Shown in pieces: positions 1 through 64,000 of a DNA stretch of 64,000 nt. Source of the DNA: Rubripirellula sp. (GTDB taxonomy: Bacteria; Planctomycetota; Planctomycetia; Pirellulales; Pirellulaceae); the NCBI GenBank assembly GCA_012270065.1, contig JAAXJB010000016.1, forward strand, positions 1 through 64,000. The letters run 5' to 3'. A model generated the notes under the pieces. It saw only the letters and a program-made list of their open reading frames with translations. It searched no databases and was not told the origin of the DNA. Both the position numbers and the translations under genes were made by a program. How positions within the stretch are numbered: the first letter of the stretch is position 1; every line of letters begins with the position of its first letter.

Positions 1-26
1 AACGGATGGTAACCCCTGTGAAGGCG

Positions 27-97
27 AAAAAATAACCCTCGGATCTCCACGCCCCACCGCATTTCGTTGCCGATGGGACTTCATATCCGAGGGTTTT
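27..97 (-). terminator. Inverted repeat, probable csrA terminator
   Basis: An 11-bp perfect inverted repeat (34-44 AACCCTCGGAT and 85-95 ATCCGAGGGTT) flanks a 40-nt loop. Read on the minus strand, the second arm is followed by a T-rich run (complement of the A-run at 27-32). It lies about 120 bp past the csrA stop. A short T-run also follows on the plus strand, so it may act in both directions. The long loop lowers certainty. Confidence 0.45.
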
Positions 98-218
98 CGA
101 TTCGATTCAATTCCGGAAGATCAGGACGCCAATCTGCGAACTCCGCCGAAATATCGCCCGTCAAAACGCAACCTGACGGTTCGCCTGCCGACGGTTCGGC
201 TCACCTACGATCGGCGGA

Positions 219-413
219 CTAAGATTCCACCGGCGCGTCACCAGTTTCGATACTGCGCTGAATTGCGTCATAAACCTCGCGACGGTGCACAGGCACCTCT
301 CGGGGTGCTTCCACACCAAGGCGTACCTTGTCGCCACGAATTTCCACCACAACGATCTTGATGTCGTTGTTGATGACAATACTTTCGTTTTTCTTTCTTG
401 ATAAAACTAACAT
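219..413 (-). CDS. csrA: Carbon storage regulator CsrA
   Basis: Translational regulator of the CsrA/RsmA family, which binds GGA motifs in mRNA leaders as a dimer and represses or stabilises target messages. The 64-residue product has the usual family length and opens with the diagnostic [14 protein letters not shown], followed by the [13 protein letters not shown] core and the [14 protein letters not shown]-terminal strand-helix. The ATG at 413 is preceded by AAAGGA with 7-nt spacing. That ribosome site itself contains a GGA, so self-repression is possible (inference). The gene stands alone, divergent from the neighbouring DUF2203 gene, with an inverted repeat downstream. Identity is very secure; the targets are unknown. 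In other bacteria CsrA often works with FliW and flagellar genes, but none are in this window. Confidence 0.95.
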
Positions 414-1080
414 GATCCAGTCCTTTCTAACCGGCCCGATTCATTTGTATTTAGCGTGCGCCTACAAGGTCGAGGTGTGGCAGGAACCGTACTGTACTTC
501 TGGTTCTGGGATCACCACCACGTAGGCCGGTTGTTTTTGTGGGCCATTTCCATTAGGGGCCCACGTTCCTTACACCCTCAACTCTATTCCAAAAAAAGTG
601 CGCGTCAAGGAAATACGACTTGACAAGACCCGATTTTTGACCTCCGTACCGGCAAAATGGGCCGGTGAAAGCAAAAAATCCTCCCCATTTACCCTCAATT
701 CCTCACGCTCAACCTCATGAACGCCGCCCCTAGAGGTGGTGTTTACCCGCCGAAAGCGGCAAATAGCAGCGGAAACAGCCAACAATGGCCGTCCCTTGGA
801 CACTTCTGGTTGAAATCTGGCTCGCGCCTGTACAATTCGATACAAGTGACGCCTTGCCACGCCGTTTCTCGCGCATACCATCCCCCTAGGGGCGAGAACC
901 GTCTTAAAGCGACATTTTGGTGCCGATTGCAACCACAAAGTGCAAGCAAGAGAACCGATCGCCCGCCAGATGCGTCCTATCAAAGTAGGCTTTTGGTGGC
1001 GTTGATTCGCTGTCTCCATCGCCTATCATCCGTCCCGTTCGTTGCACTGTCCCAACAGCCTCCAGCCTCACCGTCTCGCC
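414..1080. other. Intergenic region, csrA leader/promoter side
   Basis: No convincing gene lies in these 667 bp; the open frames here have improbable composition. Two small structures are visible. One is a hairpin GTGGGCC/GGCCCAC (539-545 and 558-564). The other is a GAACC...GGTTC repeat enclosing GTACTGTAC, around 483-506. Both lie upstream of csrA on the minus strand and could belong to its promoter or leader. I could not assign a promoter with confidence. Confidence 0.4.
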
Positions 1081-1527
1081 ATGGTCCACGCCATCGAAAA
1101 TTCCGACGAGCACTTGCCCAAGAAGGTGGGCGAGCCGTTCACTGTCGAGACGGCGACCCGAATGCTGCCACTGATCAGTCGGATCGTGGCCGACATGGAA
1201 AAACTCCATCAGACGGTTCAACGCCAGCGTGAGCGTTTGAATGTGATCGACCAATTGCCCGATACCATCGACCAGCCTGATTACCAGGAGGAACTGGCCG
1301 ACATCCGCGAATCGATGGTCACAGAAGAAGAACGCTTTCAGGCTTGCATCCGCGAGTTGAACGCGCTGGGGGTTGAACCCCATCTGCCATTTGACGGAAC
1401 AGTCGCTTTCCCCGCAGTGATACACCGCCGGGCCGTCTGCCTGTGCTGGCACCCGAATGACAATGGTGTCGAATACTGGCATGAAATGGGGCAAGACCCG
1501 TCGTTGAGAAAACGCCTCGACGCGTGA
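1081..1527 (+). CDS. DUF2203 family protein
   Basis: A 148-residue cytoplasmic protein of the uncharacterised DUF2203 family. The sequence shows the family layout: an N-terminal FTVETATRMLPLISRIVADM segment, a long helical middle with many charged residues (LHQTVQRQRERLNVIDQ), and a C-terminal part with ELNALGVEPHLPFDG, then AVCLCWHPNDNGVEYWHEM and a final LRKRLDA. The WHPND...YWHE stretch near the end is typical of the family. I chose the ATG at 1081; an in-frame TTG 39 bp upstream would add 13 residues of unlikely composition. No function is established. It stands alone between csrA and a convergent dehydrogenase, so context does not help. Confidence 0.85.
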   Translation: MVHAIENSDEHLPKKVGEPFTVETATRMLPLISRIVADMEKLHQTVQRQRERLNVIDQLPDTIDQPDYQEELADIRESMVTEEERFQACIRELNALGVEPHLPFDGTVAFPAVIHRRAVCLCWHPNDNGVEYWHEMGQDPSLRKRLDA

Positions 1528-1870
1528 GGAAAGAAGCCAAGTTGACACGTCTCACGTGACACTTCTTACGTCATAACTGGTTTCCAGTGAAACGCGTTCA
1601 GCGTCGACGCTCTTATGGGTAACACTAACCACTTACGGTCATTCAAAACGGTGCGATGAATCCCATGTACCCGCAGCAACTGATCGTACGTGAGTCGCTC
1701 ACAAACCCTCTGTGAGCGCGGGCCCGCATTGATCGCATGACGTTTGCTGCCGAACCGACAAACAACACAACTGGCGGAACAACACGACTGGCGGAGCATC
1801 AATGTGCCCCAGGAACTGTGTGATCCAATCCCGGATTTCGATCCTGCCCCGCCCGAATGGCGCCCCGCAC
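1528..1870. other. Convergent intergenic region with hairpin
   Basis: These 343 bp separate two convergent genes and hold no credible ORF. The clearest element is a perfect 8-bp hairpin, CGCTCACA at 1696-1703 and TGTGAGCG at 1711-1718 with a 7-nt loop. It is not followed by a T-run, so it is at best a non-canonical terminator. Confidence 0.4.
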
Positions 1871-3019
1871 TCAGGCGATCAGATGTTTTGGAAAATCTCG
1901 GGTCTTTTCACAGGCCAATTGCTCCATCACCTGTTGCACCTGGCGTTTCAACATGGTGATGGTGTGATGGCCACCATTCTTACCCAGTGCGCCGACACCA
2001 TACATGAACGAACGGCCCATGAAACAGAATTTGGCACCGCTGGCCAATGCATTGGCAATGTCTGGTCCGGACCGCAAACCGCTGTCGATCATCAACGTCG
2101 TCTGGTCGCCAAATTTTTTGGCCAATTCGGTAAGCGGCTGAATCGTTGACTGCCCGTTATCCAGCTGCCGTCCCCCATGATTTGAGGCAATGATTCCGTC
2201 GACCCCCAATCCGATCGCTTTCTCGGCGTCTTCCTCGTTCACGATCCCCTTGACCACCAGCTTGCCTTTCCAACGTTCACGAATCGCTTCGATCTTCTTT
2301 GCATTGAGTCGTCCCGAAAACGTCTTGTTCATGAAGAGCCCCAGGTGTTTCATGTTGAGTCCCTTGGGGATGTAGGGCTTCATGGTTTTGAACTCTGGCA
2401 CGCCTGCCTGCAGCTGGCCCAATGCCCAAGAGGGACATGTCGTCATTTGCACGATATTTCGCAGTGTCATTTTGGGAGGAATCGAAAGCCCATTTCGAAT
2501 CTCCTTGGGTCGCCATGCAAACGTGGGTGTATCGGCGAGAATGACAAGCACCTGACACCCAGCCTCGGATGCCCGATCGAGTAATTTGTCGCGGAGCTCA
2601 TCTTCGACTGGATGATAAAGCTGGAACCAGAAGTTGCCCTGAGTGAGCTCGGCAACCGTTTCGATGCTGGCCGGCGCTACGGTGCTGAGGATGAAAGGAA
2701 TATTTTCGGCAAACGCTGCCTGTGCAAGATATTCGGTCGCTTTGGGCCACATCATGCCCTGCAATCCGATCGGCGCGATGCCAAACGGAGCGCTCCGTGT
2801 CTGACCGAACAATTCCGTCTCGAGGTTGGACCCCGCGTAATCTCGCAGGTAGTAGGGACGTAATTGAATCTGTCGTATCTCGTTGGTATTCCGCTGCAGG
2901 TTGACTTCGGAAAAACACCCACCTTCGAGATACTCAAACGCAAAGCGTGGCATGCGTTTTCGCGCTTTTTCGCGAAGGTGCTCGATGGAGGGATAACGCG
3001 AGTCGAAGAAATCTGTCAT
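1871..3019 (-). CDS. FMN-dependent alpha-hydroxy-acid dehydrogenase
   Basis: Flavoenzyme of the lactate/glycolate oxidase family, oxidising an alpha-hydroxy acid to the keto acid with FMN. The 382-residue TIM-barrel protein shows the hallmark catalytic stretch ASNHGGRQLD, the FMN phosphate-binding IDSGLRSGPDIANALASGA, and the ADTP...R...RNG substrate-side motif. The ATG at 3019 (MTDFFDSRYPSIEHLREKA) matches where the family normally begins; the frame stays open 79 codons further upstream, but that part is not protein-like. No signal peptide is seen, so it is cytoplasmic. The substrate (lactate, glycolate, mandelate or other) cannot be read from sequence. It is divergent from a sulfatase gene across 481 bp. 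Confidence 0.92.
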   Translation of the reverse strand: MTDFFDSRYPSIEHLREKARKRMPRFAFEYLEGGCFSEVNLQRNTNEIRQIQLRPYYLRDYAGSNLETELFGQTRSAPFGIAPIGLQGMMWPKATEYLAQAAFAENIPFILSTVAPASIETVAELTQGNFWFQLYHPVEDELRDKLLDRASEAGCQVLVILADTPTFAWRPKEIRNGLSIPPKMTLRNIVQMTTCPSWALGQLQAGVPEFKTMKPYIPKGLNMKHLGLFMNKTFSGRLNAKKIEAIRERWKGKLVVKGIVNEEDAEKAIGLGVDGIIASNHGGRQLDNGQSTIQPLTELAKKFGDQTTLMIDSGLRSGPDIANALASGAKFCFMGRSFMYGVGALGKNGGHHTITMLKRQVQQVMEQLACEKTRDFPKHLIA

Positions 3020-3500
3020 GGGATATCGTTTTCGTATTCTGCTCTTCTGATCATTCCCGGATGGGCCCTTCCCTGGATTCGCAAAGGAAAGGATCCGTTG
3101 AGCGTCCAGTTTTCTGAGCGGTATTACCGATTGGCCCTGAGACAACATGGTATCCCGGCCCAGCAAAACACGCCACCTCTGTCGTTTCACCGAAACTCCC
3201 GGCGTGCTGCTGTGACGAGCCATCGGAGTCCGGGTTTGGGCTACCGAGTTAACCACTCGATTGGCACAAAAACCGGACGTCGCGAATCATTCGAGATCAC
3301 TTTTGGCGACCGGATAACTCGGCGCAAAAGCGGGGAGAACAAATTTTTCACCATGGCAACTGTCTGAACGGGGACTGGCTGTCTAAATTATCAGTCGCCT
3401 TTTCGCACTGGTACCGACCGGAACCGAGGCATTCTTCCATGAAACGCATCCATTGCGTTCTGGAAAATCCCCCCATCAGAAATTTTCGCAGCAACAACCC
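3020..3500. other. Divergent intergenic region
   Basis: This 481-bp region lies between two divergently transcribed genes and must hold both promoters. The frames that extend into it (upstream of the dehydrogenase ATG at 3019 and upstream of the sulfatase ATG at 3501) are not protein-like. I see no clear promoter hexamers. Confidence 0.4.
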
Positions 3501-4961
3501 ATGTTCGTCCACAAACCCATTCCGAATGATGATCGCCCGAACATCATTTTCATCATCACAGACCAACAGCGTTATGACACCATTGCTGGGCTGGGCTATG
3601 AGTACATGGACACGCCAAATCTGGACCGTCTGGTCAGGGAGGGAGTTTCGTTTGACCAATGTCACGTCACAGCGGCCTCCTGCGCTGCGGCACGCGCCAG
3701 TCTGTTCAAGGGCTATTACCCTCACACCACAGGCATTCTCAAGAACGCTGACTCGTGGCGTCGCAGCTGGATTCAACATCTGAACGACTCTGGGTACTAC
3801 TGCACCAACATCGGCAAGATGCACTCATGGCCTTTTCAGACCGAACTCGGTTTCCATGAACGGTTTGTCGTCGAAAACAAGGACAGGTACCTGGAGGGCA
3901 GGTACTACTTTGATGAATGGGATCGTGCGTTGCGATATCGAGGATTGGTCAAGCAACAACGTGAACAGTACCGCAAGCGTGCCGACTATGCATCTGCCTT
4001 GGGCGCCTTCGACTGGGAGCTCCCCGAAGACACACATCCGGATGTGTTTGTCGGAGACATGGCGACGTGGTGGATTGATAACAAACCAAAGATGAAACCA
4101 TTGTTTCTGCAGATCGGTTTTCCGGGTCCACACCCGCCCTACGATCCCATCAAGCGATACGCGGATCCATATCTTGAAAAGGACCTGCCATTGCTGGAAA
4201 TCACGCCTAAGGAACTGGCCGGTCAGCCGCCCGCCTTGAAAGAGCTGCGAGTCCACAATCAGGAAATTGATCATGATTCAGTGATCATGGATCTGAATCC
4301 GACCCACGAGCAACGCCACCGTCAGCGTGCATATTATCTCGCGAACGTCACCATGATTGATGAAAAGGTTGGCGAGATCATGGATGCCCTGGAACGCAAT
4401 GGCTACCTGGACAACTCGATCTTGATTTTCACCAGTGACCATGGAGACTGCCTTACCGACCACGGACACAGTCAGAAGTGGACGATGTACGACCAGATCA
4501 CACGTGTGCCAATGATAATCTGGGCGCCGAACAAATTTGGAGAATCACGCAGGATTTCTCCCATGGTGCAACAGATGGATCTTGGCCCAACCATTCTGGA
4601 ATGGGCAGGCATCACGCCACCTGCAGACTGGGAGGCGCGTTCGCTGAACGAGGCGCTTGATCCAGACAACAGCGGCCAATTCAACGGTCGTGAACATGTT
4701 TACTGCGAGCAGGTCAAAGACGCTGTGTTGACCGGTTGTGAGTTCATGACCATGGTTCGTACACAGACACACAAACTGGTTCATTTTCTTGATGAGCCGC
4801 ACGGCCAGTTGTTCGATCTGGTGAATGATCCCGACGAGGTTCAGAACCTGTGGGATGATCCCAACTCGCTGGCTGTCAAAGAAACACTACTGGCTGAATT
4901 ACGGGAATGGCGAATTCGAAGTGGGGTTCACACCAAGGATTGGTGCAGCGAATGGCGTTGA
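3501..4961 (+). CDS. Sulfatase (S1 family), probably cytoplasmic
   Basis: Formylglycine-dependent sulfatase or phosphonate monoesterase of the alkaline phosphatase superfamily, 486 residues. Visible features are the N-terminal RPNIIFIITDQQRYDT metal site (Asp20), the activation motif C-A-A-A-R beginning at Cys61 followed by ASLFKGYYPHTTGI, the IGKMHSW segment, the C-terminal metal site TSDHGDCLTDHG, and KWTMYDQ. Cys61 in CxAxR would be converted to formylglycine by an FGE or anSME enzyme encoded elsewhere. No signal peptide precedes the catalytic domain. That argues for a cytosolic enzyme like choline-sulfatase or phosphonate monoester hydrolase, unlike the exported sulfatase at 28.5-30.1 kb. 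I chose the ATG at 3501 over a TTG 48 bp upstream. The substrate is unknown. Confidence 0.9.
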   Translation: MFVHKPIPNDDRPNIIFIITDQQRYDTIAGLGYEYMDTPNLDRLVREGVSFDQCHVTAASCAAARASLFKGYYPHTTGILKNADSWRRSWIQHLNDSGYYCTNIGKMHSWPFQTELGFHERFVVENKDRYLEGRYYFDEWDRALRYRGLVKQQREQYRKRADYASALGAFDWELPEDTHPDVFVGDMATWWIDNKPKMKPLFLQIGFPGPHPPYDPIKRYADPYLEKDLPLLEITPKELAGQPPALKELRVHNQEIDHDSVIMDLNPTHEQRHRQRAYYLANVTMIDEKVGEIMDALERNGYLDNSILIFTSDHGDCLTDHGHSQKWTMYDQITRVPMIIWAPNKFGESRRISPMVQQMDLGPTILEWAGITPPADWEARSLNEALDPDNSGQFNGREHVYCEQVKDAVLTGCEFMTMVRTQTHKLVHFLDEPHGQLFDLVNDPDEVQNLWDDPNSLAVKETLLAELREWRIRSGVHTKDWCSEWR

Positions 4962-4982
4962 CAGTCACGCGTTGACATTCAC
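4955..4982 (+). repeat. 14-bp tandem repeat over the sulfatase stop
   Basis: GCGTTGACAGTCAC is followed directly by GCGTTGACATTCAC, one mismatch in 14. The stop codon of the sulfatase lies in the first copy. A third partial copy (GGCGTTGGCAATGAC) follows. Probably a small slippage product with no clear role. Confidence 0.5.
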
Positions 4983-5596
4983 ATGGCGTTGGCAATGACA
5001 GAACGCGATCAATGACATTGCCCTAGGGTATCAGGTCTAGCAAGCCAACAACGAGCTGAAAAAAAACACCTGGCAGACCGTGGTTTCCCGGGTGAGGCAG
5101 CCAACGTCAAGGGTTCTCCCTGTTAATTCCCCTGCCTACACCCGTCGTTTCTCCCGAAACACCGCTTATTTGGAAAACTGACAAAAAGAACCAGTGACGA
5201 AAAGAAACCCGGGGCCTCCTTCGCCTTGATGGCCGCCATTCAACCGTCGCTCGTGACTTCGATGCAGGGGCATTGGCACTGTCCACCCTGCAGTCCACCC
5301 GCTCACCTTGCACTGGGCGAACATGGCAGAAAAACTTCGACCTATCTGCCCGTAATTCGTTAACCCTGCCACCACCAGGCAGTTAACACGGTGCCTTGGA
5401 GATCGTAGGATATGGCAACGGCGTGCGGGGAGGTTCTTTTTGACGAACCGGTGTCGTCTGCCCTTTGAGTTTTTGGGCGCTCCTTTTCCGGCGGGGGATT
5501 GGGCATTTCGTTCGTTGGTACTGCACCGGTAGCGTCCCAGCGTCCTTCTGGCAAATCCGAACCCGACCTTGGTCCTTTCAACCCACTTAAAGCATC
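4962..5596. other. Intergenic region without a gene
   Basis: These 635 bp contain no ORF of plausible composition. An imperfect hairpin, GTTAACC-CTGCC/GGCAG-TTAAC, lies at 5359-5387. No T-run terminator or clear promoter was recognised. The region presumably carries the sulfatase terminator and the promoter of the peptidase gene. Confidence 0.4.
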
Positions 5597-7636
5597 GTGT
5601 TCAAACATTCTTTCATTTTGGTCGCCTTGTTGACTTGCCTGCCCACTGCGGCATTGACTGCCGCAGATCCTGATGCAGCAAGCGACAAGATCTCGGGAAT
5701 CGACAAGTCTCTGTTCAGTCCGGATATCACCGCTGGTGAAAATTTTTACTGGTATGCCAACCAGGAATGGCTCAATGAAACCGACATCCCCGGTGACAAA
5801 TCCAACTACGGGATCTTCACAGTTCTGGATGACAAGACACGCGCAGAAGTACGCGCCCTGATCGAAGAAGCGGCCCACGCTGCTGCCGCGCCTGGGACTC
5901 CAGCACAGCGAGTGGGCTATCTGTACAAGTCGGTGCTCGACATGAAAGCCCGCAACGAGGCAGGAATCAAACCGATCAGGCCCCTGCTCAAAAAAGTCAA
6001 CAAGATTCAATCAACCGAAGACCTGTCATCGGCACTGGGTTACCTGTTAAAAGCAGGAGTTTACGGACCATTCGCCCCGTACATCAATGCCGACGCACGC
6101 AAGAGTGATCAATACACCGTGTACCTGACCCAGTCCGGGCTCACGATGCCCGACCGCGACTACTACCTGGAGGACGACGAGCGTTACAAGAAACTCCGTG
6201 CGGAACTTCTGGCATATGTCGCTGACATGCTTGCCGCAACAGGTGCCAAAAACCCTGAAAAATCTGCCAAAGCGATTTTCGAACTTGAGCGTACGCTGGC
6301 CGAAAAGCAGTGGACGAAAACCGAAAACCGCGATCCTGAAAAGACGTACAACAAAAAAACCAGTGACGAAGTCCAGTCCATGCTGGGCAACTTCCCATGG
6401 GCGACTTTCACGAAAGCTGCGGGACTTGCGAAGCAGAGTGAATTCGTCGTTCGTCAGCCCAGTTACCTCGAAGCTCTGGGGAAGCTGTTGACTGAAACCG
6501 ATTTGGATATCTGGAAATCCTATTTGCGTTTACAGGTGATCGACAGCTACGCAAGCAGTCTGACGGAAGAACTGGAACTGAGACACTTTCAATTCCACTC
6601 CACCGCAATCAGTGGCGTCACCGAACAGGAACCTCTGTGGAAACGTGGCGTCAACGTCACCAGCAGCGTCCTCGGTGAGTTGGTGGGCCAGTTGTACGTC
6701 GAAAAGTACTTCAAGCCAGCCGCCAAAAAGAGAATGAACGAGTTGGTTGAAAATCTGAAAAAGGCATTCGCCGAGCGGATCACCAGCCGGGACTGGATGG
6801 GCAAGGGCACACAGAAACAGGCACTTGAAAAGCTTTCCATGTTCACCACCAAGATTGGCTATCCGGATGAGTGGAAGGACTACTCGGGTTTGAAAATATC
6901 TTCTCCGATTCTCGCCACCAATATCCTTGCATCTTCACGGTTCGAAACCAAAGAGGAACTGAAGAAACTGGGTGGTCCGATTGACCGCAATGAATGGCAC
7001 ATGACGCCTCAAACCATCAACGCCTACTACAATCCCGTGATGAATGAGATTGTATTCCCGGCCGCGATCCTGCAGCCCCCCTTCTTCAACATGGAAGCGG
7101 ATGACGCGGTCAATTACGGAGCCATCGGCGCGGTAATCGGCCATGAGCTCAGTCACGGATTTGATGACAAAGGCAGCAAGTACGACGGAAACGGCAACTT
7201 GCGAAAATGGTGGACCGAAAAAGACCGGGAAGAATTCGAACGTCGCGCAGAGGGGCTGGTGGCACAATACGATGCGTTTGAGCCAGTCGATGGCAACTTT
7301 GTGAACGGAAAACTCACTCTGGGTGAAAACATTGGAGACCTTGGAGGCTTGAGCGTCGCCTATGAGGCTTATCGTCTGTCGCTCAATGGCAAAGAAGCAC
7401 CGGTGATCGATGGTTTGACCGGGGACCAGCGGTTCTTTCTAGGCTGGGCACAGATCTGGCGACGGTTGTACCGTGAACCGGAGCTGTTGAAACGACTGGT
7501 GACGGATCCCCATAGCCCCAGCGAATACCGAGTCAACGGCATCGTGCGCAACATGGATGCATGGTACAAGGCATTCGACGTCAAACCTGACGACAGCCTT
7601 TACCTGAAACCTGAAGATCGTGTACGAATCTGGTAA
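5597..7636 (+). CDS. M13 family metallopeptidase (neprilysin/PepO-like), secreted
   Basis: Zinc endopeptidase that cleaves short peptides, here expected outside the cytoplasm. The 679-residue protein starts at a GTG with an N-terminal signal peptide (FKHSFILVALLTCLPTAALTA, cleavage likely after ALTA). The peptidase M13 N-terminal domain begins near GENFYWYANQEWL. The C-terminal catalytic domain carries INAYYNPVMNEIVFPAA, the HExxH zinc motif (His516, Glu517, His520) and the third ligand in GENIGD (Glu577). The DPHSPSEYRVNG motif and an aromatic C-terminus (RIW) complete the family pattern, and length is normal. No clear ribosome site precedes the GTG, but no other start gives a signal peptide. 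A strong terminator follows, so it is probably transcribed alone. Confidence 0.95.
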   Translation: MFKHSFILVALLTCLPTAALTAADPDAASDKISGIDKSLFSPDITAGENFYWYANQEWLNETDIPGDKSNYGIFTVLDDKTRAEVRALIEEAAHAAAAPGTPAQRVGYLYKSVLDMKARNEAGIKPIRPLLKKVNKIQSTEDLSSALGYLLKAGVYGPFAPYINADARKSDQYTVYLTQSGLTMPDRDYYLEDDERYKKLRAELLAYVADMLAATGAKNPEKSAKAIFELERTLAEKQWTKTENRDPEKTYNKKTSDEVQSMLGNFPWATFTKAAGLAKQSEFVVRQPSYLEALGKLLTETDLDIWKSYLRLQVIDSYASSLTEELELRHFQFHSTAISGVTEQEPLWKRGVNVTSSVLGELVGQLYVEKYFKPAAKKRMNELVENLKKAFAERITSRDWMGKGTQKQALEKLSMFTTKIGYPDEWKDYSGLKISSPILATNILASSRFETKEELKKLGGPIDRNEWHMTPQTINAYYNPVMNEIVFPAAILQPPFFNMEADDAVNYGAIGAVIGHELSHGFDDKGSKYDGNGNLRKWWTEKDREEFERRAEGLVAQYDAFEPVDGNFVNGKLTLGENIGDLGGLSVAYEAYRLSLNGKEAPVIDGLTGDQRFFLGWAQIWRRLYREPELLKRLVTDPHSPSEYRVNGIVRNMDAWYKAFDVKPDDSLYLKPEDRVRIW

Positions 7637-7688
7637 CCGGTCGAACGGTCTGAAGTCAGTTACTTCAACGTTCGCATCCTGATCAATC

Positions 7689-7725
7689 ATGGGAACTGCA
7701 TGTTTTATGCAGTTCCCATTTTTTT
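7689..7725 (+). terminator. Rho-independent terminator after the M13 peptidase
   Basis: A perfect 13-bp stem (7689-7701 with 7707-7719, loop GTTTT) is followed at once by a run of T to 7725. This is the clearest intrinsic terminator in the window, about 50 bp after the peptidase stop codon. Confidence 0.9.
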
Positions 7726-7919
7726 ATCGGGCTGGATTCCAGCGGCATACAAGCCACTGGATAACTCCGGCGCCAGGTGCCCACGCGTGAAAGAAGCAAA
7801 TGGGTTGAAACAACAAATGGCTTGCCATCATGGCCGATGTTAAGATGGACGGAAACGAGCTGCTGGCATGGCATCAATTCCGGTCCCGTTGCCGAATCCA
7901 TTTTTAGCGGAATTGCACC

Positions 7920-8729
7920 ATGAGTCATGACGACACACCGACGTCGAACTCGCCACCATCAAGTGCTGGCGATATGGAACCAGACGAACCATCCGTCGGA
8001 TCGGATAAGTCTCCCCGCCGCCACAAGCTTCTGGCTCTTATCGGCATTGCCGCCGTTGCAATGCTGCTGGCATGGCAATTCGGCGAATATCTGAAACTCG
8101 ATTACCTGGCCACCCAGGAGACCAACCTGCGCGAAATTCAAACGCAGCATCCTGTGCTCGTATTTGGAGTCGCTTTTCTGATTTACGTTCTCGTCACAGG
8201 CTTATCGCTCCCCGGAGCAGCACCACTAACACTTTTGTATGGGTGGTACTTCGGATTCGCTCCGACCTTATTGCTGGTCAGTTTTGCATCAACATCAGGA
8301 GCCACGATTTCGTTCCTCACCAGCAGGCACCTGCTGCGAGAAAGCATTGAGCAGAAATTTGGTGAGCGATTGCGTGTTTTCAATGAACACTTGGCAAAGG
8401 AGGGTGCGTTTTATCTATTCAGCCTGCGTCTGATCCCGGTCGTACCATTTTTTGTGATCAATCTTGTGATGGGTTTGACTCCTCTATCAACGCGGACCTA
8501 TTGGTGGGTCAGTCAACTTGGGATGTTACCTGGCACCGCAGTTTATGTTTATGCCGGCTCGAGAGTTCCCAATTTAAGCCAATTGGCTGATCAGGGACCC
8601 GCAGCAGTCTTGAGTCCAGAGCAGCTGGTTCAATTGTTCATTGCTTTCGCGATGCTGGGAGTCTTTCCCCTGATTGTCAAAAGATTGTTGAAATGGGCTG
8701 GCCGTGGCACGCCACCATCAACGACATGA
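7920..8729 (+). CDS. TVP38/TMEM64 family (DedA-like) membrane protein
   Basis: Integral membrane protein of 269 residues in the SNARE-associated/VTT superfamily, related to DedA proteins and linked in other organisms to lipid scrambling or transport. A charged N-terminal tail of about 35 residues precedes the first membrane segment (LLALIGIAAVAMLLAW). The VTT core follows, with a FLIYVLVTGLSLPGAAPLTLLYG re-entrant region, a glycine/serine-rich SFASTSGATISFLTSR and the diagnostic RLIPVVPFFVINLVMGLT motif. A last membrane helix lies near the C-terminus. It is followed by a mercuric-reductase-like flavoprotein gene whose longest frame overlaps it. The two protein types occur fused in other bacteria, so a joint function is likely (inference from fusion). 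Confidence 0.92.
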   Translation: MSHDDTPTSNSPPSSAGDMEPDEPSVGSDKSPRRHKLLALIGIAAVAMLLAWQFGEYLKLDYLATQETNLREIQTQHPVLVFGVAFLIYVLVTGLSLPGAAPLTLLYGWYFGFAPTLLLVSFASTSGATISFLTSRHLLRESIEQKFGERLRVFNEHLAKEGAFYLFSLRLIPVVPFFVINLVMGLTPLSTRTYWWVSQLGMLPGTAVYVYAGSRVPNLSQLADQGPAAVLSPEQLVQLFIAFAMLGVFPLIVKRLLKWAGRGTPPSTT

Positions 8730-8811
8730 TTACCCGAAATCACCGTGTTTCGTGAATACCATCGCGAACCATGTCAGCACACACGCGTTCACTTACTGTC
8801 CGGACAGCGCC

Positions 8812-10332
8812 ATGCCAACCTCACCCCAATTGCAACCTTACGACGACTTCAATCGCGAGCTTGAATCCAACGTCTGCCCTCCTGACTGGGTGAACCCTGA
8901 GCCAACCGGGCGATACAACCTGGTCGTGATTGGCGGAGGAACAGCAGGACTTGTTTCTGCAATGGGAGCTGCTGGACTGGGTGCCAAAGTCGCACTGATT
9001 GAACGCGAACTGCTGGGTGGAGACTGTCTGAACGTTGGCTGTGTTCCCTCCAAGGCAATGTTGAGTGTGGGGCGTTTTCTGCACAGCATGAAACGTGCGC
9101 AAAGCTTGGGCGTTGACATCAAAGAGCAGGCAACCGCCGACTTCCCGGCTGTGATGGCGCGTCTCAGGCAGCTGCGTGCCAGCATCAGCCCACATGATTC
9201 GGCCGACCGGTTTCGTAAAGCCGGCATTGATGTTTTCCTGGGGCATGGGAAATTCACCGGCACAAACGAGGTGCAGGTGGGCGAAACGCGGTTGCAGTTT
9301 GCCAAAGCCGTCATTACAAGCGGCGCCAAAGCAGCCAAGTTGAATGTCCCCGGCTGTGACAAGACGCACGTGCTGACCAACGAAAACGTTTTTTCGCTTA
9401 CCGAACTACCTAGGAGACTGGTCGTAGTCGGTGGAGGTCCAATCGGATGCGAACTCGCACAGGTGTTTGCGCAACTGGGATCCCAAGTGACCCAACTGGA
9501 ACGTTCTGGGCAGATTCTGCCTCGTGAAGAACCTGACGCATCTACCCTCGTCAGAAAATCGATGGAAAGTGACGGTGCGACCATACTCACCGACACCGAG
9601 CTGGTTCGCATCACACAATTGGACGATCACAAGGTGGTGACAATCCGCGACAGCCAAGGTGAGCAGGACATCCTCTGTGACGAGATCCTGACCGCTGTCG
9701 GTCGAACTCCCAACGTCGCCGGAATGGGACTGGAAAAGGCAGAAATCGATTATGACCTCACCCGCGGAATTCAGGTCAACGACAGACTGCAGACGACAAA
9801 CCCTAACGTGTTCGCCGCCGGCGACGTGGCATCGCGTTACCAGTTCACTCACGCGGCGGACTTCATGGCGAGAGTAGTGATTCAGAATGCCCTATTCATG
9901 GGCCGCCGGAAAGCAAGCTCGCTTTTGATCCCATGGGCAACTTACACCGCGCCGGAGGTTGCGCATGTGGGACTGTACCCCCACGAGGCAAATGCCCAAA
10001 ACATCCCCACCGACTGTTACGAAGTCCAGTTTTCCGAAGTCGACCGCTCAATTCTCGAAAGCGATACGGACGGATTTGTGCGAGTGCTGGTTGCCAAAGG
10101 GAAAGACCGAATTCTGGGAGCTACCATCGTGTCGCCGCAAGCTGGTGACCTGATCAACGAAATCACCTTGGCCATGAACCACCAGATCGGCCTGAAAGGC
10201 ATCGCCAATACGATCCATCCTTACCCGACTCATGCTGAGGCGTTGAGGAAACTGGGAGACAAATTCAACCGGACGCGATTAACACCCAGAGTTGCAGGAC
10301 TGATGCGGCGTTGGCTTGAATTCCGTCGTTAA
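8812..10332 (+). CDS. Mercuric-reductase-like FAD-dependent disulfide oxidoreductase
   Basis: Class I pyridine nucleotide-disulfide oxidoreductase, 506 residues. An N-terminal extension (PYDDFNRELESNVCPPDWVNP) precedes the FAD Rossmann motif VVIGGGTAGL. The redox-active disulfide is GGDCLNVGCVPSKA (Cys72 and Cys77). The NAD(P) motif VVVGGGPIGCELAQVF, the second FAD motif TTNPNVFAAGDVA and the C-terminal dimerisation domain with HPYPTHAEAL follow. The mercury-binding C-terminal Cys pair and the N-terminal HMA domain of true MerA are absent, so mercury reduction is unlikely; the substrate is unknown. A GTG at 8704 would overlap the upstream gene, but the ATG at 8812 is more plausible. It probably forms an operon with the TVP38 gene and may pass electrons to a membrane partner. 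Confidence 0.93.
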   Translation: MPTSPQLQPYDDFNRELESNVCPPDWVNPEPTGRYNLVVIGGGTAGLVSAMGAAGLGAKVALIERELLGGDCLNVGCVPSKAMLSVGRFLHSMKRAQSLGVDIKEQATADFPAVMARLRQLRASISPHDSADRFRKAGIDVFLGHGKFTGTNEVQVGETRLQFAKAVITSGAKAAKLNVPGCDKTHVLTNENVFSLTELPRRLVVVGGGPIGCELAQVFAQLGSQVTQLERSGQILPREEPDASTLVRKSMESDGATILTDTELVRITQLDDHKVVTIRDSQGEQDILCDEILTAVGRTPNVAGMGLEKAEIDYDLTRGIQVNDRLQTTNPNVFAAGDVASRYQFTHAADFMARVVIQNALFMGRRKASSLLIPWATYTAPEVAHVGLYPHEANAQNIPTDCYEVQFSEVDRSILESDTDGFVRVLVAKGKDRILGATIVSPQAGDLINEITLAMNHQIGLKGIANTIHPYPTHAEALRKLGDKFNRTRLTPRVAGLMRRWLEFRR

Positions 10333-10759
10333 GGACAGCCAATGTGTTCGCTGCTGCGTCTTCCAGCCTCTGACAAAAAACGGTGCCATCACATGACGCG
10401 AAACAAATTGCCACGATACGCTTGACAGAAACCACAGATCACGGCCTCACAAAAAGTTCCAACAATCGGAAATGTCATGCACGGCAAATTTTTTTACTGC
10501 GATCACTGCATGGCGGGATTCTTTACGCACTGAACCCACGCGGAACACGTGAAAGCTGATAAAATACGGGTGAGATAGAGACCTTGCGTCACGTCCGGTT
10601 CATTCCACCTTCCCCACCGAATCAACCAACCCCCGGATAGAATCAACGTGCTGCAGTCGATACGATACAGATAGCTCGGTGGGAATCACCGAGCCGGAAC
10701 ACGTCGAACTTGCCTCGACTTCACAGAATCCATCACCAACGAACAGGCTCGGTTTGATC
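10333..10759. other. Intergenic region upstream of the moxR operon
   Basis: These 427 bp have no credible gene. A perfect 8-bp hairpin (GCTCGGTG 10674-10681, CACCGAGC 10687-10694, 5-nt loop) sits 66 bp before the moxR ATG, where it would be in the 5' leader. There is no T-run after it. The operon promoter must lie here but I could not place it. Confidence 0.4.
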
Positions 10760-11701
10760 ATGTCGCAGGCAGCGTTTGAAACATCCCGCTCACTGAGCAG
10801 TAACATTGAGAGCGTGGTACTGGGCAAGCCTGATATCGTTCAACTGCTGGTTACCTGTCTGCTGGCAGGCGAGCATCTGCTTTTAGAAGATGTTCCCGGT
10901 GTAGGAAAGACGTTGGCAGCCAAGGCGATGTCGCAGAGCATCAAGGGCGATTTTGCCCGGCTTCAGTTCACTCCTGACCTGCTGCCAAGTGACATCACAG
11001 GCAGTGTGATCTATCGAAGTGACACCCGTGATTTCGAATTCAGCCCGGGTCCTATTTTTGCCAACGTCGTGCTCGCAGATGAAGTCAATCGAGCGCCGCC
11101 ACGGACCCAATCCGCCTTGCTTGAGGCAATGAGCGAGAGTCGCGTTTCCATTGATGGCGCCACACACGACTTGCCAAAGCCCTTCATCGTCGTTGCCACT
11201 CAAAATCCTTTTGAGTACGAAGGCACGTACACGCTTCCGGAAAGTCAACTTGACCGTTTTCTGATGAGAACCTCCATCGGTTACCCAAAGCGTGAAATCG
11301 AGCGGACGGTATTACAGACGCACCGCCAGGGTGAACCGGTAGACAAGCTCGAACCCGTCGTTTCTACCGAAGACCTGCTTGAAGCCCAGCAGGCTGCCCG
11401 CGATGTCCAATTCGACGAAACTCTGGTCGACTACCTGCTGAATATTGTCGAGGCCACAAGAAAACACGAGGGTTTCCAGGTAGGTGTGAGCACGCGCGGT
11501 GCGCTCAGTTTTTATCGTGGATGCCAGGCGAGAGCGATCACAGAAGGTCGCGACTACGTCACGCCAGACGATGTCAAAGAATTGTCAGTTCCCTGTCTTG
11601 CCCACCGGGTATTGCCTCGCGGCATTTTCCAGGGTGCCAACCGCACCGAAGTGGAAGCTGAATTGTCGGACGTGATTCAGGAAATTCCCGTTCCCATCTA
11701 G
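10760..11701 (+). CDS. MoxR family AAA+ ATPase
   Basis: Cytoplasmic AAA+ ATPase of the MoxR type, thought to act as a chaperone that matures proteins or complexes, often with VWA or DUF58 partners. The 313-residue protein has Walker A DVPGVGKT (Asp44 to Thr51), Walker B VVLADEVNRA (Asp107, Glu108), the sensor-1 region VVATQNPFEYEGTYTLPESQLDRF, and a C-terminal lid ending with VSTRGALSFYRGCQARAI and YVTPDDVKEL. The ATG at 10760 gives the standard family N-terminus; a GTG at 10679 would add 27 non-conserved residues. It heads the moxR - DUF58 - TgpA - cmk operon, whose first three members are a widespread conserved set. Confidence 0.94.
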   Translation: MSQAAFETSRSLSSNIESVVLGKPDIVQLLVTCLLAGEHLLLEDVPGVGKTLAAKAMSQSIKGDFARLQFTPDLLPSDITGSVIYRSDTRDFEFSPGPIFANVVLADEVNRAPPRTQSALLEAMSESRVSIDGATHDLPKPFIVVATQNPFEYEGTYTLPESQLDRFLMRTSIGYPKREIERTVLQTHRQGEPVDKLEPVVSTEDLLEAQQAARDVQFDETLVDYLLNIVEATRKHEGFQVGVSTRGALSFYRGCQARAITEGRDYVTPDDVKELSVPCLAHRVLPRGIFQGANRTEVEAELSDVIQEIPVPI

Positions 11702-11781
11702 GACCCCATCTGCTGCCTGTGTCATCCTCGGACTGAAAACCCAATTCTGCATCCATCGCAGAAACTCTGGAGGAAAAGTTT

Positions 11782-13203
11782 TTGCCCGCGACATCCCAAA
11801 GCGAGACGAAACGAAAACACCGTCTGACGAAGCTTGGATTTCATTTCCTGTTCGTCGGCGCTTTTGCGATGTTTGGCGGCGCGTTCCGAAGTTCCAATCT
11901 GCTGCTAATTCTCGCTGCCCTCGTATTTGGTGCTTTGCTGATGCAGTGGCGATGGTCACGCAAGTCGGCTGAGTGCGTGCGAGTCCGCAGAAGATTTCCA
12001 CGCGAAGCATTCGCGGGACAGCTGTTTCGCCTACGTTACCGTTTCACGAACGTCAGTCGACTGCTCGCAGTTTGGACCCTTCGTGTGGAAGACGAGATCG
12101 AGTCCTTGGCAGGATCTGAAAAAAGCGTCGCAGTCAGTGGTCTGGGACGCTTGAACCCCGAGCAGACATTGATCAGTTACTGCGACTGTCTGATCACTCG
12201 TCGCGGCCGTTATCGTTTCGGCCCCATGGCACTGATGACCACTTTTCCGTTTTCACTTTTCAGTTCCAAGCAATACAGCGAGCAGACCGATGAACTTTAC
12301 GTCTTTCCATCACTGCTGAAACTCCGCAACCGGTGGCAGATGCGCCTTGCCAGCCGGAGCGGTGGTGAGTCGAAGACCGCGCGGCAAAGCGGATCGGTTG
12401 AAGGTGATTTTTTCGGTTTACGTGAGTGGCAGACGGGAGACAGCCGGAAGTGGATTCACTGGCGAACCACTGCGAGACTGGGCGAACCGGCTGTCCGCCA
12501 GTTCGAACAGCAACGCCGGTTCGATACCTGCATTCTCGTCGACGCTTACTGCCCCAATGAAGAATCAGATGAAACGCTGGAACTGGCAATCAGTCTGGCC
12601 GCCACGTTCCTGACCCACCTCTCAACTTCTCCGTCAAACAGAATGACGCTCGCTTGCGCAGGGACTGAATCAGGTACCGTGATCGGTGGCGGTTCGCCCG
12701 CAGGAAAACGTCAAATGCTGGAAATGCTGAGTGAACTGGCTCACTCCCCGGCACCAGACTTGAAAGCTGCGGTCCAGCAGGTCACCCAAAGCGTCGGCCG
12801 CGGTCAGGACCTGCTCGTAATCAGCCCGCGATCTCTGCAGGATGCGATCTCCGACGCAGAGGACCTGAAACCATGCCTCGCCCCGTGGATGCGTACTGGC
12901 AGTTTCCGTTGGATCAATGTTGGCAGTCGCGAACTCGAGCAATGGGTCGTTGGCTCACGCCATGAAAGCCGTGTTCGTGAATCCAGCCAAACAACTGCGA
13001 ACCAGACATCTTCAGACAATCGAGATACGCACAATCAACTGGCAACTGACCACGATACGCCAGCGAACGAAAAACCGGAAGGATCCACTGCGGCAGTTGC
13101 AACGACACCTGCTGGCTCTTCGGCGGAACCTCCCAATCAACATCAGACGGAACCAGAACAGAGAATCGCAAATGACACACCAGCGGAGAAGCATCAGCCA
13201 TGA
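11782..13203 (+). CDS. DUF58 domain-containing protein
   Basis: A 473-residue protein with two N-terminal membrane segments (FHFLFVGAFAMFGGAF and LLLILAALVFGALLM), a beta-rich stretch, and the DUF58 signature near residues 213-235 (REWQTGDSRKWIHWRTTARLGEPAVRQFE). The DUF58 domain is related to VWA folds and is the usual partner of MoxR ATPases. The last 80 or so residues are polar, Gln/Asn/Thr/Pro-rich and probably disordered. The start is a TTG at 11782, supported by GGAGG at 11769-11773 with 8-nt spacing, the best ribosome site in the operon. It overlaps the next gene by 4 bp (ATGA), so translation is coupled. The exact biochemical role is unknown. Confidence 0.9.
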   Translation: MPATSQSETKRKHRLTKLGFHFLFVGAFAMFGGAFRSSNLLLILAALVFGALLMQWRWSRKSAECVRVRRRFPREAFAGQLFRLRYRFTNVSRLLAVWTLRVEDEIESLAGSEKSVAVSGLGRLNPEQTLISYCDCLITRRGRYRFGPMALMTTFPFSLFSSKQYSEQTDELYVFPSLLKLRNRWQMRLASRSGGESKTARQSGSVEGDFFGLREWQTGDSRKWIHWRTTARLGEPAVRQFEQQRRFDTCILVDAYCPNEESDETLELAISLAATFLTHLSTSPSNRMTLACAGTESGTVIGGGSPAGKRQMLEMLSELAHSPAPDLKAAVQQVTQSVGRGQDLLVISPRSLQDAISDAEDLKPCLAPWMRTGSFRWINVGSRELEQWVVGSRHESRVRESSQTTANQTSSDNRDTHNQLATDHDTPANEKPEGSTAAVATTPAGSSAEPPNQHQTEPEQRIANDTPAEKHQP

Positions 13204-15809
13204 CCTCCGCCGACCTGAGCGTTTCGCCGAAAAGAGAGAATATCAACCACACAACCTATGAGCGGCTGAAACTCCTGTTCGCCATTTTGTCGGGACTTGG
13301 CGGACTGGTTCTTCTGTTGTCCAGTGAAAATGATTCAACGCCATTCATTGCAGTTTTCTTTGCCGTGTTCGGTTACATCTTTGTTGACTGGCTGAGAATC
13401 TTTTCATTGCCACCAATCATTGCCTATGCTGCCATGGCCGTCACTGCGGTCTACAGCACGAGCGATATCCTCCTGCCTCTCCTTGGCGGCGAAAGCGGCC
13501 CACAAAGAGACGGCAACAATGCCGTGGCATCCGTCGCACAGTTACTTGTGCTTGTGCAGGCCATCCTGATGCTTCAAAAGAAGAACCGGCGGATCTTTGA
13601 GCAATTAGGTGTCTTCTGTCTGCTTGATCTTGTCGTTGCTGCTGTATTCGGCAACACAATTGCGTTCGGGTTCCTCATGATCCCACTATGCATCACAGCC
13701 GCCTTCGCACTTTCGTTGTTGGCTGTGGTATCTGCATCTGAAGGGCTCAGTAACCTGGAGGGTCCGGAAGTCAGAACAGCGGGTGATACTGCAAAATCAG
13801 AAATCACCACCGAAAAAACAATCACCATCACCTCCACAGACGGTGCTAAATCGATTGCCGCCGCTGCCCGGCGTTTGCCACTGCTGGCAATATTCAGTGT
13901 TGGCCCATCGGTCATCATGTTGGCTGCGGTCTTTTTCTATCTCTTGCCCCGGATAACCAACGCCGCGCGCGATTCTGGACAAGGCAATGCACTGGTCGGA
14001 TTCAACGACCAGGTGAATCTGAAGCAGATTGGAAAAATGCAGCAGAATCCTGCGATTGCGTTGCGGGCGAAAATCGTCGACGCAAAAACGGGCAAGCCGT
14101 ACAAGATCGTGGGAGATTTGTATCTGCGCGGCAAAGTACTGGAGAACTATGAGGTTCAACCCACCCGGCGCGGCTTCACTTCCGCGCAGTGGACAGCAAT
14201 CGCATTGGGACGTATGTCCGCTGGCAAACCGCTGCCACGAGATCCTACCCCTCCTCGCAGCGTTGAAACCAATTTTTTTGATGTCACAAATTTTGATATC
14301 ACTTGCAGTGCAATGCGTACACCTTCGCTGTTCGCGCCGGCGCCCTATCACCGCGAATCATCACAAAACGTCGTTGTGCATTTGCCCGATCGCTGGACAT
14401 TGAAAAGAAAAGCTGCCGCCGCTACGGGTAGGTTGAGTCGGTTCTCCCGACTCCGTTACAGCTTTGCCAGTAATGCATTCAAGGATGGACTTCAAACAGA
14501 ATTGATCGCCCGGTTCGCGTTAGGTGATGCTGTACAGCAACGGGATCCGCTTGACACGGGTTTCTCCCGCATGGAGTTCAGCGAAGGTGAAACGGAAAGA
14601 TATGAAAGCGTGCTGCTGGAATATGACATTGACGCCATCCCCAGTGCTGCGCTGCTGTCTGAACGGTTTGGCAAAAGGCGTGAGTCTGATCAGACGTTCT
14701 CGGATTATCGGCTTTCAAAAGCAATGGAACGTTATCTGGCGACATCACCAGATTTCTCCTACACGTTGGACCTGAGTGCCAAGCCCATTGCAGGTCTCGA
14801 TCCACTGGAGCAGTTTCTTTCCGTCGACAAACGCGGTCACTGTCAGTATTTTGCCGCAGCTCTGGTAATGATGTTGCGTAGCCAGGGAATCCCCTCACGA
14901 ATCGTGGTGGGTTACAAGACAAACGAATACAACGATCTGGCGAAGCAATATGTTGCCAGACAAATGCATGCGCACGCGTGGGTTGAAGCTTTGATTGACC
15001 GAGATCAACTGAACCCGAATCGCAACGTTTTCGGCCAACCGAAGTCGCAGCAGTACTGGCTGCGTCTGGATCCAACACCTTCGACCAGTTCGTCAAGCAA
15101 CCAACCTAGCCGAGTCACTCAGGTTCTGGACGTTGCCCAGAACGCCTGGGAAGACTATGTGGTTGACATGGACCGGACACGTCAGGAAACAACGCTTCTG
15201 GGCCGTGGCATCACGCCCATGAACAGTTCATATGACAGATTTGTGGCGTGGCTGAGAATGAGTTTCCAAAGATTGAAAAATGGAACTTTGTTGTCGGATG
15301 ATGGTGGCAGAAAGGACATTTTTTCCGTTCCTGCCGCAATTCTCGGTTTCCTGCTAACACTTTTTGCTGTCTTTCTCCTTCGCGTCCCACTGCCAAAATG
15401 GATCAAACGGAGAATGCAAACCAAGCGGGACCGCAAGATCATGCGTCCTTCCGTTGATTTCTACGCTCGAACACTGGATCAGCTTGTCCGGTTGGGAATC
15501 AACCGCACGGCTTCTCAAACGCCGGCAGAACTTCTCGATGAATACTCCAACCGTCCGCAAGACACGGCGCAGGCGAAACAAGCGGGATTGATTCACCAAC
15601 ACCTGAGTTTCCTGACCGAGCAATTTTATGTCAGGCGCTTTCGTGGTGATCGGATCCAAGGCAAATCTGGCAATTCCGGCCTTGATCCCAACGCCGTGAT
15701 GATGGATGCTGCTGCATCATCCGAGTCGATTGATCAGGCTTTGCGCGACCTGACGAGAAATGTCGACGAATTGCTTCTGGAATCATCGCGTACAAAGTCG
15801 TCAGCATGA
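13200..15809 (+). CDS. TgpA-like transglutaminase membrane protein (DUF3488/transglutaminase/DUF4129)
   Basis: An 869-residue membrane protein. The N-terminal 270 residues hold about seven membrane segments (DUF3488/TgpA type). A large extracytoplasmic part follows with a transglutaminase-like domain: catalytic Cys548 in RGHCQYFAAAL, His592 in HAHAWVEAL and Asp624 in YWLRLDPTPS. A further membrane helix (PAAILGFLLTLFAVFLL) leads to a cytoplasmic DUF4129-type tail with NRTASQTPAELL. In Pseudomonas, TgpA is required for viability and has transglutaminase activity. The ATG overlaps the DUF58 stop by 4 bp, and the stop overlaps the next start (ATGA). The triad is intact, so the enzyme should be active on peptides or envelope proteins. 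Confidence 0.92.
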   Translation: MTSADLSVSPKRENINHTTYERLKLLFAILSGLGGLVLLLSSENDSTPFIAVFFAVFGYIFVDWLRIFSLPPIIAYAAMAVTAVYSTSDILLPLLGGESGPQRDGNNAVASVAQLLVLVQAILMLQKKNRRIFEQLGVFCLLDLVVAAVFGNTIAFGFLMIPLCITAAFALSLLAVVSASEGLSNLEGPEVRTAGDTAKSEITTEKTITITSTDGAKSIAAAARRLPLLAIFSVGPSVIMLAAVFFYLLPRITNAARDSGQGNALVGFNDQVNLKQIGKMQQNPAIALRAKIVDAKTGKPYKIVGDLYLRGKVLENYEVQPTRRGFTSAQWTAIALGRMSAGKPLPRDPTPPRSVETNFFDVTNFDITCSAMRTPSLFAPAPYHRESSQNVVVHLPDRWTLKRKAAAATGRLSRFSRLRYSFASNAFKDGLQTELIARFALGDAVQQRDPLDTGFSRMEFSEGETERYESVLLEYDIDAIPSAALLSERFGKRRESDQTFSDYRLSKAMERYLATSPDFSYTLDLSAKPIAGLDPLEQFLSVDKRGHCQYFAAALVMMLRSQGIPSRIVVGYKTNEYNDLAKQYVARQMHAHAWVEALIDRDQLNPNRNVFGQPKSQQYWLRLDPTPSTSSSSNQPSRVTQVLDVAQNAWEDYVVDMDRTRQETTLLGRGITPMNSSYDRFVAWLRMSFQRLKNGTLLSDDGGRKDIFSVPAAILGFLLTLFAVFLLRVPLPKWIKRRMQTKRDRKIMRPSVDFYARTLDQLVRLGINRTASQTPAELLDEYSNRPQDTAQAKQAGLIHQHLSFLTEQFYVRRFRGDRIQGKSGNSGLDPNAVMMDAAASSESIDQALRDLTRNVDELLLESSRTKSSA

Positions 15810-16489
15810 TAGTAACCATCGATGGACCAGCTGGTGCGGGCAAAAGCAGCATCGCACGTGAGGTTGCCGCGACCCTTGGATTCATCTTCCTTGATACCGG
15901 CGCGATGTATCGGGCAATCACATTGGGCGCTATCCGAAAACAAATTGAATTTTCGGATCCGGCAGGTCTGATTGCCCATGCAAAAGCATCTCGCATTCAA
16001 TGCCTGAGCGATCGAATCATTCTCGATGATGATGACATCACCCGAGAGATCCGTACGCCAGTTGTCACCGACTCAATCAAACACGTTGCCAACATCAACG
16101 AAATTCGCGACGTGCTGTCCCAACAACAGCGAGAGATCGCGTTGAGCCAGAACATTGTCACCGAGGGTCGGGATCAGGGCACCGAGGTTTTTCCCGATGC
16201 TGAATGCAAATTTTTTCTGACGGCATCACCAGAAGAACGCGCGAAACGTCGATATCAACAACTCGCGGAATCAGGCCGGCCGATTCCCCTGGAACAGATT
16301 CGGGCAACCCAGGATCAACGCGACGCAGAAGATCGTGAACGTCCACAGGGCGCTTTGCGACCTGCAGAGGATTCGGTGATCATCAACAGTGATGACATGA
16401 GCCGCGACGAAGTAATGGAACTGATCCTGACGACAGTCCGCAAGCAGATCGAATCCGTCACGCTGCACCGTTCCACCCCGGGAACGTGA
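15806..16489 (+). CDS. cmk: Cytidylate kinase
   Basis: Phosphorylates CMP and dCMP with ATP in pyrimidine nucleotide supply. The 227-residue protein shows the P-loop GPAGAGKSS (residues 7-15), the LDTGAMYRA substrate motif, the NMP-binding arm with VTEGRDQGTEVFPDA, the TASPEERAKRRYQQL lid region and the final VIINSDDMS strand. Length matches bacterial Cmk. The start codon overlaps the TgpA-like gene stop by 4 bp, so it is translationally coupled to an envelope operon. That is an unusual place for cmk, which in many bacteria lies by rpsA or aroA. The ending residues (TLHRSTPGT) are poorly conserved. Confidence 0.95.
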   Translation: MIVTIDGPAGAGKSSIAREVAATLGFIFLDTGAMYRAITLGAIRKQIEFSDPAGLIAHAKASRIQCLSDRIILDDDDITREIRTPVVTDSIKHVANINEIRDVLSQQQREIALSQNIVTEGRDQGTEVFPDAECKFFLTASPEERAKRRYQQLAESGRPIPLEQIRATQDQRDAEDRERPQGALRPAEDSVIINSDDMSRDEVMELILTTVRKQIESVTLHRSTPGT

Positions 16490-16666
16490 ATTCATCCGGC
16501 CCCCCAGCCGACGCTGTCGCACCGCGCCTCATACACGGTTTTGTAAAAGCATAAGCCCGGCCATCATCACGGTCGAACACCACCAGTTGCCCAAGATGTG
16601 CCGCGCGTCGAACATAGCACTTGTCACGAAGTGCGACTGATCGAGACGCCGCTGGGCTCGGAAGAA

Positions 16667-17173
16667 TCAGCGGACGCCGCGAACAATGTCTCCGAAACCC
16701 GTCCAAAGCCACATGACGGCAGACTCAATTTTCGGAGCGGTTCCCAGGGCGTCACCGATACCAGGCATGGCAAGCAACAGAAAGACGGCAAACAGCATGC
16801 CGGTGTAAACAAGGCCGGACAGTCCCTCGCCATTTCCTGAACGGGTCGGTCCACGGGACAACATCGCGACCCTGGTGTTCTCTGGCTTGGTGAGATCCCT
16901 GAGCCGCCGAAGCCCCATTTGAAGGTGGCCATCGGGCGAATTGAAAATCCACTGCCCATGAACCTCCACTCTCGTCCCCTCATACTCCAGCACCCAGGGA
17001 CATCCAATGGTCAATCGACTGGCATCGTGAGGCTTCACCAAAACTGTAAAACCATCGATCGACGTCTCCTGAACGCGAACTTTCAGACGTCTTCGGCGAC
17101 TGCATAGGACGGCCTCAGCCTGATCTTCATGAACAGGACAGCGGTAATAGCTTGGATCTTGTGTTTCAGTCAT
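16667..17173 (-). CDS. Hypothetical membrane protein, possible PilZ-like domain
   Basis: A 168-residue protein that I do not recognise with certainty. The N-terminus has a Cys-rich stretch (YRCPVHEDQAEAVLC), then SRRRRLKVRVQETSIDGFTV, followed by a beta-rich region (LTIGCPWVLEYEGTRVEVHGQWIFNS) that ends LQMGLRRLRDL. The Arg cluster with SxxG and the beta pattern recall PilZ-type domains that bind cyclic di-GMP, but the spacing between Arg and SxxG is shorter than usual, so this is only a suggestion. A membrane helix (LVYTGMLFAVFLLLAMPGI) lies near the C-terminus. The ATG at 17173 is preferred to an upstream start that adds 35 residues. It is convergent with cmk and divergent from the cytochrome gene. 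Confidence 0.7.
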   Translation of the reverse strand: MTETQDPSYYRCPVHEDQAEAVLCSRRRRLKVRVQETSIDGFTVLVKPHDASRLTIGCPWVLEYEGTRVEVHGQWIFNSPDGHLQMGLRRLRDLTKPENTRVAMLSRGPTRSGNGEGLSGLVYTGMLFAVFLLLAMPGIGDALGTAPKIESAVMWLWTGFGDIVRGVR

Positions 17174-17539
17174 TCTGCCAGTCAATACAGGTGACGACGC
17201 TTGGATGAGGGGGCATGTGCGACTGTGTGTGGGGCACACAGATTTCGCCCAAACCGAACAAAGCGCATAGTTCACCAAAACCTACCTCACGAAATCCTGC
17301 GAGGCGCGGACCTTGAGCAAAATAACGGCCGGACACGCAATTCCTGTGATTTTCAGCCTCTCTGTACCGTCGAACTGGGCAGGAACGCTCTCAACGAGCC
17401 GTAAAACGTAACGATCGCATCGTCTTTACCCGGGTCGCGCATTACAAGCGTTTTAGGGGTCTTTCCGTGTCGATGGATTGAAAGAGCTATGTCACGCTTG
17501 TTCAGGGTCGTTTTCCGCGATCCCCCATGAAACCCGTTC
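17174..17539. other. Divergent intergenic region
   Basis: This 366-bp stretch separates the small membrane protein gene (minus) from the cytochrome-barrel unit (plus). No ORF here is convincing. Both promoters should lie in it; no clear hexamer pair or hairpin was found. Confidence 0.35.
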
Positions 17540-19657
17540 ATGTACGGTGCCATGCCCCGCCAGTTTGTCGCCCAAATCGCGTTTTTCCTGCTTGTCAGTG
17601 CTGCTGCCTGCTTTGCTACGCCATGCGCGGCCCAAACACGCGCTGAATCACCCAAGCGAAAGATTCCGCAACGCCTCCCGCAAACCATGAGCGATCGCTG
17701 GTACGACCGCATTGCAGCGGCCCTGCAACAGACCGAGGCTGACAGTGAGCTTGCGAATCCACAAGGAGACCAACCAACAGATGAGGATGGTGGCCAACAA
17801 CCCCGGCTTTCAAAGGAGGATGCACTCCAATTACTGCTTGAAGCGCCCAATTCGCTAGCTGATGACCCCAATTCTCTGCTTCAAGGACCGGCGACTCAGC
17901 TGAACGACCCGCTGGACGAACTGCTCGCGCCATCGAATCAGAAGGATCCGGGTAATGGTGACCTGCGTCTTCCGCGCCGACTTGGCCAGCAGGAACCAGC
18001 GTCGACTCAAGACGACCCCCATGAGGGCCTTTGGACAGAAACCTGCTATCCATCAGCAGAATCGTGCCGGAAATGCCATCCTTCCCAATACGAGGAGTGG
18101 CGTGCAAGCGGCCACGCTTACGCAACGATCTCACCCATGTATCAGCGCTTTGAACAGGCGATGACTGATTATACACGTGGCACAGTCGGATACTTCTGTG
18201 TTCGCTGTCACTCACCCATTGCAACGCAGCTCAAGTTGCCTCGTTCACAGAGCATGCTTGAAATGCCCCAGATCGTGCGCGAAGGTGTCACCTGCATTTC
18301 ATGCCATCGGATCCGCGAACACTACAGTCGCAGCCATGGAGACCGTCGCATCGAACCAGGTGATATCTACCAACCGATCGGTGGCGCGGGTACAGGTGAG
18401 GGTCTCGCCAACGCCATCAAGGACGCCAAGAAATACAAACTGAAGACCGACCCCAACCAGAAGGGGCCCGGCCAACCGATCCACCGATCCAGCTACTTTT
18501 TTGAACCACTCACCAACAGTGACGTTTGCATCTCATGCCATCAGGTTGCTGTTCACCCGGGCATCTGGCTGGAAGTCGTCCACGCGCAATATCGACACGG
18601 CCCGGCCGCCAAGAAAGGCATCACCTGCCAGCAGTGCCACATGGGCGCCGTGCCTGGGAAACCTGAAGGTTATGCCTGGGACCACGCAGCCGTACTGAAT
18701 GGGAAACCCTATGGTGAACCGCGAAAACATTCCAACCACACATTCTGGGGTCCTGGATATTCCATTGCACATCCGGGACTGTTTCCAATCAACCACGAAG
18801 CGAAACAATACAGTCCCCGTGAATGGCTGAAGTTCGATTACCGTGCCGGATGGGGAACACCGGCGTTTGAAGACAACGTCGTGCCGAACATGAGTTTCCC
18901 TGCTCCCTGGGACAACGTGGACGACCGAATGGATGGACGTCGCATCATCGACGCAAATCTGAAAAAACTGGCAACGAAACGTGCCAACGCGACAATGACC
19001 ATGGAAGCCAGTGTCGATGTTGAGGGACCAATTTTTTATCGCGATCCCCGTGCTGGCAAGCCATTGAAAATCGGATACCGCGTCACCAACACCAGCGAAG
19101 GTCACAATCTTCCGTCCGGGTCACTCGGAGCACAGCCCCAGCTCTGGCTGAACGTGGTGCTGATCGATCCGGATGGCTGCCGTGTTTGGGAAAGCGGCTA
19201 CCTCGACAGTAACGGTGACCTCGCCGACATGCATTCGGTTGATGTTGCCAAAGGCGTCATCCCACGTGACAAGGATCTATTCAACCTGCAGACAAAATTC
19301 CTGATCAATAATGTGCGAGGAACAGATCGCGAAGTCGCACTGCCACTGAATTTCAGTCTTGACCAACTCGCTCTGCTTCGGCCCGCGAATGTTCCTGTCA
19401 GCGTGTTGAATCATCCACAACTCATCCGAATGGAAGCGCACTCGATCCCCGCGCTGGATCATCGTGTTCCGAAATACCACATTCCGGCTTCAGCCCTGAC
19501 GAAACGAGGGGCTTACCGACTGAGCGTTCGCATGAGAAGCCGTCCCGAGCCCATGTACTTCATGCGGCAAATTCACAGTACCCCAGACATGATCCGTCGA
19601 ATGAACGAAAACATGCTGGATCTTCGAATCAGCAGTCACACATTTCTGGTGAAGTAA
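17540..19657 (+). CDS. Secreted multiheme (five CxxCH) cytochrome c
   Basis: A 705-residue exported cytochrome, related to the cytochrome c-554-type multiheme family. The signal peptide is MYGAMPRQFVAQIAFFLLVSAAACF...CAAQ. A polar, low-complexity linker of about 120 residues follows, then a heme domain with five c-type heme sites: Cys176-His180, Cys220-His224, Cys252-His256, Cys330-His334 and Cys363-His367. Several further His residues (for example in SGHAYATISPMY and KHSNHTFWG) could be distal ligands. The C-terminal 300 residues are beta-rich with NTSEGHNLPSG and no heme sites. The next gene starts 7 bp after the stop and encodes a predicted outer-membrane barrel, so the two are surely co-transcribed. 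Redox partner and substrate are unknown. Confidence 0.9.
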   Translation: MYGAMPRQFVAQIAFFLLVSAAACFATPCAAQTRAESPKRKIPQRLPQTMSDRWYDRIAAALQQTEADSELANPQGDQPTDEDGGQQPRLSKEDALQLLLEAPNSLADDPNSLLQGPATQLNDPLDELLAPSNQKDPGNGDLRLPRRLGQQEPASTQDDPHEGLWTETCYPSAESCRKCHPSQYEEWRASGHAYATISPMYQRFEQAMTDYTRGTVGYFCVRCHSPIATQLKLPRSQSMLEMPQIVREGVTCISCHRIREHYSRSHGDRRIEPGDIYQPIGGAGTGEGLANAIKDAKKYKLKTDPNQKGPGQPIHRSSYFFEPLTNSDVCISCHQVAVHPGIWLEVVHAQYRHGPAAKKGITCQQCHMGAVPGKPEGYAWDHAAVLNGKPYGEPRKHSNHTFWGPGYSIAHPGLFPINHEAKQYSPREWLKFDYRAGWGTPAFEDNVVPNMSFPAPWDNVDDRMDGRRIIDANLKKLATKRANATMTMEASVDVEGPIFYRDPRAGKPLKIGYRVTNTSEGHNLPSGSLGAQPQLWLNVVLIDPDGCRVWESGYLDSNGDLADMHSVDVAKGVIPRDKDLFNLQTKFLINNVRGTDREVALPLNFSLDQLALLRPANVPVSVLNHPQLIRMEAHSIPALDHRVPKYHIPASALTKRGAYRLSVRMRSRPEPMYFMRQIHSTPDMIRRMNENMLDLRISSHTFLVK

Positions 19658-19664
19658 ACGCGTC

Positions 19665-21866
19665 GTGGACATTTCAACCCAGTCACCTTCGTCACTTTTC
19701 TACGCATCCTGGCGGTTGCGCAGAATTGCATTGTGCGCGACGATTGTGCTGGGGTTGGCTTGCCTGTGGTGCACCATTGATGCAAATGCAACCGAGGCAA
19801 ATCATCACAACCGCCGATTAGCCGACTCGGCAGCAGGAACCCTCAAATCATCAAAGTCCCGACTAGCACCAGCAAACCGAAAACCGCTTGGCCAAACAGC
19901 CAATCCGCAGCCAAAATCCTCCGAGGTTCGTCCACCCACCATTGATCGCGAGACGTTTTTAAAAATAACAGCATTACCCGGAATGGATTCCGAAGTCGTT
20001 CCATCAGATGAGATACCCGCTGAATGGTACCGCAGGATTTTCGGAAGTCCGGCCGACGAACCTTCACGAGCACCCCGTGGTCAGTTCGTTATTCGCGAAA
20101 GTGAACCACATCAGACGGGCATTCCTTCCCAGCAAACTGAAGATGAAAACCGTGCCGGTAGGAACAACTCAGAGAAACGTCAAAATTCGGTCGTGTTCCC
20201 CCAGGTCACACTGCTCCAACCCACTGCATCCAATTCCACCGAATCGCCATCAGATCAACCAGCAGCGTTGGCACGGGAACGCCAAACGGAGAACAGTGCA
20301 TTCGCAGTGCCTTTTTGGATACAGAACTCTGAACAGACCCCACAAAACAATTACCCCACCCGATCTTCTGAAACGGTCGCTTCACCGACTTCCATTTTTT
20401 CAAATACCAACGGTTCAAATCGCCACCGTCGACATGCACTCAAAAAACTCACCCAGCGCATGACACCGGCAAATGGGATATCGCCCCAATGCGATCCATC
20501 GATGAATTTCTACAACGATTTTTCACCGACACCCATCGCAAATGAATCGATGTACCACGACGAACATCGTGAACAATGGGTCTACGACCATCACTATGAC
20601 GTACCAACACAAAGGCCGTGGGTCGAATGGGGACGCGTCTTTTATGGGGATGGGATCACTCCCCGCGGAAAAAACTGGTTTGGAGCCACCAACCTCGTGC
20701 GACCGGAGTTTTACGTCTACGGTGATTTCAGGTCAGGGATCATCGCTGGCAGGAATGCAGCGGGCCGTACGGACAATTGGGCAAACCGGCTGAACCTCGA
20801 CATGGACTTGAAAATCACCGACACGGAGCACCTGCATGCTTTCATCGGACCCATCGAAAACGAGGGACAGTTCACGCGGCTTGAATTGGTTGACGGTGAT
20901 TTGCAGTACCGGCAGGAAATCGACATCACACCATTCACTGGCTACTTTGAAGGCGACCTTGGTTCAATCCTGGGTGGACTGACCAAGCAGAGCGCGCCGT
21001 TTGAGTTTCCATTCACTTTGGGGCTGATTCCGCTGTTCTTTCAAAACGGGATCTGGATGGAGGATGCGGTCACAGGCGCCGCGTTCAGTCTCCCCGCACG
21101 CCACAGCAATCTACTGAACTGGTCGAATTACGATGCAACTTTCTTCGCAGTCTTTGACCAGTTGAACAGCCCCGCTTTCGGAACGAATGACCATGCTGCC
21201 CAGGCGTTCGGAACAGCATGGTTCATCGAAGCCTATCACGGGTACATCGAGACCGGTTACGCCTATGTGCGGAACCGGAATCAGTCGTCGCTGAGTTATC
21301 ACAACATCACGGCGAGTTATACCCGGCGTTATTTTGACCGGATCAGCAACAGCATTCGTGTGATCATCAACACCGGACAGGACCTGCCATCCGCCGAACG
21401 AACCGCTGACGGTGTGCTGCTCCTGGTGGAGAACAGCTGGATCACATCCAATCCCCTCACGGTGGTACCGTACGCCAACTTCTTCGCGGGCTGGAACCGT
21501 CCGCAATCGGTAGCACGGGCTGGAATTGCCGGTGGAATTCTCCGCAACACCGGGATCAACTTCGACACCGATGGCCTGAACGGACTGGCTACACTTGATG
21601 CCTCGGGAAGTGATACTGCTGGTGGTTCAATCGGACTGGATCTCCTGGGCCGTGACCTTGAAAAACAGCTCCTGCTGGAAGCTTCTTACCTCACCCCTAA
21701 CGGAAACGGAAATGCCGCAGTGAAAGGCGATCAATACGCACTGGGGTTACGATTCCAGATTCCTCTGAGCAACTCAACGCTTTGGCGATTTGACACCATG
21801 TATGGCTGGCGTGGCGGATTAGAGGATGTTTACGGAACGAGGATGGAGTATCGTTGGAAATTCTGA
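19665..21866 (+). CDS. Predicted outer-membrane beta-barrel protein
   Basis: A 733-residue exported protein of unknown family. The GTG start gives a signal peptide whose core is IALCATIVLGLACLWCTIDANA. Residues of roughly 40-280 are polar, Pro/Ser/Asn/Gln-rich and look disordered. From about residue 330 onward the sequence alternates short strands and turns, with paired aromatic residues (FYVYGDFRSGIIAG, LNLDMDLKITDTEHLHAFIG, ITASYTRRYFDRISNSIRVIIN). It ends in a barrel-type closing strand, TRMEYRWKF, with a terminal Phe as in many outer-membrane proteins. It follows the multiheme cytochrome by 7 bp with no room for a promoter. A porin-like partner for the cytochrome is plausible; no direct homologue is recognised, so the function is inference. 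Confidence 0.8.
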   Translation: MDISTQSPSSLFYASWRLRRIALCATIVLGLACLWCTIDANATEANHHNRRLADSAAGTLKSSKSRLAPANRKPLGQTANPQPKSSEVRPPTIDRETFLKITALPGMDSEVVPSDEIPAEWYRRIFGSPADEPSRAPRGQFVIRESEPHQTGIPSQQTEDENRAGRNNSEKRQNSVVFPQVTLLQPTASNSTESPSDQPAALARERQTENSAFAVPFWIQNSEQTPQNNYPTRSSETVASPTSIFSNTNGSNRHRRHALKKLTQRMTPANGISPQCDPSMNFYNDFSPTPIANESMYHDEHREQWVYDHHYDVPTQRPWVEWGRVFYGDGITPRGKNWFGATNLVRPEFYVYGDFRSGIIAGRNAAGRTDNWANRLNLDMDLKITDTEHLHAFIGPIENEGQFTRLELVDGDLQYRQEIDITPFTGYFEGDLGSILGGLTKQSAPFEFPFTLGLIPLFFQNGIWMEDAVTGAAFSLPARHSNLLNWSNYDATFFAVFDQLNSPAFGTNDHAAQAFGTAWFIEAYHGYIETGYAYVRNRNQSSLSYHNITASYTRRYFDRISNSIRVIINTGQDLPSAERTADGVLLLVENSWITSNPLTVVPYANFFAGWNRPQSVARAGIAGGILRNTGINFDTDGLNGLATLDASGSDTAGGSIGLDLLGRDLEKQLLLEASYLTPNGNGNAAVKGDQYALGLRFQIPLSNSTLWRFDTMYGWRGGLEDVYGTRMEYRWKF

Positions 21867-22017
21867 GTATCGATTCGAGCAATTCAGCGACACCTCCACG
21901 CAGCTTTCATGCCATATGAATGCAGAGGAGTTCAGCCGAGTGGTTGCATGCAGAGAATCAATGGCGACGCACCTCCTGATCACCCCCCGAACCACGCCTA
22001 GCAACGTCTGAAAACTG

Positions 22018-23259
22018 ATGTCTTCAAATCAACAACGTGTTCAACGCCGCCGCGACAGCCTCCGCCCCGAAGGACAAAACCTGCGTGGGACAATTTACGA
22101 CATCATTTTTGAAGCGGATTCCCCGGCAGGAAAGGCATTCGATATCGCGTTGCTCTTTGCCATTCTTGTCAGCATTTCCATTGAATCGCTGCAAACGGTT
22201 CCCGGTTTCACACAGCAACCACAACTGCTGAATCTGTTCAACATTTCGGAGTGGATCCTGACGTTTCTGTTCACGATCGAATACCTGCTGAGGTTGTTTT
22301 GTGTAAGAAAACCTCTTCGCTACATATTCAGTTTCTGGGGCCTGATAGATGTATTGAGCATTCTGCCGTCGTACATCACATACTTCATTGGTACATCTTC
22401 GCGGTCCTTTGTGATCATCAGAAGTATCCGCCTGTTGCGTGTTTTCCGGGTGTTGAAATTGTGGCGGATGATGAACGAGGCTGACGAACTGGCATCGGCA
22501 ATCTGGAAAGTCCGCGACAAAATCATCGTATTCGTGGCGGTTGTTCTGGTGGCCGTCACCATCAGTGGCACACTGATGTACCACATTGAAACTTATTCGC
22601 AGGGAATCATCGATGAACCTGCTGAAGATCTGGCCGTCGTTCTGAATCTTGATCCCACGACGATCGGCAAGGTGATGGATCAGGAGAATTACATCGTGTT
22701 GGAAACCGGAGCGACGCCGCTGAAATACCACCAACTACTCACACCAGATGAGTATCTGAATGCGCAGAAAGAATACAACGATGACATTTTCTCTGCCGAC
22801 ATCGGTCCTGATGCCATCGTGAAGATGGTGGCAGCCGTCAATCTGGAAGACATGATTGACAAACTTGAAATAAGGATCGAAACGGCGTCGACGCCCGATA
22901 CCCAGTCTACCCTTGAACGGGAACTGGAAGTCGTGAAATCCATTCGCGAGATCAACAGCCGTCCTCAAAGCAAATTCACTTCGATACCGCAGTCAATGTA
23001 TTGGGCGATCGTGACCATGACCACGGTCGGTTACGGTGACGTGGTTCCCCAAACCGCCCCCGGCAAAGTGATCTCAGCGATGTTGATTCTGCTTGGCTAC
23101 AGCCTCATCATTGTCCCATCCACCTTTGTGAGCGCCGAATTCCTCCAGAAGCGTCAGAGAAACTCCGAAGAGGCCGCTCCATGTGAACAATGCGGCGCGA
23201 CGGGACAACGAAGTGACGCGGATTTCTGCTACCGCTGCGGAGTCCGTTACCAGCGATAA
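22018..23259 (+). CDS. Voltage-gated-type potassium channel with long turret insert and zinc-ribbon tail
   Basis: A 413-residue six-helix ion channel of the inner membrane. S1 is FDIALLFAILVSISIESL, S2 lies around ISEWILTFLFTIEYLLRLF, and S4 is the voltage-sensor-like RSIRLLRVFRVLKLWR. S5 ends near residue 190 (GTLMYHIE). The pore helix SIPQSMYWAIVTMT leads to the potassium filter TVGYGD (336-341), and S6 follows. Between S5 and the pore helix, residues ~192-317 form an extra ~125-residue acidic, partly helical segment where KvAP-like and plant/animal Kv channels have a short turret. The C-terminus carries CEQC...CYRC (389-407), a predicted zinc ribbon. The ATG at 22018 directly follows a 151-bp gap from the barrel gene; it may be separately transcribed. 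Confidence 0.93.
   Translation: MSSNQQRVQRRRDSLRPEGQNLRGTIYDIIFEADSPAGKAFDIALLFAILVSISIESLQTVPGFTQQPQLLNLFNISEWILTFLFTIEYLLRLFCVRKPLRYIFSFWGLIDVLSILPSYITYFIGTSSRSFVIIRSIRLLRVFRVLKLWRMMNEADELASAIWKVRDKIIVFVAVVLVAVTISGTLMYHIETYSQGIIDEPAEDLAVVLNLDPTTIGKVMDQENYIVLETGATPLKYHQLLTPDEYLNAQKEYNDDIFSADIGPDAIVKMVAAVNLEDMIDKLEIRIETASTPDTQSTLERELEVVKSIREINSRPQSKFTSIPQSMYWAIVTMTTVGYGDVVPQTAPGKVISAMLILLGYSLIIVPSTFVSAEFLQKRQRNSEEAAPCEQCGATGQRSDADFCYRCGVRYQR
22591..22971 (+). other. Channel turret insertion (residues ~192-318)
   Basis: Coding segment of the channel gene with no counterpart in standard Kv turrets. It is in frame and uses codons like the rest. The product is rich in Asp and Glu, begins after YHIETYSQG, and ends before the pore helix at SKFTSIPQS. 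It contains LDPTTIGKVMDQENYI and a predicted coiled helix, NLEDMIDKLEIRIETA to LERELEVVKSIREI. It would face the periplasm. Confidence 0.8.
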
Positions 23260-23307
23260 AGGTCAGCGGGTTCAACTGGTCCTCGGGTCAAACTCCGATC
23301 AGTCGAA

Positions 23308-23332
23308 AAGTTGATCACGCCAGCATCAACTT
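23308..23332. other. Hairpin between convergent genes
   Basis: A perfect 8-bp stem, AAGTTGAT (23308-23315) and ATCAACTT (23325-23332), with a 9-nt loop. It lies in the 131-bp gap between the convergent channel and apt genes. It could serve as a shared, T-poor terminator. Confidence 0.4.
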
Positions 23333-23390
23333 CCAGCGGCCATTTCCGCCAAAGCAACGAGTCTGTTGGCGATGGCTGGGTACCTCAAGC

Positions 23391-23906
23391 TCAATAACTC
23401 AACACGGATCGACAGCGATGCGGTTGAAGCCTCTGTTCACCCGGCAGATCAAGCAGGTGAATCAGAAACGCGCAACCCACGACCTCGGCACCAGCTTTTT
23501 CGAAGAGCCGGCAGCATGCCTCCATCGTGCCGCCAGTGGCCAACAAGTCATCCACCAACAAAACACGTTGTCCCGGTTGAACTCCATCCACATGGATCTG
23601 GAGTTCATCACTGCCGTACTCAAGGTCGTAAGTGTGGGAATGTGCCTTGTATGGAAGTTTCCCGGGCTTTCGTATCGGTACGAAACCAACCCCCAGTTTC
23701 AACGCCAGCGGCGTACCGAAAATGAACCCTCGCGCCTCAGCAGCGGCAATCACATCAACCTTCTCACCGGCGAAGAGCGCCGCCATGGCATCAATCGCAG
23801 CCGCCAACGCCTCTCCGTCTCCTAACAACGGCGTGATATCTCGAAATAGGATGCCCGGTTTGGGGTAGTCCGGAATATTGCGGACAAAATCTTTCAAATC
23901 GACCAT
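23391..23906 (-). CDS. apt: Adenine phosphoribosyltransferase
   Basis: Purine salvage enzyme that joins adenine to PRPP to give AMP. The 171-residue cytoplasmic protein has the family N-terminus (MVDLKDFVRNIPDYPKPGILFRD), the adenine-binding loop EARGFIFGTPLALKL, the flexible loop FVPIRKPGKLPYKA, and the PRPP-binding motif VLLVDDLLATGGTMEA. The ATG at 23906 fits the family start; the longer frame adds 20 Cys-rich residues of no merit. The C-terminus ends soon after the last strand, with a short Arg/His-rich tail (QRLQPHRCRSVLSY). It is convergent with the channel gene and divergent from dapF. Confidence 0.95.
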   Translation of the reverse strand: MVDLKDFVRNIPDYPKPGILFRDITPLLGDGEALAAAIDAMAALFAGEKVDVIAAAEARGFIFGTPLALKLGVGFVPIRKPGKLPYKAHSHTYDLEYGSDELQIHVDGVQPGQRVLLVDDLLATGGTMEACCRLFEKAGAEVVGCAFLIHLLDLPGEQRLQPHRCRSVLSY

Positions 23907-24316
23907 GGATACCTTCGTCGGAAACAACTGCGGAAAGCAACAGCTAAACAAGTCACACGTACACAAACACTAAGGCACGGGCAGCCATCATGGAAGTGGC
24001 GTGCGTTAAAGGCACGCCTGAAATGAATCAAAGGCAAGCTGGAAATGAACCAGAGGCAGACCTGAAAACGGACGAGTCAGGACGGATCTGTTACCCAACT
24101 TCTCCTCGTTGCCTGCGGCTGCTCCAGGTACAACAGCACGCGTCACGTCACACGTGCTGGAATTCATCGGAAAATCATTCCCGTCAAGCGGTTTCAGGAT
24201 GGCATTTCGACAGGATCGGTCGCAGACACAGGAATCGACGACAAAGACTCAACGGCAGCCCATCCAGCCGCTTTAGTTTGGTTCCCATCAAGGCCGGTTG
24301 CCGGTACCATGTGGCC
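23907..24316. other. Divergent apt-dapF intergenic region with tandem repeat
   Basis: These 410 bp separate divergent apt and dapF. The dapF frame stays open across much of it but the translation is not conserved-looking. A 22-bp tandem repeat (24010-24053 plus a partial third copy) is the only structure seen. Confidence 0.45.
24010..24068 (+). repeat. 22-bp imperfect tandem repeat, 2.6 copies
   Basis: Units begin AGGCACGCCTGAAATGAATC (24010-24031), AGGCAAGCTGGAAATGAACC (24032-24053) and AGGCAGACCTGAAAACGG (24054 onward). It lies upstream of dapF between divergent genes. It could hold binding sites or be a neutral minisatellite. Confidence 0.6.
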
Positions 24317-25159
24317 ATGAAATTCACCAAAATGCACGGCGCGGGCAACGATTACGTGTACGTTGACTGCTTTGCCGAAAAACCGCCTGCCAACCTGCCA
24401 GAAATTGCACGTCACATTTCGCACCGTCACTTTGGCGTCGGAGCAGACGGTCTGATTCTGATCCACCCCAGTGAGATCGCTGATGCGAAAATGCAGATGT
24501 TCAATGCGGACGGCAGTGAGTCAGAGATGTGCGGTAACGGAATCCGTTGCGTGGCAAAATACGTTCACGACCACGGCATTGCTTCCAAACCATCGCTGAA
24601 AATCGAAACCGGTGCGGGGGTGTTGGGGATCGATCTGTTGCTGGCCGACAACGGCAAAGTCGATCAGGTCACCGTGGACATGGGTCCGCCAGAACTCGAG
24701 GCACCGCAAATACCGACCACACTGCGGGAATCCGGTCAGGTGATTGATGTCGACGTGAGGTTTGGCACGCATGAATTCCAAGCCACTTGTGTTTCCATGG
24801 GCAATCCTCACTGCATCGTGTTCGTCGATCAAGCCACGGATGAACTTGTTCTTCAGGCTGGCCCGGTCATCGAACGCGACCCACGGTTCCCCAATCGCAT
24901 CAATGTCGAATTTGTTGAGATCATATCGCCAACGGAAGTTCGCCAACGGACCTGGGAACGCGGTTCGGGTGAAACCTGGGCATGTGGTACAGGTGCCTCG
25001 GCTGTATGCGTGGCTGGTGTACTTACAGGACGAACAGAACGACGCATCACCAACCACCTGCTCGGTGGCGATCTGATTCTGGAATGGAATGACGAAAGCA
25101 ACCATGTCATGATGACGGGCCCTGCTGTCGAAGTATTCACAGGAACGTGGACTCCCTGA
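24317..25159 (+). CDS. dapF: Diaminopimelate epimerase
   Basis: Interconverts LL- and meso-diaminopimelate, giving the precursor of lysine and of peptidoglycan cross-links. The 280-residue protein begins [17 protein letters not shown], the usual start. It carries both catalytic cysteines: Cys72 in [10 protein letters not shown] and Cys223 in [12 protein letters not shown]. The [13 protein letters not shown] and [13 protein letters not shown] signatures are intact, so the enzyme should be active. Its 3' end overlaps the xseA start region by 13 bp, pointing to one operon. A complete dapF agrees with the view that Planctomycetia make peptidoglycan. Confidence 0.96.
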
Positions 25160-26379
25160 TCGTGAACACTGCCCCAGCGAAGCCTGTCTCCGTCAGCGAA
25201 TTGACAGGACACATCAAAGCAATTCTGGAAGGAACGTTCCCTTCGATCTGTGTCGAAGGCGAAATTTCTGACCTCACCCGACCACGCAGCGGGCATCTCT
25301 ACTTTACGCTCAAGGATGAACACGCCCAGATTCGCGGCGTGATCTGGCGGAGCACTGCGGCGCGGATGAAAACACAGATCAAAGAGGGTCAATCTGTGCT
25401 GTGTTTCGGAGATGTCGAAGTTTATGGAGCCCGAGGGACGTATTCGCTGGTTGTGCGCAAGGTACAGACCCAAGGTTTGGGCCCGTTACAACAGGCTTTT
25501 CTGGAGCTGAAACAGAAGCTCAATGCCGAGGGTCTTTTCGCGGCGGAACGCAAGCAACCCATTCCACGTTTTCCGAAGCGTCTCGGAGTGGTAACGAGCC
25601 CGAGTGGTGCTGCCATTCGTGATTTCCTGAAAGCAGCTGCCCAACGCTGGCCCGGAGTTGAAATTCTGATCATCCCCACTCTGGTACAAGGGCAAGGCGC
25701 CGCAGAATCCATTGCTCAAGCGATCCAGTCAGCCCAGCGAATCACCCCAAAGCTTGACACATTGGTCGTCACTCGAGGCGGTGGCAGCCTGGAAGACCTG
25801 TGGTGTTTCAATGAAGAGCAGGTCGTTCGGGCCGTTGCCCACTGCGACATTCCGACAATATCCGCGGTGGGGCACGAAGTCGACATCACACTCTGTGATC
25901 TTGCTGCCGATGTGCGTGCCCTGACACCAACGGACGGAGCGACTTGTGCCCTGCCGGACCGGAACATGGTGGTGAATACCCTGTCTGACCTGCAGGCTCG
26001 CCTTCATCGCAGCGCACGAAACGGTATCACCTCGAGGAAAAACCGCCTCCATGCAATTCAAACACGTTCCATCTTGAAACGACCTCATGAACTTGTGCAG
26101 CGTCGATTCAGACAACTGGACGAACTCGACGCGCGAGCGCGAAAAGCAATGTTCGCAAGGGTTGCATTGAACAAGGCTAAAATCGGTAAAGCAGCGGCAA
26201 CCCTGTCAGCGTTATCACCTTTGAATGTCCTCGCCCGCGGGTATAGCGTTACCCTTGATGCCGATGATCAAACCATTCAGGATCCGAATCAGGTCAAGGT
26301 CGGCGACAACATCCGCAGCCGCGTCGAGGGCGGTGACATTGAATCGATCGTGAAATCCATTCATGTTCATGACGACTGA
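25147..26379 (+). CDS. xseA: Exodeoxyribonuclease VII large subunit
   Basis: Catalytic subunit of exonuclease VII, which degrades single-stranded DNA in repair and recombination. The 410-residue protein has the N-terminal OB-fold ([15 protein letters not shown]...[22 protein letters not shown]), the catalytic core ([59 protein letters not shown]) and a long coiled region (residues ~270-350). The C-terminal strand has [11 protein letters not shown] used the GTG at 25147, which overlaps dapF; a second GTG at 25162 is also possible. The small subunit gene xseB, often adjacent in other bacteria, is not next to it here. Confidence 0.95.
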
Positions 26380-26419
26380 CGCCAAAGCAGACGACATACC
26401 ATCGTCGTGCGTCATTTTT
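26377..26419 (+). terminator. Terminator built on the xseA stop codon
   Basis: TGACGC at 26377-26382, which starts with the xseA stop codon, pairs with GCGTCA at 26409-26414. An inner ACGAC/GTCGT pair (26391-26395 with 26404-26408) extends the stem, and TTTTT follows at 26415-26419. An 8-nt bulge on the left arm makes the fold imperfect. It lies in the 49-bp gap before the convergent beta-helix gene. Confidence 0.5.
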
Positions 26420-26428
26420 CTTAACTGG

Positions 26429-28135
26429 TCATTTTGACTTCACCGGCACAAGTTCATTCCCTTCGACACGTATATCGGCATTTTTCCAGCCAGACGCGTT
26501 CGCATTGAAAATCGCATCGGAAGCTGCCGATGCGGTCACCTGATTTGCCAACACCACGCTCCCTGGCCTGGGGTCCACAAGATGAAACGCAGCTCGGTGA
26601 AACGTTGAGGCGGTATTGCCTTCCATCCGCAGCTTCGCTTGACTTGCGTGCACAGCGTGCCGCCAGTTGCTGAAGCTGTTATTCATCAATGTCACCTCAC
26701 TGTCCTGCAGCGCCCAGATCCCGAAATTCGGTGGCCCGCCCGGCCGCATGTTTTTACCAATCAGCCGGTTCTGATCGAGCACCACGCTCCCCGCGACCCG
26801 CACGCCAGCAACACCTTCGCCGGAAATGACATTGTCACGCAACAACGCTTTTGAACCTGCAAACACCATGACAATCGGTGGCAATCCGCCCGTCCTCTCG
26901 AAATGGTTGGACAACAATGTGACGTCCCACCCGGCCTGAACGCCGACAGCAACCTTGCCATTGTCCACCACGCGATTACCCGTCGCGACACAAACCCCGC
27001 GTTCGCAGGCATCGAACCCAAGACCTGAAAGCTGATTGTGGTGACAATGATTGTCGATCAATGTCGGCGTGGCGTTTCCCGCCTGACCAATCCCCGACAT
27101 CTCATTTTCGTAACATTCGTTGCCAACAATCATCGGGGAAGCTCCTGAACGTGAGCCAATCCCTGCCATTTTGTTGCGGTAACAGCGGTTTGCACGAATC
27201 ACAGGTTGCGATTCCTTCTCCGCGCCGATCCCTGCCATGCCATTGCTGTAACAGTCGTTATCCTGAATCACCGGACGCGTATCCTGTCCGCTCCTGACTC
27301 CAATTCCAGCCCGTCGATTACCGTAACAATGATTGCGCATCACAACGGGACAGGCTCCTTCACTGATGCCGATTCCCGCACGGATATTATTCCAACAACG
27401 GTTGTCAATAATCGCCGGGGATGCATTTTCGTGACCAATCCCTGCGTAAAAATTTTCAAAACAGTGGTTGCGTTGCGCATGGCCTCGCGATTGATTCATG
27501 AAACCGATACCGCCCCCCATGTTCCGATAACACACATTGTCAAAAACTCGTGTTTCGGTTGTGGAGGGACCTTGAACTGCGATTCCGGTGTACCCGACGT
27601 GATGAACGATGTTGTGCATTACATCACAATTAACATCATCAACTGAGATCCCGGCGATTCCCGGCGCACCGATGGGATCGTAGGGCTGCTCATTTCCGGA
27701 CGTCAAATGATGACGTTCCCATGATGCTGAATCGTACTTGCCAACATTTGTGACAGTAAAACCATCCAGACGGCTACCCTCGGCCATCTGAACACCCGCG
27801 TTGTCACCGTTGTCTCCACCCCCATCAATGATGGTACGCTCCGCACGCTGCAGGCCAACTTGCCCCCTTTCATCATCGCCAATACTACGCAGTGAAACAC
27901 CGGGTTTCAGCTTCAACCTCTCCTTGTACGTTCCCGGCTGCACCAGAATGTGGTCACCAGCCTTTGACTGATCAATGGCTTCCTGAATGGTAGCGTGTTG
28001 TTCTGGTACCCGCAGTGTTTCTGCGTTCACCATCTGCTGCAAGACAAGAACCAACATGACCATTGGCCCTGCGTAAACACGGCCACGCCCACCTGCTGAC
28101 CATCCAATGTGGCACCACGTCATCGACACAAACAA
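26429..28135 (-). CDS. Secreted right-handed beta-helix protein
   Basis: A 568-residue exported protein of the parallel beta-helix (PbH1, pectate-lyase/NosD-like) type. The N-terminus has a hydrophobic signal core (GPMVMLVLVLQQMVNA); starts at 28135, 28123 or 28063 are all possible, and I kept the longest. The sequence then gives the usual entry motif IQEAIDQSKAGDHILVQPGTYKE. Residues ~200-372 form eight turns of about 23 residues with the consensus NxCYxNxxAGIG, placing a Cys at the same spot in each turn (202, 225, 247, 270, 295, 318, 341, 364). No catalytic residues are evident, so a lyase or hydrolase role is unproven; binding or scaffolding is equally likely. It is convergent with xseA and divergent from the exported sulfatase. 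Confidence 0.85.
   Translation of the reverse strand: MFVSMTWCHIGWSAGGRGRVYAGPMVMLVLVLQQMVNAETLRVPEQHATIQEAIDQSKAGDHILVQPGTYKERLKLKPGVSLRSIGDDERGQVGLQRAERTIIDGGGDNGDNAGVQMAEGSRLDGFTVTNVGKYDSASWERHHLTSGNEQPYDPIGAPGIAGISVDDVNCDVMHNIVHHVGYTGIAVQGPSTTETRVFDNVCYRNMGGGIGFMNQSRGHAQRNHCFENFYAGIGHENASPAIIDNRCWNNIRAGIGISEGACPVVMRNHCYGNRRAGIGVRSGQDTRPVIQDNDCYSNGMAGIGAEKESQPVIRANRCYRNKMAGIGSRSGASPMIVGNECYENEMSGIGQAGNATPTLIDNHCHHNQLSGLGFDACERGVCVATGNRVVDNGKVAVGVQAGWDVTLLSNHFERTGGLPPIVMVFAGSKALLRDNVISGEGVAGVRVAGSVVLDQNRLIGKNMRPGGPPNFGIWALQDSEVTLMNNSFSNWRHAVHASQAKLRMEGNTASTFHRAAFHLVDPRPGSVVLANQVTASAASDAIFNANASGWKNADIRVEGNELVPVKSK
27020..27538 (-). repeat. Eight 23-residue beta-helix repeats
   Basis: The coding DNA repeats with a period near 69 bp. 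The units read NHCFENFYAGIG, NRCWNNIRAGIG, NHCYGNRRAGIG, NDCYSNGMAGIG, NRCYRNKMAGIG, NECYENEMSGIG and NHCHHNQLSGLG, preceded by a weaker NVCYRNMGGGIG. Cys spacing is 23, 22, 23, 25, 23, 23 and 23 residues. Confidence 0.85.
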
Positions 28136-28477
28136 TCTCCTGATGAATTCAAAAATACCAATTCATGAACCTGACACAGTTACATCCTTCTGTCCATCAT
28201 CGTTGGCGTCGCGATCATGAAGATCTCGTCCATGAGATTCATTCTCTTGAAGGCGCAGGCAAAAACAGACAGGGGCCGCTATCATAAACAGTTGACAACG
28301 CGATGGGCAGAACATCGACCCAGAATCATCACTCTGTGGTACAACCAAAGCCTGTTAACCATCGCAGTGCCGTGCTATCGTTTCTGGCAGAGGCTTACCG
28401 CTCCCGGGCGCCGAGACAACAACGCCTCTGGCATATCCACGCCATTCCCTTGCCGACAAAGAACACTGAGTCCCATC
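28136..28477. other. Divergent intergenic region
   Basis: These 342 bp lie between the beta-helix gene (minus) and the exported sulfatase (plus). The sulfatase frame is open through most of it but the translation has no conserved features before the GTG at 28478. Promoters for both genes are expected here; none is clearly visible. Confidence 0.35.
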
Positions 28478-30058
28478 GTGAATCACTCTCCCCGTTGCCT
28501 CGCATTTTCCGCATTTTCGCTGATCCTGATCACACTCGTGTTCTGCAAGGACACGGCGGCGGAGCGACCGAACATCCTGTTTCTATTTTCAGACGATCAC
28601 GCCATCAAATCGATTTCTGCCTACGGCGGTCCATTAGCCGAAGTTGCGCCAACGCCGAATATTGACCGCATCGCGCAACAGGGCGCGGTGTTCACCAACT
28701 CCTTCTGTGCAAATTCCATCTGCGGCCCCTCGCGCGCAAACATTCTCACCGGGAAGCACAGCCACAAAAACGGCTTCATGCGGAATGGCAACACCTTTGA
28801 CCCCAGCCAGTGGACAGCTGCCAAGACGCTGCAAAAAGGCGGCTACAACACCGCGGTCATCGGCAAATGGCATTTGAAAACCAATCCCGTTGGCTTCGAC
28901 CACTGGGAGATTTTTCCCGGGCAGGGCAGCTACTACAACCCCGTCTTCATTCAGATGGATGGCAGCAAGAAACGCTTTGAGGGATACGCAACCGACCTCA
29001 CTACCCAGAAAGCGATCGATTGGCTGGATAATCGCGACAAGAAAAAACCGTTCTTTCTGATGTGTCAGCATAAAGCTCCGCACCGTACATTTTCACCAGC
29101 GCTACGTCACCTGGGATCTTTCGATGACATCGAAATACCAGAACCAGAAACACTCTTCGACAAGTACTACAACCGCCACCCATCACTGGCGAAGAACGAG
29201 ATGGAAATCGACCGGCACTTTGACTGGGCGTACGACGCAAAGATCCGTAAAGATGAAAGAGGCAACGTCCAACTGCCAAAACCGGATCGTTACGGAACCC
29301 CCGAATACAACCGCATGACGGCATCCCAGAAAAAGAAATGGGACGCCTATTATTCACCACTCAACCAGAAGTTCCTGAAGCAATTTGCGGCGGGTGAACT
29401 GAGTCACGACGAAGTCGTTCGTTGGAAATACCGCCGATACATGCGGAACTACCTCAGCACAGTGAAAGCGGTCGATGAAAGCGTTGGACGAATGCTCAAA
29501 TATCTGGACGACAATGGACTCGCCGAAAATACGGTGGTCATCTATTCGTCAGATCAAGGCTTTTTCCTTGGGGAACATGGCTGGTACGACAAACGCTGGA
29601 TGTTCGAAGAATCATTTCGAATGCCATTCCTGATTCGTTGGCCAAACGTGATTCGCCCTGGATCCCGACCTGATCAGCTGATTCAGAACATTGACTACGC
29701 ACCAACATTCCTGGACATGGCTGGTCTGCCAACGCCGAAGGAAGTGCAAGGAAAATCTCTCCTGCCTCTTTTCAAAAATGAATCCGGAAAATGGCGTGAT
29801 TCTCTGTACTACGCGTATTATGAACTCGGCGAACACGCGGTCCCGCAGCACTTTGGCGTACGTACGCAAACCCACAAACTGATCTATTTCCCCAAGAGTG
29901 ATTCGTGGAACCTGTTTGACTTGGAGGAAGACCCGCAAGAATTGCGGAGCGTGCATGAGGACAAGCAGTACCAGGCCATTCGGATCGCGCTGACAGACGA
30001 ATTCAAGCGTCTGCGTCAACTCTACGACGCTCCGCCTTTTCCATCACCTGTGAAGTGA
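28478..30058 (+). CDS. Exported sulfatase (S1 family)
   Basis: Formylglycine-dependent sulfatase expected in the periplasm or outside, acting on sulfated glycans. I chose the GTG at 28478, which gives a clean signal peptide (CLAFSAFSLILITLVFCKDTAA); the longer frame adds 87 residues with no such feature. Of 526 residues, RPNILFLFSDDHA holds the metal-binding Asp39-Asp40. Cys82 in CGPSR is the residue matured to formylglycine, followed by ANILTGKHSHKNG. VIGKWHLK, HKAPHRTF and the later metal site YSSDQGFFLGEHGWYDKRWM also match the family. Overall resemblance is to N-acetylglucosamine-6-sulfatase and heparan-type enzymes, but the substrate is not certain. Next to it lies a beta-helix protein of possible polysaccharide-binding role. 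Confidence 0.93.
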   Translation: MNHSPRCLAFSAFSLILITLVFCKDTAAERPNILFLFSDDHAIKSISAYGGPLAEVAPTPNIDRIAQQGAVFTNSFCANSICGPSRANILTGKHSHKNGFMRNGNTFDPSQWTAAKTLQKGGYNTAVIGKWHLKTNPVGFDHWEIFPGQGSYYNPVFIQMDGSKKRFEGYATDLTTQKAIDWLDNRDKKKPFFLMCQHKAPHRTFSPALRHLGSFDDIEIPEPETLFDKYYNRHPSLAKNEMEIDRHFDWAYDAKIRKDERGNVQLPKPDRYGTPEYNRMTASQKKKWDAYYSPLNQKFLKQFAAGELSHDEVVRWKYRRYMRNYLSTVKAVDESVGRMLKYLDDNGLAENTVVIYSSDQGFFLGEHGWYDKRWMFEESFRMPFLIRWPNVIRPGSRPDQLIQNIDYAPTFLDMAGLPTPKEVQGKSLLPLFKNESGKWRDSLYYAYYELGEHAVPQHFGVRTQTHKLIYFPKSDSWNLFDLEEDPQELRSVHEDKQYQAIRIALTDEFKRLRQLYDAPPFPSPVK

Positions 30059-30083
30059 TCCCCCAGCAGCGGTGACAGATACG

Positions 30084-30119
30084 AAAAAACGCCCGTCAGT
30101 GGCGGCACTGACAGGCGTT
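30084..30119 (-). terminator. Intrinsic terminator of the PQQ-like propeller gene
   Basis: On the minus strand the inverted repeat GTCAGTG/CACTGAC plus the outer AACGCC/GGCGTT arms (one mismatch between them, 4-nt loop) is followed by TTTTTTC. It lies 70 bp past the propeller gene stop at 30189. The plus-strand side has no T-run. Confidence 0.75.
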
Positions 30120-30188
30120 CACGGTGTCGCGGTGACCTCATCAAACGCTCATTTGAGATCGCTGGACACCCGAGTAAGTCAGTGGAAA

Positions 30189-31421
30189 CTACTTCCACTG
30201 ATAAACTTTGAGAGCGTTCAGATCACGAATGATCACCATATCGTCCTGAATTGCGATATGAGCCCATGAATCATCAGCCACCTTCATTCGATCATCGATC
30301 TCAAGGGCAACGCTTGAGGGTGTTACCAGCAGCAATTCACCAGAGTTGTCGAGAGCGAGAATTTTCTGACCGTTGGTCGCCATGCTCCAATACTTTCCGA
30401 ACGGTGAACTGGTCCAACGGATTTCGCCATCTTCGGTACCCAAAGCGGTTGCCCGTTGGTTCTTCTGATGCAGATAAATCGTGTCACCGATCAAAACTGG
30501 CGAAGACATGTAACCCTGACTCTTCTGGCTCCAGATTTCTTCGACCGACCATTGATCTCCTTCCTTGGAAATCTCGAACAACTGTGCTTTTCCGCTGTGA
30601 GCCGTGTTGAAAATGCGATCGCCTTTGATGACGGGCGTGAGAATGTTCATTCCCCGGAAGGACTGGATCGGCTGTTGCCAGAGAACATTTCCTGTTTTCA
30701 TATCGACTCCACACAACGCTTGGCGAGTCTGAACCACCAGTTGCCGCTCACCTGCAAGGGTTGCGATGACGGGACTTGAGAAAGACCCGCTGCTCATCAT
30801 GCCCTTGGTGTCCTCCAAACTGGACCACAAAACCTCACCATCTTCCATTGAAACCTTGACCAGAGCTCCGCCAGATTGAACGTACGCGGTATCTCCATCA
30901 ATCAGAGGCGAGCATACAGCCCCGAACGCAGGCAGCGGGGAACCAGTTTTGGAGGGGAAATCAAGCCTCCAGTTCTCTTTGCCGGTTTTCGTATCCAGAC
31001 AGACCAACACGTCCCGCATGCCGAGCACGAGCAGCTTGTCACCAGAAACAGCAGGAGTGGATCGAATCCAGTCACCGTTGGAAGCAGCGAAGAACGGGAC
31101 AGCCATCGCGCCGGGCCATTCCTTCTCCCAAACCACCTTGCCCGATTTGAGATCGTAAGCGGTCACTTTCTCGTTTGTTTTGTCGATGGTTTCAGTCGTG
31201 AATACCATCCCGTCCTGTGAGATGGGGCCGCTGTAACTTGGCGCATGTGGTTTTTCCCACACCAGCTTCATCCGGCCATTGAGTGCGTCCGGCCATTCTT
31301 TTTCGGCCAATTGGCTGTCACGGTTGGGTCCCCGCCACTGATTCCAGTCGGCCCCGTAAGCAAGCCCCGCAGTTGTGGCAAAAACTGCGAGCGTAGCGTT
31401 AAAAAACATCGTGAAACGCAT
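30189..31421 (-). CDS. Secreted PQQ-like beta-propeller repeat protein
   Basis: A 410-residue exported protein with a typical signal peptide (MRFTMFFNATLAVFATTAGLAYGA) followed by DWNQWRGPNRDS, the hallmark start of planctomycete PQQ-like propeller proteins. Repeated blades of the type VTAYDLKSGKVVWEKEW, VLVCLDTKTGKENWRLDFP and LVKVSMEDGEVLWSS are visible. These match PQQ enzyme repeats, but PQQ ligands are not identifiable and many such proteins bind no cofactor. The ATG has a good ribosome site, AAAGGA with 5-nt spacing. It is the last gene of a possible minus-strand unit (S46 peptidase, pterin dehydratase, UvrC-like, propeller). Role: perhaps a scaffold or dehydrogenase, unproven. Confidence 0.9.
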   Translation of the reverse strand: MRFTMFFNATLAVFATTAGLAYGADWNQWRGPNRDSQLAEKEWPDALNGRMKLVWEKPHAPSYSGPISQDGMVFTTETIDKTNEKVTAYDLKSGKVVWEKEWPGAMAVPFFAASNGDWIRSTPAVSGDKLLVLGMRDVLVCLDTKTGKENWRLDFPSKTGSPLPAFGAVCSPLIDGDTAYVQSGGALVKVSMEDGEVLWSSLEDTKGMMSSGSFSSPVIATLAGERQLVVQTRQALCGVDMKTGNVLWQQPIQSFRGMNILTPVIKGDRIFNTAHSGKAQLFEISKEGDQWSVEEIWSQKSQGYMSSPVLIGDTIYLHQKNQRATALGTEDGEIRWTSSPFGKYWSMATNGQKILALDNSGELLLVTPSSVALEIDDRMKVADDSWAHIAIQDDMVIIRDLNALKVYQWK

Positions 31422-31462
31422 AGTAATCCTTTAATAAGGAGTTTGTTGAAGTGATTTGGCCA

Positions 31463-32665
31463 CTATAGGGCGCCGGAAACCCCTGAATCTGACCTGCTGC
31501 GGAAATGCGAATCTTTGAATGCCTGTGACGGCGGAAACGTTGCCTGCAGCTCATCCCGGTGCTTCCGGAACCAGGACGCGACCAACTGCAACGTATGCGG
31601 ATATTGCCCGTGTCCGCGTGCCAGTCTTTCCGATGTCACGGCGGACCAGTGGCCAATTTTTTCATGCAAGCGGCGATATTCATTACGATCCCGGGGGGCT
31701 GCCACCACATCGGCTATTTCCCCGCAATGAATCAGGTACCACGCCCCACATCCATCAAATCCAGGGACGGCATAAATGAATGTGTACCGCCGTCGTGCAC
31801 GAGCCAGCATGCCCAATTTCCGGTCAACATATTCCAGCGACTTGGTCATGGCATGAGCTCTGCCCGCGAGCTCATACTGCCGATTTTCTGCTGCCTGCCG
31901 CATTTGCCGCCGCATTGCCAGCAGCGGCTCATGATTGAAGCCATCCAGAAAACTCTCGGCAGCATTGACTTGCCGATCGTACTGGCTCCGTGTGCATGCC
32001 GCTGCACATGGCCCGACACAGGTTCCTACCTCAAGTCGAAGACACCCCGGTCGATGCTCAAGATCAAAAAGCTGCATCTGTTCTGCAAAATGAAACAGCT
32101 GTTTCTCACTGCAATCGCGAAGCATGAATACCTTGTTCAGGCAATCCACTGCGTTTCGCATCCGTGATGCACCAAAAAACGGTCCCTCCACACCCACGCA
32201 ATCCGGCGGTGGTGTTGCCGCAAGAAAAAAGTAAGCGGGATTCCTTCCCAGACAAAGATAGACCGGACGCTGGCGTTGGGGGACACCTTGGACATTCCAG
32301 CGTGGAGAGAGCTTTCGAATCAGGTGCTGTTCCCGCACCAGGGCCGCAAATTCGCTGGGTTGTGTTTCCCACTGAATCGCGCGTGCATTCTCGATGATTC
32401 TTCCGCCCTTCTCGCGCGCATTGGAAGCAGCAAAATAGCTCAGCAAACGGGAGCGAAGCGACTTGCTTTTTCCGACGTAGATCAGACAGCCTTTGCGATC
32501 CAACATGCCGTAGACACCGGGCACACGGGGGCATGCCTGCATGACCTGTTTCTTCAAGTCATCGGCTGATTTGCCACCAACAACCTCGACCGGCCTCGGT
32601 TCGTGCGGATTGAAGGGATCTGCACCGAAGCCGATCTCGGGTTCATCCCTCAGCATTTCATCCAT
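31463..32665 (-). CDS. UvrC N-terminal-half homologue (GIY-YIG nuclease, no RNase H domain)
   Basis: A 400-residue protein related to the N-terminal half of excinuclease subunit UvrC. The GIY-YIG domain is VPGVYGMLDRKGCLIYVGKSKSLRSRLLSYF, with the conserved QWETQPSEFAALVREQHLIRKLSPRWNV. The UvrC cysteine cluster (CLRLEVGTCVGPCAAAC) follows, then a UVR-like helix (AENRQYELAGRAHAMTKSLEYV). The RNase H-like nuclease and HhH domains that make the 5' incision in UvrC are absent; the stop comes where they would begin. It may therefore make only the 3' incision, as the Cho protein does in E. coli, or have another role. It is followed 41 bp later by the propeller gene, in the same direction. Confidence 0.88.
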   Translation of the reverse strand: MDEMLRDEPEIGFGADPFNPHEPRPVEVVGGKSADDLKKQVMQACPRVPGVYGMLDRKGCLIYVGKSKSLRSRLLSYFAASNAREKGGRIIENARAIQWETQPSEFAALVREQHLIRKLSPRWNVQGVPQRQRPVYLCLGRNPAYFFLAATPPPDCVGVEGPFFGASRMRNAVDCLNKVFMLRDCSEKQLFHFAEQMQLFDLEHRPGCLRLEVGTCVGPCAAACTRSQYDRQVNAAESFLDGFNHEPLLAMRRQMRQAAENRQYELAGRAHAMTKSLEYVDRKLGMLARARRRYTFIYAVPGFDGCGAWYLIHCGEIADVVAAPRDRNEYRRLHEKIGHWSAVTSERLARGHGQYPHTLQLVASWFRKHRDELQATFPPSQAFKDSHFRSRSDSGVSGAL

Positions 32666-32770
32666 GATGTCCCGTCCTAGAACCCATCCTTCCGATTAAC
32701 AAAAACCAGGTGATCGACCAGTCAGCCGATCGCGTTTGTTACCTGTGCTGCGTAGCGTGCTGCCGCCGGA

Positions 32771-33121
32771 TCAACTCAGGATCTCGTCGATCTTGGCTGC
32801 GAGAATGAAATCATTTTCACTGAGGCCGCCAATCGCGTGCGTGGTCAATTCTATCCGCAAATTCCGATAGCCGGTGATGTGCAGATCGGGATGATGGCCA
32901 TCCTCTTCGGCCAGGTCCGCGATCTGGTTGACCATGGCCATCACTTCTACAAAATTCTTGCACACCACCGCCCGAGAAACCCATTTGGAGTCGTCTGAAA
33001 GGTTCCATTTGGGAGTGGTCTTCAAATAGATCACCGCCTGATCCGGTTCGATGACCGGCACACCTCCCTCGCACGGCAGGCATTTCTTCTGTCTCAAAGA
33101 TTCGGTTGTCGGCTCACTCAT
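32771..33121 (-). CDS. Pterin-4a-carbinolamine dehydratase
   Basis: Recycles 4a-hydroxytetrahydrobiopterin, or acts in related pterin metabolism, by dehydration. The 116-residue protein has the family core KWNLSDDSKWVSRAVVCKNFVEVMAMVNQIADLAEEDGHHPDLHITGYRNLRIELTTHAIGGLSENDF, containing the catalytic His pair in DGHHPDLHI. The length is normal. The ATG at 33121 has a ribosome site GGGAG with about 8-nt spacing. It lies between the S46 peptidase and the UvrC-like gene in one orientation. No aromatic amino acid hydroxylase is seen in the window, so the pterin user is unknown. Confidence 0.93.
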   Translation of the reverse strand: MSEPTTESLRQKKCLPCEGGVPVIEPDQAVIYLKTTPKWNLSDDSKWVSRAVVCKNFVEVMAMVNQIADLAEEDGHHPDLHITGYRNLRIELTTHAIGGLSENDFILAAKIDEILS

Positions 33122-33196
33122 TCAATCATCTCCCTGATAAATAATGCAAATGCTGGTTGTTCAATCTGGTGTTTTCCAAATCATTCCTGCAGACAA

Positions 33197-35251
33197 CTAC
33201 CGACCTATTTGATCCGCCAGGTCTTTCGCTCCGTAAATCGCCTTCAAAGCTTCGATGATTCCAACACCGGCAACGCTGACAGCCCGCGCCTGATCATCGC
33301 TGTACAAGTAGTCGCTGGTCAGACTCTGGATGTTTCCGTCGAAAATCAGACCCACCAATTCGCCATCACGATTGACCACTGGCGAACCGCTGTTGCCACC
33401 GATGATGTCTGCCGTGCAGACAAAGTTCAGTGGTGTTTGCAAATCCACTTTTGTTTCTGCTTTGAGCCATGATTCTGGCAGGTCGAAATCCTGTTGCCCG
33501 GCGTGTTCGAGAGCATGCCGGTAAGCACCGGCGAAATCAGTTGTGGCGGGTATTTTCTTGCCGTCTTCGGTGTATCCTTTGACCTCGCCGAAGGCCAAAC
33601 GGAGGGTAAAAGTGGCATCCGGGTAACCATCAGTTCCCTCGACCGCAGTGACCGCCTGACTGACCCGTGCGTAGGCTTGTCGTTCGCTCTCGGCAATCCT
33701 TTCATTTTCACTTCGCAGTCTTCGATACTCTTCTTCGACCATCCGCGCAAGAACGATCATGGGATCGGAACTGTCCGCAATACCCTCGTTTCCACCATCG
33801 ACCAGTTTTTTCCGCTCGGCAACCTCGACAAGTCGAGTTCCATTGATAAGTTCCGCAGCCCGTTCGCGTGGACTTTTCCCAGCCAGCGTTTCAACCACCA
33901 GCGGATGGTCCGCTCCCCAGGTTTCGATGAAACGTGACAGTTCGTCGGCAAGCTTGACCTGCTCCAGATCCTGGTAGACAGGAGCCGTGCTCAGAAGCGA
34001 CTGCAACAGTGATTCCCTTGCCGCGTCAGTGTAACCACGCAGCCTCTGCTCGTTCGGCTTTTGGTCTTCCGCTGCCAACAGGACCAGTTGCAACGCATAC
34101 CCGAAAAGGCTGCTCCGGAAACTGACCGACTTTCCAAGCATTTGTGCTTTCTCGTGCTGGATAGCTGCGATCTCCGTCCATGCGTTTGCCAGATCGCTTG
34201 CTCCGGAATCCTTGGCCAACGCGTCCAACAGATCAGCTTCGCGTTCCTGTTTGTTCTGCAAAGTGCCCGGGTTCTGCAGACCTGCCAACATCCCAGTGTA
34301 AGCCTTCCGGGAGTTCTGTAATCCGAAAAGTTCATCCCGTGCACGGCGTGAAGCTTCCTTGCCTTCCAGACTGAATTGCTGCATCAAGATCTCTTTGCGA
34401 CGCAGGAAATCAAGCAGGTAGGGAATCCTCGTATCACGAAGATACTTCAAAGCGGCGACCGTGAATATTCGCTGGGTGCGACCGGGGTTTCCACTGACAA
34501 AAACCAACTCACCAGATTCCAGCGGAGCAGCACTCCACTTCAGATAATGATCCAGTTTTGCCGGTTTGCCATTTTCATAAACCCGCATGATGGTCGCATC
34601 AAGGTTGTAACGCGGGTACTCAAAGTTATCCGCATCGCCACCGAAAAACGCTGCAGCGGTTTCAGGCGCCCATACCAGACGCACATCCGTGAATTTCCTG
34701 TACCGGTAAAGGTGATACCTGGCTCCACCGAAAAGCGTCACGACATCGCTACGATAACCCGTCTCATCGAGTGATTCCTTTTCAATGTTCGCAATCACGG
34801 CACGACGCTGCTTCGCAGATTCTGCTGGCGATGCCTGAGAATCGACAGCCTCCTCAACACGCCCCGTTACATCTTCGATGGATACCAGTTGGTTCAATTC
34901 CAGATCAGGCGCCTTGAGTTCCTGATCCGACGACGTTGCCAGGAACCCGTCATCAATCAGATTTCGCTCCGGAGTGCTCAACTTGTGCAGCGTGTCACTC
35001 GCAACATGATGATTGGTCAAAACCAGGCCATTGCTGGAAATGAAAGACCCGGAACCGCCACTGTTGAATCGAACTGAACTAAGCCGAAGATGATTCGCCC
35101 AATCCTCGGAAGCTTGAAACCCATAACGCTCCTGCAGCAGTTTGACTGGCAAGTCGTTGAAGAGATACATGCCTTCATCGCCCCGAAGTTTCGGAGCTGA
35201 ACAAACCATGGCCATTTGCAACATGAATAGTGAAACCAGTTGGATTTTCAT
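33197..35251 (-). CDS. S46 family serine dipeptidyl peptidase (DPP7/DPP11-like)
   Basis: Exported dipeptidyl peptidase removing dipeptides from peptide N-termini. The 684-residue protein starts at the ATG at 35251 with a signal peptide (MKIQLVSLFMLQMAMVCSA); the frame upstream is not meaningful. Chymotrypsin-like triad elements are all present: the His pair in GLVLTNHHV (81-82), the Asp region FFGGDADNFEYPRYN, and Ser623 in GGNSGSPVVN. The DLPVKLLQERYGF segment and helical insert also match family S46. The specificity residue is not readable with certainty. Together with the M13 peptidase at 5.6 kb it suggests peptide use outside the cell. Confidence 0.94.
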   Translation of the reverse strand: MKIQLVSLFMLQMAMVCSAPKLRGDEGMYLFNDLPVKLLQERYGFQASEDWANHLRLSSVRFNSGGSGSFISSNGLVLTNHHVASDTLHKLSTPERNLIDDGFLATSSDQELKAPDLELNQLVSIEDVTGRVEEAVDSQASPAESAKQRRAVIANIEKESLDETGYRSDVVTLFGGARYHLYRYRKFTDVRLVWAPETAAAFFGGDADNFEYPRYNLDATIMRVYENGKPAKLDHYLKWSAAPLESGELVFVSGNPGRTQRIFTVAALKYLRDTRIPYLLDFLRRKEILMQQFSLEGKEASRRARDELFGLQNSRKAYTGMLAGLQNPGTLQNKQEREADLLDALAKDSGASDLANAWTEIAAIQHEKAQMLGKSVSFRSSLFGYALQLVLLAAEDQKPNEQRLRGYTDAARESLLQSLLSTAPVYQDLEQVKLADELSRFIETWGADHPLVVETLAGKSPRERAAELINGTRLVEVAERKKLVDGGNEGIADSSDPMIVLARMVEEEYRRLRSENERIAESERQAYARVSQAVTAVEGTDGYPDATFTLRLAFGEVKGYTEDGKKIPATTDFAGAYRHALEHAGQQDFDLPESWLKAETKVDLQTPLNFVCTADIIGGNSGSPVVNRDGELVGLIFDGNIQSLTSDYLYSDDQARAVSVAGVGIIEALKAIYGAKDLADQIGR

Positions 35252-35559
35252 TGGAGAGACCGAGTCAGTGAATCGCGGCAACAAGCATTTGAAAGCAAAG
35301 CGATCAGTGGCAAAATCACAGCCACCTTCCAAGTTTTCTTGCACTGATAGTTTTAGCGTTGTAGCGCGAAATTTGCAGTGGCCTGCCTGTTGCCAACGGA
35401 GAAAACCCGCCGGTTTCGGCAAAAAAATTCCACCGGGAAAAACCTGACCGAAACGCTCTGGCAGCACAGTAAAAATCCTGCTTAAACTCCTGTGTTGGCC
35501 GGAATGTTGGAAAGGCAGACCGGAAAGTCAGGAAATCACTGTATCGTCGCAGGAACGCC
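35252..35559. other. Divergent intergenic region
   Basis: These 308 bp lie between the S46 peptidase (minus) and the GT9 transferase (plus). The upstream extension of the peptidase frame is open but not protein-like. No structure beyond that was found. Confidence 0.3.
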
Positions 35560-36621
35560 ATGATGCCGAACGAGGCTTCACCCCGGATTGCTATCTGCCG
35601 GTTGGGTACGATGTCAGACGCGATCTTGACGCTTCCGGTTGTCTGTGCGCTCCGCGACGCCTTCCCCTCCGCACACCTGGGCTGGGTAGCTGAAAAACGT
35701 TGTTCTTCTTTCATCGGGCGACACCCAGCGTTGAATGCTGTCATCGCCTTCGATTCACGCCGGTCCAGATCCGTCTCGAATCTGTATCGGGCCCGTCGCC
35801 TGCTGAAGGCCGAACGTTTCGATGTGTACATTGACTGTGAAGGCAGCCTTCGCTCGGGAATGTTGGGTTGGCAAACGGGCATCTCGCGCCGTATCGGTTT
35901 TGCCGGGCGTGGCAGCCATGTTTTCAACCGTTCCTTCACCACCGAAACGATCCGTCCGGTATTCCAGCACGTGACTGATCGCACTTTGGAATTGCTGATT
36001 CCACTGGGGATTCACTCTCCCCGAGTTCGCTGGCGATTACCGATCCCACCGTCCGCACGAACATGGGCTACCAAGTGGCGAAGAAACATTTCTCACGCCA
36101 ATATCACGCTGCTTGATCCTGGTACGGCCTTGGGGTCGCGTTACTGGAATGTCGAGAAATTCGCGCAGGTCGCCCTGCATCTCCATCGTTCACACGACCA
36201 TCGCAGCATCATCTGTTGGAACAACGAAGCTGAACGCAGTTTTGCGAAACAAGTCGTTTCACGTTCCAAAGAAGCAGCCAGTTTGGCACCCACGACTGAC
36301 CTGCATCATCTCTCTGCTTTGCTGGAAGTGTCCAATCTGTACATCAGCGGTAATCTGGAACCCCTGCATATTTCCGTCGCACTTGGAACACCATCAATCG
36401 ACCTGCAGACCAGACCCAATGCTTCCAGTCAAGGCATTTACCGCCAGCCGGCTTTGCATGCTCTGCAAACTCGACGGAGCGAACTCAAGTCAGGTCCTCT
36501 GGAACTGGTTCGAAAACTCAGATTCACTGGGCGAACCAGAGGCGAAGCGAGTCTTGAAGATGTGTTCGAAGCGATCAGTAAATTCGAGATTCAGCAGAGT
36601 TTGATGAGATCGGCTGCCTGA
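35560..36621 (+). CDS. Glycosyltransferase family 9 (heptosyltransferase-like)
   Basis: Transfers a sugar (heptose in the best-known members) to lipopolysaccharide core or another acceptor at the cytoplasmic face. The 353-residue protein shows the N-terminal RIAICRLGTMSDAILTLPVVCALRDAFP, then FDVYIDCEGSLRSGMLGW, the RIGFAGRG strand, and the nucleotide-sugar site YISGNLEPLHISVALGTPSIDL, which replaces the common SNDTGPMHLAAALGTP form. Two consecutive ATGs begin the frame; AGGA lies just before the first. It ends 20 bp from the convergent nadE stop. The acceptor is not known. Confidence 0.88.
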   Translation: MMPNEASPRIAICRLGTMSDAILTLPVVCALRDAFPSAHLGWVAEKRCSSFIGRHPALNAVIAFDSRRSRSVSNLYRARRLLKAERFDVYIDCEGSLRSGMLGWQTGISRRIGFAGRGSHVFNRSFTTETIRPVFQHVTDRTLELLIPLGIHSPRVRWRLPIPPSARTWATKWRRNISHANITLLDPGTALGSRYWNVEKFAQVALHLHRSHDHRSIICWNNEAERSFAKQVVSRSKEAASLAPTTDLHHLSALLEVSNLYISGNLEPLHISVALGTPSIDLQTRPNASSQGIYRQPALHALQTRRSELKSGPLELVRKLRFTGRTRGEASLEDVFEAISKFEIQQSLMRSAA

Positions 36622-36641
36622 TCCGGCCAAACGGCCTGGTT

Positions 36642-38672
36642 TTACGACTCATCTCGAAACGCATCCACATCAGCATCGCTGGGCATCCTCCAGTCACCGC
36701 GTGGAGAAAGGCTGACTGATCCGACTTTTGGCCCATCCGGCACACAGTTGCGTTTGAACTGATTTGAGAAGAACCGCGTGAAAAAGGTATCGAGCGTGGA
36801 GGCGATCACCTCAGCGGGATACGGTTTACTGAAAGTAGCGTGGCTGGCAAGGTAAAGAATTTTTTCTTTACTGAATCCGTTCCGGACAAAGTGAAAGAGG
36901 AAGAAGTCATGCAGCTCATAATCGCCAATTTCCAACTCGGTATTCTGCTGGATGGAGCCATCAGCAGCCGGTGGCAGTAATTCAGGTGAAATCGGCGTGT
37001 CGGCAACACGATGCAGGATTTCCTTGAGGTTACCATCGAACAGATGGTCAGCCGCATAGCGCACAAGGAACCTGACCAGCGTTTTGGGAATCGAAGCGTT
37101 GACGTTGTACATGGAGATGTGGTCAGCATTGTACGTACACCAACCCAATGCCTGTTCGCTGAGGTCGCCGGTACCCAACACGAACCCCCGACTCATCAGC
37201 AGCATGGTCCGGACACGTGCCTGAACATTTTCAAATGTGAGGTCGCCCTTTCCCGACGGCAGGTCAACCAATTGATCCTGCAGACTCTCAACCGTCGTTT
37301 CGGAGTTGATATCGACCCCCAATGGCCGATGTCCGAGTGATCGAAATGTATCGAGGCACAATCCACGTATATCAATGCACTCACCGGAAACCCCTGTCGC
37401 GGCAATCAACTGATCAGCACTTTGGCGGGTGTGCCGGGTCGTGCCGAAGCCTGGCATTGTCAATCCACAAATGTCACGACGGGATTTGCCAACAACATCA
37501 CAGGCACGAATCGCAACCAGAAGCGCGAGCGTACTGTCCAGCCCGCCCGAAACTCCGATTGAGAGAACGTTTCCATCAGGCAATCGCGACAATCGCTTGA
37601 CGAGTCCAGCAATCTGAATGCCAAAAATCTCACTGCACCTTTCGGACAACTCCTGTTCCCCGGAAGGCACAAACGGCTGTCCGTCGACTTTCCGTTTCAA
37701 ATCAGGTCTCTTCGAGTGCAGTTGTGTCGACTCAGGTTGCTGGACGATCCCGGCCTGACTTTGATCCCCACAATCGATTGCCCTGAATTCCAGTTTCCCC
37801 GCTCGTCCATCATCAAACGATCCAATCACGCAGCGGTCATGTTCCAACCGTTGCAGATCAACATCGCTGGTGACCGAGGTCGCCGGTTCAACAGCCGAAT
37901 CATTTCCATCACCAATGCACCGGGATTCCCCCAGCACAAGTCCGTTTTCGGCAATCAGGCAGTGACCGCCAAAAACAAGATCGGAAGTCGACTCACCGGG
38001 ACCGGCCGAAGCGTACGCATACGCAGCCAGACATCGACCCGATTGACTGCGGACCAGATCGCGCCGCCACGAAGCCTTGCCGATGGTTTCATTACTGGCC
38101 GACAAATTCACAAGCACGTTTGCCCCTGCGAGCGAAGCATGGCTGCTGGGCGGAATCGGCATCCACAGATCTTCGCAGATCTCAATGCCAACTTTTGCCT
38201 GACCACGGACAAACAGCAGATCGGTGCCAAATGGAATCCTGTTCCCCAGAATATCCACGGTCGCTGGATCAGCTGAAGAGGCAGCCCGAAAATGTCGCTG
38301 TTCGTAAAACTCGCGATAATTCGGCAAATAGGTTTTCGGTACGATTCCTCGAATCTGACCGTCCGAGATCACAGCAGCACAGTTCATCACGCCGCTTTCC
38401 ACAGACAATGGCAGGCCAACCACGACCATCGCTTTGTGATCAACACTGTGTTCTGAAAGGTACTGGAGTGATTCAAGGCATGCCTGAAGCAGACTGTCTG
38501 TCAGGAACAAGTCACCGCACGTGTACCCAGAAATCCCCAATTCCGGCAGAACCACCAGGTCAGCATCGCTGTCTTCGATCATTCCGATCGCAGCATGTGC
38601 ATTCGCTTGCGGATTGGCAACCGACACAGCGGGCGCCGCAGCCGTGATTCGAAAAATACCGTGCTCGTACAA
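36642..38672 (-). CDS. nadE: Glutamine-dependent NAD+ synthetase
   Basis: Makes NAD+ from nicotinic acid adenine dinucleotide with ATP, taking ammonia from glutamine. The 676-residue two-domain protein has an N-terminal nitrilase-type amidase with Glu in VVLPELGISGYTCGD, Lys in VPKTYLPNYREFYE and the nucleophile Cys166 in GIEICEDLWMP. The C-terminal synthetase has the P-loop SIGVSGGLDSTLALLV and later GTGDLSEQALGWCTYNADH. The start is a TTG at 38672 (MYEHGIFRIT), which fits the family N-terminus; no ribosome site is seen. It is divergent from the DUF2461 gene and ends 20 bp from the convergent GT9 gene. Confidence 0.95.
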   Translation of the reverse strand: MYEHGIFRITAAAPAVSVANPQANAHAAIGMIEDSDADLVVLPELGISGYTCGDLFLTDSLLQACLESLQYLSEHSVDHKAMVVVGLPLSVESGVMNCAAVISDGQIRGIVPKTYLPNYREFYEQRHFRAASSADPATVDILGNRIPFGTDLLFVRGQAKVGIEICEDLWMPIPPSSHASLAGANVLVNLSASNETIGKASWRRDLVRSQSGRCLAAYAYASAGPGESTSDLVFGGHCLIAENGLVLGESRCIGDGNDSAVEPATSVTSDVDLQRLEHDRCVIGSFDDGRAGKLEFRAIDCGDQSQAGIVQQPESTQLHSKRPDLKRKVDGQPFVPSGEQELSERCSEIFGIQIAGLVKRLSRLPDGNVLSIGVSGGLDSTLALLVAIRACDVVGKSRRDICGLTMPGFGTTRHTRQSADQLIAATGVSGECIDIRGLCLDTFRSLGHRPLGVDINSETTVESLQDQLVDLPSGKGDLTFENVQARVRTMLLMSRGFVLGTGDLSEQALGWCTYNADHISMYNVNASIPKTLVRFLVRYAADHLFDGNLKEILHRVADTPISPELLPPAADGSIQQNTELEIGDYELHDFFLFHFVRNGFSKEKILYLASHATFSKPYPAEVIASTLDTFFTRFFSNQFKRNCVPDGPKVGSVSLSPRGDWRMPSDADVDAFRDES

Positions 38673-39111
38673 GGGACGCCGATACGCTGGAGGATGTGAT
38701 TGGGTAACGATAGATTACGGGACAGGTGACTCGACAGAAGTGAACGACGATCAAACCCGAGGGCTGCTGCGAGGTTCTTTTTGCTGCACGACAGCCACAT
38801 ACTCTGGACCGCACTTCGCAGATGCAGTTTGAGTTCCGCAGGGAGTTCCGCACGGGAGTTTGCGACTTCGAGACAATTCTCAGTCGTCCAGCACAGCGTG
38901 TGTCCTGCCCGAAACGGCTTGCCATCCCGACAAACTGTGTTTGTTTCAAGTATAACCGCCGCATCACAAAAATGATCCACCAGGAACCCGAGTCGGCCGG
39001 TTTACGTCGCAGATGTCCATCATATTCAGCTTCCTGCGCAGTACCGGCGCTGGCTGACAGGTGAATATTCGATACATCCTCCCCAGTCCCCGCACCGTTT
39101 CCAGATCCCAC
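38673..39111. other. Divergent intergenic region with a doubtful ORF
   Basis: These 439 bp lie between nadE (minus) and the DUF2461 gene (plus). A minus-strand GTG frame (38980 to 38579) has a fairly protein-like first 70 residues (DHFCDAAVILETNTVCRDGK, RAELPAELKLHLRSAVQSM), but it overlaps the start of nadE by 94 bp and its tail is not convincing. It may be a remnant. Otherwise nothing is seen. Confidence 0.3.
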
Positions 39112-39792
39112 ATGTCACCGATCAGTCCACAACTATTCGAATTCCTTTCCGAACTCACGCAGAACAATCGGCGGGACTGGTTCAAGGCAAACAAGTCGCG
39201 TTACGAAACGGAGGTGCTGGATCCCTGTGTGGAACTGGTGAGTCAATTGCACAAGCCACTGGGAAAAATCGCTCCGATGCTGAACGTCATTGCGAAACGA
39301 CATGGTGGTTCTGTGATGCGGATTTACAAAGACACTCGTTTTTCAAAAGACAAAACACCCTACAAGACGAGTGTCGGAATTTCCTTCCGTCATGATGCTG
39401 ACGGTACGATTCATGCGCCAGGCGTCTATCTGCATCTGGATCCACTCGAATCCTTTCTGGGCGTTGGCTGCTGGCGTCCCGAAAGGACCGCGCTTACTGC
39501 GATTCGCGATGCCATTGCGGAGGATCCTGGGCCGTGGCACCGGGCAGTTCGATCGAAACGCTTTGGCACTCATTACCATTTGTCAGGTGATTCCCTCAAA
39601 ACAGCTCCCAGAGGGATCCCCAAGGACCACCCTCAAATCGAGGATCTGCGTCGCATCGATTTCATCGGTGTTTCCCCTCTCAGCATCGAGGCGATCTGTT
39701 CTGACGATTTCGTCGAACGGCTGCTCACTCGGGTCAAAGCAGCTCGACCGATGATGACGTTTCTTTGTGACGCATTGAACGTGCCTTATTGA
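39112..39792 (+). CDS. DUF2461 family protein
   Basis: A 226-residue cytoplasmic protein of the DUF2461 family (TIGR02453), found widely but of unknown function. The sequence has the family start LFEFLSELTQNNRRDWFKANKSRYE, the RIYKDTRFSKDKTPYKTSVGISFRH core, the GVYLHLDPLESFLGVGCWRP strand, and LSGDSLKTAPRGIPKDHP with a C-terminal LRRIDFIG. I chose the ATG at 39112; a GTG at 39061 would add 17 residues. It is convergent with the unknown gene that follows. No role can be given. Confidence 0.9.
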   Translation: MSPISPQLFEFLSELTQNNRRDWFKANKSRYETEVLDPCVELVSQLHKPLGKIAPMLNVIAKRHGGSVMRIYKDTRFSKDKTPYKTSVGISFRHDADGTIHAPGVYLHLDPLESFLGVGCWRPERTALTAIRDAIAEDPGPWHRAVRSKRFGTHYHLSGDSLKTAPRGIPKDHPQIEDLRRIDFIGVSPLSIEAICSDDFVERLLTRVKAARPMMTFLCDALNVPY

Positions 39793-39901
39793 CGTCACCA
39801 CGAATCCTTTTTGAACCGTCTGACGGTCATGGAATTTCAATGCTGCAACATCGCTGGTTCACCCGGACATTTGCCAGAAGCACAAACCGTGAGTCGGAAG
39901 A

Positions 39902-40834
39902 TCAAAACCCAACATCACTTGCGTCGGCCCGACGGCTGGGATCTGGCAACGATTCGTCGAGTTGTTTCAGGCGAGCTGGCATGGGAGCCTCGCTGCCGAG
40001 CGTGCTTTCCCACCAACGTGCCACAATTGTCCCAACTTCGTCATCGCCAAACCGCCACAATTTCATGGCTTCATTGATAGGCAGTCGATCTCCTCTCACC
40101 AATTCCAGTTCGCTCCCTGCATTGAGCACAAGCGGGACGGACGCCAGCAGCCAGGGCTGCATTAGCCGCAGATCACTGGATGTTTGTCGTGCGTAGGAAT
40201 CGATGGCCATGCTCGTGACAAGCCAGGCAACTCTCAACACCTCGGGCACCAACGCGTCGACATCCGTCAGCATCGCCTCCAGCCAGATCCGAGCCTGGTT
40301 TGGGTGGTACCCACCATCGCCTCCGCGGACAGGTTGCACACATAACGCGGTGACCTGTTGCTGCCACCAGTCTTCGGGTGGTCCATCACCCCAGATCTGT
40401 TTCCCGACCTGATTGAGCAGACCAGGGCCGAAAGTGTCCCAACGCTCCCTCAGTGGCCGAGCCCTCAGTTCGAGTTGTTCCGTGATCTTGGGATAACGGC
40501 TGAAGAATGCATGCCTGGCATCGCCAAGGCGATTGGCGACCGCCTTGGAAGTCTGGTCGAGCTGCATCTCATTGGCACCTGATGCAAGCAAGGCGGCTTC
40601 ACATGCCTTTTCGAGGGGAATGTCTGACATGATTAGCAGCAGATACTGCTGCCAAAACTGCCCGACATCCACAGCCGAGGCAAACAGACGGTTGTTCACT
40701 TCGGTAACGGGTTGAACAAGCAACTTTTCTGTTTTCTGGTCATTGCATGTGGCCTCCGTGGCCACTGAGTAGGCTGCGTGTGCGGCACTCAATTCGGCAT
40801 GGGAGATCCACTCAATGGTCGTTCGACAAGCCAA
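39902..40834 (-). CDS. Hypothetical protein coupled to chorismate mutase
   Basis: A ~310-residue, mainly helical, Trp-rich soluble protein that I do not recognise. No signal peptide or membrane helix is seen. Recognisable stretches include FWQQYLLLIMSDIPLEKACEAALLASGANEMQ, LELRARPLRERWDTFGPGLLNQVGKQIWGDGPPEDWW, YHPNQARIWLEAMLTDVDALVPEVLRVAWLV and a C-terminal RLPINEAMKLWRFGDDEVGTIVARWWE. I chose a TTG at 40834, 5 bp after the aroH stop, because GAGGG lies 8 nt upstream; the frame is open to 40906, but that would overlap aroH by 68 bp. The close spacing means both are in one operon. Composition looks fully coding. Confidence 0.8.
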   Translation of the reverse strand: MACRTTIEWISHAELSAAHAAYSVATEATCNDQKTEKLLVQPVTEVNNRLFASAVDVGQFWQQYLLLIMSDIPLEKACEAALLASGANEMQLDQTSKAVANRLGDARHAFFSRYPKITEQLELRARPLRERWDTFGPGLLNQVGKQIWGDGPPEDWWQQQVTALCVQPVRGGDGGYHPNQARIWLEAMLTDVDALVPEVLRVAWLVTSMAIDSYARQTSSDLRLMQPWLLASVPLVLNAGSELELVRGDRLPINEAMKLWRFGDDEVGTIVARWWESTLGSEAPMPARLKQLDESLPDPSRRADASDVGF

Positions 40835-40838
40835 ACTG

Positions 40839-41264
40839 TCAGCCCTCGCACATGTGGTCGTTGATCCAGTTTTCCAGTTCTTCAAAATCAACGGGCGGCA
40901 AAACATTCAAGTCGGGCCGCAGTTTTTTGGCTTCATGCAAATAAATGTGTTGAATTTGAGACTGTTCCTTGTCGGTATTCCAATGAAGCATCATTCGAAT
41001 GCAGCGTGGCAGCGAGTCCGGAACGGATAACTCGTAAGCACAAAGCAGGGGCACTTCGAGCCAGCCCAGCTGTCGGGCTGCCAAAGCGGGAAACTCAGCA
41101 GTCAAATCGCGGGTCACCGTGAACATGACACTGGCAACATCGGTGGCTTCGATTCCATTACGACGGATCATCAAAGCCAGCATCTGCCGCGTGGCACGCA
41201 GGATCTGATCGCGATCATCAGCTTCAACAGTGGTCGCGCCACGTACTCCACGGCAAACGGTCAT
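40839..41264 (-). CDS. aroH: Chorismate mutase (AroH type)
   Basis: Converts chorismate to prephenate in phenylalanine and tyrosine synthesis. The 141-residue protein is the monofunctional trimeric AroH class: [20 protein letters not shown] holds the active-site Arg, [20 protein letters not shown] gives the central motif, and [23 protein letters not shown] provides the Glu and second Arg. [17 protein letters not shown] closes the domain. The ATG at 41264 (MTVCRGVRG) is the family start. A short C-terminal tail ([22 protein letters not shown]) follows. It precedes an unknown gene by 5 bp. Confidence 0.95.
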
Positions 41265-41424
41265 TCCCGGCTCACTCAAAATTGTTAAAACAGATTCGAT
41301 TTCGATGCCGTGAGAGTCTTTTTGCTGACCGAAACACGACAACACAACTGTAGAACCGCGTCAGGGGAGCCGATAATCGGGTCAGTTCCCGAAATACACA
41401 ACCCAACCTTGCAGAGAGTCGCCG

Positions 41425-41679
41425 ATGCCACCGGAACGCAGTCGTCACCAGGAAAAGATTATCAAAAACTACTATCGCAATCGAGATGCGATCGGACTGC
41501 AAAAGGCTCAGGAGGCAATTACCGAGCTTTACCTCAGCGAAGGAAAAAAACGGATCACCATCTGGAAGCGTCTGGCGAGCCATCTGGAAAAGGTGGGACT
41601 GCCGGCTGACCAGATCGAACACCTTCGGGAACAGGACGACCCCGAGCTGGTCGCCAATATCCTCAAAAAATACGTGTGA
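41425..41679 (+). CDS. Small conserved basic protein
   Basis: An 84-residue, highly charged, helical protein (MPPERSRHQEKIIKNYYRNRDAIGLQKAQEAI..., with YLSEGKKRITIWKRLASHLEKVG). From memory, similar short proteins occur in other planctomycetes, though I cannot verify it here. No known domain or membrane segment. It sits divergently from aroH and has an ATG start. Function unknown; nucleic-acid or protein binding would be a guess. Confidence 0.7.
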   Translation: MPPERSRHQEKIIKNYYRNRDAIGLQKAQEAITELYLSEGKKRITIWKRLASHLEKVGLPADQIEHLREQDDPELVANILKKYV

Positions 41680-42083
41680 AATCGGAGCGACGGCTGGAAA
41701 ACAGCAACAAAGAGGCGGCGTGAGCCGAATTCACCCGCACTTTTTCCTCAGGAAGACAGATGTGCCAGCGGAAGAAAGCGGGCATTTCCAGACGGAGCTG
41801 TGACGCAATCTGGCGTGGAGCGCGGATCTGAGAAGGAACTTGAGAAAGTCTGTGCAGAGACGAAAATCGTGCGTTTGACGCCTGCTATAAGATCCAGCCT
41901 TGCCTGAATCCGGGAATCTGATCGCTGATTTTGGCCGCATTCAGGCGGCCAGTGCAGATTTTGCCCCTGACTTCAAGCTGCAAAACGCCTGCCCACCGGC
42001 AGCGGCGAGACTTGCAGCGGCCGCCAGCAACCTTATCATTTAGGAAATAAAATCCGGCCCGCATTCATTACAAGGCCCCCCTC
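41680..42083. other. Intergenic region upstream of floA
   Basis: 404 bp with no convincing ORF. No terminator or tandem repeat was found; the promoter of the flotillin gene should lie near its 3' end. Confidence 0.35.
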
Positions 42084-43139
42084 ATGACTTTGAATCTCAG
42101 TGGATTGACCTGCCTGACAGGCTTGTTGGAGACGCCCGAAGCGTCCGGAACCTTCCAACCCATGGGATCGATGTTACTTGCCGAGGGCGAATCAATTTTC
42201 CAGAACCCACTTTTTCTGGGACCTGCCGCCATCTTTCTGTTCATGATGGTATTGCTGGTTTTCTTTGTCGCCCGCTACTGGAAACTCTGGTTTCAGGCCT
42301 ACATGTCGGCTGCGGACGTGCAGCTTCATAGCTTGATCCGAATGCACTTCACGAAGGTCAACCCAAATGTGGTGGTGCAGGCCAAAGTGATGTCAGCCCA
42401 AGCAGAGCTCGATACCAACCGCAACACTGGCATCAGCACACGCCGTTTGGAAGCACATTATCTGGCTGGTGGTAATGTCATGAATGTCATCAACGCAATC
42501 ATCGCTGCTCATCGCGCCGAAATCCCGCTGGACTTCGACCAGGCTGCCGCAATCGACCTCGCTGGTCGCGATGTTCTCGATGCGGTCCAGACAAGTGTCT
42601 ATCCGAAAGTCATCGACTGCCCAGACCTCAACCGAAGCGGAAAGAGCACGTTGAGTGCAATCACCAAGAACGGAATTGAACTGCGTGTTCGTGCCCGTGT
42701 TACCGTGCGTACAAACATCGCTCAACTCATTGGTGGTGCGACTGAAGACACCATCATCGCGCGTGTTGGTGAGGCAATCATCAGTTCCATCGGGTCTGCC
42801 GAAACACACTTCGATGTTCTGGAAAACCCGGACATGATCACCCGCGTTGTGCTCTCTCGCGGGCTTGATGCACAAACAGCGTTCGAAATTGTATCGATCG
42901 ACATTGCTGATATTGATGTAGGTGAAAACATTGGTGCACGCCTGCAGAGTGACCAGGCTGAAGCCGACACTCGAGTTGCCCGCGCCCAGGCCGAACGTAG
43001 ACGAGCCGAAGCAATTGCGGAAGAACAACAGATGAAGGCGAAAGTTGCTGACAACCGATCTCAACTTGTGCTCGCGGAAGCCGAAGTTCCGAAAGCAATG
43101 GCCGAAGCATTCAAGGCCGGTCGCATCACTGCCGAGTAG
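42084..43139 (+). CDS. floA: Flotillin-like protein FloA
   Basis: Scaffold of functional membrane microdomains in bacteria, of the SPFH (YqfA/FloA) family. The 351-residue protein has an N-terminal membrane hairpin ([29 protein letters not shown]), the SPFH core ([72 protein letters not shown]) and a C-terminal Ala/Glu coiled region ([29 protein letters not shown]). These features match FloA closely. The NfeD protein that often accompanies it is not encoded nearby. An internal ATG at 42162 is possible but would trim only the non-conserved start. Confidence 0.94.
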
Positions 43140-43430
43140 TGTCGTGTGATCCAAGGCCGATGACCTCTGCACAAGACAGAAACATCCGCCAGCCAGAAGC
43201 CCCAACGCCAAGAATCAGCCGATCCCGTACCTGAACTGAAAAATTCCGATCATGGCTCGTGGCATCAGGCACAGCAAACAAACCCGTCCGCTGGCATGAC
43301 GTCTGCCTGCTGTTCCTCCATCGACGCGGTTCACAGACGTTCTCTGCGTCGCTAGGTCCCATCTGGCGGATTGACGGAAGCGGGGTTTCCAAAAAACCCA
43401 ATCACACAAATCTCCTTTCAAAATCAACAC

Positions 43431-44261
43431 GTGAAAAGAAAATCCTACCGCGTCAGTTTTCCGGGCGGAAACGGATATGACCTTGCAGGTATTGTCGATC
43501 GCCCAACGCACACCGGCGACGATCGCGAGCCATCACTTGCTGAAAACGCACCTGTTGCAATCTTCAGTCACTGCTTTACCTGCAACAAGGATCTGAAGGC
43601 AATCGTCAGAATTTCGCGTGCTCTATCCGACCTCGGGGTCAACGTTTTGCGTTACGACATGACCGGACTGGGAGGCAGTGGGGGCAACTTTGCTGAAACC
43701 AATTTCAGCAGCAATCAAGCTGATCTGGTGGCCGCCATCAGATTCGCGAATGCTGAACTGGGGCCAGTGACAGCTTTGATCGGGCACAGTTTCGGCGGAG
43801 CAGTCTCACTGGCTCATGCTGCTCAAAACAACAACGATCCCAACATCAAAGCCCTGGTCACCTTGGCCGCCCCCAGTGATACCCAGCACCTCGCGAACCT
43901 GCTTTCCCAGCGCGACCCGGATATCGAAAAGCTGGGTGTCGGCAAAGTCACCATCGGGGGAATCACCTGGGATATCACAAAACAGATGATCGACGACTTT
44001 CGCACGCACGATCTGACCGGACTGATTCCCACAATCAAAGTTCCCACGCTTCTGTTTCATTCACCTACCGATACGACTGTCAATTTTGACCATGCGTTGA
44101 GGATCATGGGACTGCTTCAGAACGCACCAGAGAACCCGCATGTTCCCAGCCTTGTGGCACTCAACGGAGCCGATCACCTGCTGGTCAATGAACCTGCTGA
44201 CCTGACATTCGTTGCCGAAACCACGGCAGCCTTCCTGTCTCGCCATGCTCGAATGTCATGA
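43431..44261 (+). CDS. Alpha/beta hydrolase (OsmC-associated type)
   Basis: A 276-residue hydrolase with catalytic Ser in IGHSFGGAVSLAHA, Asp in LLFHSPTDTTV and His in NGADHLLV. The N-terminal FSHCFTCNKDLKAIVRISRALSDLGVNVLRYDMTGLGGSGGNFAETNFSSN stretch is characteristic of the hydrolase half of bifunctional hydrolase/OsmC proteins; here the OsmC half is missing and the gene stops after the hydrolase. I chose the GTG at 43431; a TTG at 43371 would add 20 residues. Substrate unknown. It follows floA by 290 bp in the same direction. Confidence 0.88.
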   Translation: MKRKSYRVSFPGGNGYDLAGIVDRPTHTGDDREPSLAENAPVAIFSHCFTCNKDLKAIVRISRALSDLGVNVLRYDMTGLGGSGGNFAETNFSSNQADLVAAIRFANAELGPVTALIGHSFGGAVSLAHAAQNNNDPNIKALVTLAAPSDTQHLANLLSQRDPDIEKLGVGKVTIGGITWDITKQMIDDFRTHDLTGLIPTIKVPTLLFHSPTDTTVNFDHALRIMGLLQNAPENPHVPSLVALNGADHLLVNEPADLTFVAETTAAFLSRHARMS

Positions 44262-44572
44262 ACAAGTGCTTTGAGAGGTAGCCATGAACGGCGAGTGACA
44301 ATCCAACAGCGACGGTAATACCTCATTTCTGCGAGGATCATTGGTTCAATGTATATCCTCATTGAATCCCCTGAATGCTGCGTAACGCCAGTTCGATCGC
44401 GTCGAAGGACCTTTCAGCCATACCGCAGCGTGAGTCCGGCAATCCTCTGATTTCATCTGCAGTTCCTGATCTGCAGAGGCTGACAGAATCGCTTCAGCCG
44501 AACTGCCGTAGAAGGGCTTCATTGGCGAAAAGGCCACGATGCACAACGGCCTTCTACTTCAAACCGGTTGCA
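44262..44572. other. Convergent intergenic region
   Basis: 311 bp between the hydrolase (plus) and the GspE-type ATPase (minus). No ORF or clear hairpin terminator is seen. Confidence 0.3.
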
Positions 44573-45832
44573 TCACGGTTTACCAAGAACACGATAGACT
44601 TCCGTTTCATCGGTGATACCTCGTTGAACATAGGAGGCAGCGAGTTGATGCAAATCCACGGCCCCTTTTTCTCGGGCAGCTGTACGCATCCGCTGGATTG
44701 AATCGCCCGCTTGCAGGGTATCGGCAAGTGCTTCGCCCACTGGATCGCCATTGTCCAATCGCACCAACTGAGCGATCGCAACGCGTCCCCGATATCCCGT
44801 GCCCGCACAGTCGGCACAGTCTGAAGCGTGCGGGATCTGGCCTCCTGCCTGTTGAGATTCTTCCTCGATGTTCGTCTGCTCATTTGAACGCTGCGAACTG
44901 GCTGACTGACATGTGGTGCAAACACGCCTCAACAAACGCTGATTTATCACCGCTCGCACGCCACTGCGTACCAAATGATGCGGGATTCCCAACTGTGTGA
45001 GCCTCCGCAGGGAGGACGCGACATCCGTGCTGTGCAACGATGAAAAAATCAGATGGCCAGTCAGGGACGCCTGAACTGCAGCCTCAGCGGTTTCTGGATC
45101 ACGAATTTCGCTGACGAGTAGTACCTCACTATCCTGACGAACGGCACTCTTCAAAGCGCTGGCGAGCGTCAATCCACTTACCGGGTCAAGTTCACTCTGA
45201 CTGATTGAATCCACCACCGTTTCCACCGGATCCTCAATCGTCATGACACTTCGCCGCGGACTGCCAGAAGCAATTTCACGCAGCAGCGCATACATCGTTG
45301 TCGTTTTGCCGCTTCCGGCAGGCCCCGAGAGCAAAACAAGCCCGCTCGTTTCGTCGCACAATTCCCGAAGTGTCTGCCGTTGCTCCTGTTCAAGACCCAA
45401 TGAGTCGATTGTTTCAAATCGTCCCTGCTGTCGAAGTATGCGCACAACCCCGCGTGGTCCATGCACGGTCGGAAAAACCCCCAACCGCATGGAGATACCA
45501 CTCCCCGCAAGACTCCCATCTTCGAGGCCTTCCCAAGCGAGCCGTCCTTCCATGGGCGAACCACTGCGATAAGTGGGCAAACCCGACAAAACCATCAGCC
45601 TCGCAACGGGATCACCCGATCCCCCTCCGGGTAACTCGCCCCTGACCGACAGCACACCGTCCACCCGCAGAAGGACTTCCCAGCCCTCTGAACGAGGTTG
45701 CACATGAACGTCCGAGGCTCCGCAACCGACCGCAAGCGTCAGTATTGCGTTGACTGCATCAACTGCAAAACCCGCATCAGTCGGATCAAGCGTTGCCAGG
45801 CAGTCGAGCTTCGTTCCCAGTGTAGGTGTCAT
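44573..45832 (-). CDS. GspE/PulE-type secretion ATPase, orphan
   Basis: A 419-residue ATPase of the type II secretion/type IV pilus family. It begins directly with the N2-type domain (LAVGCGASDVHVQPRSEGWEVLLRVDGVLS) and lacks the usual N1 domain. Walker A is LLSGPAGSGKTTTMYALL, the Asp box follows (IEDPVETVV), and the Walker B region reads VLLVSEIRDPETAEAAVQASLTGHLIFSSLHSTD, with Ser where most relatives have Gly. A C-terminal zinc site CTTC...CADC is present. No other secretion or pilus gene lies nearby, so its partners must be elsewhere. The ATG at 45832 is the natural start. Likely powers pilus or type II-like assembly. Confidence 0.9.
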   Translation of the reverse strand: MTPTLGTKLDCLATLDPTDAGFAVDAVNAILTLAVGCGASDVHVQPRSEGWEVLLRVDGVLSVRGELPGGGSGDPVARLMVLSGLPTYRSGSPMEGRLAWEGLEDGSLAGSGISMRLGVFPTVHGPRGVVRILRQQGRFETIDSLGLEQEQRQTLRELCDETSGLVLLSGPAGSGKTTTMYALLREIASGSPRRSVMTIEDPVETVVDSISQSELDPVSGLTLASALKSAVRQDSEVLLVSEIRDPETAEAAVQASLTGHLIFSSLHSTDVASSLRRLTQLGIPHHLVRSGVRAVINQRLLRRVCTTCQSASSQRSNEQTNIEEESQQAGGQIPHASDCADCAGTGYRGRVAIAQLVRLDNGDPVGEALADTLQAGDSIQRMRTAAREKGAVDLHQLAASYVQRGITDETEVYRVLGKP

Positions 45833-46285
45833 GAAGTATTACCCGGTGTAATCGTTGTTTTTCTGCCATGAAATCAGACAGCATCCAGTCCGTCGTGTGA
45901 ATGGGCCTGTATGTTACCCCATCGAACCCATCAGACGTAGTTTTTGAAATGCCAAATCCAACATCAATTCAGCAGAGAGTTCATCTGACGGAACGTGAAA
46001 TCGATGCTTCTGGTTGTTCCGATCCGGAAAAGTAATCGTCTCGATCGCGAAGCCTTGATCATCTGCTGCCACCTTGGCGTAAAACTGGATGCGCTGAAAC
46101 CTATTTTATCCTGAACGCCGCTGAACACACAGTTTCTCTTCGCATTCACCCCACCCTGATCCGATGGGGTGAATTCATTTTGATCCCTCCTGTTGCTTTT
46201 CACTTCCTTCCGCGCACAAAAAAATCCCCGACTCAAACCGAAATTCGAGGCGGGGACTGTTTGATTGAGGTTCGACCTCTTAAAG
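45833..46285. other. Intergenic region with terminator
   Basis: 453 bp between the ATPase gene and the LTxxQ-like gene (both minus). Frames here are not protein-like. It contains the terminator at 46218-46256 near its right end and presumably the promoter of the ATPase gene at its left end. Confidence 0.4.
46218..46256 (-). terminator. Intrinsic terminator of the LTxxQ-like gene
   Basis: The arms TCCCCG (46225-46230) and CGGGGA (46251-46256), with an inner CTC/GAG pair, form a hairpin. On the minus strand it is followed by TTTTTTT (complement of the A-run 46218-46224). It lies 30 bp past the stop codon. Confidence 0.7.
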
Positions 46286-46849
46286 CTATTTTGCTGCAGG
46301 AGCCGGTTTTTTATTCTCTGCATCGGCTCCCTTGCCTTTACCTTTTCCGCCTGGCTTCTTGCCTTTTTTCTGCTTGGTGAACCGTTGCATACGTTCTGGC
46401 AGCTTCGCCTTCTGCCCATCGTCGAGCATGCCTACCACGGCTTTGTGGAACTCCATTCGAACTTCATTGGCAACTTGCAATGCCTTGGCGTGTGCCTCCG
46501 TGAAACCGGCCTCCTTGTTGATCGCCTTCGCCAGCTCCATACCTTTTTTCTCGCTGTCTTTCATTGCCTTCGCAATTTCCTGACGTTTCTTGGGTAGTTC
46601 ATTCGTGATGCCAGCGTCATCTTTGATCTTTTTGATTTTCGCAGCAACTTCCTTGCCCAGCTCTTTGACCTTTGCAACCTGGTCGTCCGTCAGTCCAACA
46701 TCTTCCAGTTGCTTCAACAGCTGGCCAGCCGCACTGTTCTGTCCCCGGTTGCCCTTCTTCTTTTTCTTCTGCTTTTCATCATCAGCAGCGAATGCGGGAA
46801 TGGAGATGACAGCCGCCAAGGTAAGCACGGCAAACGCTTTCAAATTCAT
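46286..46849 (-). CDS. Secreted basic helical protein, LTxxQ (Spy/CpxP-like)
   Basis: A 187-residue exported protein. The ATG at 46849 gives a clear signal peptide (MNLKAFAVLTLAAVISIPAFA, cleavage after AFA). A lysine-rich run (QKKKKKGNRGQ) follows, then a helical domain with two LTxxQ-like motifs (LTDDQVAKVKELG and LDDGQKAKLPERM), as in Spy/CpxP periplasmic chaperones. The tail is very basic and Gly-rich (KQKKGKKPGGKGKGKG). Such a domain with a Lys-rich head and tail is unusual and could bind anionic polymers; that is inference. A terminator follows. It is the only gene here of this class. Confidence 0.8.
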   Translation of the reverse strand: MNLKAFAVLTLAAVISIPAFAADDEKQKKKKKGNRGQNSAAGQLLKQLEDVGLTDDQVAKVKELGKEVAAKIKKIKDDAGITNELPKKRQEIAKAMKDSEKKGMELAKAINKEAGFTEAHAKALQVANEVRMEFHKAVVGMLDDGQKAKLPERMQRFTKQKKGKKPGGKGKGKGADAENKKPAPAAK

Positions 46850-47261
46850 GGGAATCTCATGTGGATAAAGTGATTGAGAGGGAAAGTCACGAGGACAGGA
46901 TCTCCATCGTAACCTCCGGAAATTGTAATCACTCATGCAACAGAGCGTCCACCATTGCACTGCGAATTCAAGTTCCGATCATGCCGGCAACAATGATCGC
47001 ATGGCCTGATTTAGCATGATAAGTGCAGCCAAAATCGAACAACGATGGGTTCCATCGCCGAAACTCCCATGAATCACCGCGGAAAGACACAAGCTGTCTG
47101 CTTCCGTTGTTCCACCACTTGAACATGACATTGATGCACAGGTCTCGCACAACAAAACCCGAAAACAACGGCACCAGCATTGTGGTCATTTCCGTCCGAA
47201 CCGATTCGGCGGCAATGGCCAAGAGTTCAAGTCGAACGGGTTACCCGGAAATCACAGCACA
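46850..47261. other. Intergenic region
   Basis: 412 bp upstream of the LTxxQ-like gene. A minus-strand frame of 84 codons (47222-46968) is open but lacks any recognisable feature. No other structure is seen. Confidence 0.3.
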
Positions 47262-48017
47262 TCAGCCTAGCGTTTGCCCACCATCGATGCTGACCCACTG
47301 CCCGGTTGCCATGCTGGTTCCCAACGCGAAGAACAGGACGGCATCGGCGATGTCATCAGGCATCGATGCTTTCGGCAGCGGATAGTTTTCAACCATCGAT
47401 TCGATACTGACATCGGGATTCCCTTCACGAATCCATCGGCTCTCGATGGGCCCCGGACAAACCGCATTGACACGGATTTCAGGCGCCAGTGCACGAGCCA
47501 GTGATTTGGTCATCGTATTGAGGGCCCCCTTGCTTGCGCAATACGCGACAGATGATCCACTGCCCGTGATCCCCGCAACGGAACTGATATTCACAATGGC
47601 TCCGCCATCTCCACTTTTCAGCAAAGGTGTAGCAGCACGGCTTACAAAAAAAGCACCCTTCAAATTGACCGCAAGGATTCTGTCCCACAAATCCTCGGTC
47701 ATTGCATCCAAATCAGAGTGATCAATGAAACTGGTCGTCGCGGCATTGTTCACAACCACGTCAAGTCGCCCGAACTTCGCCTCGACGTCGCTGATCATCT
47801 GCTGTACCGAATTATCATCCGAAACATCGCACTGGCTGAGTAAAACCTCTGCTCCGATTTTTTTTGCATCCGCGGCTGTTTCGATGGCTTCCGCCTCACT
47901 TCGTGAATAATTCACCACGACATCGTATCCACGGCCTGCGAACTGCAACACGCATGCCCGCCCGACTCCGGTCGCTGAACCGGTCACCAAAGCAACGGGA
48001 CGACTTTCACCATTCAT
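47262..48017 (-). CDS. SDR family oxidoreductase (FabG-like)
   Basis: NAD(P)-dependent short-chain dehydrogenase of 251 residues. The cofactor motif is ALVTGSATGVGRACVLQF, followed by CDVSDDNSV and VVVNNAATTS. The catalytic tetrad elements are NISSVAGITGSGSSVAYCASKGAL (Ser, Tyr, Lys) and the C-terminal segment is VCPGPIESRW...TGQWVSIDGG. Resembles 3-oxoacyl-ACP reductase and glucose dehydrogenase groups; the substrate cannot be fixed. I chose the ATG at 48017, with AAGG about 9 nt upstream, over a GTG at 48026. It follows the biotin ligase gene in the same direction. Confidence 0.92.
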   Translation of the reverse strand: MNGESRPVALVTGSATGVGRACVLQFAGRGYDVVVNYSRSEAEAIETAADAKKIGAEVLLSQCDVSDDNSVQQMISDVEAKFGRLDVVVNNAATTSFIDHSDLDAMTEDLWDRILAVNLKGAFFVSRAATPLLKSGDGGAIVNISSVAGITGSGSSVAYCASKGALNTMTKSLARALAPEIRVNAVCPGPIESRWIREGNPDVSIESMVENYPLPKASMPDDIADAVLFFALGTSMATGQWVSIDGGQTLG

Positions 48018-48156
48018 ACCTAACACCTTCGGTTAAAAACTGTTTCCATCGATCTTGATTGTTTTCACTAACACGGCTCGTTCGGTTCGGTCGCAAGATA
48101 CTCTGCATCCGGAAAGACAGATATCCCAGGAATACAAATTTCTCTCGCTGTTGTTT

Positions 48157-48981
48157 TCACGGTTTCACAAAACGCACCAGCCTCGTTTCACCACTGCTGA
48201 CCACCTGTGTGCCTTCAGGTGTCTTCACCAACAGTGTCCCGTCATCTGCAATTCCCTGGCAAAGTCCGGTTTTCTCTGCGTCGCGATGACGGAACGTAAT
48301 CTCTCGACCGGTAAGCAGGCACCGGTCGCGGAATTCCTGAACAAAATTTGCAGGCGAAACCAACGATTCGTTCATGGCAGTGATGATTGATTCCACCAAT
48401 GGTCCCAGGATTTCGTAACGCGATATCCGACGCCCGGCTATCTGAGTCAAACTCCTTGTTGTTATGCCGAGTTGGTTATCCTCCAGTGATGGGTCAGACG
48501 AAACGTTGATACCCACACCGATCACGGTCATGTCAGGTGACTCTGCTGTGGTTTCCAACAATACCCCAGCGACCTTTCCACCACCAACATTGACATCATT
48601 GGGCCATTTCAATTTTGCCTGGACTGGCGCGAATTCAAATTCAATCAACCGGGCGATCCCCAATCCAACGGCCAAGGGAAGAAATTGAATCTGTTTCAAA
48701 TCGTCGATACTTCTCGAAACAACCAGAGAAAACGTGAGTGTTCCTTCGTCGCTTATCCAAGACCTTCCGTGTCGACCGCGCCCGGCCGTCTGCTCATCCG
48801 CGAGGTAACAGCGAGGCAAAATTGAATCGTCCAATTTTGACTCGCGAATGGCCAAAAGAGCCTGCGTATTGGTTGACGGAATTGTCTGGCAGTATTCTGC
48901 CGATGCACAGAAACCTGATGCGATGAGGTTCTCCAAAGCCCGGATGCCATCCGGGCACACGTCACCATCAAGATCAAGCAT
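48157..48981 (-). CDS. birA: Biotin-protein ligase
   Basis: Attaches biotin to the carboxyl-carrier protein of acetyl-CoA carboxylase and similar enzymes. The 274-residue protein has the central domain STNTQALLAIRES, the biotinyl-AMP loop DEQTAGRGRHGRSWISDEGTLTFSLVV, KLKWPNDVNVGGGKVAGVLLET and VIGVGINVSSDP, with a C-terminal SH3-like domain (LLTGREITFRHRD...). The N-terminal DNA-binding domain of E. coli BirA is absent, so it is a ligase without repressor function. The ATG is at 48981. A short non-conserved N-terminal stretch of about 30 residues precedes the domain. Confidence 0.95.
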   Translation of the reverse strand: MLDLDGDVCPDGIRALENLIASGFCASAEYCQTIPSTNTQALLAIRESKLDDSILPRCYLADEQTAGRGRHGRSWISDEGTLTFSLVVSRSIDDLKQIQFLPLAVGLGIARLIEFEFAPVQAKLKWPNDVNVGGGKVAGVLLETTAESPDMTVIGVGINVSSDPSLEDNQLGITTRSLTQIAGRRISRYEILGPLVESIITAMNESLVSPANFVQEFRDRCLLTGREITFRHRDAEKTGLCQGIADDGTLLVKTPEGTQVVSSGETRLVRFVKP

Positions 48982-49041
48982 TTTCAAATTACTCCCGTCT
49001 CATTGAGCGTCTGCGAGTCAAGCATTGACACGAGCCCATGT

Positions 49042-49326
49042 TCAAAACAGGCCAATTGCATAAAAAACCAGCAATAGGCCGATCAACCCAACGGCAACCC
49101 AACGCCACAGAACGGGAATCTGACGATTGACACCTGACGTCGAAAACTCATCGGCAACAAAGGATTCATAGTCGAAATCGTCTTCAAAATCATCATCACC
49201 AACGTCTGCTTCTTCCCGCCAACCGTCCGAATGACTGCTGCCGCATTCACGGCAAAACGTGGCGTTCACATCCAACACCGCACCGCAATGCGCGCAGCTC
49301 ATGTAGTCATCATCTGATTCCATCAT
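49042..49326 (-). CDS. Small zinc-ribbon membrane protein
   Basis: A 94-residue protein with an N-terminal zinc ribbon (MSCAHCGAVLDVNATFCRECGSSHSD: CAHC and CREC), an acidic middle (DDDFEDDFDYES) and one C-terminal membrane helix (WRWVAVGLIGLLLVFYAIGLF). Two adjacent ATGs at 49326 and 49323 are possible starts; the longer frame up to 49428 has no conserved look. It could be a tail-anchored cytoplasmic zinc-ribbon protein. Role unknown. The birA gene lies downstream in the same direction. Confidence 0.8.
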   Translation of the reverse strand: MMESDDDYMSCAHCGAVLDVNATFCRECGSSHSDGWREEADVGDDDFEDDFDYESFVADEFSTSGVNRQIPVLWRWVAVGLIGLLLVFYAIGLF

Positions 49327-49702
49327 GAGCCCAGAATATCGAAAGGGGCAGTCCAGCAGCACCCCCGGTATCTGGTGCACGCCAAATATCAACGCGAAAC
49401 GCTTTTCCCACAGCCCAACGCAAGGCATGCGTCAGGCAGAAAATCCCGTGAAGTATCGTTACCGCACTGCGTTTCAGCCCAACGTTAGCAAACAGCGGCA
49501 GCGCGGTTCACGCTTCAGTGTCCAGCGAGCTCATGCGTTTTTCCATTCGAATGGATTTGAGAAGAATTGACGAACGTACAACCATGATCAAGCCGTATAA
49601 ACCCCGAAACAATGCTTCAGCGAAAGCCAACTGGAATCATGAGCAAAACCCGATGATTCCAGTTGGACCGATGCTGTTATCAGCACACTAAACTGCCAGC
49701 CC
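49327..49702. other. Intergenic region between giant gene and zinc-ribbon gene
   Basis: 376 bp with no gene. The strong 14-bp inverted repeat near the giant-gene end (49627-49666) is the only element seen. Confidence 0.4.
49627..49666 (-). terminator. Long perfect hairpin after the giant gene
   Basis: CCAACTGGAATCAT (49627-49640) and ATGATTCCAGTTGG (49653-49666) form a 14-bp perfect stem with a 12-nt loop, 37 bp past the stop of the giant gene. On the minus strand it is followed only by CTTTCG, so it may be a weak terminator or an mRNA 3'-end stabiliser. Confidence 0.55.
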
Positions 49703-52700
49703 TCACGATTTGTATCCGTCGATGTCACGACCGATCAACTGGAAGATCAAATCAACATTGTCCTCATTTTTTTTACGTCGATCCTTGTCAGTTTCAAAAC
49801 CAACACTTGATGCGGTTGCTTTACCTTTCTTGCGTCCTTGCCCGAATTCACGGAATTTTTCTTTGGCCGAAACTCCCCCACGCTTGTCCTCTTTGAGTAC
49901 CGCTCGATATCCGATGCCACTTTCCGGATCAGAATGCATTTTCCGGCTAATTTCAGCGGCATCTCCCAGTTTGGTATGAATCTTGAGTTTCAATTCTTCT
50001 GATTCCAACAACTCAATTTCGTGTTGATGGCGTGTATTCAACTCCGCATCAGCCGACAAATCGAGTTTGGCCAGTGTATTGATGACCCTTACTTCGTCAG
50101 CGTTGACGGCAACGCCATCATCGATGCCCGAAAGTAACACAACGTCCGCTGCAACTTCCGCCTGTGCACCGATGCGTCCTTCCTTGACCGCCTGGGCCCA
50201 ATCTTCAGCCGAACTATCCCGGTCCGTCACCGTACTTTTGACTCTGGAAACAATAGGATCAACGACCGACACAGTAATCGAAGTGCCGCCGATGGACGTT
50301 GCGGTGCCTGTTACAATTGCTGCGGTGTCTGCTGTGATGGAATCGTAGGTATACGGACTGCCCAGGCCAACAATATTGGCCGTAACGGAGGTACCGATAA
50401 ATTTCTCAGCATGAACCAGAAGCGTATCTCCCGCATTGGTTGATGTTCCGTTGCCCAACAAAGCAACCGTGTCGACATTCGAAATATCATTTACCGAATT
50501 GGCCTGTGGCCCTCCCAGACCAATGATCACAGCATCAGAATCAGCACGGGAACGCAGATCTGTATCACTGACAACTTCAATGTCATCGCCCGCTGTCAGG
50601 GTAAATCCGGAAAGGGACGTCGGATCTGTCGACCCCGACAAAGTTGAAACTTCAATGAAGTTCGTTGCAGAGGCAAGACACTGAAATCCAATCAGTCCAA
50701 TCAGACGCGTGAATGAATCCGTGTCAACCTGTGTGTAGGAACGCGCGTTTACCACAGCGTCATTTCCCGCATTTACATTTGCGTTATCCCCGATAAACGC
50801 AGTAACGAGTGAGTCAACGTTTGATTCTGAAGCTGCCGACCGGCCGGTGACCAGTGCGGCACCTCTTGAAACTGAATCAACATTGACCGCGCGAGCTGTG
50901 TCGTAGGCACCGGATTCATCCAGAACGTTTCCGTAGCCGAGTAAGTTCACATCGTTACCAGCAGTAAGCGTAGTATCGGGCAAAACAAGACTTTCGACCA
51001 CAGGCTCATAGGATCCACGGGCGTTGACTGCGCCTAGATTGAACAGAAGCGACCTACTCGTCTCGGCTGCATCCGCATCGACATCACCGGCCCCCATGGC
51101 AATTAACCGGACATCGTGTCCGGCGTCGATCACATTGGTAGCTCCGGCTCTGGCAGATACGTTGGGCGCTGATCGGGCATTCGTTTCAACGGCATTGCCA
51201 AGGCCAGCGAGGATTCCACCCTGAGTCCCCACGCCAGACACAGCCGAGTCGTTGCGTGTCAAGGCAAACACCTCGATGTCACCGTTCCTCGCAATGGCAG
51301 ACTCAACTCCGTTCAGAACACTCTCGACGGAACCAGACGACAAAGCCCTCGACTCGACAGAGCCCACTCCACCGGCACCAACCTGAGTCGCATCTGCCAC
51401 AGCTGTCGCATCGCTGAAGGACTGACTACGCAACGCGATATCTCCTTGCTCGGTGACCAGTTCGGCACGCTCGTCAGCTCGGGTGCTAATCGAAGGATTT
51501 GAAGTTGCAGTTGCGATAGAATTCGAAGCGGCCGCCCCACCGGCGTAAGCGGCGGCTTCTGAACTTGAACTTGCACCGTTGGGAAGAAAACTTCCTGATT
51601 GATCAACATTATGCAAAGATTCCAAGTTGATCGAACCATCCGCGTGCACCGTCACTTCGCTGCTGACCACCGTTTCGATCACGGGTGAAACAGAAGAATG
51701 TGCCTCCGTGTTTCCAACCGCAGCCAGCAATGCCCCGCTGTCGTAACGCACTTCTGAATCAGCATCCGAAACCGATTCTGTTCGCATGTTGACGTTCCCC
51801 GAAGCATACACGTCTGTCGTCAATGTGCTCTGCACGTGGGGGTCCACGCTGGTTTCTGCCCTTCCGCTTGGTACTGCCGCCACTACTGCCAAACTCGTGG
51901 CAGTGGAGCCAGCATTGACGACTGACTCATTCCTGGCGGATACGTCGACATCATCGACCTTGTAAATGATTCCCCCAAGATTTGATGAGATGTTACCCCC
52001 ACTGTGAATGGCACTGTTCGTGCCCCCGATACCGATGGCCCCCATGAGAGAGAATGCTTGGTCTTCCACGCTCATTTGCGTTTCTGACTGTGCTTTCACT
52101 TCCAAATCATCCGCTTCGATGATTTCTGCACCATCACCCACATGTGCCGCAACGGTCGGAACGGAATCGGCAGTGAGGTTCATCCCCGTGTACCCGCCAA
52201 TCAATCCGACTTCTGCCGCAAAACCAGTCACAACCGGTTCTCCGGCGACCACGGGTCCCAGAGAGTGTTCTGCCAACAAGCTGATGTCGCCATCGGTATT
52301 CACCTCAGCCGCTCCGGTCAATTCCGCCACCACTGTTGGTGTGGATTCGGCTGTGATATTGGCTTGCCCGGCTGTCACCGCACTGACGCCAATGGTTCTA
52401 CCGGAGGCAGAAGTTTCCATGTCGGCATTCGCCATGATCGCAATATCTCCTGTCGCATCAACCGGCGCACTGACCACCGCTCTGACGACAGGTTTCGCGC
52501 TTGTCTTGGAATCGAGTCCCGAGAGCGTGACACCGGACAGCGAAAAAGAATCTGCATTTGTCACGGTGCGGTTGTTTTCAGACGCAACCACCGTCAAATC
52601 ACTGGTTGAGTTCAGTCGTCCAGAAAGTACGGCATCGTTTCTACCATCTGCTATGGATTGCGCATTGGAAGTTGCCCCCGCAAGACCAGACACGCCAATC

Positions 52701-55700
52701 GATGCAACATCTGTTGCTGCACTTCGGTCTGACAATGACTCAATGGTGGTGTTTCCACCAACCACAACCACCCCGGTCGCCCCCAAACGAGCCTCCGTAT
52801 CGAATGAAGCCACTGCAGATACGTTGTTATCCTGAATAATAGCACCAGACACGGTCGGTGAAATCACATCAACGGCAGATTCGCCGCTCGCATCCGAGCG
52901 AATGTCCAAATTGTTGCCGACAAGCAGCTTCGCTGATTCTCCGATTCTGGTCGAAGTGGAGCCGGAATTGTCTGCCTTGGCGTTCATTGATCCCAACGCG
53001 AATCCCGAAACTGCCCCTCGCGATGCATTCACCAGGGCATTCTGCGTTACCGATGACTCAACCGAGACATCGTTACCCGTCTGGATACGTGTTTCCCGTC
53101 CTTTGATCCACGTATCGACATCCGGGTGAGCAAGAGCATCGACCCTGATTGCTTCCAAGCCTGCCGCGGAAATCCCCGCTGCATTTCCCTGAGCGTTTGC
53201 GAGAGAATCGTTATTCGTTTGAATGAAAACATCATCGCCTACGCAGACGAGGGCATCCTCAACATAGGTTGATACATCAGGTTGCATTTCCACCCGTGAA
53301 ACAGGGACGGCCACCGCGACAGCTCCAGCGGTTGCAGCCGTCAAACCGGCGTCACCATTGAGGAACGTCCTGTTTCCGACCAACAGGGATTCACGCAACA
53401 TCACAGTGGATCCGTCGCCTACCCAACTGTCTGATCGATGTTGATCGTCGACCTCTGATCTTGTCACGGAGACGGATACGCCTCCGGCCTCGATCGCGGA
53501 CGCTTTCGTTGTCAGGTCGTGATCCACATCGCTACGCACCACCGCCAAGCGAACCTGCGATAACGATGGGTCACAGACATCATGCGCGCCACCATCAAAC
53601 ACGTCGCCGATAGTAGCGTCACTGAGGTAGGCTTCGGTCAGCCCCTCTTCATGAATTTCGCTGACTGCTGCTGCAATTGCCACCAGACCCAAAGTGCCTT
53701 GCCCGGTTGTCACATCGACATCGAGATACTCATCCGCCTCCACCAACAACCGGTCGGTCGACTCAATCCAACCTCCATAGGCCACTCTTGCCGACTGTTC
53801 ACTGGATTCATTCACCACACCAACGGCCGCCCCTGCGGCTCCGATTCCGATCTCACCACTCAATGACCTGGAAACCGTTGTCTCCTCAAGTGTCGCCTGC
53901 ACGCGGGTGTCATTTCCAGCATTCAGGTGACCGAACACACCGGCATCCGTATCGCTGTGGACGTTTGTGACTGCCACAGCAGCGCCTACTCCGGCATAAA
54001 TCCCAACGCCTGCACCACCTGTTGATATATCAATCTGCATCCACTCTCTAGCGCGGACATCGATGTCATCGCCAGCGGTTAGAATCGCATTTTGCTTGAT
54101 GGTTGCGATCACACCTGACAGTCGATCCTTGGCGTGCAAATCGCTGTAAAGGTCTTTCTTGCTCGGTGTGCCTGGACCAAATCTCTTATCGAGCCGCACA
54201 TTCACCAAGTCGGCAGCTGCACTGGCAAATTCGTCAACGGCCGTTCCTCCCGATTCCAACGCCTTCATCTTTGTACCATTCAGCATGTACTCGGCATTGA
54301 ACGGAGCACCGATGTTCCATACAGAGACCGATCCCGACAGGCCAACCGCGCCTGCCCCACCGGAAACCGTATTGCTGTCAATCATTTTCTTTGAAAGCCC
54401 ATGAACATCGATATCATTCAACGCTTTCACATCAGCATCGTTGTCAACGTGACCCCAGACGAAATGCCGAACACGTCCGACATCGACCGCACCTGAAACA
54501 CCTGCGATGCCCAATCCGACACCGGTTGCAGAATCTTCGATGGTCGAGTGATTGACTGCCGAGACATTGACATTGGTCGGGACCTTTTCGCCATTGGCCC
54601 CCGGTGCCCCACCCGAATCAGCATCCACCGTTGCCTCTTTTCCAATCCATGCTTCCACGTGTGGCTGAACGACCGTGGCAGTCACCGCTGCGGCGACTCC
54701 AGCGTAAAGACCGGCGTTGACACCCAATGTCCGATTTTTGATCGTTTCGTTGGAGGTCGCCTGAACCTCGATTCCGCGAATTTCCTCCCGCAGGAAATTG
54801 CCGTTTGCATCGTGCTCACCTGAATATGCCTGAATTGTTCCTGGATGAGCTGCAGTTGCCTGTACGTTGGCCTGGGCATCGATGAAGGCCTGAACGTCCT
54901 TATGTACCTGTACGGTGCTGATACTTGCCCCCGCCCCTGCAACATAAACGCCCACACCGACTTCACCCGCGTTCGAATCAACAGCGGTCTGGTCGACAGC
55001 CTCGATCGAGACATTTCCTACCGCGTTTACATCAACGCCCTTCCCAACCCGTGCGCGTCCGACGGTATCCACGTGATTGGAAGCGATGGCCCCGGCAATC
55101 GAAAAGCCTGCACTGCCGGCGCCCTGCAACACATCCGTTTCGATGACTTCGGTTGTCACTGAATGAATCACGACATCACGTCCGGCAACCACGGACGTTT
55201 CTCCCTCCACCGCTGCATCAGTGTATTGCGTGATACGATTACTACTGCTCGATCCGGCAACAGCGACATCCGCCGCCAACGCACCGCCCACAGCAATTGC
55301 ACGATGGCTACTTCGACTGTTCACATCCACGACTACATCGTTGCCGGCATCGACATCCGAGTCTGAAATCACGGCTTTCAGAATTCGGTTCGTATCGTTG
55401 TCAACGACTGAAAATCCAATGGCCACGGCTCCGGCGCCGGCTAACCCTGGAGCGAGTGCATGAATCTGCGATGCATCAAAAGTGGTGACACTGATACCCC
55501 CTGCAGCAATGACGTTTGAATCGTCCATGATGCAACTACAGATCATGCCACCGATTCGGTTGACAGAAACAGAGCCGCCCAAGGCAAATGTTGCGGCACC
55601 GGCACCTCCAATCGCAAGTGCCTCGATGCTCGCGGAGTTCGTGGCCGCCACCGCCACATCGCCTCCGCTACTGATCTGTGAATCAATCACACAGGCATGC

Positions 55701-58700
55701 ACATTGGATTCAATTTCGTTCAAGCTGATTCCCGCTCCGATCGCCGCTGCCCCCGAACCCGCGAGCCCACCGGAAACAGTCCTTATCTCACTCGCGTTCA
55801 AAGCAGACACGTCGACATCATTTGCAGCTGTCACGTCCGACCCCGTGACGAGCGCTTCGACTTCTGACTGAACTTCATTGGTCCCCACACTACCCCCAAG
55901 GGCAAAGCTGCCTGCGCCAGCACCCCCGGCAGCCATCGCTTCAATGCTTGAATCACTGCTGGCTGTGACCCGAACCGAATTACCGCTGGTGGCCTGAGTG
56001 TCGGTCATTCTGGCAGCCACGTTTGCATCGATCTCATTCAGACTGACACCGGCCCCGATTGCAGCCGCCCCCGCACCAGCCAGACCACCGGTAATAGCAC
56101 TGATCCGGTTGCTGTTGGCTGCCAATATCTCAATGCCACGGTCAGCATTGACCGAGGAGTCGACGATGCTTGCCTCCATGGTGGATTCAATGTCGTTCGT
56201 GGCGACACCGCCTCCCAAAGCGAAAGTTTCGGCGCCGGCTCCGCCCACCGCGATGGTATTGATCTTCGAATCGTCAGTACCCACAACACGTACGAGACCT
56301 GCCGGCGTGGCGATGATCGAGTCAGCGACACGCGCTACGACATCAGACACCATGTCGTTCAAGCTCACTGCCGCACCCACGGCAGCACTTCCAGCGCCCG
56401 CAAAACCACCTGCAAAGGATCCGATCACATCCGCAGAATCAGATTGAACATTCACCCCGCTGATCGACGTAATGACACTATCGGTAACACTCGATTCAAC
56501 GATGGAATCCAAGCGGTTGATTGCGACCGAGACGGCCAATCCCACCGATTCCTGGCCGGCAACACCAACAGCAAATGACTTGATATCAGCTGTACCATTC
56601 GCGGTGACCGAGACCGATTGACCAGCATTCACATCCGACTGATCGATCGCTGCATTGACGCTTTGATTCAGCTGGTTGATCGCCAAAGCTCCACCAAATC
56701 CGCTGCCCTGATAAGCGACAACTGCGCCCGAAATGGACAGGATGCTGGACTCATCAGCTGCATTGACGGTCACTGATGACCCAGACACAACGGTTGATTC
56801 CGTGATTGCCGATTCAACCTGACCTTCCAGCTCGTTGATCGCGACAGTACCAGCGAAACCAAAATTCTTTCCGCTACCAAAGGATCCTGCTGCGGATACA
56901 ATCTGCGAACGGGTCACGGAGTCCAGCAACAGATGACGCTCAACGTCGACGCTCGAATTATCAATACCTGTCGCTGTCACTCCGGTCATCGAGTTCCAGC
57001 CAAAAGAAGCGCCGAATCCGACTTTGCCTTGCAATGCTGCAGCAGCGGCAATCGAGACCGTTTTTGAATCATCAATTGCCAGCAACAGGGCATCCCGACC
57101 GGCAAGAATGGTTGCATCATAAATATTCGCCTGAGTCTTCCACGACGCTTTGTTCAAGGAAACATTGTTCGCAGCAGCCAGTTGACCCTTGCTGAGTGCA
57201 GCGGAAGCAGTGGCCGCCCAGACACCTGAGGCCCTTCCGCGTTCAGCGGCAACCAGCACGTCACCCAAACCAGTGCTGAGTTGAGCATCCTGAATCCACG
57301 CCAAAGCTGATCCATCGACATCGTTGTAGGCCAGAGAGCCAGCAAGCCCAATTGACTGTTTCTTGGAGGTCAGTGCTGCTGAACCTGCAGCGGCGACCAC
57401 TGAAGTTTCGTCAGTCGCACGAACGGATGCTCTCTGAACATCAATCCCAGCGTTTTCATGAATGAATGCGTGAGCATGATTGTTGACATGGTTGACCGCC
57501 GCGTCACCCGAAAACGCGATGCCATAAGACCCCTGGTTTCCAGCCGAGGCGAAATTGGATGGCACAACGCCCGTGATATTATTTGTATTCTGCGGCGCAA
57601 CTGAACTGGCCAGTTCCTCGGACTGGATTGCTCCCGAAAGTGCGAAGCCATAGACACCTCCCACGTTATTCGCTTCGACCAGCAAGTCCCCTGTGGAAGT
57701 GATGGAACCACCGCCACCCCCGGCAGGCGAACCAATGTAGGCGTTTGTCTGTCGATCAACCTGGCTGTCAGCAACAGAGAAGCCAAACCCATAGTTTCCG
57801 GCCTGCAATACGCCACCAGCGAACCCCATTCCTAAAAGTTCGCTGTCACTTGTGACTGATATTGAGCCACCGACGATCTGCGACCCCACACCGATGCTTG
57901 CAGTTGTCTGGTTATCATGGCGGTTGAGAATGACGCTACCTGCGATGCCAAGGTTTCCAGCTTCGATGCCCGACATCGCAAACGAATACTGCCTCACACG
58001 CGAATCCGCATCAACAATCAACTCACCATCACCGCCAGTGTTGAGTAACACCTCATCACCGATGCTGGCGATGGTTTCATTTTCAATGTCAACGTAGGCA
58101 GATGACCCACCGATCCCTGTCTTCTCGGAGCCTGCTCCGTAATCGATATCGCTGTCATTCCAGGAAGTGGTTGCGGCGTTCTGTATCTCTGTCAGCAAAG
58201 CGGGCAGACCGCCGGTTTGGAATGCGTTCTGATATGCGTTCGTATCGGTGATCGCGGTAACATCAATGACCAACTCAAACAGCCCGGCGATATCAAGCGT
58301 ATAAATGTCTGAATCGGCCGTGACCTGAACGCTCTGCTGAGGTGATGCAAACGCTGGCGTCTGATTCACAAGAACGCCGTTGCCAATGGTCGCCGCAGTC
58401 AAGTTGTTGTAATCCTGATAGGTCAGCGAACCTGCATAGTCCGAGCGCCCATCAGTACTGTGTGATCGTGCCCATGAGTTACCCTCTATTTCGATCACCC
58501 GTGTTCCACCCTCTTCGACAAGAACCAGCGGTGGATTGTAGGGGTATTCACTTGTCGCATTGACACTCAGATCGCGAGACGCGTCTACATTTGCGCCATC
58601 CTCGATGCTGGCGGTCGTCTGATTGTTGAATATGCCAACGGCGACAGCCGTACTGACGACATCACCCTTGGGTTTGACTGCCGGATCCTGATCAACCACG

Positions 58701-60658
58701 CTTTCAGCAAAGGTACGGACCTTGGCGGTAAGCTTCGCATCAACATCCAAATCAAGCGTGGAATCCACGTTGGCAGAACCATGAATCGTTGCTGCAACAT
58801 GGTTATCGGAATCGATGACCGCTGTGGCGGTGGAGAAATCGAGACTGTTACCCACCAGACTGCCCACACTGTTGAGCAACAAGACGTCCATGATGGGTTT
58901 GATGTAGGTGTTCAGGAAATTCTGCACATTGATGTTCAATGACGAAACTGGCGCTGGCATGGCAGCGCCTCCCAGACCGGTCATAGCCACTGATTGCTCA
59001 TCCGTTTCCAGTTCAGCCAGAATGACGATGCCTTTCTGCCCTGAGCCAGCTTCCGATCGTAGTGATCCGTGAATATCCGTCGTTACGTTTGAAGTGGGAA
59101 GGGAAAACGAAGCTGCGATTCCAACACCACCCTCAACCTGAATCCCGGAGCTTGCTTCGGCCGAAACGGACTGCGTACCTTTGGCGTGAATCGTGAGATC
59201 GGATTGTGCCCTTACCCACGCATCTTCGGCTATCGAAATTTTTGAGTTCAAATCTGACTTTGCGACTGCAACAGCAATGGCCGTTCCTTCGGCCGGATTT
59301 GCCGCCCCCAGGTTCTTTGCAGTTTTGGCCTCGGCGGTAGCCTCGATCGTGGCATCGGTGGTCACGCTGACCTCATTGCCAGCCAGGATCGAAGCTCTTT
59401 CACCAATCGTGACTTCACTTGTCGATTCAACCTCAGTGACAGCAATCGCCTGAGTGACATTATCGACTTTGTTCTTTTCCTTGGACTTGGTTTTTGCCGA
59501 GATGATTACATCGACATCAGCCTCCAGATTGGCGTCATCACCGATCTGAACGATCGCCGTGGTCACCTCTTTTACCCGCCAAGCTGCAAATACGCCCGTC
59601 GAAACCAGAAAATCAGTCAGCTGCCCGCTGAGGTAATCCGATGTCTCCTGAAGCGCAGCTGGAATTCCGGCACCACTGGTCACAGCGTCCGCAATGTCCG
59701 AGAGGGTTGGAATTTCGGTCTCTGTATCAGCCCGGGCATTCAAATGAATCGATGATCCAAGCAGATCAGCTGCGCCGATTTCGATCGTGGCGGTCGCTTC
59801 CTGATTGAACAGATTGATCGCGTCAGTCCAAACAACGGTACCGGTAGCAATATCATTCAGGAGGTCATAAAACTCGAATGAAGTCGGCAAATCTTCGCTG
59901 ACATCCAGGGTTATGTCGCCGCTTGCAAATGCCGAACCAGACTCCACGTGCGCAAGTAACTTCGCATCATCATCAACTTCAATCGTGCTGGAGGTTAATT
60001 CGATCGACGTTGAATCTGCCAGGGAAGGATCGAGATAGTGGTCACCACCGGGCAGTATGGTCCGCGTTGACAGGATTGCATTTGTACCGATTCTTATCAG
60101 CGCATCACGCCCTGTCCCGGTGACAGTGATGCCCCCGGGGGCCGCAACAATGGCGTTTGGGGCGACGGTAGCGATCTCGGCCTGAATGTTCAGTTCACCA
60201 CCCGTCGTCAGCAAATCGAGATCGCTTACCACTCTTACGCTATCGACGTCAGCGTCACCAGCATCAACAACCGTGACATCCTGCCACCCGGAATGCCCTT
60301 CCAAATCCAACCTCAGCCTGTCATTGCCAGGTCCCAGATCGATCGTGACGTTGATTGGGATCGGGGGTGTCGTGCCAGCAGGCGACATGACAAAAGTTTG
60401 CGTCCCGGCAAGTCCATCATCCAGATCGGTGGTGTACGTCGCACCTCCATCCTGGCTCCATTGGAGCTCATTAGCGGAATTGACTGAGACGATCACGTCG
60501 TCTGAACCAAAGTTGCCTGTCAGTGAAAAATCTGTACCACTCAGACCCGCCGTGACTGCGAGAAGTTGTCGCCGTTCAAGGGTTTGATAACGGAGGTTTG
60601 ATCGGCGGCGAGATTTCCTTTTCGCATTTTTCTTTTTTTTTCGTTTCTGAGGGAACAT
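49703..60658 (-). CDS. Giant repetitive surface protein, LEPR-XLL-like N-terminus
   Basis: A ~3651-residue protein from one uninterrupted frame. The ATG at 60658 gives a very basic N-terminus (FPQKRKKKKNAKRKSRRR) followed by LRYQTLERRQLLAV, which fits the LExRxLL motif of planctomycete LEPR-XLL surface proteins; an ATG at 60703 is also possible. The body has thousands of residues of Ala/Val/Ser/Asp/Gly-rich short strands, resembling beta-solenoid filamentous adhesins such as LktA-type proteins. A central tract (residues ~1050-1920) is built of regular 53-residue repeats. Cysteines are few. The C-terminal ~170 residues are charged and different (KLKIHTKLGDAAEISRKMH, GVSAKEKFREFGQG), with no LPXTG, PEP-CTERM or barrel anchor. 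A role in adhesion or an S-layer-like coat is inference. Confidence 0.9.
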   Translation of the reverse strand: MFPQKRKKKKNAKRKSRRRSNLRYQTLERRQLLAVTAGLSGTDFSLTGNFGSDDVIVSVNSANELQWSQDGGATYTTDLDDGLAGTQTFVMSPAGTTPPIPINVTIDLGPGNDRLRLDLEGHSGWQDVTVVDAGDADVDSVRVVSDLDLLTTGGELNIQAEIATVAPNAIVAAPGGITVTGTGRDALIRIGTNAILSTRTILPGGDHYLDPSLADSTSIELTSSTIEVDDDAKLLAHVESGSAFASGDITLDVSEDLPTSFEFYDLLNDIATGTVVWTDAINLFNQEATATIEIGAADLLGSSIHLNARADTETEIPTLSDIADAVTSGAGIPAALQETSDYLSGQLTDFLVSTGVFAAWRVKEVTTAIVQIGDDANLEADVDVIISAKTKSKEKNKVDNVTQAIAVTEVESTSEVTIGERASILAGNEVSVTTDATIEATAEAKTAKNLGAANPAEGTAIAVAVAKSDLNSKISIAEDAWVRAQSDLTIHAKGTQSVSAEASSGIQVEGGVGIAASFSLPTSNVTTDIHGSLRSEAGSGQKGIVILAELETDEQSVAMTGLGGAAMPAPVSSLNINVQNFLNTYIKPIMDVLLLNSVGSLVGNSLDFSTATAVIDSDNHVAATIHGSANVDSTLDLDVDAKLTAKVRTFAESVVDQDPAVKPKGDVVSTAVAVGIFNNQTTASIEDGANVDASRDLSVNATSEYPYNPPLVLVEEGGTRVIEIEGNSWARSHSTDGRSDYAGSLTYQDYNNLTAATIGNGVLVNQTPAFASPQQSVQVTADSDIYTLDIAGLFELVIDVTAITDTNAYQNAFQTGGLPALLTEIQNAATTSWNDSDIDYGAGSEKTGIGGSSAYVDIENETIASIGDEVLLNTGGDGELIVDADSRVRQYSFAMSGIEAGNLGIAGSVILNRHDNQTTASIGVGSQIVGGSISVTSDSELLGMGFAGGVLQAGNYGFGFSVADSQVDRQTNAYIGSPAGGGGGSITSTGDLLVEANNVGGVYGFALSGAIQSEELASSVAPQNTNNITGVVPSNFASAGNQGSYGIAFSGDAAVNHVNNHAHAFIHENAGIDVQRASVRATDETSVVAAAGSAALTSKKQSIGLAGSLAYNDVDGSALAWIQDAQLSTGLGDVLVAAERGRASGVWAATASAALSKGQLAAANNVSLNKASWKTQANIYDATILAGRDALLLAIDDSKTVSIAAAAALQGKVGFGASFGWNSMTGVTATGIDNSSVDVERHLLLDSVTRSQIVSAAGSFGSGKNFGFAGTVAINELEGQVESAITESTVVSGSSVTVNAADESSILSISGAVVAYQGSGFGGALAINQLNQSVNAAIDQSDVNAGQSVSVTANGTADIKSFAVGVAGQESVGLAVSVAINRLDSIVESSVTDSVITSISGVNVQSDSADVIGSFAGGFAGAGSAAVGAAVSLNDMVSDVVARVADSIIATPAGLVRVVGTDDSKINTIAVGGAGAETFALGGGVATNDIESTMEASIVDSSVNADRGIEILAANSNRISAITGGLAGAGAAAIGAGVSLNEIDANVAARMTDTQATSGNSVRVTASSDSSIEAMAAGGAGAGSFALGGSVGTNEVQSEVEALVTGSDVTAANDVDVSALNASEIRTVSGGLAGSGAAAIGAGISLNEIESNVHACVIDSQISSGGDVAVAATNSASIEALAIGGAGAATFALGGSVSVNRIGGMICSCIMDDSNVIAAGGISVTTFDASQIHALAPGLAGAGAVAIGFSVVDNDTNRILKAVISDSDVDAGNDVVVDVNSRSSHRAIAVGGALAADVAVAGSSSSNRITQYTDAAVEGETSVVAGRDVVIHSVTTEVIETDVLQGAGSAGFSIAGAIASNHVDTVGRARVGKGVDVNAVGNVSIEAVDQTAVDSNAGEVGVGVYVAGAGASISTVQVHKDVQAFIDAQANVQATAAHPGTIQAYSGEHDANGNFLREEIRGIEVQATSNETIKNRTLGVNAGLYAGVAAAVTATVVQPHVEAWIGKEATVDADSGGAPGANGEKVPTNVNVSAVNHSTIEDSATGVGLGIAGVSGAVDVGRVRHFVWGHVDNDADVKALNDIDVHGLSKKMIDSNTVSGGAGAVGLSGSVSVWNIGAPFNAEYMLNGTKMKALESGGTAVDEFASAAADLVNVRLDKRFGPGTPSKKDLYSDLHAKDRLSGVIATIKQNAILTAGDDIDVRAREWMQIDISTGGAGVGIYAGVGAAVAVTNVHSDTDAGVFGHLNAGNDTRVQATLEETTVSRSLSGEIGIGAAGAAVGVVNESSEQSARVAYGGWIESTDRLLVEADEYLDVDVTTGQGTLGLVAIAAAVSEIHEEGLTEAYLSDATIGDVFDGGAHDVCDPSLSQVRLAVVRSDVDHDLTTKASAIEAGGVSVSVTRSEVDDQHRSDSWVGDGSTVMLRESLLVGNRTFLNGDAGLTAATAGAVAVAVPVSRVEMQPDVSTYVEDALVCVGDDVFIQTNNDSLANAQGNAAGISAAGLEAIRVDALAHPDVDTWIKGRETRIQTGNDVSVESSVTQNALVNASRGAVSGFALGSMNAKADNSGSTSTRIGESAKLLVGNNLDIRSDASGESAVDVISPTVSGAIIQDNNVSAVASFDTEARLGATGVVVVGGNTTIESLSDRSAATDVASIGVSGLAGATSNAQSIADGRNDAVLSGRLNSTSDLTVVASENNRTVTNADSFSLSGVTLSGLDSKTSAKPVVRAVVSAPVDATGDIAIMANADMETSASGRTIGVSAVTAGQANITAESTPTVVAELTGAAEVNTDGDISLLAEHSLGPVVAGEPVVTGFAAEVGLIGGYTGMNLTADSVPTVAAHVGDGAEIIEADDLEVKAQSETQMSVEDQAFSLMGAIGIGGTNSAIHSGGNISSNLGGIIYKVDDVDVSARNESVVNAGSTATSLAVVAAVPSGRAETSVDPHVQSTLTTDVYASGNVNMRTESVSDADSEVRYDSGALLAAVGNTEAHSSVSPVIETVVSSEVTVHADGSINLESLHNVDQSGSFLPNGASSSSEAAAYAGGAAASNSIATATSNPSISTRADERAELVTEQGDIALRSQSFSDATAVADATQVGAGGVGSVESRALSSGSVESVLNGVESAIARNGDIEVFALTRNDSAVSGVGTQGGILAGLGNAVETNARSAPNVSARAGATNVIDAGHDVRLIAMGAGDVDADAAETSRSLLFNLGAVNARGSYEPVVESLVLPDTTLTAGNDVNLLGYGNVLDESGAYDTARAVNVDSVSRGAALVTGRSAASESNVDSLVTAFIGDNANVNAGNDAVVNARSYTQVDTDSFTRLIGLIGFQCLASATNFIEVSTLSGSTDPTSLSGFTLTAGDDIEVVSDTDLRSRADSDAVIIGLGGPQANSVNDISNVDTVALLGNGTSTNAGDTLLVHAEKFIGTSVTANIVGLGSPYTYDSITADTAAIVTGTATSIGGTSITVSVVDPIVSRVKSTVTDRDSSAEDWAQAVKEGRIGAQAEVAADVVLLSGIDDGVAVNADEVRVINTLAKLDLSADAELNTRHQHEIELLESEELKLKIHTKLGDAAEISRKMHSDPESGIGYRAVLKEDKRGGVSAKEKFREFGQGRKKGKATASSVGFETDKDRRKKNEDNVDLIFQLIGRDIDGYKS
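54900..57500 (-). repeat. 53-residue tandem repeat tract with 106-residue super-period
   Basis: The conserved Asn codon (or its equivalent) of each unit lies at 57491, 57323, 57152, 56993, 56834, 56675, 56516, 56357, 56195, 56036, 55877, 55718, 55559, 55397, 55238, 55076 and 54914. Most spacings are exactly 159 bp, a few 162, and the first two 168 and 171. Between 56195 and 55559 the units alternate: type A (GGAGAGSFALGGSVGTNE) and type B (GGLAGSGAAAIGAGISLNE), so A-to-A and B-to-B distances are 318 bp. Confidence 0.85.
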
Positions 60659-61477
60659 GGACCTATCTCGTTTTGCAATGGCTATAAAAAAAGATGAAGC
60701 CATGCATTAAGGCAATCGAAATACCAAACGAGGGGTTGCCGACCGAACGTCGCGCGCAACGCCTGTTTTTTCCTGTAATCAGACGGTTTTCGAAGCGTGT
60801 TGCCTCAGGGGGTGTTGCACAACAGGATGGGGGTCGATTCGCAAAAGGCGAACTTGATTCCAATTTTGCGATTTGAAATCGCGTGCCAATTCACGTGCCC
60901 ATTCACTCGAACAGAGACAAAACACCGAACGAATGTTGCTCTGACTGGTTTGATGAACGAAGAAGGGACTGATCTGATTAGAAGAGACGGGAATCAAATC
61001 TTGACGACCATGATTCGGCTCGGCCACGGGAGCTGACAGAAATGGAAAGTGCAGGTCCATCCCTCTGATGTGCAACCGTGAAAGGCATTTCTGCGACCGC
61101 GATACGGGTTCATGTGTACAGCAAGGGCACGAAAACCAAATCGACATGACTTCCAAATCGACATCCTTGCGATCATTGGACGCCGATCACGAAAGTAATG
61201 GGTTCATACAGAACGCCTTTGGCTCATCAACCCGAAGTGCCGCCCACCCCCCCGAATAGGTTATCTCCACAGCATTAATTCTCGTGCGTTTATGCAATAT
61301 GCCTGAAACGCGGTTGCGGAGAGGCATGCAAACCCATGCAAGTTTGGGTACATCTGTCTATACTATTGCGTTCCTACCCAAATAGCAGCTATCCCCATGC
61401 TGGCTTGTCACAACAAATGATGGCCAACCAAGGCTTTGGCAGCACTCACGATTCCAACAGGACTATTGGAGAATTCC
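60659..61477. other. Large divergent intergenic region
   Basis: 819 bp between the giant gene (minus) and the DUF1549 gene (plus), the longest gene-free stretch here. Frames inside are not protein-like. Short CATGCAA direct repeats occur at 61325-61341, and a possible -10 box TATACT lies at 61359-61364 without a good -35. Regulation of the giant gene probably acts here. Confidence 0.4.
61359..61364 (+). promoter_or_regulatory. Possible -10 element
   Basis: TATACT preceded by TGTC lies about 115 bp before the GTG of the DUF1549 gene. No matching -35 hexamer is visible at the usual distance, so this is a weak call. Confidence 0.2.
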
Positions 61478-63613
61478 GTGATTCGAAATGCATCTGCAGT
61501 TGCGATTCTCTGTTTGCTGACCGCGTCGGCCGCAATCGCTGATCCGAACACCGTTGAGAAAACGTTACTGTCGGAGAACAAGGCCAAAGGGATCACCACC
61601 GCACCGGCAGATACGGTCGATGATCTGGGATTTGCTCGTCGGATCTGTCTTGATCTGGTGGGCAGAATTCCAACGGGCAAGGAAATCAAAACGTTTCTTG
61701 CGTGGCCAGAGAGCGAGCGTCGTGAGCGATTGATCCAACAGTACATGGCAGACAAGGGATTTGCAGATCGATTCAGTGCATTTTTTGCTGACATGTTGCG
61801 AATTCGCAGTAATCAGGAGGGCGGGAACGCACTTCTGGCCTACGTGCATCAGGCGATTTCCACCGACATGCCGTATGACGAAATGTGCCGCAAGCTGATC
61901 GCGACCAACGGCAAAGCAGGTCGCACGCCGGAAGTCGGGTTCATTCTGGGTGACGACGCTGACCCGATGGCGTTGGCAAGCGCGACAGCGCAGGTTTTCA
62001 TGGGAATACGGATCAGTTGCGCGCAATGCCACGACCATCCCTTTGACAAATGGACGCGCGAGGATTTTTATAGCGTCGCGGCATTTTTCGGAAAAACCCG
62101 GCGGCGCGAAAACAATCTGACGCGAACGGTGTACACCACCGAAGACAAGACATCGACTGTCATGTGGCCACCTGAAGACGAGTCGGATGCGTCAGAAAGG
62201 TCTCCGATGAAGGCGAGCTTTCCATTCCCCTACCTGGACGAAAGTCAGGAACTGCCCTTCATCACACGCCTGGAAGCCCTTCGTGAAAAGCAGAAGGCCG
62301 AGAGCCAGAAGACAGGTGGTCCCTCGGTGGATGATCTGCTGGCATCCGCAGGAGCAAAAACGAAGAGTCGCCTCAAAGGTGGCAGTCTTGACTTGCTCAA
62401 GGTCTCGACCGAAGCCAAGAGTGATATCCGCGGAATCGACATCAACGCCGACCTGTACAGACGCAGTCAATTACGTCGTGAACTTGCAGCAAAGATCACC
62501 AGTCCCAGAAATCGTTACTTCTCGCGTCTGATCGTGAATCGTCTCTGGAAAGATCTCGTAGGCAAAGGCTTTGTCGAGCCAGTGGATGACTTCCGTGACA
62601 ACAATCCTGCCAGCCATCCGGAAACGATGGACTATCTTGCGGAAGAATTCGTCGCGAATGGTTTCAGTATCCGCTGGCTGGTCAAGGAGATTGTCAGCAC
62701 ACCTGCTTACCAACGGGCTCACGCGCCCCGCGACGCGGATGCTGCCGAGCGGGAAACGCTGGAAGACGCATTTCTGGTAACCAAAATTCGCCGCATGAAA
62801 GCAGAGGCCATGTATGACAGTATCGTGACTGCCGGCCACCTGTTTGAAGTCAAGCATTTGGCGGGTCAGAACCCACGGGTTGTCCAACAGCGGATTCGAG
62901 TGCCTGCTGAAATGAGTGAAGACGAGCCTGGTACCGGTGATCTGGTTGCGGTGGAGAACGCGGAGGCTGAAACGAACGAAGATGCTGCCATGATGTCCCA
63001 GCAGAACATGATGGCCTCAACAGCAGACTACGGACTGGAAAAGGCGATTGAAATCGACTTCGACGCCGTTCTGGCTGCCGACGATACCTCACCAATGATC
63101 GATTCGATGCAAAAGATGTCACGCGAACAAATCGAAGCGATGAGGATGACCGAAACTCCGGCAGCCAAACCGGGAGTGAAGTATGTCACCAAGATGGTCG
63201 AACGCACGATTGATGACAATCCGAAGTTCAGCTCCTCCTATCGCATGGCAACACCAGCACCGGCAGGTCATTTCCTGCGACTTTTTGGGCAGCCTGCCCG
63301 TGTCGATCTGGGTGATGAACGGATTGAAAACGCCTCCATGCGTCAGGCACTTCTGATGCTCAACGGGCAATTGACCCACCAAGCTGCACGGGTTGGACCA
63401 CTGGAACCCGTTTATGAGATGCTGACCGGCTCGAGTCAGAATCTCGAAAAAGCCATTCAATACACTTACGTCGAAATCCTGACTCGCGAACCGACTCCCG
63501 CCGACATTGCAGAGGCAACGGAGATCATCGAGTCTGGCCGAGATAAATTGACTGGGTTTGCCGATTTCCGGTGGATCCTGCTCAACTCAAATGAATTTCG
63601 TTTCCTACCTTGA
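61478..63613 (+). CDS. DUF1549/DUF1553 domain protein (planctomycete PSCyt2-PSD1)
   Basis: An exported protein of 711 residues of a family highly expanded in Planctomycetes. The GTG at 61478 has GGAG at a 6-nt spacing and gives a signal peptide (AVAILCLLTASAAIA). The DUF1549 domain includes DDLGFARRICLDLVGRIPTGKEI and ISCAQCHDHPFDKWTREDFYSVAAFFG with a CxxCH site at Cys181-His185. After a Lys/Gln-rich linker, the DUF1553 domain begins around RRELAAKITSPRNRYFSRLIVNRLWKDLVGKGFV and ends FADFRWILLNSNEFRFL. Such genes nearly always precede a DUF1501 gene, as here. Function unproven; a role in polysaccharide use or redox is suggested for the family. Confidence 0.94.
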   Translation: MIRNASAVAILCLLTASAAIADPNTVEKTLLSENKAKGITTAPADTVDDLGFARRICLDLVGRIPTGKEIKTFLAWPESERRERLIQQYMADKGFADRFSAFFADMLRIRSNQEGGNALLAYVHQAISTDMPYDEMCRKLIATNGKAGRTPEVGFILGDDADPMALASATAQVFMGIRISCAQCHDHPFDKWTREDFYSVAAFFGKTRRRENNLTRTVYTTEDKTSTVMWPPEDESDASERSPMKASFPFPYLDESQELPFITRLEALREKQKAESQKTGGPSVDDLLASAGAKTKSRLKGGSLDLLKVSTEAKSDIRGIDINADLYRRSQLRRELAAKITSPRNRYFSRLIVNRLWKDLVGKGFVEPVDDFRDNNPASHPETMDYLAEEFVANGFSIRWLVKEIVSTPAYQRAHAPRDADAAERETLEDAFLVTKIRRMKAEAMYDSIVTAGHLFEVKHLAGQNPRVVQQRIRVPAEMSEDEPGTGDLVAVENAEAETNEDAAMMSQQNMMASTADYGLEKAIEIDFDAVLAADDTSPMIDSMQKMSREQIEAMRMTETPAAKPGVKYVTKMVERTIDDNPKFSSSYRMATPAPAGHFLRLFGQPARVDLGDERIENASMRQALLMLNGQLTHQAARVGPLEPVYEMLTGSSQNLEKAIQYTYVEILTREPTPADIAEATEIIESGRDKLTGFADFRWILLNSNEFRFLP

Positions 63614-63672
63614 ACTAATCCCGTCACCCCACCCCGTGTTTTCGGGGCAACTCTCAAACGGAGCATTTTGCG

Positions 63673-64000
63673 ATGTCAGGATGTAATGACTACAAGATGA
63701 CACGCCGGCAGTTGATCGCCAACTCAGCAGCAGGAGCAACCCTGCTAGGCATGCCGGTGAATCAACTGATCGCTGGATCTGGCCAGGACCACAAAGCGCA
63801 GTGCGAGAATGTGATCCTGTTCTGGAACGGTGGCGGGATGTCCCATTTGGACACATGGGATCCAAAGCCCGGGCGCCCCACTCAGGGCGAGTTCGCGCCG
63901 ATCTCAACCTCTGCAGATGGCGTCCAGATTTCAGAGATCTTCCCGACTGTCGCCAAGCAGATGCACAATGCGGCTCTGATTCGGTCCATTGCCGGCACAC
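63673..64000 (+). CDS. DUF1501 domain protein, 5' part only
   Basis: The first 109 residues of a DUF1501 protein, cut by the window end. It starts at the ATG at 63673, 59 bp after the DUF1549/DUF1553 stop. A Tat-like signal is visible (MTRRQLIANSAAGATLLG), followed by VILFWNGGGMSHLDTWDPKPGRPTQGEF, the family's metal-site-like start, and then ISEIFPTVAKQMHNAALIRSI. The family is related to sulfatase/alkaline phosphatase folds and is paired with DUF1549 genes in planctomycetes. Co-transcription is very likely. Confidence 0.9.
   Translation, partial: MSGCNDYKMTRRQLIANSAAGATLLGMPVNQLIAGSGQDHKAQCENVILFWNGGGMSHLDTWDPKPGRPTQGEFAPISTSADGVQISEIFPTVAKQMHNAALIRSIAGT

What the first reader, a model, noticed from the sequence alone, without database searches (positions are those of the whole stretch)
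54900..57500. Phase-locked 53-residue repeats with a 106-residue super-period in a giant protein
Seventeen successive repeat anchors can be placed by eye, most exactly 159 bp apart. Within 55559-56195 two unit types alternate (FALGGSV and AAIGAGVSLN forms), which gives a second period of 318 bp. This suggests an ancestral single repeat, then duplication of A-B pairs, and a strict structural length per unit, as expected of a beta-solenoid. The strict length despite sequence drift is the striking point.
Basis: seen in the sequence. Interest (0 to 1): 0.72.

Follow-up and report, generated by a model that had tools for sequence, protein, structure and literature searches.

The report
Giant surface protein of paired repeats
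A bacterium of the Planctomycetes encodes a giant, probably surface-exposed protein built from a known kind of 53-residue repeat, and comparison with relatives suggests that these repeats often come in two alternating types, so that the natural building block may be a pair.

Summary
One 3,666-residue frame (49703-60703, minus strand) carries tandem repeats; autocorrelation is high at 53 and 106 residues. Seventeen successive units can be placed; 10 of 16 spacings are exactly 53. The repeat is catalogued: NCBIfam NF012206 (LktA_tand_53), 277 bits, cut-off 50. It extends well beyond the reported interval. Strict length is local: in nine related frames steps of 53-55 and 60-62 are equally common (41 each of 196).

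The 106-residue period is real, and an orthologue differs by exactly one 106-residue pair. Alternation recurs in distant giant proteins of the phylum: 13 of 24 arrays at p<=0.05, largely in the same two classes, with 486 of 486 testable triples phase-consistent. These proteins are homologous, so the arrays are not independent, and the window's own array fits the shared profile poorly.

AlphaFold2 gives a regular all-beta model for six units (pLDDT 93.5), consistent with a beta-solenoid, a fold this method is known to over-predict. Best reading: an exported stalk-like surface protein, probably for attachment or matrix. New member of a known kind; the pair module is the interesting part.

The parts
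49703..60703 (-). giant coding sequence, 3666 aa, one open frame
   Evidence: NCBIfam NF012206 at 277 bits
60560..60580 (-). LERRQLL motif (aa 42-48) after a basic stretch: planctomycete extracellular-type N-terminus
   Evidence: sequence; Pfam PF07595 only sub-threshold, 12.2 bits against cut-off 25.5
50405..59596 (-). whole extent of recognisable repeat units (aa 370-3433), 45 profile matches at a liberal threshold, degenerate towards both ends
55103..57178 (-). regular array, 13 units with steps of 53 or 54 (aa 1176-1867)
55265..56383 (-). alternating A/B core: A units start at aa 1441, 1548, 1654, 1761; B units at 1495, 1601, 1707
   Evidence: columns 4 and 45
56113..56114 (-). place where the orthologue in Planctomycetaceae bacterium Plancto7 has one extra A-B pair (exactly 106 residues; placement within the repeat is arbitrary)
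49706..50404 (-). C-terminal region, aa 3434-3666, no unit matched, charged tail; relatives found only in orthologues
   Evidence: 3 of 59 relatives

Best explanation
This is an exported giant surface or matrix protein of a Pirellulaceae bacterium related to Rubripirellula. Its body is an array of NF012206 (LktA_tand_53) repeats that stack into a beta-solenoid, one large coil of about 53 residues per unit, forming a stiff stalk. In the family the coils tend to come in two alternating types, A and B, that differ mainly at a few stack positions (mostly glycine in B, alanine/valine/isoleucine in A), so the working module is a pair of about 106-120 residues, and arrays can change length by whole pairs. 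The stalk most likely serves attachment or matrix building, as suggested by lectin and dockerin domains in related giants. Shown: repeat, family, alternation, one pair-sized length difference. Predicted: fold. Inferred: export, stalk, attachment.
For: Family hit at 277 bits with 26 stretches. Period and alternation. Exact 106-residue difference from an orthologue as the only gap in an 867-residue stretch, with the unit spacing otherwise identical from aa 622 to 2995. AlphaFold2 model of aa 1441-1760: pLDDT 93.5, pTM 0.85, per unit about a 20-, a 4- and a 20-residue strand. Best structural matches are SufB/SufD chains, Z 11.6-12.2, 172-177 residues, rmsd 2.7-3.0 A (that these are beta-helices is recalled); about 30 of their residues align per 53-residue unit, which fits one coil per unit (inference). 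Columns at least 80% hydrophobic are charged in at most 6% of units. Alternation: parity positive in 20 of 24 arrays, p<=0.05 in 13 of 24; column 4 glycine state flips between neighbours in 199 of 263 cases, 133 expected, 0 of 2000 shuffles (column chosen). Leave-genome-out parity 260 of 324 units at the better phase against 199 expected by shuffling. The window's array shares the classes with 9 of 23 arrays at p<=0.05. Of six relatives scanned in whole or part, Dockerin_1 is found in four (L030, L036, L051, L057), lectins in two (L037, L057), Planc_extracel over cut-off in one (L030).
Against: The window's own array is classified poorly by the A/B profile learned from other genomes (11 of 19 units, p=0.18; accuracies of the orthologues 0.52 and 0.60, not significant), and columns 4 and 45 alone are not significant in it (p 0.17 and 0.20). 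Four of 24 arrays show negative parity, two strongly (L045_1466, L056_900). Arrays are related: one cluster at 32% identity, 3 of 6 clusters significant at 35%. AlphaFold2 is reported to give confident but false beta-solenoids for repeat sequences (PMC11795689, passages read). One of its five models here scored only 43.3. No Foldseek match at E<=0.001, and the tool warns that Z below about 13 for repeats may mean only a common arrangement. The C-terminal model failed (pLDDT 33.5). No lectin, dockerin or anchor was found in the window protein itself.
Confidence: 0.65

Rival explanations
1. The A-B pattern is only the trace of a few local pair duplications in this gene lineage; there is no general two-type module, and agreement between arrays reflects collinear descent of the same array.
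For: In the window clear alternation is confined to 7 units, and the family profile does not recover the window's phase. The arrays are homologous at about 31% median identity and form one cluster at 32%; step series of L033 and L034 run parallel.
Against: Alternation is seen inside single arrays, tested on each array alone: 9 of 24 at p<=0.01. It falls in 10 of 19 clusters formed at 40% identity and 11 of 21 at 45%. Dropping the one or two best diagonals between arrays leaves 190 and 179 of 288 pairs at p<=0.05, and among pairs at p<=0.01 no phase conflict in 486 triples.
Confidence: 0.25
2. The array is not a beta-solenoid but a chain of separate small beta domains; the AlphaFold2 solenoid is an artefact of repetition.
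For: AlphaFold2 bias described in PMC11795689; fifth model at pLDDT 43.3; Foldseek finds no match at E<=0.001; SufB/SufD cover only about half of the residues.
Against: Units are only 13-58% identical, not perfect repeats; four of five models score 91-93.5 (their shapes were not compared); conserved hydrophobic columns exclude charge. The same method gave no confident solenoid for the C-terminal part, but that alignment had only three rows, so this counts little.
Confidence: 0.15
3. It is a leukotoxin-like secreted toxin, as the family name suggests.
For: The family NF012206 is named after LktA.
Against: The match is to the repeat only. Pfam reports no secretion or toxin domain (two sub-threshold hits in all). 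The repeat is present in 22 of 59 relatives, some of whose giants carry lectins and dockerins.
Confidence: 0.03

Closest known systems
NCBIfam NF012206 LktA_tand_53 (tandem repeat-containing filamentous protein)
   Same: 53-position repeat; 277 bits, 26 stretches in this protein
   Different: One model of 53 positions; here and in relatives two types alternate. Units of 60-62 residues are common in relatives.
Fusobacterium leukotoxin LktA-type filamentous adhesins (recalled, not fetched)
   Same: Give the repeat family its name; giant secreted proteins (recalled)
   Different: Secreted by two-partner secretion (recalled); no such domain was found here. N-terminal LERRQLL motif instead.
Giant genes (>15 kb) of Rubripirellula and other Planctomycetes (PMC8303584, two passages seen)
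   Same: Related lineage, very long genes
   Different: The two passages count such genes and do not describe their repeats; this gene is 11 kb.
SufB/SufD chains (PDB 5awg, 2zu0, 5awf, 9a7k, 1vh4)
   Same: Best structural matches, Z 11.6-12.2
   Different: 7-9% identity; the coil seems shorter (inference from about 30 residues aligned per unit); unrelated function (recalled).

Membership tests
NCBIfam NF012206 LktA_tand_53 | whole-protein score over the curated cut-off of 50 bits | tested here: met
   277.2 bits, E 2.7e-84
NCBIfam NF012206 LktA_tand_53 | tandem copies of a 53-position unit | tested here: met
   26 stretches; 10 of 16 steps exactly 53 in the regular part
Two-partner secreted filamentous haemagglutinin / LktA exoprotein | N-terminal TPS secretion domain | tested here: not met
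   no such Pfam match at E<=1
Type V autotransporter | C-terminal beta-barrel translocator | tested here: not met
   no such Pfam match at E<=1; C-terminus is a charged tail
Planctomycete extracellular proteins (Pfam PF07595) | N-terminal LExRxLL-type motif over the cut-off | tested here: not met
   12.2 bits against 25.5; the letters LERRQLL are present. Relatives: L030 over (31.5), L057 under (18.6), L036 not listed at E<=0.01
Beta-solenoid | regular parallel beta coils, one per unit | tested here: inconclusive
   AlphaFold2 pLDDT 93.5, all-beta, regular; Z 12.2 at best; known over-prediction of this fold; coordinates not inspected
Leukotoxin | cytotoxic activity | not testable with these tools
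   none

The most novel reading that the evidence does not exclude
The LktA-type 53-residue repeat is half of the true module: in planctomycete giant proteins two coil types, A and B, alternate, with small (glycine) and larger side chains taking turns at the same stack positions, and arrays grow and shrink by whole pairs. The single-repeat model in the database hides this.
Probability: 0.6. Interest if true: 0.45.

Novelty: new member of a known kind. Interest (0 to 1): 0.35.

Why it matters
Giant genes are typical of Planctomycetes (recalled) and mostly unexplained. Placing this one in a known repeat family, with a pair-sized length difference between species and an alternating two-coil pattern in related giants, gives a concrete rule for how such arrays may be built and change, and a well-defined fragment for structure determination.

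Tried and rejected
Pfam and PDB sequence searches gave nothing useful for the array (the weak Dit-like, dehydrogenase and CMPX hits are taken as chance). Foldseek gave no match at E<=0.001. Prediction of the C-terminal 778 residues from three sequences failed and is not used. No plasmid record matched at E<=1e-5. Paper searches showed nothing on this repeat in their listings, with four spellings of '53-residue repeat', found 0 papers in the open PMC library. The one paper holding the LktA family phrase was not read.

Choices that bear on the A/B result. A first run with shorter arrays (at least 6 units, 13 arrays) was replaced (at least 7 units), which drops two six-unit arrays (L032, and L033 from 2774; parity p 0.57 and 0.08). 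One search was confounded by collinear descent; one search repeats it with the best diagonals removed. Loci were chosen from strong family matches plus G170, not at random; 27 frames were taken, 23 of them gave an array. L028 was left out; L027 and L028 are left out of the totals; L027 remains in the 288 pairs and the triples. Columns 4 and 45 were picked. The hydrophobic alternation test is weak (p 0.04-0.06). The unit tree groups some B units but does not resolve A and B as two supported clades. Gain or loss of the extra pair in L042 could not be polarised, because L043 ends inside the array.

Full report
Setting. The window is part of a 7.0 Mb genome in 122 contigs. Three of 59 relatives have an orthologue of the C-terminus: one at 93% over a contig edge (unnamed), and two longer ones that names as Planctomycetaceae bacterium Plancto7 (PKCN01000132.1) and Rubripirellula sp. 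ANT-60 (JAPKCI010000153.1). That the host is a Rubripirellula-like member of the Pirellulaceae is inferred from these. The gene is one open frame of 3,666 codons on the minus strand, 49703-60703. Downstream lie a small protein with sub-threshold zinc-ribbon matches, a biotin ligase and an SDR enzyme; a PSCyt2/PSD1 protein is transcribed divergently upstream.

The observation. Autocorrelation is high at 53 and 106 residues. An own-profile search finds 45 matches from aa 370 to 3433. The DNA itself is hardly repetitive any more.

What the repeat is. NCBIfam NF012206, LktA_tand_53, matches at 277 bits with 26 stretches. In this genome its 19 matches at E<=0.001 all lie in this gene. It occurs in 22 of 59 relatives (14 of 21 in the same genus, 5 of 15 in the same family, 3 of 23 in the same order; counted, whose tally of 23 of 60 includes the window's genome; 10 of 60 over the curated cut-off) and in 2 of 293 other genomes drawn across the phylum (own genome set aside).

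Length. Over 12 giant frames the commonest steps are 53 (45), 54 (25), 61 (20), and 55, 60 and 62 (13 each). Twenty-eight of the 45 come from this gene and its two orthologues. In the other nine frames, of 196 steps, 61 occurs 20 times and 53 17 times, and 53-55 and 60-62 occur 41 times each. Length is therefore conserved locally, not strictly. Against the Plancto7 orthologue the unit spacing is identical from aa 622 to 2995 except for one pair; further on there are single-residue differences.

The super-period. In units 1441-1761 second neighbours are more alike than first neighbours (p=0.008). Against the Plancto7 orthologue there is one gap of exactly 106 residues and no other in 867 residues. 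The Rubripirellula contig ends inside the array, so gain and loss cannot be told apart.

A pattern shared by relatives. In 24 arrays of at least 7 units (window plus non-orthologous giants) parity is positive in 20, p<=0.05 in 13 and p<=0.01 in 9. Between arrays of different genomes, 190 of 288 pairs share the classes at p<=0.05 after removal of the best diagonal (154 at p<=0.01), and all 486 triples made of pairs at p<=0.01 are phase-consistent. The window's array does so with 9 of 23. A leave-genome-out profile recovers parity for 260 of 324 units at the better phase, 199 expected by shuffling, significantly in 18 of 26 arrays, but not in the window's array or its two orthologues. The main difference lies in columns 4 and 45: mostly glycine in B, larger residues in A. 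Column 4 flips between neighbours in 199 of 263 cases (133 expected), column 45 in 154 of 267 (116 expected); L057 flips at every one of 22 steps in both. The arrays are homologous and not independent: one cluster at 32% identity, 6 clusters at 35% (3 with a significant array), 19 at 40% (10), 21 at 45% (11). Some arrays also show lag 4 above lag 2: clearly L046, L049_552, L052 and L057, slightly L037, L044 and L053.

Fold. AlphaFold2 with six aligned rows gives a confident regular all-beta model for six units; four models score 91-93.5 and the fifth 43.3. The best solved matches after realignment are SufB/SufD chains, Z up to 12.2, which the tool says may mean only a common arrangement for repeats. 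A published warning says that this method produces confident false solenoids for repeats (PMC11795689, passages; the paper tested perfect repeats of random sequence). Points against an artefact are the divergence of the units and the lack of charge at the conserved hydrophobic columns. At about 0.48 nm per coil (recalled), 45-65 coils would make a rod of roughly 20-30 nm; this is inference.

Function. Export is inferred from the basic N-terminus with LERRQLL (sub-threshold in Pfam). Of seven non-orthologous relatives with a closed 5' end examined, five carry LExRxLL by pattern (L031, L032, L034, L036, L038) and two a near form seen by eye (L030, L033). Of six relatives scanned with Pfam (two whole, four in part), four hold a C-terminal dockerin (L030, L036, L051, L057), one of these also legume-type lectin domains (L057) and one RTX repeats (L051); L037 holds C-type lectin and laminin-G-like domains near its contig end; L052 shows none in its last 1000 residues. 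Attachment or matrix building is therefore the most likely role; the window protein lacks those domains, and its own C-terminus was found only in orthologues.

Noticed in passing
window 26429-28135 (-): A separate right-handed beta-helix protein (Pfam Beta_helix, NosD) lies in the same window.
   Followed up: no
window 17540-21866 (+): A protein matching multihaem cytochrome families (Cytochrome_C554) is followed by a 733-residue frame without a Pfam match at E<=0.001.
   Followed up: no
window 22018-23259 (+): An ion-channel protein (Ion_trans, Ion_trans_2).
   Followed up: no
L028 7193-8287, L027 9866-11263: In two orthologous loci similar proteins with two alike halves (by eye) lie downstream of the giant gene; no such frame is listed at that place in the window.
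   Followed up: no
L037 both ends: The ends of this contig read as peptides that look like translated sequencing adapter (recalled), so the contig ends may be artefacts.
   Followed up: no
L045 array from aa 1466, L056 array from aa 900: Two arrays have first neighbours more alike than second neighbours (parity p 0.97 and 0.98), as single-unit duplication would give.
   Followed up: partly
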